From Rhodotorula mucilaginosa (taxonomy: Eukaryota > Basidiomycota > Microbotryomycetes > Sporidiobolales > Sporidiobolaceae), in NCBI GenBank assembly GCA_034406715.1, contig CP137881.1:434001-498000 (forward strand): a stretch of DNA of 64,000 bases, read 5' to 3'. The notes beneath the pieces were generated by a model, which was not told the origin of the DNA, did no database searches, and saw only the letters and a program-made list of their open reading frames with translations. The position numbers and the translations under genes were made by a program. Within the stretch, counting starts at the first letter, position 1. Each line of letters starts with the position of its first letter. Of this stretch, positions 1 to 64,000 are shown piece after piece.

Positions 1-577
1 TCGAGACGTCGCCGCCTCCTTCTTTGACGCCGCGTGCGGTTGACGCGGTGGTCGGCCCGGGTTCGGAAGCAAAGATACCGAACAATCCTGCGTTGGAGGC
101 GTCGGCATCGGAGGAAGGTGCCGGTTGGGCGGCCGTACGGGGCATAATCTCGCCGAGCAAGTCTGCAAACGCCTGCGCTTCGGCATTGCTCAGGGTCTGG
201 CGTTGCCTCCTTCGTGGGACGGGGGCTCCTCCTCCTACTCCGGGGAATACGCCGTCGATTCGTCGTGCGGGTCGGTCTGAGTGGGAGCGAGAGTGCGGAT
301 CCGCAGAGGCCATAGAGGCGGAAGCGGAGGCGGCGGGGTCGGTCGGGTTGGCATCGAAGGCGTCGTGCGGCAGCGAATAGGCCGGCGTCGGTTCCTTTTC
401 AGCGGCGGCAGGGGCGGGGCTGGTGCAATCGGACGGCTGGTCAGTTTGCGACACTCTGGCCGCCACTACGAGAGAGACTCACACGTCGGCCGAGTAGCAG
501 CGACAGGCGAACGCTGCTCTCCGCCTCGTCGATGCGACTGCGCCCTGCTGAGCTGTTCTCGCCCAAGCTCGGTACAT
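1..577 (-). CDS. Mitochondrial-type protein, N-terminal part (runs off left edge)
   Basis: Partial gene: only the N-terminal ~170 residues lie in the window. The chosen ATG (577..575) opens an Arg/Ala-rich, acid-poor leader that ends in RCYSAD, which looks like a mitochondrial presequence with an R-x-Y-S processing site. Exon 1 is about 483-577. A GTGAGT donor, a CTGAC branch and a CAG acceptor near 420 then join a Pro/Ala-rich second exon that stays open to position 1. Readable segments include PRRRQRQTLSNAEAQAF, followed by FADLLGEIMPR and SNAGLFGIFASEPGP. The RQRQT...E..AF..L pattern recalls fungal Mtf2-like mitochondrial expression factors, but that is a weak guess. It is divergent from ATG16 with about 190 bp between start codons. 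An alternative start is the in-frame ATG at 313. That a real minus-strand gene is here is fairly sure; its function is not. Confidence 0.6.
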
Positions 578-767
578 TTCCCTTCTCGAGAGAGGGTACG
601 CCTCCCCGTCAGTCTGCGGGTGTAGAGAGGTATTGACAGCGCGTTCTCGGCAGCTGTGAGCTCACGGTTGTCGCCGCTCGGACCTCCGCGGAGTCCGTCG
701 AGCTGCTTCCGCGTCAACGTGAGGTCGTTCACCCTCTCTCTCTCCCAAGGTCCATACAGTGGACGGG
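578..767. promoter_or_regulatory. Divergent promoter, mitochondrial-type gene / ATG16
   Basis: About 190 bp separate two divergent start codons and must hold both promoters and 5' UTRs. It has CT-rich runs near 730-750. No clear TATA box was seen. Confidence 0.4.
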
Positions 768-1783
768 ATGACTGCGAGGTGGCAAGAATCGATCCGGAGT
801 GCGCTGATCGCCCGCGATGTCCGCGAACGCGCGTTTGAACCGTTCATCCGCGACTACTCGAGGCTCGCTCACCACGCCAACCAACTCCGCCAACGCAACC
901 TCGCTCTTGTGGACGCCGCCAGCGGGGCCAGCCGGGCGACGACGGCGGCGAATCAGGATCAGAATCGAGCTAGTCTTGGCGGCGGCGGGCAAGACGAGTT
1001 GGGTCGAGTCTCCCTGGCATCGGGACGGAGGAGCGGCCCCACTCTCTCTCATGTACTGACGGCAATGCGTGCCCCTCCCTTGCAGCCCAGCGGTCCAGAC
1101 CGCTGTCCGCACCGCTCTAATCACCCGCCTCGAGTCCGAACTGGCCCTCGCGCGCTCCGAACTCTCGGACGCGTACAAACTCCAATCGCAGCACTCGCAG
1201 CGCTTGCTCACCCTCAGCGAGCAATTGCACCAGTCGGATGAGCGCGCTCGAGTCGAGAGGGACCAGTTGGTCGAAGTCAAGGCCGAGGTGGAGAGGTTGA
1301 GGGAGGCGGCGAGGTGGCACAAGGAGATCGTGGCCGAAAAGGAGAAACAACTCGTCGTGCGTTGGGCGCCCCTTCCTCTCTTGCTCTCTTTCTCTACGAT
1401 CGTCGCCGTTGTAGCTCGCACGACTGACGACGTTAGAATGGCGCGCTTACGCACAGATTCTGCAAGACGAGCTGCACTCTCTCGAACTCGAACTGTCGCA
1501 ACTCGAACTCCAAAACGACAACCTCAAGACGGACAACGCCGCCCTCTTGCAACGTTGGATCCATGCCAAGACGGAAGAAGCGCGCAAGATGAACGAGGCG
1601 AATGCCTTTCTCGAAGAGGCGAAACGGATCAGAAGGGGTAGCGCGGGCGAGGAAGGTGGTGGTGGTGTTGGCGGTGGCGAGAAGACTGGAGGAGTTGGAG
1701 AGCAGACTGGCGAGAGGACAGGAGAGGAGAAGAGCAGCCCATCAAAGGCCAAGCTGGACGTCAAAGGCAAAGGTAAAGCCTAG
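768..1783 (+). CDS. ATG16: Autophagy protein 16 (ATG16)
   Basis: Coiled-coil partner of the Atg12-Atg5 conjugate, needed for Atg8 lipidation at the growing autophagosome. Exons 768-997, 1086-1356 and 1457-1783 give 275 residues with no phase conflict. The N-terminus has the Atg5-binding helix pattern: W followed by I..AL..RD..ERAFEPFI..Y, then LAHHANQLRQRN. Exons 2-3 are a long heptad coiled coil; the stretch LQDELHSLELELSQLELQN and then DNAALLQRWIHAK...EARKMNEAN matches the family's conserved C-terminal coil. The tail is Gly/Lys-rich. There is no WD40 domain, as expected for fungal ATG16. The first donor (GTTGGG at 998) is the least certain boundary; it was chosen by phase and by a TACTGAC branch near 1055. 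The downstream neighbour DOT1 is convergent. Confidence 0.85.
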
Positions 1784-2090
1784 CCAGCGGTCCCGTGTAT
1801 AATCGGTCCATCGTCGCCCTCGCTCTCCGAAGCCCGCGCCGCCCCCTCCGTTTCTCTGGCGGTCAGCCCTCCGGCCTACCTCTATCCATGCTTGTTGTAG
1901 TCCTATTAAGCAGCCACACAATCGTCGAACTCGAATTGGATTCAGTCTCTCCCTGATCGAGAAGACCACAAGAGAGGGCGTTGTTCCGATCCATCCTTGT
2001 CGATCTCCGAGTAATGAGTAATGCAAGATGCTGGTCCGGTTCCTACAATAAGAAGCGCAACCGAAAGCAGTTGGGCGTGCGCGAGAAGAT
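1784..2090. other. Convergent 3' intergenic region ATG16/DOT1
   Basis: About 307 bp between two stop codons facing each other. It holds only presumed 3' UTRs and poly(A) signals. No gene-like frame was found. Confidence 0.5.
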
Positions 2091-5000
2091 TCACTGCGTA
2101 GTCGCCGCCGTGGTCGAGTGGGCGAGTTGACTCCCTTGCCTGCTCGTAGTTCGCGACATACCGCCGCCGCCGCCCGCTCCCGCTCCAACCGTCGACGCCG
2201 ACCCGCTCCGACTCATCGAGCTCGCCGTCGTCGTCGTCGTCGCCGCGCTCCCCTCCCTCCTCTCCCTCCTTTCCAACCTCTCCCCCTCCCTCCTCCGTTC
2301 CCTCTCCCGTTCCTTCATCCAAAACCGTTCCACCCGTCCCCGATCAATCCTCGCGAGGAAATACGTACCCCCCTCGGGTTTCCAACTGACGCAGTTGGAG
2401 GTGTACCGCAGTGGAGGGTATTGGGAGAGGATCGCGAGTGGGGAATGGACGTTGTGGGAGGAGAGTTTGAAAGACGGGGGGAGGAACGGTTTCAGGGAGA
2501 CGATCTTGGCCGAGGGGGGAAGTTCGAGAAAGAGCCACGAGAGGCGCTCGTTCAGGCTGGAAGTGAACCTGTTGTACGAGTCGCACACACGGAAAGTCAG
2601 CTCTTGGCCATTCGATTCTCGACGGTCCGAGCAAGAGAAGGGAGGGGACCAACAACGCACACTTCATTGTTGACGAGGACGACGTCCGCCCTCCGCAGCA
2701 CCTCTCCGACTTCGGGGCTCTCGCAAAAGTTGGCCTCGCGGACGTGCATCTTCCCTCCCGCCAACCCCCACAGTTCGAACCTCGCTTCGGCTTCGACGAC
2801 TTGGGCCCGCGCGAGTTGCGACGCGTGCGGCATGTTTTCGAACCCCCACGATTCGGCGCCGGTCCTGTTGTAATGGTGGTGGTGGTGGTGGTCGTGGTCG
2901 TGGTCGCGTGGATTGGGGTCGTTTTGCCGGAGAGGGGAAGTTGCGTTGCTTGAGTCAGTTTCCCTGAAGCGCGAAAGAGAGCAGGAGAGAAGTCAAAAAT
3001 AGAGGTAGAGACGCACGCGAGCGCGGCTTGGACGACACAGTTGCCGACTCCGGATCCGAGATCGACAAAGACGCCCTTTGGTCCGAGGTGCGTCCGCGCA
3101 AAGCTGAAGGTGCTCGGTTTCGGTTTCGGATATATGTCGAACGAGAGGATACGGCAGTAGAAAGGAGGAGGAGAGTCCGTTAGCGTTGTGAGCGAAAAAG
3201 GGTTGGAAAGAAAACGGTAAATCGCGAGGAGGAAAAAGCGAAGCGAAAACGCACATCTCGTTCATGAACTTGGGCAACAGTTCGCCGTAAACATTGTCGC
3301 TAAACGCCCTATACTTTCTCACGTCCTCCAACCCGGGCCCCACCGCACGATCATAACACTGCGTAAACACCCTCGTCCACACTTTTTCCCTCAACCCCTT
3401 CATCTCTTCAATGTTGCGCCGGATGATGCCCGACTTTTTGAGAGAGAGGAGGGTCGAGTTGTACCGCGCGAGGGCGGCGAGGAAGCCTGGACCGTCGGAT
3501 TTCGAGCGCGCCTTTTCGAGTTGCCGGATGAGGGATTCGATGCTGCTGGCGGTGGGAGCTGCTGGAGTTGTTGTTGCGGTTGCTACTGATGGTGGTGCGA
3601 GTGACGGTGACGGGGCTGCCGAATCGGTGTCGTTGGCGGTCGACGACGCTTCCGAGGCGGTGGCTGTTCCCAAACCCGGGGTCGAGACCGGAGTCGACGC
3701 AGCCGCTGCGGCAGGCATCGTCGTCACCCCCGAAGGGAGAATCGGCACCGTAGGAACGGAGACGGAGACTGAAGCAGCAGACGAAGGCGTGCCCGCTCTC
3801 GAATTGCCCGCCGACGACGAGGAAGTCGAAGTCCGGTTGTACAGGAACGCCGAAAAGGCCGTCTTGCCCGGCGCGTGACCAAAGTACTGACTCGCTTGTT
3901 CGGGCGTCAGGAAATGGTCGAGCACCGTCAAGATCACCTGTGTGTTCGCGCGCGCGTCAGATCAAGAATGTCAGAAATCGAGAAGCGGGGCGTGATTGGT
4001 GGACAGAGTGGAGTTGACGGGGCCTGAACGAGCCGCGGGGGAGGAAAAAGGGTGCGCGAAAAACAAAGAGGGAAAACGTACGCTCATGACGTCCTCGATC
4101 GGGTTATACTCGTCATCACTCCTCGGAGCCAACAACGCGAACCTGTCGGCGCAAAAAAAACGTGTGTCACTCGCTCAGTTCCAATTCGCAAAGAGAGAGC
4201 AGACGAAACGCAAAGCAAAGAACGCACCTCTCGCTGGTGTTGCCCGGTCCTTCTCCCGGATATTGCAACTCGACGACGGGGATCTCGCCGCCTGCCCATT
4301 CTGAAGCCGGTCTTTGAGGATCGGAAGGGTCGACGAAATCTGCTCGCATACACACACACACACACACACGAGGGGAAGCGGAGTCAGTCAGTCAGTCATC
4401 AAATGGAATGGAGTGGGGTTTAAGGAGGGTGCAGGTAGTAGAAGAACCGGAGGAGGGAGGAGGAAGGCTCGGACTCACAAGTTCGGTACGCGGTCGGGTT
4501 CTGCAAGACCAAACTCTCGGCGCTCGTGATCCCTCCTGCTCCTCCTCCTTTCGTCGTCCGGATTTTCGCCGCCTCGTCTGCGACCCATGTTGCAGCGGGT
4601 GCGGCAACACTCCTAACTGCGACGGGCGCTCCATCTTCCCTCTTGATCGTGCGGGACGAGTAATCCTCGTCTGCGCTCGACAAGTCCGAGTCGGAATCTT
4701 GTTCTTCTTCGGAGGGAGTGAGCGGGTCGAGGTCGGACGAGATGGTGCTCTCGTCCGCCCGTCGGCGTCGAGAAGAAGAGACACCGCCGGCTGTTGTGGA
4801 GGCAGAGCGGGAAGGAGGCGAAGGACGTGCGCGTTTCGAGGGACGCTCCTCGTCCTCCTCATCCGTCGTCGATGCGAAATCACGTTGTGTCCCTCCTCTG
4901 CGCCTATTGATCGCCGACGAGTTCGCCTTCCCCTTGCCCTTTTGTTCCTTCCCCGGAGGTGGTGGTGGCGGCGGCACGTATTTGTTGACGGACCGGCGCC

Positions 5001-5247
5001 CGGCCGGCGAGGCGGTTGCCGCGGCAGGGACCACGACTTTTTTAACAATCTTGGTGGTTGTGGTTGTGGTCGTCTTGATGATTGCTGGCCTGTGCTGGGT
5101 CTTGTTGATGGGCGAAGAGGAAGAGGACGAGGGAGCAGCGGCGGTGGCGGTGGTTGTTCGAGGTAGAGCAGCAGCCGCAGCAGCAGCAGCAGTAGGAGGT
5201 GCAGCCTGGCCTGGGATTGCTCTGCGCTTGCCCGAGAACATTCTCAT
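2091..5247 (-). CDS. DOT1: Histone H3-K79 methyltransferase DOT1
   Basis: Nuclear SAM-dependent enzyme that methylates H3 Lys79 and acts in silencing and checkpoint control. Seven exons (4479-5247, 4228-4339, 4082-4142, 3255-3937, 3017-3103, 2661-2864, 2091-2568) sum to 797 residues with every phase agreeing. Residues 1-250 are a basic, Lys/Ser/Pro-rich tail that probably binds nucleosomes or DNA. The catalytic fold follows: VYGELLPKF about 530-538, SAM motif I VDLGSGVGN 555-563, ESWGFE motif, ADVVLVNN about 630-637 and IVSLKPF 661-667. The last ~110 residues are Glu/Arg-rich and then Ser/Gly-rich. The start was set at the ATG at 5247; another in-frame ATG at 5484 would leave only 37 bp to the next gene. 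Intron 1 holds a (CA)n run and intron 5 a (GGT)n run. Confidence 0.92.
4349..4369. repeat. (CA)n microsatellite in DOT1 intron 1
   Basis: About ten tandem CA units lying in DOT1 intron 1, close to its acceptor on the minus strand. Likely length-polymorphic. Confidence 0.85.
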
Positions 5248-5521
5248 AGGCTTGCTCGCGGTGTGTCGGGTCGAAATCGGACGACGACGACGACGCGTCC
5301 ACTGCACGGGTGTGGTTGTGGCGGGGGGCGGGGTGGACTGGGCGGCGTAGAGACTGCAAGAATATCGATCCCCAAGACACGTCGTTCCAAGCACAGGCAC
5401 AAGACCGAGTGGAGAGAGTCCGAGTTCAAGTTCACGTTGTTTGTTCGTTCTCTCTTCGCAAAGTTGATCTCTCTCTGCTCCCATCTCTCGCTAGATCGAA
5501 AGAAGAGAGCCGAGGAGGCAA

Positions 5522-6052
5522 ATGGCCCGTACGTAGCTCAGTCTCGACTGAAGCTTCTCCCTGAAGCTGCTCCTGATCCCGCAATCCCCTCGCAGGTGGC
5601 AACCAACGCGACAAGGCGAGTTCTCCCTCCCATCAGACTGACTGGCTGACTGTACCTGACTGGATGGGTGCTGCCGCCGAATACAGGCGCGCGAAAAGGT
5701 ACACACACCATCTCCCTCCACCTCCACCTCCTGCCGTCTCGCCGCTCGACCCTCCCGTCCGAAAAAACTGACCATCCTCGCCCCTCGCCCCACCGTAACG
5801 CAGGCCCAGAAAAAGGCCGCCGAGCAGAACAAGGGCAAGAAATCCGACGGAGACGGGAAATCGTTCCGCTCAAAGATGGAAGCCGACGCCAACATTATGC
5901 GCCAGAAACAGGTGCGGTACATTTCCCCTCTCTCTTTCCTGGGATCTGTTACTGATGCTTTTACACCTTTGGTGGGCGGGTTATCATCGTCTCGGAAACA
6001 GGAAGCGGCGGCGGCGAAAAAGGCAGCAGAGGCAGCAGCCGGAAAGGCCTGA
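5522..6052 (+). CDS. 4F5/SERF-family small protein
   Basis: Small, highly charged nuclear/cytosolic protein of the 4F5 (SERF) family; relatives modulate protein aggregation and RNA binding. Five exons: 5522-5528, 5596-5615, 5687-5698, 5804-5911 and 6002-6052, giving 65 residues. The spliced start reads MARGNQRDKAREKAQKKAAE, the family signature, followed by KSFRSKMEADANIMRQKQ and an Ala/Lys-rich helix. Exon 3 is only 12 nt. Intron 2 uses a GC donor (GCGAGT), needed to keep RDK|AREK in frame. Length matches the yeast homologue. No single continuous frame covers the protein, so ordinary ORF calling would miss it. Confidence 0.9.
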
Positions 6053-6617
6053 ACCTCCCTCCTTCCCTGGCTCCCTCTCTCTCCGCAACCCACATATCGC
6101 ATATCGTTCCTTCTATCCTTTATACACATACCCCACAGTCGCCACCCTTGTCGTCGCTGTTCTATCCCCGGCGAAAAGGCGACCGGCGACCGCCGACAAC
6201 CTCCAACGGCGGCCCTTCCCTCCCATTCGGTTTACTACTGACCCTTCTGTCTGCTTCTCCCGATCAATATCGTAATCATATCTCCTTTTCTCTCTCTCTC
6301 TCTCTCTCTGACGCTTTCAACGTCGTTCTCCCCGCGACTCGGACTTGCGTTCCTCCGGTCTGTTGTCTCTGAAAGCAGCTCAAAAACTGTCCCCACGCTA
6401 GCTTTTGCTCACTCTCTGACTCTCAACACCATTCGAGACTCGCGTCGAACCACTCGTCGTCGTGTGAGTAACAACAAGCCTGACCGGAAGAAGCAGTCGG
6501 AACGGGGTTTTTTTGATTTGATTTGGGCTCGGATTGCAGCACGGCTTTTTTCTCCTCTCTTTCGACCCATGAAAGGGGGAGAAGAAGAACAGGTCCCGCG
6601 CGTCCGGTCTTTGGAAA
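6053..6617. other. Convergent 3' intergenic region with (TC)n run
   Basis: About 565 bp between the SERF-like and TRS33 stop codons. It contains a pure (TC)n tract at about 6290-6309. Minus-strand open frames here are downstream of the TRS33 stop and have no family signal. Confidence 0.5.
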
Positions 6618-8160
6618 TCATCGCGGCACTCCTCCTCCTGCTGCTGGCATTGTGGAGGCCGAAGCCGCGCTTGGGGGTGCGGATGAGGGCGGTGGCGGCG
6701 GCGGCGGCGGCGGCGATGGGGTCGTCTTGATCTGAAACGAAGCTGTGCCATTTACAAAAAGTTCACACGAGGATTGGATTGGTCAGCTTTTATTCGAAAA
6801 ACGCACACACAAAAAAACGGGAGACAAGTGGCGCGATGGAGAGAGAGAGACTGGAGAGGCCATACCTTGCGGGAGGGTAGTCAAGTCGGCTGTGCCGGTG
6901 ACGGTGCATTCGACGTCCAAGTTGGCGAGGGCGCCTCGGATGAGGCCACTTGGGAAGGCGAGGACCTGTTTTTTGCGAGGTAGATGAGATGAGACAGGGC
7001 GATGTGATGCGATGCCAACATGCGGTCGTGCGATTGGTGGACGGGGCGCGTGCGGGGTGCGGTGAGGAGAGTCAGGGTAGGTGCTCAAAAGTCGGTCAGC
7101 CATTTTGTTCTTTCTTAAGAGACCGACTTTGTACGTGAGCGGATGCTGCTTGCTGCCATCTCCTCCATCTATACCAGCATTTCGCGATCAAGGCGAAGGA
7201 GAGAAAGAAAGTGCAGTCTGCGCCGGAAGGGGGAAAGAGGGAGAGACGTACGGCATCGACATGCCTCTGCAGCGCTTCCCTCTCTTCCTTGTCCTCCTCT
7301 TCTCCCCCTCCTTCACCATTGTCGCTGTCACGAGGAGGAACCGCCTTCAAAGCGGCGAGGCGCTGATCGTACAAGACATAGACGCCGCGGTGGTTCGTCC
7401 GGAGGTTGTCGACCTGCTTGTCAAACACGGCGACCCAGACGTCTTTGCAGATGAATTTGACGAGCTCGAGAATGTCGGCCCCTTGTCGCGGTTGTTGTTG
7501 TGTGGGTAATGATTGGGCGATTGGGGTTGAGGATCCAGAAGCAGAAGAAGAAGAGGAGGAGGGCGGATGGAGTGGGGGAGCAGCAGAAGATGGAGGAGGG
7601 AATCGAGGTCGATCTCGGGCGAGCCTGTATTTCCGCACCACTGCGTCAATGATGAACGGGATTCGGAGAAAGAAAAGGGCGACTACGGGGACGCGAGCGC
7701 ACCTCTCTGCTGTGGCCCATCCGACCCTGTACCCGATCGCGTCGAACCTCGCCCGGACTGCTGCGTCGTCTGGGTTCGGTGCACCGTGCTCCTCCTCCTC
7801 CTCTAGCACGGGTTTGACAGCTGCGGCGTCGTCCGAGGTTGATAAGCGGAGGGCAGCGATCTGTTGTTGGATGGCGTTGCGGTGGTCGCGTTGACGCTTT
7901 GTGGCTGCACGTTCCGATTCCCCCAGAGCGCGGATCGTCTGCGGGGCGGGTGGTTAGTCAGTTCAGAGTGCAATCTACACCGGGCGAAGAAAAGGACCCG
8001 CCTCGTGCACGAGGTAGTTGAGCAGGGTCGGGTCGACGGTCGGCGTGAACTGGGGGTCGGCGTACGCTTGCAGTTGGGGCGTGACGAGCGACGAGGACGA
8101 GCGCGTTGCCGGGTTGCCTGTCGTCGTGATCAAGTTGTGCAGCGGTCGATTCAGAGCCAT
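6618..8160 (-). CDS. TRS33: TRAPP subunit TRS33 (TRAPPC6-like)
   Basis: Bet3-family core subunit of TRAPP, the Rab GEF complex at the Golgi. Five exons (8002-8160, 7703-7938, 7252-7624, 6866-6965, 6618-6742) sum to 330 residues. Recognised blocks: TLLNYLVHE at the first exon end, RFDAIGYRVGWATAERLARDRPRF (joined across intron 2), ILELVKFICKDVW, VAVFDKQVDNLRTNHRGVYVL, and FPSGLIRGALANL near the C-terminus. The protein is longer than yeast Trs33 because of a Ser/Pro insert of ~40 residues before ILELVKF and a Pro-rich C-terminal tail. Intron 1 appears to use a GC donor (GCGGGT), the only phase-compatible choice I found. Only 79 bp separate its ATG from that of the divergent OSBP gene. Confidence 0.88.
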
Positions 8161-8239
8161 AGCTGGGTGATTGGGGTGAGCAAGAGGTCCGAGGGAGGAG
8201 CCGCTCCACTTGTCTCGCTCTGTCTCAACACTCGCAAAG
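8161..8239. promoter_or_regulatory. 79-bp divergent promoter TRS33/OSBP
   Basis: Start codons of TRS33 (minus) and the oxysterol-binding protein (plus) are 79 bp apart. Both transcripts must start within this stretch or overlap. Confidence 0.45.
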
Positions 8240-11200
8240 ATGGAGCAGCAGCCGGACAAGGTCGTGATCGAAGGGTTCATGCTCAAGAAGAAGCGCAAGG
8301 CACTCCAGGGCTACGCTCGCCGCTACTTTCGCCTCTCCGAATCAGGTCCGTCTCCCCTCTCCTCGGGGTTGCATCACACAGCTGACCATAGGCATGCACA
8401 GGCTCGCTCTCGTACGCGTTCAATCCGAACTCGCCCATCCGCGACTCGATCTCGGTCCCGCTCGCCTTCATCTCGGCGTCGCGGAAACTGCGCACCCTCG
8501 ACATTGACGGCGGCAACTGCGTCTACCACTGCAAATGCCTCTCCTTAAACGACTTTGACAAGTGGGCCACCGCCCTCAAAGCCTTTATCAACATTGCCCA
8601 CAACCACCCCCGCAACGAGCGGAACGTCCATGCCGTCGGGAGGCAGACCCTCCTCGCCTCGTCTGAAACCGCTCCGGCCGTCCCCGCCGACCAACTCGAC
8701 CGCGTCTATGCTGCTCTCGCAAAACTCAGTCAGGTACAGTTTGCGTTTCTCTCTTGTCCTCGTTCCATAGAAGAAACTCACCCGCAACCCCCGCGGAGCA
8801 GCCCATCTGCGACCTCGAATTGGTCGCGCACGAACTCGGCCAAAAAACCACGACGACCGTCTTGTCGACTTTGCCGGCCTCGTCCTCATCGTCTCCTCAG
8901 GTTCCAGCCCCGTCAGCAGCAGCTTCCCCCGCCGTTGCCGCGACTCTGTCCTCCTCGACGACGACGGCCGGTTCTTCGTCCTTTTCAGCCGCGACGGCGC
9001 CTTCCTCGACGATGACGACGACGACGACCAACGCCCCTCCCCCCTCTCCCTCCCCTGGAACTACCCTCACAAGCAGCAGTAGTAACACCACCGGAGGCGG
9101 CAACGGCGGGAGCAGCAGCAAATTCCGCTTCCTCGGCAAACGATCCAATTCGACCAGTCTGCACGGCCTGCATCCTCATCATCATGCTACCCCCGCTCCT
9201 CCGGTGCCTGCGCCGCCTCACTCACCGGGAGGCGTGGTCCGATCTCCGACCTTGATGTCAAGTTCGACTTTTACGTCCGCGTCAGCGTCTGCGGCGCCCC
9301 CTCCTCGTCAGCCAGAGAGGTCCAACTCGACCGCCACCACCACCTCTTCACATTCGCACTCGAACCCGAATCCCGCTTATGCGCCCGACTCGTGGACGGC
9401 GCGTCAACAGTTGAACGAGGCCATCTCGGTCTTGAAGGCGACGCATGCCGAATTGATCGCGGCGGTGCAGGCTCTGCCGCTCGTGGTCGTCCCTTCTCCT
9501 TCTCCCCCTCAGCCTCCTTCTGAGGAGTCTCAACAGAACCAAAAGGCGGTCTCCTCCTCCAAGGATCAGTCTTCTTCGTCGTCGTCGACGACGACAACTC
9601 CCGCGCCACTTCAAACGACCGACCTCGACTCCACTCGCGGCGGGGGCGGCGGCGGCGGCGGTGCCTCCGGCCCCTACTCGTATCCCTACCACCCCTATTC
9701 AACCTCGTCGGCCTCCTCTCCACCCGGTTCCCCCACCGGCGCACTCAACCGCTCCTTCGCCTACCAACGCACCCTCGGTCATACGCGCAACGCTCCCTCC
9801 CGAGCTACGACCATCGCGTCGAGTTCGAGAGCGAGTTTCGTTAGTGCTGTGGAGTGGAACCAACCAGAGACGGCTGGAGCGGGAGCCGGGGGTTCGGAGT
9901 ATTGGTATGATGCGGTGCCGGTACCGGGAGAGTTTGTGCTTGATGATGAGGAAGAGGAGGGCGCGGGTCGTCGTCGTCGTCGTCGGCGTTCTTCTTCCTC
10001 GTCATCGTCCTCTTCCTCGCGTCCTCCTCCCGGAGTCTCGTCGTCGTCGCCGCCTGCTGCACCTGGCGAGCGAACGGCATCATCTCCCGAGTCTGTCGAG
10101 CGTCGCGACTCATCGTCGTCCGAGTCGTTGAACACTGTGATGCGCTCAGACAATGAGGATGAAGAGGAGGACGAGGAGGCTGTTGAGACCAACATTGTGG
10201 CGGAGGATGAGGACGAAGATTCGGGCGATGACGACAACGACAACGGAGCAGGCGACGTTGCTGCCGCCGACGCTTCTTCGGTTCATCATGCCTCGTCACC
10301 TGGAGTCGCCGAAGCGGGAACGGAACCGACCACGACGACCACAACGACGACGACGGCCGTAGTGGCGGTACAGCGCAGGAAGGTATTGCCGCACCCGGTG
10401 GCGGGAGACGAGTTCTCGATGCTGGGCATGCTGCGTAAGAATGTCGGAAAGGTGCGCTTGGCTTTCCTCCTTCTTTCTTCTTCGCCTCCTCCTCCTCCAT
10501 TGCGCCTCCTCGTTTTCGGCCGTGCCTCTTCGGTCTCAATATCGACCTCCTCCTCGAGCCCGAACTGCATCGAGAGAAAGAAGTCCTTAGCATGACTAAC
10601 TCGCAATCTCGAAAAAAAAAACAGGACCTCTCGACCATCTCATTCCCCGTGACGATGAACGAGCCCCTCTCGGCTCTGCAACGCCTCGCCGAGGAACTCG
10701 AGTACTCGGACTTGCTCGACCGCGCCGCGGCGGCGCCGAGAGGGTCGCTCGAGCGACTCATGTTTGTCGCCGTGTTTGCGGTCAGTGGCGCGGCTGGGAA
10801 CAAGTATCGCAGTTCGAGGAAGCCGTTGTGAGTGGCGGTCGCTTGGGTGTCCCTCTCTCTCTCTCGGCGGTGAATGCTTTTCGCTGATCACGGCGATGGG
10901 AACAGCAACCCGCTCCTGGGCGAGACTTATGAATGCATCCGCCCCGAACGAGGCGAGTCTTTCCCCCCTCTCTTTCTCTCGTATCGTGCGCGCGTCATAT
11001 CTAACATCCAGACGAGACGACATCACCACACAGGCTTCCGGTTCATCTCCGAAAAGGTCTCGCACCACCCTCCGGTCCTCGCCTTCCACACCGACGCAGC
11101 ATCCCGCGGCTGGCAGGTGTCGGGACATGTCGCTCCGAACCAGAAGTTCTGGGGCCGGTCGATGGAAATCTTTGTCCTCGGCGATTGCAGCGTGCGCTTC

Positions 11201-11972
11201 CTTGACGACAGTGACGAGGAGTACTCGATCCGGAAACCGTCCTCTTTCGTCAAGAACCTCGTCGCCGGGACCAAGTACATCGAGATCGTCGGCGACCTCG
11301 TCGTCTCGTGTTTGAACAGTAAAGCCCACGCGGTCGTCTCGTTCAAAGAGGGTTCGTCGTGGGGAGGCGTCAGCACGCGCAACAAGATTGAAGGTCGTGT
11401 GGTGGACGAGCGGGGGGTGACGAGGATCGAACTCGTTGGGAGGTGGGACGACGCGGTCGATCGGAAGGATGGCAAGCACAGCTTTACGAGGTTGTGGCAG
11501 ATTGCCGATTCCCCTCCGAGTGCGTCACTCACCGCCGCCCTTGTTGCCTTTCAGCCAGATCATTGCCTATCACGCCGTATGATTGACTGACTGCCTATTC
11601 TGTGACCGTCGTGTTGCACGCACAGATCCCGAACGCTACTACGGCTTCTCGTACTTTGCCACGACCTTGAACGAGACGACCCCGCTCGAAGCGGGCCTCA
11701 TGGCGCCGACGGATTCGCGCCTCCGGCCGGACCAGCTCGCCCTCGAGCGGGGCGACGTCGACGAGGCCGAACGGCTGAAGCAAGTCGTCGAGGAGAAGCA
11801 GCGCTCGAAACGCAAGAGTGGGAAGGCGCCCGAGCCAAAGTGGTTCGCGAGGAGGAGGGAGGAGGAGGGAGGCGGGACGGCTAGTAATGGTACGGGCGGC
11901 GCGTGGAGCTACGCGGGAGGGTACTTTGAGACGAGGGAGAAGAAGGCGTTCGAGGATCCCGACATCTTTTGA
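8240..11972 (+). CDS. Oxysterol-binding protein with PH and ORD domains
   Basis: Lipid-transfer protein of the OSBP/Osh family, carrying sterol or PI4P between membranes at contact sites. Seven exons (8240-8345, 8402-8733, 8802-10451, 10625-10827, 10906-10952, 11034-11519, 11626-11972) sum to 1056 residues. A PH domain spans about 8-115 (VVIEGFMLKKKRKALQGYARRYFRL... to DFDKWATALKAF). The ORD begins near 697, with KPFNPLLGETYE at 762-773 and EKVSHHPP at 786-793, both lipid-site signatures, then YYGFSYFA near the end. Between PH and ORD lies a ~550-residue Ser/Thr/Pro/Gly-rich linker from one large exon, with acidic runs. Intron 5 needs a GC donor (GCGAGT at 10953) to keep PERG|FRFISEK. Architecture is closest to yeast Osh3 but no GOLD domain was seen. 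Confidence 0.92.
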
Positions 11973-12234
11973 TGGAGGAGCCTCTTTCCCCCGCCACTTC
12001 GGGAGATCGTGTACGGGAGATCGTCCGTCCACCTTGATACATAGACCTCCACAAATCGTGAGTATGGAATGCTAGGATTGCCAACAACAGTCTATGATGA
12101 CATGGGATGATTAGAGCGGGAATGGGTAGGATGAGGAAACGACATGATGGTGGCAAGAAAAGACAACAATCGATGAGATCTGGATATGTGCGGGTCTAAA
12201 ATTGGCGAAAGAGATTGAAGAGGCGCCGTCTAAC

Positions 12235-13766
12235 TTAGTAGTACGCGTCGTGGCGGAGGTGAACCGATTTCGGTCTCGCGACGCGTTCCATCTCGGTGTT
12301 CATCGCGGGCGGCGCCTCCTCCATCTCGCGCACGTTGCGGTCGTGCACCTCGCGGCGGTGATCGCGCACGGAATCTTCGGACCCGAGCGCAATCATGGCG
12401 CAGATGGGAGTCTGGAGGAAGCCGAGGACGAAACCTGCGCGGCGCGGGGGGGTGACGCCGGATGTACGTATGCGTCAGGTTCTCGTTTTTGGCTCGCGCG
12501 TCGTTCGGCGGCAGCGAGCATCCCTCGCGCCCGTTGATTGAGATTGGTAGCGCGCGGGAAGAATAGCCACCGAACGGACTCACCAAACACGAGCTTGATC
12601 GCTTCGGGCACCCAGGTGTGCGCCATGTTCTTGCCGCCCCAGATGGGCGCGATGATGGCGATCGTGATCGGCCACAGGACGAGGAAATACAACGCCGAGA
12701 GGACCGAGCCTGCCGCAAACCGCGCGGGGGTATGAGCGACTCTGGGAAAGTACGAACACGGATAACGGCTGAGAGGGGGAGGGGGACCTAGGCGCACCTT
12801 TCCAAACGCTCCAAAACAACCTCACCGCGCGCTCTTTCCACCCCAATCGGAGGTCAAACACGTCGTTGACATGACTCCCCGAGAAGAAGTGCAGTCCCCT
12901 CCCGAGGCCGTGGCGTTGGTGGAACGTCCACCAGAGGCGTTGCCGCCAGGATTGGGTCGAAGGGTCCGGGTCCGGGCCTGCTACGACGGCGAATTGCGTG
13001 TCGGGCTGTCGAGGGAGTGGAGGTTCACAGCGTGTTGGTTGAGGATGAGATCGGTACATGAGAAGGAGGAGAAGATGACGTTGAGAGCGAGAGAGAGAGA
13101 AACGCACCCAAGGATAGGGGAACGCGGCAATCTTGCCCGTCCGCATGTCGACGTGGACCATTCCCGACGAGATGACAAAAGTCAAGATGCCCTGGTTCCG
13201 AGGTGGGTACGCTCAAAAAGGTGTAAGTGGAAGCGCGCTCGCCGCTCGCCGACGAGATGCGAAAGAGAACAACAGCCTCCCTCACCTGGATAAAGACGGT
13301 GACGGCGCAGTCTCCCGCGATCGTGTTGTGTCGGATGTCCCACATGGTGATGGTATCGGTCGGTTTGATCGTCCGGTACATGGCGCAGCTGCCAGGCGTG
13401 TGTTCCGTTTCCTCAGTCATCTCGGAGCGCAAGAAAGAGCGGTGTCGGAGGGGGGACGCACGCGACTCCAAAGTTGGCGGCTCCGTCTATGCATGCCGCG
13501 CCGATCATTTGCGGTCCCATCACGTACAGTTTCTGTGTTGCCCCCCGTTCCCAAAAAAGACTGTCGTCAACTTCACACAGCCCTTCTCAGCGGACTCCTG
13601 GGAAGGGGGAACGCACCTGTTTCCAGGTCAAGGGTGCGGGTAATCCGAGCGGGTTCCGAAACGAGATGGGCCTCGAGACGCCTTCGATACATTCGTGTTC
13701 GACGGGGCGGCGGAGCGCACTCGGCTCGCGGACGACGGTCGGGCGTCGCGGTCGTCGGCCGGGCAT
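12235..13766 (-). CDS. Fungal multipass membrane protein (possibly DUF2456-like)
   Basis: Seven exons (13617-13766, 13462-13532, 13286-13388, 13108-13191, 12798-13005, 12584-12709, 12235-12434) give 313 residues, all phases agreeing. Readable segments: ISFRNPLGLPAPLTWKQ, LYVMGPQMIGAACIDGAANF, HNTIAGDCAVTVFIQ, GILTFVISSGMVHVD, KIAAFPYPW, then the hydrophobic stretch SVLSALYFLVLWPITIAIIA followed by PIWGGKNMAHTWVPEAIKLVFG. About four hydrophobic segments suggest a multipass protein with a polar ~55-residue C-terminal tail. The pattern resembles uncharacterised fungal DUF2456 membrane proteins, but I could not confirm this; treat the function as unknown. The start ATG is preceded in frame by a stop codon. 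Confidence 0.72.
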
Positions 13767-14530
13767 CTTTCAGCTCAGGGAGCACGGTAGCAGCAGCAGC
13801 AGGAGCAGCAGGGTCGGAACCTTGTCAAGGCGTGGCTGTAGTCTGTGTACTTTATGGTGGGACGTCGAGGCCGAGGATGCCGAAGTTCGGAGCCAGCTAG
13901 CTGTCGATCGAGGAAGCTGCGGCAACCACGTGAATGTAATGACGGAACCCCGCCCTATATCCTACGGAGCCAGTCTCGGTGCGCGCATGCGTACTGTATG
14001 TAACTCGGCTCTCTCGTGATACAGAGGTCCTGCTGCGAAGCGAGGATGGAAAGCTCGAGACTCTCGCGCGAGGCATGGCTAGAAGGTGGCAGAGAAACGC
14101 GTGTTGCAGGTAGGTAAAAGAGACTATACATAGAGAGACGGAAAGTGTCGCTCCCCCGCGCTGAAGCCCCTCCTCGTTGAGAGTTCTGAGAGGAAAGAAG
14201 CAGTTTGTCCTCAGCGGGAAAAGTCGTTGGATCTGGCACGATGGCAACCCGGCGTGTAGCGCCCCCTGATCCACCTGGCCCGAGCATCCGTTAGAGAGTG
14301 CTCGAACAACGGCGTGGAAGCAACTCGACGCCTGCCCTCTTGGAGTTGCGTTGTTGACATGGAGAAAAGAAGAGAGAGGTCGAGCGTGAGTGTGCGCTTA
14401 AGAAGTGCCGGCGAGAAAGAGACAGAGTTGTTGCCCCCTGTCTTTGAGGCGAGTTGAGCATCGCTCGCTCGGTCGATTCGCCGCCCGCGCGCACTTTGCT
14501 GTCTGTTCCGCCGGTCTCTTCGCCAAACAG
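13767..14530. other. Divergent upstream region before RPL3
   Basis: About 760 bp without a convincing gene, between the membrane-protein start and the RPL3 5' UTR intron. Short frames on both strands look like chance. It should contain the strong RPL3 promoter. Confidence 0.45.
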
Positions 14531-14757
14531 GTGAGCGCGCACAGTCCCTCTTACTGGCCGAGTACTAGCCCTATGTGTGCACTCTCGACCCTGCCCTGCG
14601 CCCCCTCTGCGACTCGTCCCGTCGTCGGAGCAGAGAGACGCCCGCCCGCCCGCCGCCGCCTTCGCGCTCGACCCCTCACTCTCGGGCCGCCTGCCTCGCC
14701 TCGCCCGCGCTCTAGAGCTGCGGGAAACTGACACCGTAACGCGTGCACGACAAACAG
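14531..14757 (+). other. Probable 5' UTR intron of RPL3
   Basis: CAG|GTGAGC at 14530/14531, a CTGAC-type branch near 14730 and ACAAACAG at the 3' end, 10 nt upstream of the RPL3 start codon. Leader introns are common in ribosomal protein genes; expression effects are inferred. Confidence 0.55.
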
Positions 14758-14767
14758 CTCGGTCAGG

Positions 14768-16152
14768 ATGTCTCACAGGAAGTACGAGCACCCCCGGTCA
14801 GTCTCTTCTCGCCTCCCCTCCTCGCTCTCCCCAGCACGCAGGCTGACCCTCTCTCCCACCCTACACAGTTGCGGTTCCCTCGGGTTCCTCCCCCGTAAGC
14901 GGGCTGCCCGCCACCGCGGAAAGGCGAAGAGCTTCCCCAAGGTCCGCCTTTTTGCCCTCTCCTGAAAGCCCACCCGCCCCGACCCGATCTGACGCCAAGT
15001 GAACCACACACCTTGCAGGACGACCCCAAGGCGCCGGTTCACCTGACGGCCTTCCTTGGCTACAAGGCCGGCATGACCCACATTGTCCGCGACCTTGACC
15101 GCCCGGGCTCGAGTGAGTCTTCACGCTCCGGCCGGCCGGGTGACAGGGGAAACTGACCCAGGCACGCACGCTGCGCAGAGATGCACAAGAAGGAGGTCGT
15201 CGAGGCTGTTACGGTCGTCGAGACGCCGCCGATGGTCATTGTCGGCGTCGTCGGCTACGTCGAGACGCCGCGCGGTCTCCGCTCGCTCACGACCGTGTGG
15301 GCCGAGCACCTCTCGGACGAGGTCAAGCGCCGGTTCTACAAGAACTGGTACCGCTCCAAGAAGAAGGCGTTCACCAAGTACGCCAAGAAGCACGCCGAGC
15401 AGGGCAAGTCGTCGTCGGTCGCGCGCGAGCTCGAGCGCATCTCCAAGTACTGCTCGGTCGTCCGCGTCCTCGCCCACACCCAGATCCGCAAGACGGGCCT
15501 CTCGCAGAAGAAGGCGCACCTGATGGAGATCCAGGTCAACGGCGGCTCGGTCGCCGACAAGGTCGACTTTGCCAAGTCGCACTTTGAAAAGACGGTCGAC
15601 GTCTCGTCCGTCTTTGAGCAGGACGAGAACATCGACATCATCGGCGTCACGCAGGGTCACGGGTTCGAGGGTGTCACCCACCGTTGGGGCACCAAGAAGC
15701 TCCCGCGCAAGACCCACAAGGGTCTCCGCAAGGTCGCGTGTATCGGTGCCTGGCACCCGTCCGCCGTCATGTACTCGGTCGCCCGTGCCGGTCAGGACGG
15801 TTACCACCACCGTACCGAGATCAACAAGAAGGTCTACCGCATCGGCAAGGCCGACGACGAGGGCTCGGCCTCGACCGAGTTTGACATCACCAAGAAGGCC
15901 ATCACCCCCGTCGGTGGCTTTGTCCGCTACGGCATTGTCAAGAACGACTGGGTCATGGTCAAGGGTTCGTGCCCCGGTGTCGTCAAGCGCGTCGTCACCC
16001 TCCGCAAGTCGCTCGTCCCCCACACGTCGCGCGCCTCGCTCGAAAAGGTCTCGCTCAAGTGGATCAGCACCGCGTCCAAGTTTGGTCACGGTCGCTTCCA
16101 GTCCCGCGCCGAGCGCGAGGCCCACGAGGGACCCCGCAAGATCAAGGCCTAA
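14768..16152 (+). CDS. RPL3: 60S ribosomal protein L3
   Basis: Core protein of the large ribosomal subunit near the peptidyl-transferase centre. Exons 14768-14796, 14869-14941, 15019-15112 and 15179-16152 give 389 residues, the usual length (about 387). Start [10 protein letters not shown], then [72 protein letters not shown], and a basic C-terminus. Three small introns sit in the first 400 bp and the rest is one exon with strongly biased C/G-ending codons, as expected for a very highly expressed gene. A further intron lies in the 5' UTR. The 3' neighbour CRIPT is convergent. Confidence 0.98.
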
Positions 16153-16690
16153 AGCGTCCGCTGAGGCGTCGCCGGGGTGGTGGTCGGTCCTTGGTAGCTC
16201 CCTTGTTTCCTTCTTTACGAGAGGAGTTCTTTTGCAACCAAAACGAACGAAGGATCGCATTATCTTCCCCACCACCAACCATTTCACGCTTGCTGCGAGG
16301 AGGAGTGACTTGTGCTCGGTGCTCTTGTCGCCGTCCGTGCTGTGCGTAAAGTCGCGTTTGCTGCTATGTCGAGAGGTTTTCCATTTCCTGCTGCAGCGCG
16401 GGGTTTCGTCGAGGATCGCGCCTTGCTGGCTCGGGGTTACGGGAGCCATACTACGACGCGCGGACGAGCTGAGCGCGGTCGCTCTCTCGCCTTATGGAGA
16501 GCAAATCAAGACGAGGTTGATCCCTTCGCGCTTTTGGCATCCGATCTCCTGTCTCTCTTTCTCTTTTCTTTCGAGCGCCGCGCTTAGGCCTCGGATCTTC
16601 GGGAGGTTTAGGCTGAACGGGCTGTCAGTCGACGTGATAACGCATTAGGAATTGCAAGTATGAAGAAGCGAGGGGAGAGGGGTGTCCATG
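16153..16690. other. Convergent 3' region RPL3/CRIPT
   Basis: About 540 bp between facing stop codons. It is presumed 3' UTRs; open frames here are without family signal. Confidence 0.5.
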
Positions 16691-17370
16691 TCATCGAGTG
16701 GTTTGTTTGTACATCTTTGTGTCGAGGATCTCTTTGCCGCATATGGCGCAACAGCCTGTCGATGCAACAATGTGGGGTGGTTAGCGATTCCGTATGAGAA
16801 GACACAAGTCAGAGATGAAGGGGGGGATGCGTACCTTTTTTGTAGGCGCAACCTGGCGACGAGGCGGGCCGGTGGGGGGTGAGTTCGCATTCTTCAAAGG
16901 GCGATGCAGACACGCGGGAGGGGAACGGACCTTGGCAGAACTTTGCGCCTGGTCTGGCGACGACGGTTTTGCAGACTTCGCACTTGGCGACTGCGCCTCC
17001 CTTTCCGCCCGCGAGGTCCAGTGTCCCCGCCTCGGCCGCTGCTCCGGCTTTAGCGGCTCTCTTCCTTTCCCCATACGGTACTTGTGAAGTCGATGCCTTG
17101 GAGGGCGGGGTTGCGTAGGGCGAGTAGCGCGATTTGGACGAGAGGAGCTTGTTCTCGCCAATCTTGCGTTGCTGGTTCTGCTGGCCTGCGCCCTTCCAGA
17201 CGTCGGTGGCTGCGAGGGTGCCTTGCTTGGCGAGCTTCTTCTCGCACTTGGCGCAGACCTGGTCGGGTGGGTGGAGTGGCGTCGAGGTCGAGGGGTGAGG
17301 TTGATGAGTGATGATGTCAGCCACGAGCAGAGGGCGAGGCAAGAGAGGGAGAGGGAGAGAGCCATACCAT
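16691..17370 (-). CDS. CRIPT-like cysteine-rich protein
   Basis: Homologue of CRIPT, a small zinc protein that associates with the minor/U-snRNP splicing machinery and, in animals, with PDZ proteins. Exons 17368-17370 (only the ATG), 16931-17258, 16835-16852 (18 nt) and 16691-16755 give 137 residues. Spliced start M-VCAKCEKKL; then DVWKGAG, the IGENKLLSSKSRYSPY block, CEVCKTVVARPGAKFCQGCAYKKG and CCAICGKEILDTKMYKQTTR at the C-terminus. All four CxxC pairs are present. It is longer than human CRIPT (101 aa) because of an Ala/Lys-rich insert after the SRYSPY block. The start codon forms an exon by itself, directly followed by GTATGG. Confidence 0.93.
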
Positions 17371-17539
17371 GCTCGGTGTCTATGTGTACACGTGTCCCCC
17401 GTCCAGTACTCAGGAGCTACAGTAGAGTCCGAGCGAGACCGTCGTCCTTCCGTCCGGTCGGCCCCACTCTCTCGCTCTTGACCTCATCTCCCTCCTGGTC
17501 TCTAACTCCAGAGGGACCACGTGCACGCAGAGGGGAAGG

Positions 17540-20500
17540 ATGGCAGCAGACTATTCTCACCTGCTCCCCCCGCCCGTCCTCGACCGCATCCTCGAGACTG
17601 CGTTCCACACGACGGACGCGGACTCGGACCGCTTCCCTCCTCCAGTCCAACTCACCACGCTCGCCTCGCTCGGCAAGGCCATCAATGCCAGCGTGCGCCG
17701 CATCCTCGCACGCGAGGTGGTCCTCCAGGATGACGACAACCGACTCGTCGACGCAGAAGAGGGACAATCCGCCGTGCTGCTCGCTCGAGTCGTCAACGAC
17801 CCCAACTGGGCAAACGACGTCAAACTCCTCACGGTCGTCAATCCCGTCTTCGACCAGGCTAGCGATCCAGCATTATGCCACCCGCCCCCACCCCCGCCTT
17901 TGGACGACGCCGCCTTTTTCCTGTGCCTCTCGCGGTTCGAAACCCTCTCGTCCTTCACGTGGCACTCGCACCGCATCCCGCCCGAGTTGCTCTGCCTCGC
18001 GCTCGGTCAAGCCGCCAAGAACTTGACCAACTTCAAACTCGAGTTGGTGCCTCTCCCTCTCTCCGGAGGGACGACGACGACGGACGCTGCTGCGCCCCCT
18101 TCGAGTCCGCCTTTGCAACAACACCAGAGTCCCACCTCCGCCTCGGGTCTCTACAGCCCTCTCCTGCACGGCAGTGGCGTCGGCAACGGAACGGCGACTT
18201 CAGCAGCCGCGTCCGCGCCCGCCCCGCGCTGGGACGCCCCTCACCTCGCCTCGCTCCCCGCCAAACTCACCCACCTCTCCCTCTCGAACCTCTCGTCCCT
18301 CGGCGCCCAATCCCTCGCCGAACACGCCCTCCCCGCCCTCCCCATGCTCGAGTTTGTCCAACTCGAAAAGACGCTCTGGGTCGACGATCACGTGTTGGAG
18401 GCGATGGGGAGGCATTTGAAAGGGTTGGGGGTGTTGAAGGTGAGGGAGATGGCCGGGACCAAGTTGAGCGAGAATGGGTTGGGGGAGGTGTTGAGGGGCT
18501 GTCCGGAATTGAGAGAGTTGCACCTCGATTGCGTGCAGGGTGCGCCGTTTTCCCCTCTCCCCCTCTCTTCTATGACACCACACTGACTCTCTCACAACAC
18601 TGACTCGCCTACTTGCCCACCACGACGACGACCACGATGATCACGACCGCAACAGGCCGCTTCTCCCGCGCGTGCTGGCAAAAGTTGACCCCCTTGCCCT
18701 CAAACCTGCGCGTCCTCCGCCTCTCGTACTCGGAACAAGGGCCTCACAAATCCTGGCTCCTCGACCACCTCGCCTCGCTCTCTCACCTCGTCGACGCTTC
18801 GAATTCGGAACTCGAACACCTCGCGTTGACGAGGATCGTTGCGGGGGATGGGAAGGGCAAGGCCCTCGTCCCGGGATCGCATCACCTTGCGCGGTATCCG
18901 ATCGATCCGGTTCTCGATCCGCGCTCGTTGACTCTGGGCGAGAAGGACCTCGATGCCCTTGTCGGAGTTGGAGGAGGCGGGAATGAAGGTGGTGGTGAAG
19001 GAGGAGGGGGGAGGGAATGGCGCAAGCTCGAGTTGGACTTGTTCAGGATTGAGCAGGACCAGTTGAAGCGGATCTTGGAGGGGTGTACAAAGTTGAAGAG
19101 CCTCAAGGCCATGTTTGATGCGCCGTTCCGCAATTTGGTGAGTTCCATTTCCCGGGTCCTTTCTTCCTCGTCACGCATCTTCGAGCTCGGGGGAACATCT
19201 CTCTCTCTGTGTCCCTGCGGGTCTTTGTCGTGCTATCGCGGAGCAGATGGCAACTGACTCAAAACTCTAATATCGTCTGTGTGGCGCATTATACAGCTCA
19301 CCCTCGCGCCTTCGTTCGCGGCCTGTCCCGAATTGCAACACCTCGAAGTCGCCATCCCGCCCGGTCATTCGCCCGAAATGGCGAGCGTCACCCCCGCCGA
19401 GTACTTTGCGGCGGTCGCGCCCGTCTTTGTTTCCTCCGCCGGCGCTTCCGAGTCGGGTACGGCGGCTGAGGCGGCGAGGGAGTCGGGGCAGCCGGAGCAG
19501 TCACCGCGTCCGCAGCACCATGGGCATGGGAGGAGGGCGTCGCTCGCTACTTCTGCGGGGTCGCCGACGAGGACGAGGACCAACGCCTCGTTCATCGCGA
19601 ACAACGATGCAGTAGCCCCGGAAGGCCCGACCGTCCCCATCGACCTCGCCGCTCTCGACAAGGCGACCACCGCCACCGCCCGCAACTGCGTGCACCACCC
19701 GCTCGAAGCGCTCGATTCCCTCCTCCCCGTCACGAAAGACTGGCGCCGGTTCCTCAAAAAGGCGCATGCGCTCGAACGGATCGCTTGGACGGGGAGGGGC
19801 GGGTTGGGAACGTGGGAGTTTGGGCAGAAGCAGGGGAGCAGTTTGGCCAGGGTCGAGTTTCGGCCGACGAAACCGGTCGTTGTGGGTGATGGCGAGACTG
19901 CGCTGAGCGGAGGTGACCAGTCGCCGACGAGGAGCAGGACGAGGACGGCTTCTTCGTCCGGCGGCGGCGGCGGTTTCGGTGGACCAGAGTCGTCGTCGTC
20001 GTCGTGGGGCTGGGATGGTCAGCTTGCTTCTCCATCGGCTTACACTTCGTCGTCGTCGCGCCGTCGCTCGTCGTCCGTCTCGCTCGCCGGGTCGTGCCTC
20101 TCCAACTTGTCCCTCTCGCCGACCCTGCAGCCGCAGCCGGTCCAGCGCTCTCACGGAGGAGGGGACGGATCTCACTCGGTGTTCTCCTCCCCGGCGACGC
20201 CGTTCTCGACCTTGATGGGACTCGGGATCCCTTCCTCATCGACGGCGATCAAGAGCAACGGCAACGCCGCCGGCGGAATGATGGGCGACGTGCCCTGCTC
20301 GCCCCCCGAATACCAACACGGGTTCGGGAACGGCAGCGGCAACGGCGGACGGAGGAGGTCGAGCGCTTCTTCGAGCGCCATGTTTGGCGCGATCGGCGCC
20401 AACTTTTTGGCTTCCCCGCCGCAGCACGACAACTCTGCCGGTGGCGGCAACAGCAGCGCGCTCGGGTTGAGCATGCCCCTCTACGAGGAAGAGACCTCTT

Positions 20501-21225
20501 TCAACGTGCCGTCGACGTTGTCGTCTTCGCACGTGCAGGACCTGTTTGGCTGGGCGGCCGAGACGGCAGCAGCGACTGCGACGGCGACGGCCCCGCCGCG
20601 CGGCGCCGACTCGTCGTCCTCCCCTTCTGGTCGAGCAGGAGGCAAAGGCGCGCCGAGCAGCAGCAAGGCCTCGAACCACAAATCGCTCCCTGCGATTCAG
20701 ACGACCACTACAACGCCCAAGGCGTCCTCGCTTCTCCCTCCCGCTCCGGCGCACTTGCCCGCGAAACCGCTCTCGTTCGCCGCCGCCGCCGCGTCGGCTG
20801 CGGCTGCCAAAGTCGTCAACACTTCGACCACCGGCGCGACTGCCCCTGCGATGGCGCGCACGGCTTCGGCAACTTCGGCTTCGAGTGCGATCTCGACGGG
20901 TGGAGGCGGTGGATCATCGTCCAAATCGGCGGGTTCGTCGCCGACGCAATCTCCCGGGCGCTCGACCGCTAGCGGAGGCGGCGGCGGTTCTAAAGCCGGA
21001 AACGGTCGCGGCGGCGGCGGCGGTGGCGGCGGCAGGTCGAACCGCTCGAGGGGCAAGTCGGCTTCGCCCAAGCAGGAGAAGAATGCGAGCCTCCCTCCCT
21101 CCGGACCGGCTGGTGGCGAGAACAGGCGCGCCTCGGGCGGAGGCAGCGGTGCAGGTGGCGGAAATGCGAGGAAGAGTGGTGGCGGTGGCGGCGGCGGCGG
21201 AAGGCGCCGAGAGGCGACTCGCTAA
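17540..21225 (+). CDS. Leucine-rich-repeat-like protein with Gly/Ser-rich tail
   Basis: Exons 17540-18539, 18656-19137 and 19297-21225 give 1136 residues. The first ~600 residues show irregular leucine-rich segments typical of F-box/LRR proteins (LPAKLTHLSLSNLSSLG, ELRELHLDCVQG, NLRVLRLSYSEQ, LKSLKAMFDAPFRNL). The N-terminal LLPPPVLDRILETAF resembles a degenerate F-box-like helix. The last ~550 residues are low-complexity Ser/Gly/Ala, ending in Gly runs with RGK/RSNRSRGKS. Two introns join in phase. It may be a substrate adaptor, but no defining F-box is certain; function unknown. It starts 169 bp from the divergent CRIPT start. Confidence 0.75.
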
Positions 21226-22029
21226 AAGCGAAGGAGGAGGTGACCGGACGTCCCGCTGATGGGAAGATGGACGTCGTCATCGGTTGGTCGCATGTGCTTG
21301 TGTGCTTTTCTCGCTTGAACAAAGGGGACGACGGTGTGTACAGTTTTCGTTTTCGTGGCCGCCTATCAGTACAGTTCCCGGGTGTCGTGTCAAATAGCTT
21401 GTCCCTTCCCTTCCTTGTAACCAGCTTTTTTTACGCTTGACTTTCCGAGGTCCGTATCGGTTCCGAGGCAGAGTGGATCTGGGCGAAGGGAGCAAGGGTT
21501 TTGCGTAGGATGAGGAGAAGACCGAGGATGACCGAGTTGAGAAAGCCTGCTCTCGGCGGAAATTGCTTGTCCTTGACGACCGACTGTTTACCACACTTGG
21601 ACACAAGACTTCAAGATGAGCTACATTGCTGTCCGGCTTCTAACTAGTAGCTTGGCGGGATTTCACTCCTCCTAGTCCCGACTGCTGTTGAGCTTCTACT
21701 CATCTCAATCTCCCGCGCAGCCATTTGTCCAGCTCTAGCCCCCTCGCGCGCGCTTCCACCCGGCTGACATCTCACTATGCTTGAGCAGCAGTTGTTTTTG
21801 CAATATCCGCAGCGCGTTAGGGGAGATAGTGCCCAACAAGCGGTGCGAGCGCATCGCGCGCATCGATGCGGGGTGGGCGCGCTTCGGACATGCCGCGGAC
21901 CCGCTGTACCATCAACCATTCCCGAATCCTTTCTCTTTCTCTCTCCCCTCTTATCACCAACACAAGGCTAATCGGACCCGCCGAAGCCGCGTTTGTGACA
22001 TCAAGGAAGGATTTACATCTGTCGGGAAA
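21226..22029. other. Intergenic region entering the accessory block
   Basis: About 800 bp with no convincing exon. Base composition becomes visibly less GC-rich from about 21.3 kb on. Probably 3' UTR of the LRR-like gene and the promoter of the damaged family copy. Confidence 0.4.
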
Positions 22030-23255
22030 ATGGCTTATGACATGCGGCTATCGTCGCACGCCAACAACATCCGCCACACAATCCCTAAACAACTGGAAAT
22101 TGCCAACATTGTCCAGGGGCTCGGTCGTATCACTTTGCACCATGGTGGACAGGCAACGGAATACACTGTGCTTGCAGTGGGAGGTAAGGGATTCTTTGCA
22201 GTGTCCTGGCCTAGCCTTGACTCGAACGGTTGCATTCGAGCTAAATTGAGCTTTCTTGCAGGGCTTCTAGCCGTGTATTACCAGTGGAGGGATACAGCAT
22301 CCTCTGACGAGACTGACCAGGCCATCAACTACGCACTCAAATTTGGAATAGCATACCCAGTCCTTGACGTTGTAAGTCCGAAGCACTCACTGCTGGCACT
22401 GGGGACCCATCCTAACACATGCGCTCACAGCCTGTGCCACTGTACCTGGAAGGTGGTGACTGTCAGACATATCGACACAGCTTCGCGCTCTCGCAGACCT
22501 TTCGGTGAGATCCATGGTTGCCAGTTTTCAGTCTCGTACCCACCCTAACGAGAGATCACCTGCCCGCAGTGCTGCCGAAGTTGAGAGCGAGCTCAAGCCG
22601 ATGTCGATTCCGTCTTTGCTCCAGATCAGCTTTCGCCAGCAGAAAGAACGAAATCTAAGATGGAACGACATCCGCTACGAATTCTTGCTCAGCTTCCTCG
22701 ATGTCTCGGACTGGTACCGCCACAATAGCCATGATATTGATGACCCCCACACCGAAGCAAACAGACTCGGTGCTGCCAAGTCTCACCTATGTGGACTCCT
22801 GCACATCTGCTTCATGGCCTGGGAAGGTGGCGCAAAGCACCCTTACAACGACGGCAAGGGTGATACTTACTTGAACTTCTGGTTGAGGTCTGCACCCGAG
22901 GATGCCAAGGATAACATCCGCCATGCACTCAAATTTTCCCAAAAAGAGCTTCAGGAACACAAGGATGTCCGATGAATATACGCAACTCTGTGTTGACTGG
23001 CTTCGCCATCTCGGGGCTGGTTTCACCATGAAACAAGAAGATCATGTGCAGAAGCGCTACAGCCAGGCCTTTGGGCACATGCACAGCTTTGTTTGTCTCC
23101 ATTCACAGATCTCTAACCTGAAAGGAGCTGATTGAGGAATGTTTTGCTTGTATCGACAGCTTGCGCAGGTTGTGCACGGGTTCCCCGAACCACCAACTGA
23201 CACTACCTCCGGAGTCAAGCCGTGCAATCCACACATTCCCCTAGCAAGGAGGTAG
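22030..23255 (+). pseudogene. Orphan family, copy A (apparently damaged)
   Basis: Member of an unrecognised gene family repeated in this window. Exons 22030-22183, 22262-22371, 22431-22504 and 22570 onward have intron phases 1,0,2, the same as copies B and C. Aligned blocks: VLAVGG at the end of exon 1 (LLACGG in B, LLAYGG in C), ALKFGIAYPVLDV in exon 2 (ALLKIAYPTYDF in B), PVPLYLE opening exon 3 (PIPLYYR, PLPQYYR), and IRYEFLLSFLDVSDWY in exon 4 (LRHEFLLTFFALVECW in B). After KFSQKELQEH (around 22.95-22.98 kb) the homologous reading (YTQLCVDWLRHL...RYSQAFGHMHSF) continues in another frame, and the last exon (CLYRQLAQ) is not joined cleanly. So it looks like a recently decayed copy, or the sequence has a small error. 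Confidence 0.6.
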
Positions 23256-23878
23256 AACTTGGCTTGTCACGCAGGCAGCCATGCACGCACAAGGTGAATC
23301 TTCTTGATCTTAGGTTTGTGTGCCCCCTTCCCCCTATTTTATTCCTTGGCTGGTTCAGAATTGTAGAGCTTGTGATGTCTCCCCTCCTGTTTATGCTCTT
23401 GATCTTTCAGAGGTACTCTCGGTAACAGGGGCAGAGAGTTGTCATCTGGGCGCAAAGGCAAGAGACTTTATGGTGACACCTGAGCTGGCATAATGTCCTT
23501 GCGCTTGAACCTTAAAGGTTAGTATCAGCTGCGAGCATAGATTTGGAAGAAAAAGCAAGACAGTCTTTCAACGGGACAGGAGTCAGGATCAAGGATGACC
23601 GAGTCGAAACAACAAGAGCACCCTTTGCCGTCCTGATCCCCTCCTTGAGCTCAGCATTTCTCTGTAGCCCCTGACAGCTTTTGTGACTGCTAGATAACCG
23701 ATCTTGGCAAGCATGTCTCTTTCAAGCCGATAGATGGCTCTCAGCTCCGGCTGTTCTCTTCATCAAGCCTTCCTTTCGAAGCGCCGGTGCAAAGATCTTG
23801 TTTGCGCTTGATCCGGAACTCTTCCTGTGAGTAAACTCTGCCTGCTTTTAAATCTGGGACAGCAGTTTAATCAACAAT
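23256..23878. other. Intergenic / possible decayed 5' part of copy D
   Basis: About 620 bp without a supportable exon, between copy A and fragment D. It is where the lost 5' half of D would lie; I could not align it to the other copies by eye. Confidence 0.35.
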
Positions 23879-24337
23879 ACCAGAGCGCAGCACCTGAACG
23901 ATCGACTACGGGTGGAGAAAAAATACGAGCTGACTGCGGACGGTGACCGCACAAACTTTGGTCTCATGCGCGCCTTCCTGTTCTCGCGGGTTGACCTGAA
24001 GAAGTGTGCGACAGACTTTGCCAACCGGTGCACACACTGGAATCATTCATTCAGGGACCTCGAGGGTGAGGAGCATAGGGACCTACGGGAACGTTACATT
24101 ACGGCATTCACACCATTGTCAGTCTGAACTCCTCTCTTTGCTTCCAATGACAGAAGCTGAATATGCAATATACTGACTTGCCTGAACTCGGAACTTGTAC
24201 AGCTTGACACAATGCATATGTTGCGCAAAAGCTGGTCAAAGCCGGAGAATTCGCCACCGCCTGCTGCTGCACCACCCCCCAACAGCCTCGGACTGCGGCG
24301 CAATGTATTTGTCCCGCAGGATCGACGCCGGCTGTAA
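23879..24337 (+). pseudogene. Orphan family, fragment D (3' part only)
   Basis: Two pieces match the 3' end of the family. About 23879-24120 encodes CATDFANRCTHWNHSF...HRDLRERYITAF, aligning with CCKWIHQYWNGF...ELRGRYCHAF of copy C. 24203-24337 encodes LDTMHMLRKSWSKPENSPPP, aligning with the last exon of C (LDQVYRLYEQLPQAPKPPP). A plausible intron lies between them, ending in TTGTACAG, but its phase does not fit perfectly. No first, second or third exon was found upstream. Confidence 0.5.
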
Positions 24338-24591
24338 AGGTAGCTGCAGAAGCTGTTTACAACACTGTACTCTTGTCGTTGAGAACATGTTTTTCCTTCT
24401 TCTCGGTGTTCATTGCGTCTTGCGTCTCTTTAAAGCTTGAAGCGAGTCCTTTCTTTCCCTTGAGCATTGGCCGATGGCCAAGCGAAATATAAAGACGAAA
24501 AACGGTCGTGAAACTCGCGTAGCATAGCCCGGATCGGGGCCTTGTTTGGCCTTGATGGTCGTTCTCTTCCTCCCCCCCTTCACCGCCTCGG

Positions 24592-25786
24592 ATGGCCTAC
24601 TCGCGTACGCGGCTGCATAACCCGGTGGTGCGGCCCCCGAAAGGTCCGCGCACGCCTACGCACATCCCTGCGTCGCTCCTGCCGCTCACCTCGAACCGGA
24701 ACGCGCACATTGTCCGGCTGTACTCGATCCTGGTCCACCTCGTCTCGCTGCCCCCTTCGCCTCCCACTTCGGTGCGGCTCGTGCGGGCCTGGCGAGCCCT
24801 CGCTGCGTGCAAGGAAGTCCACCTGGGCGTGCTGTGGCGCCTCGGAGCGGCGGTGCTCGAGCAGACGCGAGATGGCAGCGAGCGCTCTCACCAAGGCGAC
24901 GAAGCCGACGACGAGGACGACGAGGCGGCGCAAGAACGGGCTGAACGGAGGGCAGAGTGGCTGAAATCGTGCCAGGAAGGGCTGCTCGACCGCGTCGACA
25001 AGTTTGCCGAGTACGCGCTCGCGCTCGTCGCCGCCGGCCGCATCGACTTTGCCCTCGACGAGCTTGACGGGTGCGTTCTTCGCTCCTCTTTCTCTCTTTC
25101 CATTCCCTCTTCCAGGAACAGCTCTTGACTCTCGAGGCTTCGACGATGCAGCTACCTCGATAATCAGCCCTATCACGACTCGATCTCGCTCAACACGCTC
25201 TACGGCCAGCTCGCCCTCCTCTCGGTCCAGCCTGCGCCCTTGCCGCCCCTCAACGCGGTACCCTCTTCCTCCTCGTCCTCTTCCTCCGCGTCCGACTCTT
25301 CAGACGATGAGCTGTACCCTGCTGCGAGGAATGGTCGCTCAGCAGCGGCGGGAGGGAGCAAGCGAGCAGCGAAGCGAGCTCGTGTGACCGCTCGAGCCAA
25401 TCGTCAGTCTACCCTTTTCCCGCGTTTGCCCCCCTTCCCCTCGTGCTGACCCACCACGTGGGTATGCAGACTCGAACGGCGAGATCAAGGATGACTACGG
25501 CCCTTTGCTGCGCGCCATCGCCGAGGAGCAGCCTTCGCTGTTTGCGAGGGCGACTCAACGCCTTCGACGAGCAGCTCACCTCGAGGAACGCGCCGCCCAA
25601 GAAGAGGCAGGGCACCGTGCTGGGCAAGGTGAAGCAGCACGCTGGCTTGCTCTGGTGCGTCGCCTCTCGACTCGTCTTGCCGACTTGTTCCCCCGTTCTG
25701 ACCTCGTCGCTGCTCGACAGATCCGCACGCACGTCGACCGCCAGCCTCCTCCTTCTTCTCGACACGCTTCTCCGCTTTCGCCTTGA
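24592..25786 (+). CDS. Probable RNA polymerase I factor RRN11-like
   Basis: Exons 24592-25070, 25152-25402 and 25470-25786 (the last may hold a 66-nt in-frame intron at 25655-25720). The N-terminal half reads HIVRLYSILVHLVSLPP, VRLVRAWRALAACKEVH, LGVLWRLGAAVLEQ and later ALVAAGRIDFALDELDGYLD, NQPYHDSISLNTLYGQLALL. This helical-repeat style (RAWR.L...L.W..G...L, then YL...PY.D) is that of Rrn11, the TPR-like subunit of the Pol I core factor that recruits TBP to rDNA promoters. An acidic linker (DEADDEDDEAAQ) and a Ser-rich basic stretch follow. The name is a judgement from pattern only. The C-terminus is uncertain: from about 25.55 kb another frame also looks coding. Confidence 0.55.
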
Positions 25787-26851
25787 CCTGAGTACACGTA
25801 GCGGTCGCCGCACGAGTGCCCACCGCTTTCTACATCTCAACAAAATCTGCTCGCCGCCTTTCGCTCTCTTTTCGCTTTTTCTCTCGCCTGTGATGCAGCT
25901 CCGCCCCGCCACCCGTCCGCGACCTGCGCTTCCCCCTCCTCTTCTACCCACGCCCCCCACAAAGGCTCCATCGAAGCCCTTCCCCAGGATCCCCTTTCCA
26001 AAGCGAAACGGCGGCATGTCCGATTCGGGTGCAGGGGTCAAACTGGAGCCGACAGCGAACTCCCTCTCCGCTCCCACACACACTTTTACCTGCCAGTACG
26101 CTGGCAGGCCAGTCGCCGTTGTGTTGCGCGCGCGCCCTGGTCAAACGGGGTGTTTTGCGCGCCTTCGCGACCGACTCTGGCGAGCGGTTTGACATCTCTC
26201 TCGTGTTCTTTCTCGTTAACTGCTACGCCGGCGACACCGCATTCGCGGCTGACCCCGGCTCTTGCTACTCGGTGCTGCTCGACCGACTGGGCTTCACTTT
26301 CGCTCGTTTCTCTCGATCTTGACCCTCACGCTGCTGTCTTCTCCTCCCCTTCCTCTCTCCCACTCCTCCCCCTCTTCCACCTGATCTCGCCACCCATCCT
26401 TATCCGGAGCGTCCGCATGTTCCATACATGGACGATCCGCATACGTGGTGGCGAAGAGTGAATATCCTAAAAGAGCGTGATTTCGCTATCCTCCTCCAGC
26501 TCTCGGGCAATGACCGGAAGTTAGATAGTATCACAGCTCACATCTATTTGTGTATGCCTCTTTTTGTATCTTCTTCTTCTTTTGATTGCTGTAACTTCGG
26601 CTATTTAAACAAGAGCCTCATCGTGCACCGCCGAAGTTGGCCTCGAGAAATGAGATTCAGAAGCTGTCTCGCGCCGCTCAACAAGGCTGGTCCTACTGCT
26701 CGCCCTTTGAGAAGAAACTTTACATGTCTGTTGCCAATGGCAACTACAGAGGCTGCGCAAGACAAGAACAGGGGAGAAAAACCCACAGGAAACGATTCCT
26801 AGCCTCGAGGAAATCATCTCAAGGTCAAGTGGTCCTCCGGCTCGCGGCAGT
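25787..26851. other. Gene-poor stretch between RRN11-like gene and copy B
   Basis: About 1.06 kb. The plus frame that overlaps the RRN11-like 3' end stays open to 26192 and may be C-terminal coding sequence of that gene. Nothing else is recognisable. Confidence 0.35.
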
Positions 26852-28091
26852 TTAGGATCTTGCTCCAGGCATGAATGGGTTGATTTCGGAAGCGGTGTCA
26901 TGAGCAGCGGCAGCATCCGCCGTGGGTTTGGGCAACTGCTTGTATTTTTGCCACACGCCCTCAACCTGTCGGAAAGAGTACTCCCTTTGGTCAGCTGCTT
27001 GCCGGGTTCCTCCCTTTCCACGGTCACAAGAAGGGCGACTGACTAGTCTGTGCACGCTCTTGAATGCCTGGAAGTAAGCGGTGCTCAAGCCGTGTTCATT
27101 GATGTTGTTGAAGCCCTTCGAGAACTGCCGAGACCAGTTGCAGTGCCAGCGGACAAAGTTTGGCAGATGTCCCGGCAGATCCTGCTGCTGCAGGAACTTG
27201 TGAGCCCGCTCAAGCGCCTCTTGTGCCTGCTCGGACACGTCTCTAGACTCCAACTCGACGTCTTCAAGCTGTCGGTGGGCGTCGCTCATAAAAAGGTGGG
27301 CCAGGAGGAAAGAGTGCAGGAGAGCACAGAAAGGAGAGAGGCGGCGATCAGATGTACCGGCATGTGACTTTGCATCGGACCGCACAAGAGGCGTGCTGTC
27401 CCAGCACTCGACGAGAGCAAAGAATGTCAGCAGAAACTCGTGGCGGAGGTTGTTGACGCTGATCATGCGGATCCCATTGCCGGATTCGAGGGCACACGGC
27501 ACGGGGGCAAGCGTCGAGGGTAGAAGAAGCCGCTTCCTGCCCGGTGAAAAGGTTCTGCCATGTCACAGGATGAGCTGTCAGCAGGAGGCAACTAAGGATG
27601 CGAAAAAAGCGGCGTGAGCTTTTCACCCTGTTCCATGACAGTCACTCAATATGAAGAGTCTGCGGTCGACTTCACCGGTTGTGTGTCGATAATACAATGG
27701 GATCGGCTATATGTCGGCAGTGTAACTTATCAGGTGGACTGCCAAAGTACCGAAAGACTCCCTGCCACGCCTCACAAAGTCATAAGTTGGGTAGGCGATC
27801 TTGAGTAGAGCCGCCTTGATATGGTTGTGATCCTCTTGTTCAGCTTGTAGAGCTGGGAAGCCTTGGGCGAGGTGAAAGAGGTGCGTCAAACCCGAACGTT
27901 GTGACAAAGACTGGAACAAACGCTCTTAGCTTACCTCCACAAGCCAGCAGCGTGAGCCCGTCCGGAGGGTCCCGCTGTTTGTCCTCGACAGAACAAGCAG
28001 CGCTCGCTCGTTGCTCACATGTGAGGAACGTCCATTGCGTGCTGTTTCCGAAACTTGCGTTGCCGTAACTGTCGAGAAGTGAAGAGCTCAT
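26852..28091 (-). CDS. Orphan family, copy B (intact, 306 aa)
   Basis: Unrecognised protein. Five exons: 27935-28091, 27776-27852, 27627-27706, 27044-27536 and 26852-26965; they sum to 921 nt with phases 1,0,2,0 and no internal stop. Blocks shared with copy C and A: LLACGG at the end of exon 1, IKAALLKIAYPTYDF closing exon 2, PIPLYYR opening exon 3, LRHEFLLTFFALVECWDS at about residues 135-152, FCALLHSFLLAH about 35 residues later, then W.CNW..QF and STAYFQAFKSVHRL before the last intron, and VEGVWQKYKQLPKP opening the last exon. No signal peptide, transmembrane helix or known catalytic motif is evident; the core looks alpha-helical with conserved Trp/Cys/Phe. Codon choice is less GC-biased than in neighbouring housekeeping genes. 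Function unknown. Confidence 0.72.
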
Positions 28092-28814
28092 GGCGTCTCG
28101 GCTATTTTTACGGAGCCAAATCGCTCGCAGATAGCAGGTTGTGCGTAATGAGCTTGTCGAGGAGTATGCAGAAGGAGGTCAAAAGAGGTCCCGCTTCTTT
28201 GCGCCTTTGAAATGGCCAAGGGGGATGTCCGCGGCTTGTCCGGAGCGAGCGAGCCGAACGTCTTTTAGAGATCGTGAACTCATCGGGGCGTGTTGTACAG
28301 TTGTATGTGAGACTCATCTCAACCACAAGAAGCTTTAGACGGGTCAAGCGGCTCGGATGTAGCAAAAACGTAGTCCCACCTCGCAAGCCCGACCTTGCCC
28401 GACTCAAGGCGCGAGATTGCCGGCTTAGTGAGCACTCTTGATAGCGGCCAATGGCCTTTAACAGCGCAACCACAAGCAAGATCTTGCCCTGAGCAAAAGA
28501 GATCAGGTCCGTGTATACGCCTCCGCTGCAAGACGCTATAGCGAACGGCCAACGTTGGGGCGACCTTCTTATAAAATCGTCACGGCTAAGGGTCAAAGCG
28601 CGAGAGTCATGAAAGTTGCTTTGCCAAAGCTTGCGGGGACACGTGATATAGCGTGAGTAGTGCTGCACCGGTCGGGAGGACCAAACAAACGACTGCACAC
28701 TTCTTTCGCTTGAAGAGTAGCCACAGAAGTTTCATGCAAATCTGACTTCCGTAACCCAAACTGCTTCTTTATATACGTGTGTTTCTGAGGTACAGCTAGA
28801 CTGCACAACTACAA
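28092..28814. other. Spacer between orphan copies B and C
   Basis: About 720 bp holding the promoter of copy B (minus strand) and the 3' end of C. A minus-strand frame of ~196 codons opening with GTG spans 28108-28698; it has no ATG start and no family match, so I do not call it a gene. Confidence 0.4.
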
Positions 28815-30185
28815 CTACTGAGGAGTGCAAATGTCCTCACCGCCTGGTGGTGTCGCTCTTGCGCTCGGGTGGAATCGCGAGGGAGGGCGACCGCTCGAAG
28901 ACGGACGGGTCTTTGCCAAAGGAGGGGGTTTTGGAGCCTGCGGCAACTGCTCATACAACCGGTACACTTGGTCAAGCTGATAAGAGAAAGTGGTCAGCTC
29001 CGCCGCACGAGTGGACCACAGAGAAAAGCGCAGAGGGAGGACAAAAGACGGACAAAGTTGTGCATGCTCTGGAATGCATGGCAATATCGCCCTCGCAGCT
29101 CGGACCGCTCAAGAGGGCCAAATCCATTCCAATATTGATGGATCCATTTGCAGCACAGCTCGGCCAGCGGGTCTGCGTGCTCCCACAGCAGGCCGGCTGC
29201 AAACTCCTTTGCACCACGAAAAACAATGTCAGTAGCCGCACTGCGGAAGGCCTGCTCCGGGCGGGCTAGACCACCGGTTGTAGACAGTTTGAATTCTGCT
29301 TGTTGACCGTGTCTGGCTCGTGTGTCGAGACCGGCATCCCAGGCAAGGAAGCAGAAGTGCAGGAGGGCACAGAACCGGGAAACGTCCCGGTTACTCTCGG
29401 GATTGAGTGACATAATGTTCTCAGGATCGACAGCGAGGGTGTCCCAGCATTTGACAAGATCAAAGAAGGAGAGCAGAAATTCGCAGCGGATTTCGTCCAA
29501 CCAGACATGATACCCTCCTTGCCTTGAGGGGTAAAAGTCCTGCTTCAACAAGGATGGAAGAGGGAGGGCCTGCTCTTCGCGAACAGTGCGTCTGCACTTC
29601 AAACCTGGTCAGAAGTTTGCTACCATGCTGGCAATGGGAGGAAACAAGCGTTGTCCCGAGTCACCTCGAAGGCTGCGTGGCAAAGGGCAGCAGACCGTGG
29701 CCTGATAGCACCACCAATTGTCGGTAGATTCTGCCGTCTTGGCCTCGATAGTATTGAGGGAGCGGCTATGTAGGCAATGAGGGCGTGGAAGTTGTGATCA
29801 GCACCAGCTCGAGGCCGAAGACGGAGACGGACATAATTGCAAACGGACGAAATCTTCAACGGGGTAAGGCAGGAGAAATCTGATCACATACTGCACCGTC
29901 CAGCTTTGTGCTACACGAGGCAGTTGGTAGTTCAATGCTGAAAGGCCTGGACAAGAGGCAGAACATGGTTCCAGGGCTTTGTGCGCAAAGAGAGAACCAT
30001 CAAACGAGCGTGTGGGAAGAAAGAGGCGGCGCACCTCCATAGGCGAGCAGAGGCTCGTGTAAAAAGGAAGACTGCTGGGCCTTCCGGATGGCCCAGAGAA
30101 GCTGTGCTTGTTGGAGCGACGTCAGGTGCTCGGCATCGATCGCGGGATCATTTCGGACGTCGTCTGGCGGGGGAGTGGTGGCCAT
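28815..30185 (-). CDS. Orphan family, copy C (intact, 349 aa)
   Basis: Paralogue of copy B. Exons 30035-30185, 29849-29946, 29665-29765, 29054-29591 and 28815-28976 sum to 1050 nt, with intron phases 1,0,2,0 as in B. Blocks: LLAYGG (exon 1 end), VIRFLLPYPVEDF (exon 2 end), PLPQYYRGQDGRIYRQLVVLS (exon 3 split across its start), IRCEFLLSFFDLVKCWDT, FCALLHFCFLAWDAG, CCKWIHQYWNGFGPLERSEL, RGRYCHAFQSMHNF, and last exon LDQVYRLYEQLPQAPKPPP with a Pro/Ser-rich tail ending CTPQ. The N-terminus (MATTPPPDDVRNDPAIDAEH) is acidic and Pro-rich without a signal peptide. Overall similarity to B is low outside these blocks, so the duplication is old or evolution is fast. Function unknown. Confidence 0.72.
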
Positions 30186-30778
30186 TTTGCTTCTACCGCA
30201 GAGAAGAGCTTCCGATCTCCACTGTCAAGCCAGCGTGGAAGCGGAGAGCCAAGCTGGAAGGAGAAGAGAGCAGAGGAGGTGGGAAAGGCGCGACTCCCTA
30301 TTGGTGCCCGCGGTGGGGTTCCTCGGCATGTCCGGAGCTCAAATAGGATAGCGTTCTCGCTCGTTCTGGGTTCAGGCGAGCAGTCGCCTCTGACTAGTAC
30401 CGATCGTAGAGCATAATCTTATGGTCTGAGCCGTGTCGGAATGACGGGCCGGGGTTGGCGGTTCATGTCTATCAAACAAGCAGCACGGAAAGTTGTTCTG
30501 TGAGAGGACCGCAGCAGTGCGCCGTAGCTTTCGGCCCGCGTGTGCACGCAGCTTCGATGTTAACGACGGTTCGAGAGCTGTGATGGGAGTGGAGCGACAG
30601 AGCAGCTTGATATACAGCGGTTTCGGCCCGCTTTGCTGATTTCGAGACGCGCCTGCTGCGTGACCTTTTTTGCGAGTCGAGGGCCGGAGCAGAGTGCAAC
30701 CGGTCGCATTGCAGCGGACAAGTGGAGAGTTCCTTTGAGGGTATATACGCAGCGAAACAGAACCGGTGTCGGTGATTG
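30186..30778. other. Intergenic region copy C / Yippee gene
   Basis: About 590 bp with the promoter of copy C and 3' UTR of the Yippee-like gene. Overlapping open minus frames lack start context and family signal. Confidence 0.4.
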
Positions 30779-31519
30779 TCACGGCGCGTCGTCTGCCGAC
30801 CAGGCGTTGTCCTGTCGAGCGAGCGCAATCAAGGGAGATGAATTGCCGCGCTTCACAGTCGCTTGTAAGACACATCAGGCGGACTCACCTTGTATATCCG
30901 ACTCTGCGCGAACCGACGGCAGAGTCAGCATCGGATGGACGAGGTCACTTCCTTTTGAAGAGGTCCTCGGTTCGCAGTCAAGGCGAGGAGAGCCATGCCC
31001 GAAGCGGATCTTTGTAGAGCTCACCTTCTCGAGGATGTATTTCCCCTCTTTATACTTTTGCGACGAGTCGGGAGAGACAAACTGTTCGGGCGCCTAATCG
31101 GGTGAGCGATAGCTTGGGGAGAAAAAGTGCGAGCATGCACCGACGAATCGGACGCACATAGCGCCACCCGAGTTCTGTACCGCAGCCGGAACAGCGTATA
31201 GCTGCAAGCGGTAGTTGTGCGTCAATACTCGGCCAAGGCACTACGTAAAGGGTGCCACCGCGCGCAGAACTCAACTCGCAATGACATGCCTCCCGCTCAT
31301 CAACACCTTGTTCTCCCTCTCCCCTTCCTTGACGTTGCACGCGTTGCGGACCAAGATGGCGGGGCCGGAAGAGCCTTGGAAAGCGCGACTGACGAGTGAG
31401 TCGGTCAGGGCTAACGGGAGGGTGCACTGCTGGCACCGGAAGAGGGGGACGTGAGCTGGAGGAAGGGGGAGCGGAGTCGGAGTTGCGGTCGTGGCCGGGG
31501 AAGATCCAGGCGAGGTCAT
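30779..31519 (-). CDS. Yippee-like zinc-binding protein
   Basis: Yippee/Moh1-type protein with a cereblon-like beta fold and one zinc site. Exons 31276-31519, 31158-31201, 31025-31081, 30889-30903 (15 nt) and 30779-30811 give 130 residues, all phases matching. Landmarks: first CxxC (FRCQQC, Cys29/Cys32), DSLVSRAFQGSSGPAILV, RENKVLMSGRHVIA, second CxxC (RCSGCG, Cys85/Cys88), ELGWRYFVSPDSSQKYKEGK, YILEKSRIYKDNAW and an acidic end. Size matches the family (about 120-140 aa). Pro/Thr-rich residues 4-25 are a local N-terminal extension. The gene is split into such short pieces that no single frame shows the family in full. Confidence 0.9.
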
Positions 31520-32130
31520 GCAGACTATGCAGCGGTAAAGCTTTTGCTTACGCCCCGAGGTTGATCAGCCTGCATGCGTTGGCTAGAGTCCAAATGCCTG
31601 ATGAAGAGGCGCGCAGAGTGGGACCCCACTTCCTTCCCGACCAGTGACAGCTTCCTCCTCCCGTCCTCGAAATCGTAGAAGCGACAGAGAGCCAGCGTAA
31701 GAGACCATGGACCGAGTTACACACAGGACTGAACAAAGCGGGGCGGGGAACGAGAAAAAGAGAACACCCGCGCACGAGTTAGAGAGCGCGCATACGCGGG
31801 TGAGAAGCGTCGGGGGAACAGATAGAAGGGGAGGGAGGGGATAATGTGGCATAACATAAGGGAGGGAAACGCGTTAGATAGAACATGACAGGATAGTGAG
31901 AGGAGGGAAAGGAGGGTATAGCAATAAGAACGACGAGGACGGGTGCAAAAAGGAAGACAGAGAGAGAGGGTTGAAAGCCAGCGAATGAGGATGTCTCGTG
32001 GTGGCGAATGCGTGAAGAGGGTATAAAGGTCCCGAGAGCGACGCAGTGACGCTGGGCGTGGAGGATGGGCCTGAATGAAAGAGAGTCCGAGACGGAGAGC
32101 GCGGTCCGAAGGAAAGTGAGGGCGACGAGG
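31520..32130. other. Intergenic region Yippee / G gamma
   Basis: About 610 bp, purine-rich on the plus strand (GA runs 31800-32110). A minus-strand frame extends through it from the G gamma gene but lies beyond the stop codon. No separate gene seen. Confidence 0.45.
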
Positions 32131-32820
32131 TTATTGGATCTCGCAGCACTGTGATGAGCAGGTGTTCCACAACACAGAGCAAGTCAGTATGAGGCAGACG
32201 AGGGGATTTCCCCGCGATGATCGAGTAGGAAGAGAGAGAGAGAGGACTGACTCCTCCGGACGGTTGAGGTGCGTACGGGTCCTCGCCCTTTTGGATCGGA
32301 CCCCACACGCTCGGGACGAGGTAGTCGCGCGTGGTCTTGCAATACCGGATCAGGCTGTTTTTTGGGGGCGCGTAGGTTTGGCGAGGCGAGGCGAGGCGAA
32401 GTGAGGCGGGCGGGGCGGACACAAAAGAGTCGGCGCGAAGGTTGGAGATGAGCCCGATCAGCGCGCTGCTTCGATGAACGGGAGGGCATACAAGGAAGGA
32501 AGGCAGGTGTGGCTCACTCTGCACTGGCTTCCGAGACGCGGATCCGTTTCAGTTCATAGTCGTCGCGGAGTCGCTGATTGTGCTCCGTCAACCTCCTCAA
32601 CTTCAAGTCGCTGTGTAGGCGTCTGGGGAGTCAGCTCTTCCATCTTGCCCAAGCAGGAGCAGGGGCGGCCAGCCGTGAAGGCGTGTGCGCCACCCCATTG
32701 CCCCGTCCCGCGACCCGACAAAGGGGCCGAGCGGGGAGCAGGTCTCCCCCTCTTCGCCTCGGTAAAGGCGGGGACTTTAGCTCACCTCATAGAGAGCTTT
32801 CCGACTTTGGCACCCGACAT
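32131..32820 (-). CDS. Heterotrimeric G-protein gamma subunit
   Basis: Small prenylated subunit of the G-protein that couples pheromone/nutrient receptors to MAPK signalling. Exons 32786-32820, 32518-32610, 32252-32354 and 32131-32148 give 82 residues. Sequence: [12 protein letters not shown], then the GGL helix [59 protein letters not shown] and a C-terminal CCEIQ. The last four residues form a CaaX prenylation box, with an adjacent Cys for palmitoylation as in Ste18. The CaaX box is encoded by its own 18-nt exon. Length and layout fit fungal G gamma proteins well. Confidence 0.93.
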
Positions 32821-33447
32821 GTCGGCTTGCGTGCGAGTCGCGCGTGTGTGTGCGAAGAGGGCCGGGATCGGCGAGAACGCCGAACAATGAGGATCCGAGA
32901 TGAAGACAAAAGACGGTGACGGCGACGGCGGGTGAAGAGGCGGAGTCGCAGAGCGGATCTGTTTCAAGACCGCGAGAGCTAGCAGGAGCAAAGAACCGCT
33001 CTCAGGTGCGAGTGTAGCGAGAGAGCGAGCGGTGGTCGAGAACCGAGCGAAAGGGCGATCGAGCCTCTGAGAATTGAACCCGGTTGTAATGGATCAAAGT
33101 GTAATGCTCATTTGTAATGCGAGGTAATCTCAATCGCCGGCTCGCCCCCCTCTCCGAAAACACTCAAGGTTCTTCCTTTCCGCTCCACGCGGCAGCCAGC
33201 TGGTGTGCCCTGTGCTGTACACTTGTGACTGCGTACGGCAGACCGAGACCCGTGGCTCGTAGTACGACTTCGCCCTCACGCTTGCTGCGTCTTGCAGCGC
33301 GTCCGCGCCCGTGGCCCCCCCACCTTTCCCGCCTTCGCCGCTGTGTGTTTGCCTCTCAAGTCGACTGCGGCGCCTTCGCTGCTCTCATTGAGCATCCGTC
33401 GACCCTTGCCGAAGGACCGAGCCGGCACCGCTTCCGGGAAGGTAACC
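32821..33447. other. Divergent promoter region G gamma / Zn2Cys6 factor
   Basis: About 630 bp between divergent start codons. Open frame continues upstream of the transcription-factor ATG without another in-frame ATG. No other gene recognised. Confidence 0.45.
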
Positions 33448-36400
33448 ATGTCGCAACCGCAACCGCAACCGCAACCGCAACCGCAACCGCAACCGCAATC
33501 ACGACAGAACGACTTCGCACGACAAGACTTGCCGCCTCCGCCGCCGCCGCTGCAGCAATACCCGCCTCATCTCGCGTACGCACACGCCGGTCCTCAGCAA
33601 GGCAGCGGAGGGGACGGGTTACCCGCAACCTCGAATCCGTATCACCATCTCCAGCAAGCAAACGCCGCCGCCGACAGCTCGTCGCCCGAGCAGGGGGGTT
33701 CGTACTCGATCATCCCGCAGACGAGATCCCGTCCTACGAGCCCCGAGGGTGTGAGCGTGGGTTCGCCGGACCGGAAACGGTACATGGGCATGAACGGGCG
33801 AGATGGAGGAGGGGCACCGGAGAACGATTCGGCACTTCAGGGCCACCAAAGAACGACGACGCCCGATCCGGGCATGTATGCAAGTGGAGGCGCGCAATTC
33901 GGCAGCGGCGGTGTGGCGCCAGCGGGAGGAGGACTCAAGAACGGTGGCACCAACTCGAAAAGGTCAAAGGCGTCGTCCGCCAACATGGCCACGGCAGCAA
34001 CTCCCGCCAACGGCACCGCCACCGCCGGAGGCTCGGCTTCCACGTCGGGAGGAGCACAAGCGCCGCCTCTGAAGCGTGGGAACGCTTGCAACATCTGCAG
34101 GAAACGCAAACTGGTGCGCCCCCTTCTCGTTACACGAGGACAAGCGAAAGGCACTCACCCCTCTGCCCCACGACCTCATGCGGGTCACGCGCGGTGTGCA
34201 CAGAAATGTGACGGACAGAGACCGGTGTGTGGGACTTGCGCGAGGTTGAAGCACGACTGCCAGTACGGAGGTGAGTTTGTCAGACCTCTTCTCGCTGGGG
34301 AGAGACTCGGGGTATTGACGCTGTCCGTCTCGCAGATCCGGCACAAGAGCGTATCGCAGAGAGGCACCGCCAGCTCGAAGAGCGCATTCGTGAGTTCGCT
34401 TTGCGCTCGCGGCGATCGTCACCGCCCGCTGAAACCTCTTTCGCGCCCCTCCCGCAGGCTCGTTGGAGGCCGAACTCGCCAGCTACCGCAACGTCGAAGC
34501 GCGTGGCCACCCCCAGTCCATCCCCGGCCTGACGATCCCGCACGCCCCGTCCGAAGGGGCGCCTCACCCCAACGCGAGCGACGCGGCGGCAGTCGACCCG
34601 TCGTTGTACTTTACGGCCGCAGCGATCTTGCCCGATCCCCCTCCTCTTCTCGATGCGGGTGGGATCAAGTCCGAACCTTCCGCCGCGGGGCCTTCTTCGG
34701 CCAGCAGCAGCAACAACAACAATGCAGCGCCTTTCCCCCATTTTCCGACGCACGAACTTCCCGTCGAACCGCCGTTCATCTTTCCGAGTCCAGTCTTGTC
34801 GGATCCAGCGACGGGCGCCGTCGCTGCGCGCAAAGGGCTCACCGAGTCGGGCGGGCGACGCAGCGAGAGCAACAGCCACAGCGGCCGCGATCACGGGTAC
34901 CCCGCTTCTGCTGCTGCGGAGGGTTTGCACCCTTCAAATTACGTCTTAACGGGACAGGTCCCGCCGCGTCCACCGCCACCGCCTCATCTGCAGAGTTTCC
35001 CGTTCGCGATGAACCCGACGCCGCAATTGAGCGATCTCGTCAATCCGACCAATCCGGGCGGCGGCGATCCGAGTACGACGGGGGTTCCTCCTCGGGCTCC
35101 TGCAGGGTATGAGCACGCTCCGCATCCGTACCAAGACCAGCAGCAGGCGCCGCCGTACGATGCGGCGCTCACTCCGATCTACGGTTACGATCTCCCGCCG
35201 CTCGAGATCATGCTCGACCTGGCCGACATTTACTTCTCGACGCTGCATTCCCATTTGCCCTTTTTGCACCGGCGCCGGTTCCTGTACACGGTGCACAACT
35301 CGGCTTCGCTCGCCGCGGCGCCTTCGCAATCGCTCGTGTTTGCGGTCCTCGCCATCGCCGCCGCGTACCACGACAACCCGACGATCCGCGCCCAGTCCGT
35401 GCACTGGTACGCGAAAGCGCGCGAACGCGTCGATTTCGCCATCAGTGCGAACGTGCATCCGTTGTCGGGGAACCGGGTCGCCACTTTGACGGTCGAGATG
35501 GTGCAGGCGCTGTGCCTCCTCGCGTTGATCGAGATGGGCCAGTCGGATCACCAGCGGGCGTTCCTCTCGCTCGGGCAGGCGGTCCGGATCGCGGCGATGC
35601 TCGGATTGACGAGGATGGACGAGGACCGCGTCGCGGACCGGACGGGCCAGATGGCCGAGAAGCGGTTGAGGCCGCCGGCGTTGCACCCCCTCCCGGACGA
35701 TGCCGTCCTCCTCGAGGAATGCCGCCGCACCATGTGCACCGTCTATGTCCTCGATCGGTTCGAGTCGGCGACGGTCGGGTGGCCCGCTGCGATCGCCGAG
35801 ACGGACGTGCGCGTCTTGCTCCCCTGTCCCGACGACCAATTCGAGAACGGTCGCTGCGAACGAGACGGCAGGAACAACCCGCTATGGTGGCCTTCCGATG
35901 GGGCGGGGACGGATCCTGCACAAGGCTGGGAGGGGATCCGCGCCGAGTTCGAAGCCGAGGAGCAGCAACATCAACAGGGCGGAGGCAACGACAGTTACGC
36001 GACGATCAACAAGAACGGGACGGACCCTGCTCGCCGGCCGCACCTACCTGCCGTGAGCACGTTCGCGTGGCTCTGTCGCGTCGTCTGGCTCGGCAGTCGC
36101 ATCCAGTGCGAAACGTACCGCGCGTCGGGACCGCCGCCGGGCGGACCGTGGAACCGCCATGTCGAGATGGACCCGCTCGGCTCGCCCGTCGAGTCGGTCG
36201 AGATGGACCGCGTGATTGAGTACATCCGCTCGAAACTGTCGGATTCGGTCATGAGAGAGGCGCGGCTCGGAGGCGCGATCGACGGTCCGAAAATCATGGC
36301 GCTCCTGACCCTCAATTGGTGAGGCTCTTCTCCACCTTTTGCTGTTTCCCTCTTTGCTGACTTGGAACGCTCCGCTCCAGCATGATCACCAACCTGTACC

Positions 36401-37142
36401 ACCTGCGCGCGGCGTCGGGATTGTCGCGACTGCCGTGGGATCCGTCCTCGCCCGTCAACGCGATCGGTTCGAGCGAGTTCGCGATGCAGAGATGCTGGCA
36501 GGCGCTCCATTCTCAGCACGAGATCTTGTCGCACTTGACGCAGTACGAGAACGCGCACACGAGCTTGCACCGCAGTCGGCTCAACGCGTTCACCGCCTTT
36601 GTGCCATGTCGGTCCCACTTTCCCTTCGCTTCGAGCTTTGGGATTAGACGATCTGACGAACGGGGGGGTTCAATTCCGCCCACAGACATTCTCTACACGA
36701 TCGCCTTTCCCGCCAAGTTTGCGATTGGGGATTGGAACGTCCTAGTCCAGTCGCGCGACCGGTCCGAGAACGTCCCCGCCCACCTCGCGCGCGATGATTT
36801 GCCTTCGGGCGACGACGCCTTCCCGCCTTCGTACTTTGAGCGCAGGCTCGCGATCGTCGATATTTGCTGCGAGGCGATGGACCGGATCGGAGAAGTCTGG
36901 CCGGTCGGGGGAAAGGTGCGTTCGTTCGACTGCCTTCCTTGCGCTGTCCCGGGGACCGACCCTCCCTTTTTCCGCACCAGTTTGCCGCCATGATTCGTGG
37001 AGATCGGATGCGCCTTGCCGCTCGCACCTACTCTCGAGCTGCGAGCGCGGTCGGCCAGCCGTCGGCCGGAGCGCCTTCGAGTTCGCCTCACAGGTCTTCG
37101 CAAAACGGCTACGGTCACGCAGCGCCACAACCCCAAGCTTGA
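33448..37142 (+). CDS. Zn2Cys6 transcription factor with fungal-TF domain
   Basis: Nuclear DNA-binding regulator of the Gal4/XlnR class. Exons 33448-34113, 34204-34270, 34336-34389, 34458-36318, 36381-36607, 36686-36915 and 36981-37142 sum to 1088 residues. The cluster, completed by splicing, is ACNICRKRKL + KCDGQRPVCGTCARLKHDC: six Cys in the binuclear zinc pattern, residues ~216-240, followed by a short coiled-coil linker (ERIAERHRQLEERIRSLEAEL). A long middle-homology region follows (PPLEIMLDLADIYFSTLHSH, LPFLHRRRFLY, CLLALIEMGQSDHQRAFLSL, GQAVRIAAMLGL). The N-terminus starts with a Pro-Gln repeat. The intron at 36608 was inferred from phase. The target pathway cannot be told from sequence. 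Confidence 0.85.
33454..33495 (+). repeat. (CAACCG)7 coding hexanucleotide repeat
   Basis: Seven tandem CAACCG units just after the start codon of the Zn2Cys6 factor encode alternating Gln-Pro. A perfect in-frame hexamer array can change length without breaking the frame. Confidence 0.9.
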
Positions 37143-38301
37143 CTACATGCGCCCTTCTCATAGGGGGTTGAATACTTGCAATGTTGCCATGCCTCTCCTC
37201 GGCTTTGCTCGCGACTCGGTTCCATCATGTGCGGGCGCACCTTTTCTCCCTCGGTTCAACTCTAACGGCGAAGTCGTCTGCTCGTGCTCGCCATCAGCTC
37301 AGATGATCGCCTGCTGTGCGCGCGCAAATCCTCGACGACATCAAGTGTACGCGCCGGTCCAAGTCTCCTGTTTCGCAGTCGTCTTCGGGAAAGACCTCAA
37401 GCGTTGCGAGCCTCTGCTCACGAGGCCGGTACCGGTAACTATGCATGCGAGCCTGCGAGGGTCCCTTTCGCCCCGAACGCTGGGCTCCCATTCTCCGAAA
37501 GCCTCGTTCAGGTATTTGTGGCCTGTGTGGCGCTGGCTGCATTGTTTGAAGCTTTGCTCCCCCGCCGGGCTGCTCCATCAGATCGACGTGATTGCAAAGG
37601 TCCGATCTACAGCAGCGTGGCACTACAGAAGACCGTTTCCAACGGAGAGCCGCTCCGAAGAAGCTCAAGGGGAATCAAGCTGCAGCTCGGAAGGCGAGAA
37701 CTCGAGGGCAAAATGACGTTGTTAAATCGGAATCGAAACTGCATCTCCGGGCAAAACATGTCCTTTTCCAGCACGTAGCTGTCAGAGAGCCATCATGAGG
37801 GAAAGTACTAGTCTCTCATCATGGACAGAAAGCCTGGCTGAGCCTCGAGCCGGCTCGAGGAGGACCGATTTCGCAGGCCGCAGACGACGAGCGGCTGAGG
37901 GGAGGTTGCGATCGACAGCTTTAATTATGCTGACGCGCACCACTTCGTGAGCCAGTTCGGCTCCAAAGTGGAGAACCTCGCCGAAAAAACCACTCCTCCG
38001 CAGCCGCAGCTCTTGTCCATTTCCTGTTGTTCAGACGGCCGCTTCGCAGTCTCCAGCGACTAACACGGCTATACTCTGAGCATCACTTTCGACGCTCTTG
38101 TCTACTGAGCGACTGCCCGCCTGCAAATCGAACCTCGCGCGCTGTCGGCCCCACGGGGCTTTTGTTGCGAGCTGTCGATCGAAGCGATCGCACTCTTTCC
38201 CCCGAGGCGAACCAGCTCTCCTGCCCTCTTCCTCGCTCTTCCTCGAGGCTAGACGACCGCCGACCACGACAGCGAGACTCGCAGAAGCACTCGGAATCGA
38301 C
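37143..38301. other. Intergenic region upstream of bZIP gene
   Basis: About 1.16 kb. Open frames on both strands (for example 36997-37716) overlap or follow the Zn2Cys6 stop and lack family signal. Probably 3' UTR plus a long bZIP promoter/leader. Confidence 0.45.
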
Positions 38302-40865
38302 ATGGACTCGTCCGGTGAGTCTCCCATGCCTTGCAGACCCGCGAGGTCGCAGAAAGGGGGCTCGAGCAACACACGATGGCATGCCCGATGCCGCCTCGCA
38401 CGACCTGGTATGGCATCCCTGGCGCGTCCGATGGGTGTGTGGCAGTCCTCGCGGGCGAGGTCAGAGCGAGCAGGCTGGCGGGGAGGACTCGCGCAAGGAT
38501 ACCGAGGAGCGAGAGGCCGTCTCCACCTCCCAAGACACCCGAGGGCTCCTTTTTGCTGACACCCCTCTTGCGACGCGACCGACAGTCGATATGCCCTCCT
38601 TCTCGCTCGGACTCGACACTCCAACAAAGCTGTTCTCGACCGGACTCACTCCCGCTTCGTGGTCTCTCGGCGGAACCGGACTCACGCCTTCGATCCTCGG
38701 CGCCGGCGCCGGCGGCGCTTACTCGGCGAGCGGGTGGACTCCCTCCTTGACGAGCATGGCCGGCGCTCGCTCCGAACTGAACCCGTTCGAGATCAGCCTC
38801 GGCAACAACTCGTCCTTTTCGTCGTCGTCGGCGGCCAAGCGGAAACTCGGCGGCATCGACTTTTTCGACCGCGACGACAGCGTCACGGCGAGAAACTCGC
38901 CCAGCAGCATGTTTGACCTCCTTGCGACGACTCCCTCCGGTGGCGGAAGTGGTCGCAAGCGCGCCATGTCTTCACCGGCGGTCGAAGTCAGTTGCGGCAG
39001 CTCGTCGTTCCCGTTCTTCGCGCAGCAGTTCCAGCCGTCCGAACCTTCGCTCTCCCACCTCGGCGAGGCGTCTTTTGCTGCCGGAGTCGGCGGCCAGCGA
39101 TCGAAGCGACCACGCATGGCCTCGATGCAGTCGTCCGCTCTGACCACGACCGAACCCATGTTCTCGAGCTTTGAGCGAGAAAGCGACGAATCGCCACCGT
39201 CGTCGGTCGTCCTCACGCCTCCCGATTCGGCACCGCTCTACTCGCGCGGACTCCCTTCGAATGATGGCCAGCAGGCGGCGCAAAAGGATTCGCGCGATAT
39301 CAACGTCGTGCCCCTTGCTGGACCGTCGAAGCCGCCTCCCGCTTCTCAAGCTTCTGCTGCCGCGGTGGCGCAATCGACCAACCTCTTGTCTCGACTCGCG
39401 CAAGAACGGAGCGCCCTCATCGCCGCCGGTGGTTCCGGAATCGCTCATTCCCAGACTCAGCCGTTGCCGATGCCGATGAAGCAGCCGTCCGCCGATATTG
39501 CCGTCAAAGCCGAACCGACAGACGACTTGCACGCCGCGGCGATTTCGTCACCGACCCGGCCTTCACCGGTCACGCGCGGACAGAGCAAGCGAGGAGGGAC
39601 TCGGTCTTCGCAACAGGCGTCTGCCCCGACCAACGCCGTCTACACGAGCTTCAACTTTGGTGGTAGCGGCACTCGGAGCGGCAAGAGCACCTCGCCTACT
39701 GCCGCTACTACCACCACCACCAAGCGGAAACCCCTCCGTGGTCGAAAGAGCACCAACACTCGCAAGAAGGACGAGACCAAGGAAAACAACTCGGTATCGC
39801 GCTCGGCGTCGGCTACCGCTGCGGCTGGAGAGGGCGAGAATGATGACGAAGACCCCGATGCGGACGACTCGACCAAGCGGCAGCAATTTCTGGAACGGAA
39901 CCGCGTTGCGGCGTGCAAGAGTCGGCAGAAGAAGAAGGAAAAAGTCGCCGGACTCGAGCAGCGTCAGTCCACCCCCGCTCTTCAGGACTCTCTTCATTTG
40001 TGCCAGGACTGATCCCCTTTTTGGTGCCAACAGACGCCGCCGATTTGTGCGCTCGGAACAACATGCTGCAGCAGACGGCGCTGGCTCTTCGTCAAGAGGC
40101 GATCGCCCTCCGCCAGCTCGTTCATGCTCACGTCGGCTGCTCTTGCGAACATGGTGAGCACTTGTCTTCGGGTGAGGATCTAGCACTGCAGGGGCTGATA
40201 CAGCCGCTCTCGCAGCGCAAGGCTACATCGCCCGTGATGCCGCCGGCGGCGGAATCGCCACCATTGACCAACTCGCCGGCCGAGTCTTGACCCTCGACTA
40301 CTCGATCCCTCCCGCGATGGGGACCGAGGACGACGTGTACTCGTTCCTGGACCGTGGTGGCGACGCCGGTGGAATAATGGCGATGAGTCCGACGCGACCT
40401 TCTGCTCAGGCAGCAGCAGCAGCGGTGATGGGGAGCGCACCCGGTCCGGCGATTCCGATCGTGGCACGACCGCCTGCTGTTGCTGCTGCTTCTTCGAGTG
40501 CTCCGACGCACGGATCAGCGTCGTCGACGTCGTCCGTTTCGCCGGTTCGTCGAACTGGGATGATGACCCGTCGCTCGAGCATGGCGGTCCATGCCGCCGC
40601 CAACACCATTCAACAACAACAGCCGCCTCCATCAGCTTTCGAAGGCCACAACAACGACAACCGCAACGACGCTGCGTTCCGAGCTGCCGTTGCCAACAAC
40701 CATTATGGCCTCGCGCTGGACCGCAGTCACAGCGGGACGAGTGGGAGTGGACCGCTGCAGCTGCGCGCGACGAGCGCTCCGCCGACGACGCCCGGTTGGG
40801 GCGACGCGGCTCCTACGGGGGACTACTTTGCGCCGAAGCGCGCGAGGGTGTCGATCGCGGCGTGA
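38302..40865 (+). CDS. ATF/CREB-type bZIP transcription factor
   Basis: Stress-responsive bZIP factor of the Atf1/Aft1 kind. Exons 38302-38314 (13 nt), 38586-39962, 40034-40153 and 40192-40865 give 727 residues. The basic region is residues ~435-463 (KRQQFLERNRVAACKSRQKKKEK) and carries the N-x-x-A-A-x-K-S/C-R signature; the leucine zipper continues after intron 2 (LCARNNMLQQTALALRQEAI, ALRQLVHAHVGC). N-terminal NPFEISLG recalls the NPFE motif of the Aft1 HRA domain. Ser/Pro sites are frequent, as in MAPK targets. A start directly at the ATG at 38591 without the tiny first exon is possible. Binding to CRE-like TGACGT sites is expected from the family. Confidence 0.87.
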
Positions 40866-41497
40866 AACCAACCCCTCCTTCATTTACGACTTCTCCTTCT
40901 CCGGCCGCCACCGTCCGACGGCACGCACTCTCGCCGGACTTTTTCTCCCCCTGAATACACGAGGTTCTGAATTTGTTGTCACCCTCTCTGTTCCACAATC
41001 TGTATATAATCCCCCACCACGCTGTAGCTGTCTCTCTCTAGTCGTTCATACACACACACGAAAAACCAAAGTTCGTCGCTCACTCACTCGCTCGCCTCCC
41101 CTCGAGCACTTGCAAGTTGACATCTCGAGCGTCGCGACTTGTGCGACTCTGCTGATCGAAGCTACGCATAGTCTGGCTGTGGACTGTGCCGATCGTGACC
41201 TTGCTCTGCTCCCGCCCTCGCGCGCGCGCCCGCTCTCCCGACTGGCCTGATCTCGCCGCCGCCGCCGCCGATTTGAACTCTGGCTGTTTCCACCTCGACT
41301 CGCGTGGGCGCAGCGGCGTTGTACGGGGTGTGGCTGCGGCGGGGATTGCCTGTCTGGCTGATTGGTCGCGACTGTAAGTCCCGGATACGCTCATGCGGGG
41401 GGACTCGTGTCGCGCTGACATTCAACTCTCTCCTCCAGCGACGCGTCCTTCGTCTTCAAGCACGCTCTCGCTGCGTTCGAGCTCTACAACGGCGACT
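40866..41497. other. Intergenic region bZIP / SLX4
   Basis: About 630 bp: bZIP 3' UTR, a TATATAA-like stretch near 41000-41010, and the SLX4 leader, in which a possible intron (GTAAGT near 41374 to CAG near 41440) precedes the start. No gene recognised. Confidence 0.4.
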
Positions 41498-44400
41498 ATG
41501 ACGGACCTGATCATCTCCGACTCGGAACCTGAAGACTGCAGCGCGGTCAGCGTCAGGTTCACCAGCCAGTCTCGGCTGTCTCCTCGCCAAACCTCTCAAC
41601 CAACTTCAACTCGCGCGATAACGAAACCCCGAGCTAAAGATACCGTCATGGTGCTCTCCTCGGCTTCAGAGTCAGAGCCGGGATCGGACGGCGAGCAGGC
41701 GAAACGGATCGAATCGCGGTTCTTTGCCGACAGCGGCAAACGGAAACGAGCGGCGTCCCCTCCCCCGATCGAGTGGGCCAGCATGGGTCTCAAGGGGATT
41801 TCTCCCCTCGACGGGACGAAACGCTCCTCCGAGGCGCCGCCTGTGCCAGTCAGAGCGACGTCGACCACCACCTCGTCTTCGAGTTTCGTCTCTGCGCTCG
41901 AACTCTTGCGCAAATCGGGATCGCCGCCCAATTCCGACTCGTCCGACCTCGAGCCGCTGCAGCCGCTCAAGTCGGTCCGGGCGAGCAGCACGGTCCCGAA
42001 GCCGCGCCGGCAGAAACCAATCGTCAAGGCGAAGCGAGCCGCTTCTGCCTCCTCGTCGGAAGCGATGTCGATGGCCATCCCCGATACGAAAGCACCCGAG
42101 GAGGCACGTCCCTCGAAACGGCGATCGGTCAGCCCGCTCAGTTCGTCAGATGCAGAGGACACGCAGCCTCTGCCCGCGCCGGACCTCTGGGCCAAACGCT
42201 TCTCGCGCGGATCCTCTTCGGCGGCGGCTGCGGCGGCGCCCAGTCCCTCGGACGCCAAGTCGACTACCGCAGCGACAACTCAGGCGCGGGCGAAGCCGTG
42301 GGAAGCGCTCGAGGCCAAGATTGGCAACGTCAAGAAACCGTCGACGCGCGCGGGTTCGCGCCAGCCGAGTGTGGGTGCGCGTGCGCGCTCCAGCTCACTC
42401 GTCCCCGCCGCCAAGAAGGAGGTCGAGGACGACCACAGCAGCGACTCGGACGTGATCGTGACGAGCACTTTGCCCGCGCGTGCACGCTCACGCTCACGCT
42501 CACGCTCAAGCTCGTCCGTCCGGCCGAGATCGACTCGACCCCGCACGCCGCTCGATTTCCTTCCTCCGCCTGTCGAACTCCCTCCCGAGGAGGTCGTCCG
42601 CGTCTTGACCCTCTGTGCCTTGTGCTCGGCCACGTGGCCAGCGTCCAAGACTTTTGCCGCGAAGCAGGGTCACCTCCGTTCGTGCGCGACCAAAAACGAG
42701 TATACGGCCGAAACGGTGCGGTACCTCGTCGAGAAGCAGGTGCTCGAACTGGCCGACGCGGCGGAGCAAGAACGTCGAGCCGTCGATGATGGCAAGACGT
42801 TGTTTGATCGCGCCGTTGGCAAGGGCGAAGGCGCCCATGCCATGAGGGACGTGACGGTTGTCGGAGTCGAAGGGCTCGAGAGTGCGGCGGGTAAGGAGTG
42901 GTTCAAGGCCACGACGGAGGTGCAGGCGGAGATTGATCAGGCGAGGAGAAGAGTCCAGGTCGCGAAAGTGATCAAGGTCGCCAAGCAGATCCGGCTCGAT
43001 CAGCGCGCTCGCGCCCGCGCTCGGGACGCGAAAGAGCCTGCCGACGACGACGACGACGGTTCGGCTGAGGCTGCGCTCGTCTTGCCGGAATCGACGGGCC
43101 GTTTGCAACCTGCCGCAGCGACGCTCGTGACTGCACGGGCGGATGCAGTCCTCGCTCGCCTGGACTCGGACGACGGCCACTCTTTCTCGGAGACGCTGCC
43201 GTCCACGCAAGAATTTGAGCAATCGCGCCTCGGGGCGGGCTCCGCTTCTACTTTCATCACGGCGCGATCCTCGACGCCACCGCCGCCTCCACCGCCTCGA
43301 GCAGACGGCGCCTCTTCTCGCTGCGAGACTGCTTCAGAGATGTTGCAGTCTCGCTCGCCCTTTCGACAGCTGTCGCTACCGGACCCGCGTAGCGGCAGTA
43401 TCTCCCGACAGGGTCACCCTCCTCAGCAGCAGCACCGACTCGAGCGCGAGCGCGAGATCGAGTCTTGCTCGCTCTGGCAACTCGCCGCTGGGCGCGACGA
43501 CGCCAGACTGGGCACGGTCGTTGTGAGTCGAGTCGTGTCGTGTCGGACGGAGTGGCGATTGATTTTCGAAGTGACGTCGCTGACTCCTTAATTCGTGCGG
43601 CCCGTCTCGATCTACTGGACTGCACAGCTCAAGAAGCCTTCACACCTCACCTCGGTCTCCGTCTCGCCGCGCCGCCGTCTCGCCGATCCCGCTGAGCAGC
43701 ACCAACAGCGACAGTCCTCGTTCCAGTCGGATCACGGAAGAGATGAGAACGCTTGGTTTGCAAAGCCCTAGTCGTCCTCGGCAAGGCACGGCAGAGGCGG
43801 GTTTTGTAATGGTCGGAGGCCGCGAAGCCGACGATGCGAGCTCAAGCGAAGAAGAGGCGCTGGCGCAGGTCGTCGAGCGTAACAAGAGTAGTCCGAAGAA
43901 GCGTCGTCGTGCTCGCACACCCCCTTCGTCTTCCGACTCGGATTTGCCCACTTCTCCGACGCTAGGTTCTCGACCCGCTCAATCCGTCGCCCCTGTCCCG
44001 ACTCCAGCTCCACCCGGCATGCCCGACTACGAATCGCTCGCCATTACGACCCTCCAGCGCAAAGTCCGTCAGTACGGGTTCCGCGCTTCAAAGGAAAAAG
44101 ACGTCCTGGTCGCGCAGCTTCGACAAGTCTGGATCGCGATGCATCCGGATTCGGCTCCTTTGCTCGAAAATGGTCGAGAGGCGGACGCGAGTAGCAGTGG
44201 GGCAAGGAAGGGCACGGTGTCGACCGATTCGCCGAGTTCGAAGGGGAAGAAGACGGCGGCATCGAAAGCGAAGGCAAAGGCGACCACGGCTGGACGGGGC
44301 CGCTCACAGACCAAGACCAAGACCAAGTCCAAAGGCGACGGCGAGACCGCTAGCGATGTGGAGATTGCGGCTCCCGAGGCGGACTCTGTGCCCGGTTCGA

Positions 44401-44769
44401 CGGTCGGCGAGAAATTGCGACACTTGATCGTCCAGAACGACGGGTTGTACCGCCGGATCCTGCGCTACGAGGTGCGTTCGGCAAATCTCTATCGGAGGGT
44501 CGGCGGCGGCGAGGAGAGCTGACTTGCGTGTGGTGCCCGACGACAACCATATGCAGCCGATCCACATTGACGAGTTTGCGACGCTCGCGAGCGCGAACGG
44601 GGTCAAGGTTGCGCGGCCGCTGTTGACGCGCTTCCTCGATGAGCAGGTGAGCGAAGAAGCTGTCCTCGCGTGACCATATTCACGGCTGACCCAGCCCGGG
44701 GTGACAAAACAGAGCATCACGCATTATTCGCAAGATCCGACGGGCGGGACTCGTCGTCGCTACCGCTGA
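41498..44769 (+). CDS. SLX4: Structure-specific endonuclease scaffold SLX4
   Basis: Regulatory subunit that activates SLX1 and coordinates nucleases at branched DNA. Exon 1 is 41498 to about 43522, exon 2 about 43628-44471, exon 3 44557-44646 and exon 4 44713-44769. A zinc-finger-like block (LCALCSATWPASKTF..H..SC) lies near residues 368-395. The C-terminal conserved domain is clear: MPDYESLAITTLQRKVRQYG, FRASKEKDVLVAQLRQVW, then LYRRILRYE joined to PIHIDEFATLASANG, LLTRFLDEQ and SITHYSQDP. The rest is disordered Ser-rich sequence, usual for SLX4. The exon 1/2 junction is unresolved: the strong donor GTGAGT at 43523 is phase 0 while the downstream frame needs phase 2, so a nearby donor is probably used. 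Confidence 0.85.
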
Positions 44770-44967
44770 CAGCGTTTGTCACGGGTCGCCTATGTGTCTA
44801 TCTGTAGCGTGCACTTGTCTGTGATGTTTTACATTCTCTATGCAATATTTGCCTTTCATTTCACGCTTCGGCTCTCTGCGGCGCGCCTCATCTCATCACT
44901 CGATCGACCTCTTCTCACTCTGTCACACGCCCTGAGCTGCAGCCAATGACACGATAGAGCACTTTGA

Positions 44968-47457
44968 ATGGCTTCACATCCGTCGTGGTCCTTTACGGCC
45001 CCGCCCGCCGCGGAGTCGAGCCAAGCTGCTGCTGCTTCTCCTCATCAACAGCAACAACAGTTTACGTCGTCGTTTGGGGCGTTTGGACTGCCGCAGCCGC
45101 GCACGAGTCCGAGCAACTTGTCCCTCCAGCTTGAATCTCGCGGCGTCGGCGCACCAGGCGGCTGGAACGCGGCGTCGTCGGCGACTGTATCGACTGCCTC
45201 GACGACGGGAAGCGGGTTGGCGGTGCCGTCATGGGGGTCGATGACGGGCGGCACGGCCCAGGCGAGCACGAGCGGCGGTGCACCTCTCCACGGCAGGAGA
45301 GGCTCGACGCTCGCAGCGGACGCTATGAACTGGGAAGACGACGCAGCCGACTCGGAACCCTGGCGGCCGACGACGCCGAGCGGAGTGCACGGACCTGCTA
45401 CGGACGACATGATGAGCATGAGCCCCTCGGCAACGACAACGACTCCGTCCGGTCTCTCGCAACAGTTTGCGGCGGCGGCGGCGGCGGCTGCTTCAGCCAC
45501 GACGACAAACAGCTCTTCGACCGCCATGTTTCCTCGTCACTCCAGGAGCAGGAGCGGCAGCGCTTCCAATTCGATGAACCTGACCCCGTCATTACCGTCT
45601 GCCCTCCCTCCGTCCTTGTTTCCCTTCCCGACGGTGCCGCCATCGCCCGTCACGATCGCGCGTGCCCTCCAAGCTGGACAAAAGACCCCGCCGCCCTTCC
45701 TTGCGAGACGGCTATTCAAAGAGGGTACGACCACCACCACGACCGGCGGCGAGGCGATGCAGGAAGAGTCAACCTCGGCGGCGAGCGGGCGGAGTAGTCG
45801 GAGCGGGAGTCTGAGCGATAATGCTGCCACCTCGGGGATGCACCCTGCCCCAGGACCGAGGGTCACCCGCGCCGTCACCATGTCGAGCGCGCTCGCGGTC
45901 GACGAGGACGAAGAGATTGAGGAACTCAGTGCGGTCCTGAGTCGGAGCGCGAGCGCTGGGCCCGAAGATCCCTTCGAGCGCGTCCTCGAACGTGGCGGCG
46001 GCGAGCGCGTCGTCAGGAGACCCGTCAGCCGGAAACCCAATCTTCTCGTGCGTATTCGGTCTCGTCCTCATCAGTGTCACAATACCTGACCCTCCTTGTA
46101 CACCCGACGCAGCCCAAGACAAAGTCACACTTGCGCGTCTTGACCGAGTTGCGAACCGAGTCGTCTGGCGACCAAGCTGAAATCGCGAGCGAAGCGACCT
46201 TGTTTCGCCTCTCTCGCTCCGGAGCCGTCACCGTCCCGGGCATGCGTTCGAGCTGTCCCGGTAGCTCGACGGCGTTCGAGCCGCGAGGGTCTCACTCTCA
46301 CCATTCCCACGGCGGCCTCGCGGGAGGCAACGGCAACGGCGTCGCATCCGGTTCGGGAGCTCGCTCTGCCCCAGGTGGTGGAACAGGTGCCCGTCCACCA
46401 CCGAATCGATTCCCCGAACAGATCGAAGAAGACGACATGCTCTCGAGTCACCGAATCGGCGGTGGCGGGAGCTCGTCCAGCTCGAACGATGGCGAAGTCG
46501 ACCTCGAAGTGGCCGAAGCCGGCAGCGATTGGGGCGGCATGAGCGTCGGTGGATACGCGACGGAGGATGAGGAAGAGCGGAGGTCGAATATTGTTTGGAA
46601 TGGGTTCCGGAGCGGGCCGGGCGGATCGGCAGTCACGGTCGCGACACCGACGAGTTCGGCGCGGAGTCCGAGTGGCGGCACCGGAAGCGGCATGCGAGGC
46701 CATATGGATGGCGATGTGAGCCAGGGTCGTATTTATACTCGATCGACTCGCCCTGACCAGCGATTCCCGCACACAGATCCCCTTTGCGGCGCCGCAGACG
46801 CCGAGTTCTTCCATAGGAACTCGGAGAGGCAAACGCAAGCGTGAGTTCCGCCTCGTCGAGGAAGAACATGCTCAGAGCTAAACAACCTGTGCCCCGCCAG
46901 TCAACGATGACCGCTTCGAACCGTATGCGCATCATGCGTTCAAACGGCGCGCCGTCTCGCCGGCGGCGTCTCTTTCACTTTCACCCGGATTCGGATCCTC
47001 GAGCGGAAATGGTGGCGGCGCAGGGGGTGCTACCGGAGGTGGAGGAGCACACTCTACAGCCTCGACGTCTTCTTCCTCTTCTCGACCGACTCCCCCTCCC
47101 CCCCTCGGCAACTCGTCCCTCTCGACTTCGACGCTGCCAGCGCAGTCTTCCCTCCCCGTGGCGATCCCGTCCCCGCCTACCGACATCTCGCATCACCAGT
47201 TCTTTTCGTCCGTTTCGGGGACGAGGTCTGTCGCGCACAGTCCGGCTGCGACGGCGAGTTCGCTCAGTTCTTCGACGGGAGGGGGACTCGGAAGGGGGTT
47301 CATGAGCTTTGCTTTGTCGGATCGACATCGACCGATCAGTGCGATTGAAGAGCGCGAACGATTGAAGGCGGCGGGTTCGTCTTCTTCGGCTTCGGCAGAA
47401 GGGGTGGGCAAAATGTCGCTTGGAGACGGGGTGGCGAACGAGGAAGAAGAGTTGTAG
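44968..47457 (+). CDS. Unrecognised fungal protein, 767 aa
   Basis: Exons 44968-46047, 46113-46715, 46777-46840 and 46901-47457 join in phase to 767 residues. Most of it is low-complexity Ser/Ala/Thr/Gly, but two short ordered motifs stand out: RPVSRKPNLLPKTKSHLRVL followed by TELRTES, formed across intron 1, and NDDRFEPYAHHAFKRRAVSP near residue ~585, formed at intron 3. Such sharply conserved-looking islands in a disordered protein suggest short linear motifs, probably a regulatory or nuclear protein (basic KRR runs). I recall similar arrangements in uncharacterised proteins of other fungi but no name. There is no catalytic domain, signal peptide or membrane segment. It lies about 200 bp downstream of SLX4 on the same strand. 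Confidence 0.7.
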
Positions 47458-47659
47458 GCTTCGATTCCCTTTTTGATCTTGGTTGTTTCATATCAGCGCC
47501 TTCTCCCGGTGATCGCGTGCTTCCAAGGAAGAGCCTTTCCGAGTGTTCTAAGACTCGGCCGGAGCATCTTCACGCTCGATCTAATGCAACCAGCGCATTA
47601 CTCGCTGAAAGGTCGATTGCAACAAGGCACGGCGAGGCCGAAGCCCAAATGAAAGAAGT

Positions 47660-50527
47660 CTACTGCCGCTTGAGCCACTTTTCGGCTCGCTTGTCGCCTT
47701 TGACGAGCGGCAAGAGCTTTGCGGCGCAGGTCCGGTTGTGCTGGACGATCCAGTCCTTGTCCGCTCGGGTCATCAGCTCCCAGTCAATCATCCGCGTTTG
47801 GATCGGTACCTGTACACACATGTTTACAGGGAGTCAGCTCGTGGGAGTCGGGGAAGGAGCAAGTAGGAGGAGGGCTCACCATGGTCAACCGCTCAAAGCC
47901 GAACCATCTCCGGTCACCGAATTGCCGCCTCGTCTTGACCTCTTTGACGACGAGAACGCTCTCGAGGCGGATCCCGAACGAGCCTTCTTCGTAGAAGCCC
48001 GGCTCGTTCGAGGTGATGTGCCCGGGGACCAGGGGAGAGTCTGCCGAGGAGGGGTCAGTTTTCCCGACTTTGCATCGCCGGCGTTGGACGCGAAGAGACT
48101 TACTGAAGTAGGTCTGACTGTGCGCGATGCCGACCTGCGACTCGTGAACCGAAAGGAATTCGCCGACTCCGTGCCCAGTTCCGTGGCCGCTGCGTGCCCA
48201 TGACGGTCCTCGTTAGCCCGATCCTTCCATCGCAAGCACATGAGTGGCTCACTAGTTCATGCCGTCACTCCACAGCGGAGCCCGCGCGAGCGTGTCAAGT
48301 TGGTCTCCCGTCGAACCCTCCGGGAAGATTGCCTTGTCGACCGCAATGTGACCTTGGAGGACTCGCGTGAACGCGCGTTTCTGCTCAGCCGTCGGGCGTC
48401 CAAAGTGCATCGTCCGGGTTGTGTCGATCGTGCCGTCGAGGTAGTTGGCGCCCGAGTCGTTCAAGTAGGGAGTCGTTTTCGAGATGGGGATCGGGCGAGT
48501 CGGCGAGGGTTGGTAGTGCGGCAGGGCTGCGCACGCCACGGCGGTCAGCTATGTTCTTCTTTTTGCAATCTACACTCGGACGCACCGGCATTCTCTCCAG
48601 TCGCCGAGATGTTTTCGTACGCGAGCTGCAGGAACAACGGGTTCAGCTCAGGGAATGCGCTTCGAGCTGACAGCCCGCGCACACTCACGTCGGCAAAATT
48701 CTCTCCATTCTTGCGGTACTTTGTAAGCTCCTCGGCTGCGTCCCACTCGGTGACCTCTTTGCCCTTGGCGATCTGCTCCTCGAGCCAGGCTTGCCAGCGT
48801 GCCTAGAAGGAAGACGGTTAGTTGACGGCGGAGAATGCGCGCATTTGAGAACACCACGCACCCAGGCGGCGCCGTCGCGGAGGTAGGCCCTCCTGAACCC
48901 GTCGATCTCGACTTGATTCTTGATCGCTTGAGCCGCATCGACGGGCGACTTTTGAACGAGCTCGACCTTGTTCTGCCGACCGGCGTCGTTTTAGGTCAGT
49001 CATTTCGACTCACCTGCAGGGGCAAGATTTGGGTAAAGAGAGATCGTTGGACGCACCTGACCGACTCGGTCGACGATGGCCCAGCTGACCGTCGCGTCCG
49101 TGGCGAGAAAGTTTCCCTCTTCCGCCGCGACAATCTCCTCGACTTCCTTGATCGCATCCTGATAGTCGCGGATCTCTCCTCCCAGCTCAGCAATTGCCTG
49201 CTCGACCTCCTTCGTCAGACTCTGACGCTGCACCCAGATCCGGACCTTGTCGCGCGAGACGAGCACGTAAGCGTAAAAGACGGGGTCGAACGCAATGTCG
49301 CCACCGCGGAGGTTGAGGAACCACGCGATCGGGTTCAGCGCGCTGAGCAGGTAGTACGGCGAGTTCGGCGAGGTCGACGAGCACTTGTAGGTGTCGGAGA
49401 GCCACGCGCGCAGGTCGGCGACCTTTTCGGCGGCGGGTTTTCCTGTCGAGGATTGAGAGAAAGGTCTAGCTTCTCTCCGCTTTCCATGCTCGGTAAGAGA
49501 GGATTTCTCACCTGAGAATTTGAGCGGATGGGTGTAGATCTGCTTGTGCGTACGCGGAGGCCGGTCGTGCCAAACCCGGTCGACGAGGTTCTCCTCCGGA
49601 AAGACGAGTTTCAGTCCGTTCTTTTTCGCGTCTTCAGACAGCTTGCGACCGGTTTCTGTGAGCTCGTCTGGGGGTGTCAGCGATACTTTCGGGAACGAGT
49701 GCTTCAGGAAGTTTCCGCTTGAGACAAGGAAGAGACCCCTCACGGTAGTCGAGCAACGAAGCGTCAATGCCAATCTTGCTGCCCGATTTGAGCTGCGCAC
49801 GATATTTATCCGTCAGCCGATTGCCTCCATTCCCTTCGCAGAGAATGGCCACCCACTCCGAGTACCCAATCGTTCCAGTTCTTGACATCCTTTTGTCCGA
49901 GTTTCTCGAGCGTCCAGACGGACGAATCGATCTCTTTCGCGGCCTGGACCCAGTACCGCGTGTCGACAAAGAGGTGCGCTTCGGTTTCGGTCACGATGGC
50001 GGTTCCGGCCGAGCCGGTGAATCTGCGGTTGGGCGGGTGTAAGTACGGTTCGAGAGCGAAAGAGTGCGAGAGGGTGCGTTCCTCACCCTGATAGCCAGTG
50101 ACGGCGCTGGTCACACGGCGCCACCCATCTGAAGGCGTTGTAATCAGCTACAGTCGTCTTCGTCCACCACCTACTTGTCCGCTTACTCGCTCTGGTGCGC
50201 ATCGGCCGTCGGTACGATGCTGCAAAGTTCCCACGCAGTCAGCCGAAGGTGGAAACTCCAGTACGGGGGGAGTCGCACTCACTAAGCCTGCAATCCCTCC
50301 TTCTTGAGTTCGTTCCTGAGCGCTTCGACCCTCCCTTTCGTCTCTGTCCTCATCGTAGCGAGCGAGTTTGAGTCGACCGCGCGGTGCACCACATGGTCGG
50401 CGGCGGCGAACGATTTCTTCTCGCCGTAGTCAAGCGAGTCTTGCGCGACGAGCGTACAGTCCGAGTAGACGGACGAGGCTGAAGAAGTCTGGCCGAGCAG
50501 CGGCGCAAAGCAGGAGAGAAGTCCCAT
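47660..50527 (-). CDS. Xaa-Pro aminopeptidase (aminopeptidase P, M24B)
   Basis: Metallo-peptidase that removes an N-terminal residue preceding proline; cytosolic XPNPEP1-like form. About a dozen exons, read from YIVPTADAHQSEWVAPCDQR through GFTGSAGTAIV, FVDTRYWVQAAKEID, LKLVFPEENLVDRVWHDRP, KVADLRAWLSDT, LNPIAWFLNLRGGDI and DGFRRAYLRDGAAW to the catalytic domain. Metal-binding blocks seen: YLDGTIDTTRTMHFG (two Asp), GHGVGEFLSVHE (His), EPGFYEEGSFGIRLES (Glu) and FGFERLTMVPIQTRMID. The C-terminus is KRAEKWLKRQ. The start at 50527 gives an N-terminal extension (MGLLSCFAPLLGQ) with no strong targeting signal. The stop lies 202 bp from that of the convergent 767-aa gene. Confidence 0.9.
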
Positions 50528-50790
50528 CTGGACCGGCGAATAGGGAGGGGGAAAGCGAGCTCTTCATCAAGCCTCGAGGCCAGACTCTCGAAATACCAAA
50601 TCTCTGTTGATGGGCTAGTGAGATACACTTCTAATTGCGATAACATGGTGGATACAACAAGCGGGGCACGAATGAGCGAGAACAATTCCAGTCTGGGTGT
50701 GTTTTCCTCCTCCTCTCAGCGAGGCCGAAACCGGTGGCAGGCGAGGCGCCCGACAGCAACCGGCCCGATTCGAGGGTGGAGAGTGGCTGT

Positions 50791-51429
50791 TCAGGTCGCC
50801 GCGGCTGTGGCGGCCGTATCGGACCCTGCAGTTTCTGCGGCGGCCTGTCGTCTCTTTTCCTCGAGCGGATCCGTATAAACGTCTCTGTTCGGGAGGCGCA
50901 GGCTCAGTCAGGGTCCAGTCGAGAGTGCACAGTCAGAGCCTAGGTCCCGGAAACTCACCTTCTCGCTTCCCACACGTCCTCGCTGCTCTTTCCGAGTCGT
51001 CGCCGGGCCCACCACTCTGCCCTCCTCCGGACCCAGAGCTCGTCGCGCCGTTCTTCGCTCAGCCCTTTGATCGACATGCAGAACTTGAAATCTTCGAATT
51101 TGGGCATGCAGTCGCGCGGCGTGCCGTGTCGGTACACGGACTTGATCTGCGAACCGAGGGCTGCCGGAGAGGGACATCGAGTCAGCGTGTGAGTCGGCAG
51201 GTGGAAAGGAAGATGGGGACCGACAGTAGCACAGGAAAAAGTGGTCAAAGAGGGTGAGGCAGCTCGGCATGCCTCCTTCCATCGCGACGCTGTGCCGCTG
51301 GATCGGCAACTCTTCCTCGATCAGGCTCTCGAGCGTCCGCACGCGAGGAGGCGGTGGTGGTGTCGGCTCATGGGGGGCTGACGAGGTGCTCGCAGCCGAG
51401 TTGCTGCTCTTGGTGCCCCAGCCAAACAT
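50791..51429 (-). CDS. EMI1-like DUF3128 protein
   Basis: Exons 51225-51429, 50959-51160 and 50791-50884 give 166 residues. Residues 50-135 fit the DUF3128/Emi1 pattern with spaced cysteines: PSCLTLFDHFFLC..., SLGSQIKSVYRHG, RDCMPKFEDFKFCMSIKGL, then the basic helix RRAEWWARRRLG and EDVWEARR. The twin Cx(n)C arrangement resembles small CHCH-like proteins; yeast Emi1 is needed for early meiotic gene induction and related proteins affect mitochondria. The molecular role is unknown. The N-terminal 45 residues are Ser/Pro-rich. Confidence 0.85.
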
Positions 51430-52249
51430 GGTCGCGGTGAGGGCGGGGTTTGGCAGGTGAAAGAGCAGATTTGGCGATGAGACGGAGCGCGCCTACGCGG
51501 CGCCTCCCCTCTGGCGCTTTCTCTCTCGCCGCAGATTCTTTACCTCGACAGTCTCGAGTTTTGCAACGGTCCAGCGGACCGGAGGGACAACATTCTGGGT
51601 TGCAAGACTAGATATAAAGCGGCACAGGCGTCAGCGGGCAGAGCTATGCCCTCCGAGGCATTTCACATCGAGCGAGACTCGCAGGAGAACAAGCAAGACT
51701 GGCTTGTTCTATTCTATGAGCCATCTGGGCTTCCTATTGGTCTGAGCACACTAGCGGCGATGAAAGCAGCAGAACAGGCAATCCCTTGCCCTCCCATCCG
51801 CAACCCTAGCTGTCGCAGTGGCTGCCGCCTCTTAGCTTGTCAGTTTCCTTCCCTTCTACCGTACTAGAATCTGTTTTCTCCCGCGGTCCCAGAATCTATA
51901 GTACGTACCCTTTTGTCAGAGATACAGTCAACAATACTGATAGACTTTTACCATCTTCAAGTTCTGAACATGTTTGCCAGCGCTTAGAGCAGCCGCTGTT
52001 GAGGGAAGCGCTTTCGCACTGCACCGGAGAGGGATGATCTCTTCCCCTCAGACTCTCACTCAGCCTGCCCTGTCTGTTGCACAGTAGAGTGCTTGATCAG
52101 CTTTGTTCCTCTGCGGCTGGAAGGGTTCCCGCCTGCCTCTTAAATGGCTGATAGAAGTTTTACAGAATGAAGGACATGGCAGGCAGCTGGCTAAACTTTG
52201 TCCAGCTACAGTAGGCACTCCCAAAATGGATTCACAAGGCTACTCGTTG
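51430..52249. other. Gene-poor stretch opening the second accessory island
   Basis: About 820 bp, less GC-rich than flanks. A 73-codon plus frame at 51646-51867 is the longest; it has no recognisable feature. Nothing else supported. Confidence 0.4.
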
Positions 52250-53638
52250 CTACCATGGCCGCCAACGCGGGGGGGAAAAAGAACCAGAAGGAGGGGGAGG
52301 CTGATAATGAGGCTCGACAGGCCGGGGCGGGTCCAACTCAGAAGAAACAGGTTGTGTGAAAACTGCAACGTGGCCTTGGTGACCAGCCGGACTCCGCGAT
52401 TGCGGCTGGTGCACATGCGAAACCATCCCATTTGAAATGTCTTCAGCCTTGAAAGGCGGCCAGTCGAGGGTGAAGCGGAAGACAATGTCGGAAAAGATGG
52501 ACTCTGGCCTGTGCAACCACTCCTCTGTTTCTGGCACACAGCACTCAAATCTGCCCGCCCACTCAACTTTAGTTGGGAAGGGCAGGCGATCCACCAGAGT
52601 GGATTCAATGCCCTCTGCCAGAGGGGTCAGTTGCCAGAAGCGAAGTCTTTGATCAATCCCTGTAAAGTGAATGCTGGAGTCAGGCTGAGTACTGCCACAG
52701 AAGGTTGACACTGGTCTAGGTACCTGCGAAAGTCACAACAGGGTCTCTTGTGGTTGGACCCACAGCACCTTTCCGCTTGATCGCATTCACAACAGCTACT
52801 GCTCGATCTGTTGGTGGTTCATTTCCCACAAACTTGTTGACAGAAAACTTGCGGGTCGTTAGATAGCGAGGGCCGGCCAGTTGTCCCTCCGCTGTAATCT
52901 CTTTCTTGATGTGCCCACTGCGGTCAGGGCAGCCGTTGCAAGGCAGCATGTAGCATTTCTTGGCTGGCCCATTCCGGCTAGCTTGCACATGCACTGTGCC
53001 AACCTTGTATGGTACCGCTTTCAGCAATGTGGTGTAACATGCCAAAAGCTCCTCTCCTGTAGGATCCGACTAGTAAGCACCTGGCACTCTTGCTCAAGTA
53101 GAGAATACCTGTCTGTTCAGGATTTGCACATTTGTGTGCTGCCCAACTTACCACCCTGGCTGAAAGCCTGGCTGCGATCTGGCTGTAGAAGGAGGCCAAA
53201 CTGCGAAATGTCGGGTAAGGGCCAAGCCGGGTGGAAGGTGGTCCTCAGGTTCCCCTGTTTGCCAACAGTAACATGCACAAGTGCTTGACGCGACAAGGCA
53301 AGCCTGTTGACATAGAGTTCGAGGCCAAACTTGAGCAGCTGCAAGGTTAGGTCGGAGTCAGCTCAGCACGATAGCAAAGCCAGAGAAAAAAAAGGCAGCA
53401 CTTCTGCGTGAGCGTGTTGCATCAAGTCTGTCCAGGAGTCTCGGCCAGCATGCGCAATGTTGATCTCAATCTCTTGCTGTTGGTGACCTCCAGGTGCCTG
53501 CTGCTGCCCTCGGTCCGCAGGAATCCGGAACACCGGATGTTTGGAGTAGAAGAGCAAGTTTTCTTTCGGTCCCCAAACATGCCAGCCGTCCAAGCCAGGC
53601 TCTGTTTGGGGGACAGAGTGATGCTGATGCGCCTGCAT
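52250..53638 (-). CDS. Unrecognised orphan protein, 393 aa
   Basis: Exons 53402-53638, 53152-53338, 52760-53056 and 52250-52710 sum to 1182 nt with phases 0,1,1. Readable segments: LDGWHVWGPKENLLFYSKHP, DSWTDLMQHAHAELLKFGLE, LYVNRLALSRQALVHVTVG, LPDISQFGLLLQPDRSQAF, EELLACYTTLLKAVPYKVGT, KKCYMLPCNGCPDRSGHIKK, FVGNEPPTDRAVAVVNAIK, RLRFWQLTPLAEGIES, RFECCVPETEEWLHRPESIF and a Pro-rich tail. The Cys-rich CYMLPCNGCPD patch could bind metal. No known domain, signal peptide or membrane helix was identified. Intron 3 (49 nt) is the weakest. The 5' end could lie further upstream, since a frame with ATG near 53780 might supply an extra exon. Its composition is lower in GC than neighbours. Confidence 0.5.
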
Positions 53639-54145
53639 CTTGTGACGCTGTGGTCAAAGTTGAGGACAGGTGAAGTGTAAGAAGAAGAGAGGCGGACGGA
53701 ATGCCCAGCAAGACGGCTAGGGGTGAGGGTGCGTGCGCCAGACCGGCTTGTCCGCGGACTAGAAAGCTTGGCACGGGCACAATTTACGATGCCGCATATG
53801 CCTGAGCGTAACCGTAGCACATGGACGACGCGGCAGCGCACGAAGGCGAATCTGCTTTGCGCAGATGAATCAGGAGCGCAGCTGCGATGAGGCCCAGTGT
53901 CAAAGTGGTGGGTAGCGACATCGGAGCTGCAGCATAGACGCCGATCGGATCACAGCGCGGCATCAAAGCTAGAACGGAGCTAGTGTCGAGCAGGAACGCG
54001 GTTTGAGGAGAATGTCTGTGGCCAAGAGCAAGCCGAGTTGTGAGCGGCGAATACTCGAGTTGTGAGCGACGACTTTGGGGAGCAGCTCACAATCCGTCCT
54101 CCGTCCGGCCAGCCTGACTGTGGCACCTGCAGCAGAGGTGAAAGG
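53639..54145. other. Intergenic region orphan gene / F-box gene
   Basis: About 500 bp between divergent starts. A minus-strand 61-codon frame (53784-53966) contains one hydrophobic segment (LGLIAAALLIHL) but no supporting evidence for translation. Confidence 0.4.
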
Positions 54146-56289
54146 ATGCCGAAGCGACCACGCACAAGCTCGCCCGAGCGCCTCGACCACGCCCGTCCAG
54201 CTTCATCACTCGCATCGGCAAGTGGAGCAGCAACGAGCGCCACGATCGCGTGTCGCCCACGAGCGCGGACAGGGACTGGGAGCGAGGGTCAGAACAGGCT
54301 CAGATACAAGTCCAACGGGTGAGTCGCTCTGCCCCTTTCCCTTGCCTGCGGCGTAGCCTCCGATCGCCAAAGTGGCGCAAGTGGCGTTCCGACTCGTTGG
54401 CGCCTTGCCCATTGCTGACTCATTCCAGGAGCAGTAAATACGAAGCAATGCCCGATACACGGTCAAATGTGCTGCCGATCCGCTCGCTCGAAGGCTCGCT
54501 TTCGGAGGAAGTCCTCCTTCGCTGCCTCTCATTCTTGTCCGCCCACGACCTCGTCACCGTAGCGCGCGTCTCGAGCGCTTGGCACCGCCTCGCACAAGAT
54601 CCTCAGGTCGGTCGCGCGCGGGGCGAGTCATTTCAGTGTACTGGAAGAGGCAGGCTGACGCTCCCCCAAACGCAGCTCTGGCGAAACCTCTACCTCTCGA
54701 CCTACGCCTCGGCTGCGACTCGTCGACAAGCAGCTTTCGGGACTGTGCCGCTGCCGCGCTCGCGACCCTGGCGAGAACTGTATCAGATCTCGACGAACTG
54801 GAGGAACGGCACCGCGAGGGCCACGGCGCTCGGGACCGAACTGCGTAAAGCTGTTTTGCCACCGGTCCCGTCCAGCACTGAGGTCGTCGACGATGCACGG
54901 GAAGCTGTTCGAGGTCTTTTACCCGTCGAGCCGGAGGACGACGACGACGACACGCTCCTGCAGTTTCACCACCAGTACATCTTTTCGGCATCTCGATCCG
55001 GTCCCGTCGTCATAGTGCACGAGACCCGACCGAATGGCAGCTCTAGCGTCATCGGCAGCTTCGAGTCGACGCGACTGGGCGTACGGGCGGGTTCTCGACC
55101 GACTCTCTCCGAAATGCGGCTCGACGCGTCGTCCTCTTTTCCGATGATGATGGCCTTGTTCTACTCGACTGGGCAGTACGCCCTCTTTCGCCTCGACCTT
55201 CCCTCGACCTCCTCGCGATCACGGCCCTTTTCGGCCATCGAAGTGTACACCTCGACCTCTTTCCTCTCCGATCCAGTCACGACCGCGAGGATGCACTGGC
55301 CCCTCCTCGTCACCTTGACCGATTCGCTCACGCTGCGGTTCTTGCGCCTGTCGGGAGATCGACAGTCGGGCCCCGTCGAGGTCGACGAGACGGAAACGCC
55401 TTTGCAGAGTCGCGAGAGGTGGTCGCCCGTGATCCTCTCGCTCGAGCGAGCGGACGGCGCTCACGATACTCGGGGCAAGGAAGACGACGCCACGACGCAC
55501 TTCTCGGTCTCGCTGGCGTACTCGACGCCCGTCTTTCCGACGAGCTGGACCGTCGGGATGCAGCGCTTCGAACTGGCGGTCTCGCCCGCTCGGTTAAAGG
55601 TCGTCCGAGCCCAACATGCGACGGCTCCTCCTGCCCACACGCCATGGCCGTCCACTCTCACTCGAACACGACTCTTTGGCGCTTACGGCAGTCCGACGGC
55701 CGAGGTGTTTGCCCCTCCGCCGCGAAAAAGTCCCGTCACGAGCATCGAGCATTCGCACCCTTTTATCGTGACGAGTCGGACCGACAACACGATCGATGTC
55801 TACGAGGTCGTCCGGCTTGAGGCGCCTACGTCATCGCTGCACGTGGTCCACCGTCGGACACTCTTTGGACACACGGCTCGCGTTTCGAGTGTCGCTCTCC
55901 TCCCGACGGCGGATGCTGGTTCCCCTCAAGATAACACCTCGCCCATCCGCTGCATCAGCGCGGGAGACGACGGCGCTGTCAAGGTCTGGCGTCTCTTGCC
56001 GTTCGGGGCGGCGGGATCTTCTGAAGCAAGGCCGGCGCGCAAGCGGAAACGAACGGCGGCCCCTGAAGCGGATCTGCAGGTCCAGATTCGCAGGCAGGAC
56101 GCCTCCGCAACGGATGTTCCCCAGCTCTCCGACTATCAGCAGCTCAAGCGCAGGCGGACCGCACCGACGCAGGAACCGGCGCGGGTCCAGCGGGTCTGGG
56201 TCGACGAGGACAAAATTGTCTTGTTGCAGCGCCCGTCGGTTGGGGGCGAGTCTCGCGCGGGAGAGGTGCAGATGCTACGGTTCGATTGA
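54146..56289 (+). CDS. F-box protein with WD-repeat C-terminus
   Basis: Probable substrate adaptor of an SCF ubiquitin ligase. Exons 54146-54318, 54429-54606 and 54676-56289 give 654 residues. The F-box is residues ~78-125 (SLEGSLSEEVLLRCLSFLSA, HDLVTVARVSSAWHRLAQDP, LWRNLYL). A beta-rich, WD-like region follows, ending with one clear repeat (RRTLFGHTARVSSVALL ... CISAGDDGAVKVWRLLP). A Lys/Arg-rich tail (ARKRKRTAAP, QLKRRRTAP) suggests nuclear location. The first exon (PKRPRTSSPERL) also looks like a nuclear-localisation segment. An alternative start is the ATG at 54449, 22 nt into exon 2. Confidence 0.85.
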
Positions 56290-56465
56290 TGCGGTCTAGG
56301 TCCTTCTTTGCCTGCCAATATAGACTCAGTTGAGGAGCGTTGCGCTCGGATGACGTCGAGCTTTCCAGCGATGAGACACGCGACTCGGAAGCGGGGAACG
56401 ATTCCCCCACCTTCCCATCTCTTTCTCTTTCCTTTACAGCAGAGAGCCAAGCTACAGAGAGCCAG

Positions 56466-58020
56466 ATGAGTGCGATTGTGGCTAGAAGTACCCCGCCAAC
56501 CCCGCTGCCTCAAGAGCCCGCAACAAAGGAGGACAAGCACGTCTCGTTCCATCCGCTCGCCGTCTACATCACCACCGCGCCCGAGGGAGAGCCAGAGCAG
56601 ACCATGGTCGACCACGCACGCGAAGAGCTGTCTCACAGGAGGCGCAGAGTCGGCGTAAGGACCTACAGGTGCGACCCTGGCTCGTGACCTCGTGACCCGG
56701 AGACCTTTTGCGAGAACTGATGAAGTGTACTTGTGCAGCTGGGACGCGCCTCAGATCGGAGATGCGACGTCCAAGGCGTGGCATTCGATGGTGAACGGCT
56801 TTACGGCGACGCTCGAACCGTTCCTCCATTCCGGCGCCGGATCCTCCTCGAGCGGCGGTGGCGTCTGCTCGTCCGGCAGCACCTATCGCCGTGAATCGTC
56901 TCCCGACCGACAGATCTCCTTGTCTAGGTCACGCTCTCGGTCTCAGTCGGCAGGGAGATCTGAAAGGACAAGCGCGAGGGCGAGATCGGGCTCTCGCGGG
57001 GCAGACGGCCGCGACGATCCGACTTCGCCGGATTACGACCCGACGTTTATCCCCGCTCCCCGGCCGCGCCTGAGCTTGAAACTGCCGACCATCATGCGGA
57101 CGCCCTCACGAGCGGTCTACGAATCGGCTTCGTCGCCAACCACCGGAGACGGCTGCGTCTTTCTCAGCTGTCCGAGGAAATCCATCTTGCGCTGCTCGCG
57201 CACGCGCACGCGGTCCGATTCGCCCGTCGCTTCGAGTCCACATCCTTTTCCCGCTCTCGCCCGAACGGCATCACCTCCGCCGCCGCCATATCACGAGCCG
57301 AGTTGGCCACTCGCGTCCGACGTCGTCCCCCTCTTGCCTTGCTGCGCCGCTTGCGAAAAGGCCACCCTGTACGGCTCGGAAGCGACGGCCCTCGGCTCGT
57401 ACGAAGAGAAATGGAGTCGCGGAGCGCGTAAGGCTCGACAGGAAGCGGAGAAACGGGAAGCGGCGAGAGCAGAGTGGCGCCGAGTGGCGGAGGAAATGGG
57501 CGACAAGTACCGCTGTCCGATCGAGGTGCGGCGGCCCTCCGACCGGCCCAAGGACGACGACGACGACGAGGACGACGAAGTTGCGCCGCATCCTGATTGC
57601 CCATCTTCTCGACTCGGGGAAATGGTCCGCCGGAGCGGCAACATTGACGAGCTCGGAGACGTCCGCGCGTCGATCCAGCCTGCGCCCGCGACCGAGGAGG
57701 ACGAGGAGGCCGAAGTGCGCTCGCCCGATCATCAGGGCCTCTCTGTTGTGGCGGTTAGCAGTCCTGCACGCCCTCCTTCCCCCGAGCCTGCTTCTCCTCC
57801 CGCCAAAACCGCTCCTCCCCCCGAATCTGCTGCTCCTCAGGAAGCCGCTAATCCCGACCAGCCAGAACCCGCCCCCATACGCGCGCCGAACCAGCCCGCA
57901 CCCGTCCCGCGCCCTACAGGACGGCGGCGCCTCTCTTCCATCTCGTCCAAGATTGCCGCCACGCTCGGAGGCGGTCTCTTGAATTCTCCCAGCCACCACG
58001 TCACCGGACTCGGGGCATAA
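56466..58020 (+). CDS. Unrecognised basidiomycete-type protein, 494 aa
   Basis: Exons 56466-56668 and 56739-58020 join in phase 2. The ordered part is near the N-terminus: KHVSFHPLAVYITTAP, then VDHAREELSHRRRRVGVRTY spliced to SWDAPQIGDATSKAWHSMVN. Later come an acidic patch (DDDDDEDDEVAPHPDC), a paired-cysteine segment (LLPCCAACEK) and a Pro-rich stretch, closing with RRRLSSISSKIAATLGGGLL. The basic/SR-like region (SLSRSRSRSQSAGRSER) suggests a phosphoprotein. No known domain identified; function unknown. Confidence 0.65.
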
Positions 58021-58069
58021 GATCAGTTTCGTAATTATCACAACATTCATCGCTAGCATTCGGGAAAAT

Positions 58070-61000
58070 CTATTCATAGCCACGCAGGTTGCGCAGGTTG
58101 GCGAGGACCGTGTCGGGATCGGTGCCGACTGCTTGGGCGAGTTCCATCTGCTGATCGAGCGAGAGGTACTCGAACGCGGCGAGCAAGTCGCCGTCGAGGA
58201 TGCCCTTGGTGATGGCTCGAGAGACCGAGTCGTTCTTGACGATCCTGTCAACGGGGAAAAGGTCAGCTCCCTGCGTGCGTTCTTGCGGCGATATTGGTGG
58301 ACTTGCCGGTAAGCTCGCGGGTTCAGACCCGCGAAATGGAGGACATGGCGCATCATGGTCGTCTGGAGAGACTGCAGTCGCTTGAAGACGGCATCTCGCA
58401 CCGGGACTAACGTGAAAAGCGAGCCGTCGAGACCGCCTGTCGCCGCGAAGGGTTAGCTCGGTTCGGGGAAAGGATGGTGCGAAAAGACTCGCCATAGAGG
58501 ATGCCGTTCTGCTTGGCGTCTTCGTTCGGGAGGTGTTTCGCAAACAGGATCGATGCGTACGAATCCGAGCCGGCAGCGTATTCGGTTCGGCACATCAGGC
58601 GATGGCCAGCGTACGAGGCGATGTCTTTTTTGGGGGCGCGCGGTCAGCTCTCCGTCGTCTCACCTCCGTTCGTACGTCGGCAACTCACTGGTCGGATCGT
58701 ACTCGAAGAGGCGGAGAACACCGCGGTCGTCGTTCGAGACAAAGGCGAGTTTGCCCTCGTTGACGATAAAGTTGGCTCCGCCGACGCGCGATGGGCGGAA
58801 GTCGCGACCGAGCAGCACAAGCTTGTACGGGTCCTCCTGCGCAAGGCGTTCCGTCAGCGGGAGAAGTGATTCGAAAGCGGTGAAAGGGAGGCTGCCCACC
58901 TGGAACGCCACGAGCGAGATGCTCTGCTGCTCGTCGCCGATGAGCAAAAAGTTCTTGAGCGCTGTCAAGGTCGTCACGTGCACGCCGACGTCCAAGAAGC
59001 CGATCGCGAGCAAGAACTCGTCCTGCTCGAACGCGCGCGCGTACAGCTTTTGGCCCATCGATAGGAACAGGTAGCCGTTCAGGTCGCACACGTTGTTGAC
59101 GGCCGCTTTGGCCTCTTCAAAGTACATGAGCCGGATTTGGTGGTCTAGTCGTGGGCTGTCGGGGTGGGCGATGATCGGAATGACTTCAAAGATGTAGATC
59201 TGCCGGGCGTGCGTCAGGTTTCGATTCCCGCGGAGAGGAAACGCTCGGCAAACTCACGCCGCCCTTGATGGTCAAGTCTTCTGCGCGCGCGACGGCCGTC
59301 CCGACAGCGATGAAATCGCGCAGACCCGAGCGAGTACTCTTGGATTCGAGGCTGACCGACTTGAGCGACGTGACGAATTCGTTCTGGCGGAATTCATAGC
59401 TGCGGGCGACAATCGGGGTTAGCTTTGTTGTCGCTTGGTCACATTCTGGCGACTTACCCGTGGATGGCTTCCCAGGAGCCAGGGACGAGGAGCTCGAGCG
59501 TCGAGCGGTGCACCGTCGGCTCGACCAGTTCCGGGTCTGGGTGCATGTTCGCGGTCAGATTTTCGGAGATTCTCTCCACTCCTCTCTCTCAAAAGCCACC
59601 CACCTCGATCCTTCCACATCGGTTGACCGTCTTCGTCGAACGCGACGAACCGAGTCTCGTGCAGCGTCGAGCCGACATAGAGCCCCGTCTGCGGATCGAA
59701 CGCGACGTGCGAGTAGACCCGGTCTTTCGGGACGAGCGTGTACGGTAACGGCGTGTCGAGCACGAGGTCCCGTGGCAGGCGAGCGATCGTAAGGCCCTGT
59801 GTCGGCGCAGGATGAATCAGCTGATGTTGTTGACCGGGCGAGTGCGAAGAAAAGAACCGCACCTCTCGAGTCTGCATGGCGACTTCGTCTCCTTCGACTG
59901 GACCTCCGTGTTCATCATCGTGCTGCAACCCTCCCGAGAGCTCACAGAGTCCATACACGCCCCGATCGGAGTTCTCAAAGCAGCGCACCGGACCATGCTC
60001 GCCTTTGAGGACCCAAAGCGCTTCCTCGCCCGTGACAAAGACGCCGGCGTGCCCTCCCACGGAGCGGAACACGACCAGATCTCGTCGTGGAGGCGGGAGC
60101 GAGGGTGCTGTGGCGCCCTTTCGGCGAGATGGGGCGGACGGGACGTGCCGGACGCAGGTTTTGACGAAGCGGCAGGCGAGGCGGGGTATCGCTCCGGCTG
60201 TTGAGGGCGGAACGGCCGAGTGCGCTTCGTAGATGGCGAGTTGGCCGTTGGTCAAGAGGATCTGCGTGCGGTCAAGTGTCAGTGAGGAGATCTTTGTCTA
60301 CGTCGAGTCTGGAAAACCCCGCTCACCAAGAGGTGCAGCGTTTCTCGGCCATTCTTGCCGACGTAGGCCACGCAGACTCGATCCACCTTGACGTCGTCCT
60401 CGTCCACGTTGTCGGCGATCGTTCGCTCCGTTTCGCCGTCCGAGATCACGTTCGGGAACAGCGTCACGGCGGACGAGCTAAAGACTTCGACTCCGGAGGG
60501 GAGCAGGCGGATCTGTTCGGGTGGATGTCATCGTCAGGAACGCTCTAGCTGTGGTTTGAGCAGACGCGCCACGCACCTTCAGGTCACCCTTGCTGTCAAT
60601 CTCGGCAATCCATTCCCACCGTTCGGCGCCCAGTTCCTCCGGCTGAACAATCCCGTCCGCCGCCGCTACAGCTTGTTTCGACTCGGATCCCGATTCCGCC
60701 GCGGCACCGTACAGTGCATCCTCGTCCTTGTCCACCTCGGTCGGCAAGGCGTTCATGGTCGCGATGGTGGCTGCTGCTGGCCGAGCGAGCGCAACGGCGG
60801 CGAGCGAATCGCAAAACACCGCCGAGCGTTTCCCAGCTTTTCGGGCCGCCGCATCTTCCACCACCGGCGTCATCATGTCGAACGCGTCCAAATCCAGAGG
60901 GAACAACTGCTTCGAAGCGGCATCAAAGGCGTACACTGTCGGGGCGGTTCGAGCGCGCACGCCGCCGGTGGAGGAGACGGGCGCGTGCACGATCAGGTGC

Positions 61001-63518
61001 GAATCGGTCCAGGAGATGTGTGGCTGGTGGGCGATCGGGTTCTGGAGCGCGTGCGGGAGCGGGAGGGATTGGAGATTCGTTTGTGGTTCGGAGGGGTCGT
61101 ACAATTGGATCGAGTCGCGCGTGACGGTGACGATCACGTTGCCGTTGTCGAGCGTGCAGGCGGCGAGGACGAGCTGGTCTGGCGGCAGTTTGTGCACGAC
61201 TTGGAGGGCGGGGGTTGTTGTTGCGGTCGTACTCGGTCTTAGGAACTGCAGGTGGTCGGTTGTCGAACTGTTGTCAGTGAAGGAAGTGGGAGATGTCGCA
61301 CTTGAGCCCGTCACAACACGACTCACCAAAGTCTGTTCCTTGTCGCTCGCGATCCAGAGTTCTTGCTTCGTCGCGTCAACCGCCGGCGCGAGTTGTAATC
61401 GCCACAACCCCACCGTCGGCATGAACGCCGTTGCCTTCGTCTCGGTTTCGGTCTCGGCGACGACGCTTGCGGAGGAAGGGAGGTGGAGCGGTCTTCGATG
61501 CGTGAGGTACAAGTTGCGCTGCGGCGACGGCACGCTTGTCAGCGTTTGGTCGGTTCCCCTTCAGAGATACGCCTTTCATTTTCGGCGATGAGACTGGTCG
61601 GCCACTCACTCGGAAGATGGTCAGACCCGCAGATTTGCCCGCTCCCGTCGAGGCCACCAATTCCGCCGGTGACTGTTTCTCCAACGCACACACGCAAAGT
61701 TTCGCATCGTCAGCTCTCTCTCTCTCCCCCTGACTCGTGGGGAAAAACTCGGCCCAACGCCACTCACCTCATCATCGATCAGCCCCGTCGTCATGTTTCG
61801 GATCGCTCCGTACCCAGGGAGCGTATCGCACACTTCGAGTTGCACTTTTGTCGCTCCGCTCGAAGAGGAAGAGGTGGCGTTTTGGGCCGCGAGGACTGAA
61901 GCGAGCGATGCGAGGGCCGAGGGGTCAAAAGTCGGTGCTTGAGTTGTTGTCTCTTTCGTGGTAGTGTTGTCGCCGTAGATGTCTGCGGTTAAGTAAACAC
62001 ACGAGTGACCGTCAGCAGGTGGTCCGCGAAAGGAAGAAGGCGTGCGAGAAAGAAGAATGGGCACGACTCACCATCCTCATCGACATCCATACTGACACCC
62101 TCTTGCGCCTGGAACTGCTCGGCGATCCGACTGGCCGTGGTCGTATCCACGGCCGCTCCAGCCCCGTCCGACGGCAACGACCACCGAATGAGCGCACTCG
62201 AGCCCGTCTCGCTCCCGACAAACACCAAGCCCGATCGACTTGCGGACGTGGAGGAGGGCAAGCGAACCAAAGTGGCTGCTCCTCCGCCGGTGAGGTGTCC
62301 GGCTTGGGCGACGGGTTCGAGGTGTAAACAGGAGACGGTCCGGCCGGTGAGGGTGAAGGACAAGTCGAGGACGGTGCCGTCGCGCAACCAGACGAGGGCG
62401 CGGGGTGTGGTAGTTGTTTGTGCAACGGACGGGTTGTTGTCCTCTTCTTCGGAATCGGTCGGGTGGGTGTAGAACTCGACTTGGGACCCTTCGAGGCGTT
62501 CCCGCAGCGTGGGTCCAGAATTGGCCACGAGCCCGGCGGGTTTCGGTTTCCCGGGCGGGTAATCTCTTGCGAGCCAGCCGTTGACGGGGGTGGCGACGAC
62601 TCGACCGGATTGCGGGTCGACGTAGAGGAGTCCGTTGGCGGTCGTGATGAGGACGCCGCCGGCTGAGCCCCCTAATGCCACGGGACAGGGGTGCAGAGCG
62701 AGGCACGAGTAGGGCAGGGCGGGCGAGGTCGAAATCACCACGGCGCGGGTGCCACTGTTGGCGTCACTTGCTCCCTGGGAGAGGGTGACGAGCGAGACGA
62801 GAAAGTTGTGGGCGAGGTACTCGAGGCGGCCTGCCCAGGTCCAGTCGGGGCAATACAGGACGGCGAGGGTCGGTTCGGTGAACCCTGGCAGGAAGCGCAT
62901 CGAGACGACGTTGCGGATTGGTGGGGTTTGCTGCGGCAAGAGGGCGTTGGTCGAAGAGGAGGCGGGTTGAGTGAGCGTGGCGAGGGGGACGAGGTGCGAG
63001 GGCGCGTAGGGGATCCCGTCGCGGAGGTTCGGGTCCTCTTCCTCTTCGTCGTCGGTGAACAAGGGCAAGAGGGCCAAGGTTGCGTCTCCGCCCGAGTTGG
63101 TGGGCAAGAGGTAGGCGACGAGTCGACTGGCGGGGTCAACTGCGAGGAGAGCTTCGCGCTCGTCGTCGACTTGGGGCAGTTTCTCGTAGGTGTGCAGGGA
63201 CACGGGTACGAGGTCGTGTTGCGAAGGGTCCCACTCCATCAGGGTCATCTTGGCGTGGTGGACGGCGACGAGGAGGCGGTCTCGGCCGTCTTGGGCGGTG
63301 GCGAGGGTGCGGACGCGGGCCAGGGCGGTGACCCGGCCGTGCAGCTGGCGGGTCGCGACATGTTGGAGTCGGTCGTCCTCGACGCTATAGACATGGAGGG
63401 CGTTGTTGCGGGCGGTGACGAGGTTGAGATGCGTCCGGAGTTGGAGCGAGCAAGCGACGGCGCACGAGTGCCCGCTCGGAGGGACCGTCTGCCGGTGCAG
63501 CGCCACCAAGGGGGCCAT
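58070..63518 (-). CDS. CFT1: Cleavage and polyadenylation subunit CFT1/CPSF160
   Basis: Large beta-propeller scaffold of the CPSF/CPF pre-mRNA 3'-end processing complex. A many-exon gene of the CFT1/CPSF1 type (usual length 1300-1450 aa). N-terminus MAPLVALHRQTVPPSGHSCA, then VTARNNALHVYSVEDDRL, VAVHHAKMTLMEWDPSQHDL, and SGRVVATPVNGW. The middle contains SRLGLVFVG-type propeller strands and acidic loops. The C-terminal third has YFEEAKAAVNNVCDLNGYLF, FLLIGDEQQSISLVAFQ, YLFSMGQKLYAR-like text, and the closing signature GLNPRAYRQ..., GILDGDLLAAFEYLSLDQQ, MELAQAVGT. Acidic Ser-rich inserts (TDDEEEEDPNLRDG, TDSEEEDNNP) are local. Convergent with the 494-aa gene, stops 49 bp apart. Exact exon boundaries were not all resolved. 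Confidence 0.88.
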
Positions 63519-63829
63519 CCCGGTGTTCCTACAGTCTGACAGCTCAGATCAGCCTGCACACGGCGGTGACCGATTCCAGTCGACGCGAGACGACGAGGGA
63601 CGAGCTGAGGGGAGGCTTCCACGTGAGCCTCTGGTGGACGCGGTCTCCTCTCGCGCTGCTCTCTCTGCGAGCGTGCGAGTGAGTGACTGGCGCAAGTGCA
63701 GGGCCTGCTGTAGTACGCGCACAGTCGATCCAACGCCTGCCCCTCGCCCCGCGCTCTTTCGCTCCGTCAACGCGTGATCCGAGTGCCCGACCCCGTCCAC
63801 CGCTCTCCACCTCGACTCACTCACTCGCA
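63519..63829. promoter_or_regulatory. Divergent promoter CFT1/VAC8
   Basis: About 310 bp between divergent start codons, with no convincing exon. Contains both promoters and leaders. Confidence 0.45.
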
Positions 63830-64000
63830 ATGGGCGCCTGTACCAGCTGCTGCAGGGGTGAGTGCACCCGGTAACAGCCTACGAGCGTCACGACTGACTG
63901 CGCCCACCCCCCACCCCGCAGCCTCGACGGCGCACCAGCCGTACGAGCCCCTCCTGCTCGACAACGAACGCGAAGCCGTCGCCGACTTGTTGCAGTACCT
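63830..64000 (+). CDS. VAC8: Vacuolar armadillo protein VAC8 (5' part, runs off right edge)
   Basis: Lipid-anchored armadillo-repeat protein of the vacuole membrane, acting in vacuole inheritance, nucleus-vacuole junctions and autophagy. Exon 1 (63830-63857) encodes MGACTSCCR: Gly2 for N-myristoylation and Cys4/Cys7/Cys8 for palmitoylation, as in yeast Vac8. Exon 2 starts at 63922 and reads ASTAHQPYEPLLLDNEREAV, ADLLQYL, the family N-terminal block, up to the window end. The intron uses GTGAGT and CGCAG. Only about 36 residues are visible, so integrity of the rest is unknown. Confidence 0.88.

Follow-up and report, generated by a model that had tools for sequence, protein, structure and literature searches.

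Between positions 22030 and 30185 of the window, the whole 64,000-nucleotide stretch of Rhodotorula mucilaginosa DNA analyzed here, a sequence-only reading had placed an old local family of genes with conserved exons and no recognized domain. We asked whether these genes are indeed paralogues, how the family arose and what its products might do.

Gene models and intron architecture

Copy A (22030–23255, plus strand) consists of exons 22030–22183, 22262–22371, 22431–22504, 22570–23090 and 23160–23255; its exon 4 carries one net change of frame near 22965–22975, and the copy is a probable pseudogene. Copies B (26855–28091, minus strand; exons 28091–27935, 27861–27776, 27706–27627, 27536–27044 and 26965–26855) and C (28818–30185, minus strand; exons 30185–30035, 29946–29849, 29765–29665, 29591–29054 and 28976–28818) form, as predicted spliced models, open five-exon genes with an intact reading frame, encoding 309 and 349 aa, respectively. 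Copy D (23735–24334, plus strand) is a 3' remnant with an open end of exon 4 (23951–24124) and exon 5 (24203–24334), while upstream of 23951 weak, frameshifted traces of exon 4 extend from about 23735, with several frame changes in the copy. The splice sites in all models are GT..AG. Intron 4 of B (26966–27043, minus strand) is 78 nt long and open in frame, so that a transcript retaining it would code for 26 additional residues with no stop; intron 4 of A and that of C each contain an in-frame stop.

When the alignment columns of the introns were compared in the order A, B and C, intron 1 was located at 55/55/55, intron 2 at 91/91/91, intron 3 at 126/125/126 and intron 4 at 313/312/312. The phases are 1,0,2,0 in all three copies once intron 4 of A is corrected for the frame change, which accounts for its apparent phase 1. 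Positions and phases are thus homologous among A, B and C, and introns kept in the copies exclude a spread by retrocopying.

The spliced models, rebuilt from both strands, return the coordinates of the sequence-only reading as well as its division into two intact genes (B and C), a damaged copy (A) and a 3' fragment (D). Its length for C (349 aa) also holds, but for B it gave 306 aa, three residues fewer than our model; the acceptor of B exon 4 allows more than one in-phase choice. Similarly, the phases proposed for B and C were recovered, whereas the restriction of A to the first three introns was not, since all four are common to the three copies.

Paralogy and divergence

In a blastp comparison against a database of five sequences, B and C were 29% identical with an E-value of 6e-28. 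A tblastn search of the 64-kb window with C as the query recovered B (4e-15), A (6e-11) and D (0.012), and leave-one-out HMMs run on the six-frame translated window detected A at 3e-10, B at 3e-16, C at 1e-24 and D at 5e-5, so that every member of the family was found by the profile of the others, strongly for A, B and C and weakly for D. Neither approach revealed further copies in the 64-kb window, and outside the four copies no match of the leave-one-out profiles reached an E-value of 0.5. Judged by these profile and tblastn E-values, A, B and C can be taken as certain paralogues, and D is very likely a paralogue of them.

Pairwise identity within the family is 27–31%. For B and C, the proportion of identical bases was 0.43, 0.55 and 0.37 at codon positions 1, 2 and 3, respectively, compared with a composition expectation of 26–27%. 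At identical fourfold-degenerate amino acids of this pair, the third bases agreed in 8 of 26 cases, with about 0.27 expected by chance, and in the two pairs involving A they agreed in 4/18 and 5/18. These figures for age and selection are comparisons among the paralogues A, B and C alone. With fourfold sites near saturation and a protein that is still recognizable, the sequence comparison indicates that the duplications are old and that the protein is under purifying selection. The age and the exon conservation claimed for this local family agree with the homologous introns, the near-saturated fourfold sites and the protein-level constraint, while the term fast-evolving would describe the low identity alone.

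Domain, membrane and fold searches

No Pfam match was detected for A, B and C at E-values up to 10 or for D up to 1, and PHROGs and NCBIfam gave no match at E-values up to 1. Among PDB sequences nothing was significant, the best profile E-value being 0.44, which is at chance level; the earlier statement that no domain is recognized therefore extends to Pfam, NCBIfam, PHROGs and the PDB sequences. No catalytic motif or Cys/His cluster was recognized in the alignment, and neither a zinc cluster nor a bZIP was seen in the family. The proteins contain no transmembrane segment, with a highest mean hydropathy over 19 residues of 1.52, and no evident signal sequence, as the N-termini are not signal-like.

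Structure prediction with AlphaFold covered exon 4 only, from C and from B. Both low-confidence models contain five long helices, arranged in an identical order, with a mean pLDDT of 44–45 and a pTM of 0.27–0.34, values at which the fold is not established. A Foldseek search with the exon 4 model returned a best E-value of 1.4, an outcome that carries no meaning given how poor the model is (pLDDT 44–45). Based on these models, the family proteins are probably mostly helical.

A tblastn search in plasmids and phages gave no match, as expected of a fungal gene, and scanning viral and prokaryote contigs for sequence patterns gave none either; neither result has a bearing on fungi. A literature text search, for which the lineage terms were guesses, returned no report of such a family.

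The C-terminal tail

The proline-rich stretch that exon 5 specifies has low similarity, yet it is followed in all four copies by the motif [FH]-x-P-x-[AD]-R, which reads F-M-P-G-A-R in B, F-H-P-S-A-R in C, H-I-P-L-A-R in A and F-V-P-Q-D-R in D and is located 24–35 residues past the start of the exon. When the tails were shuffled, the motif appeared in 0.1–0.6% of shuffles per copy; the product of these frequencies is 1.5e-10, uncorrected for the post hoc choice of the pattern. Docking motifs usually have the appearance of a short constrained motif past a poorly constrained linker, and by this analogy the tail may act in docking, although we consider this doubtful on balance. The tail motif in four copies is, together with the low GC3 described below, what is new in this analysis; the preceding description of the locus was correct and slightly under-described.

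Composition and neighborhood

GC3 of the family is 0.60–0.64 in comparison to 0.70–0.91 in eight neighboring coding stretches, and the overall GC content falls from about 0.58–0.63 outside to 0.51–0.55 across the family. Low GC3 would fit weak expression or relaxed codon choice. Between D and B lies another gene (24592–25402, plus strand) that is GC-rich and consists of at least two exons, with serine-rich and acidic stretches and no Pfam match; the low GC is thus a property of the family and its spacers rather than of the whole block. A suspected resemblance of this intervening gene to the RNA polymerase I factor Rrn11 received no support from Pfam. In a search for shared upstream motifs, no 8-mer was common to all three upstream regions.

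Among the neighbors, Pfam sampling identified ordinary fungal genes: an oxysterol-binding protein (10874–11587), ribosomal protein L3 (15157–16149), a Fungal_trans regulator (PF04082; 34433–36319), a creatinase N-terminal domain (49003–49812), a pof12-like F-box protein (54142–56286) and pieces of a CPSF_A/RSE1-type propeller (within 58663–63548). Directly upstream of A, an open frame of 655 codons (19258–21222) with long glycine and serine runs has no Pfam match. The IMG/VR 3.1-kb contig IMGVR_UViG_3300027017_000121 encodes, at 410–1438, an L3 that is 58% identical to that of the window; the contig, classified as viral, probably derives from a cellular eukaryote.

Origin and possible role of the family

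Old local duplications would have yielded A and D on the plus strand and B and C on the minus strand, and subsequent birth and death would have kept B and C intact, left A with one visible lesion and reduced D to almost nothing; that the four copies form a local birth-and-death family is almost certain. Their products, of about 310–350 aa, would be soluble and intracellular and probably mostly helical; a helical core encoded by exons 1–4, as suggested by the low-confidence models, would be followed by a flexible proline-rich linker and a short putative C-terminal docking motif, [FH]-x-P-x-[AD]-R. Such a helical scaffold could bind one partner by its core and a second partner by the C-terminal motif. 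A non-enzymatic interaction role falls just short of an even chance, and the adaptor step within it would be the default for a protein with no recognized catalytic motifs; the polar residues that are invariant in LLAxGG, YPxxDFPxPxY and IRxEFLL might just as well belong to an enzyme of unrecognized type. Taken as one joint reading, a lineage-restricted soluble helical family with local birth and death and an interaction-adaptor role is offered tentatively, at somewhat less than even likelihood.

It is conceivable that the copies instead belong, in strongly diverged form, to a known fungal family that lies beyond the reach of HMMER with three to four sequences; a helical regulatory domain like the one in fungal transcription factors would be an example. 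The mostly helical prediction from the exon 4 models would suit this, the searches were all profile-to-sequence, and since identity within the family is already as low as 27–31%, a link to an outside family could escape such searches; the empty Pfam results up to their permissive E-values, the chance-level PDB match and the absence of a zinc cluster or bZIP nevertheless leave this explanation unlikely, if not to be dismissed. An origin in chance similarity or in artefactual gene models, to which the weak conservation of exons 1 and 5 and models built on DNA sequence alone might point, is refuted for A, B and C by leave-one-out E-values down to 1e-24 and by the coincident introns, while the assignment of D rests on its E-value of 5e-5 and its position; overall, we regard this explanation as negligible.

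Several copies on both strands, two of them broken, and a lower GC content would also be seen if the copies had spread by transposition and were now domesticated or dying. No repeat of at least 25 nt is common to the surroundings of the copies, although very old flanks could have eroded, neither a transposase nor any other Pfam domain was matched, and retrocopies are excluded by the common introns, all of which makes a transposon origin very improbable. Local clustering, dead copies, strong divergence and GC below the surroundings are likewise what a genetic-conflict family (meiotic driver, spore killer, or self/non-self recognition) with diverging local copies and dead relatives might display, but the same pattern is produced by ordinary orphan families, transmembrane segments are absent and the saturated silent sites indicate old copies with no recent burst, so that such a role appears improbable. 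The further proposal that A–D embody a fold new to description, with a helical core and [FH]xPx[AD]R docking under arms-race turnover (drive, self-recognition, anti-parasite defence) in a fungal lineage, is one to which we attach very little weight.

For fungal annotators, the local birth-and-death family provides a confirmed model of the family, with its introns, that lies outside current domain libraries, and its conserved tail motif is now offered for testing. Should the family prove to turn over between strains, it would become a candidate conflict system; for now, it counts as a further orphan paralogue cluster, with a function not readable from sequence.

Comparison with known systems

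The wtf spore-killer genes of Schizosaccharomyces pombe are a multi-exon, diverging family with pseudogenes, features that A–D have in common with them, and the likeness is confined to the birth-and-death pattern. In contrast to the wtf genes, the family described here has no transmembrane helices (maximum mean hydropathy 1.52), and identity between its copies is far lower. Fungal_trans (PF04082) represents helical regulatory domains, whereas A, B, C and D have neither a match to it nor a DNA-binding domain. A further likeness is to fungal orphan paralogue clusters in general, which also comprise local duplicates of low identity, some intact and some broken, that lack a known domain and have GC3 below that of neighboring coding stretches. 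No tested feature separates A–D from them, and the cluster is most probably an ordinary orphan paralogue cluster, presumably lineage-restricted.
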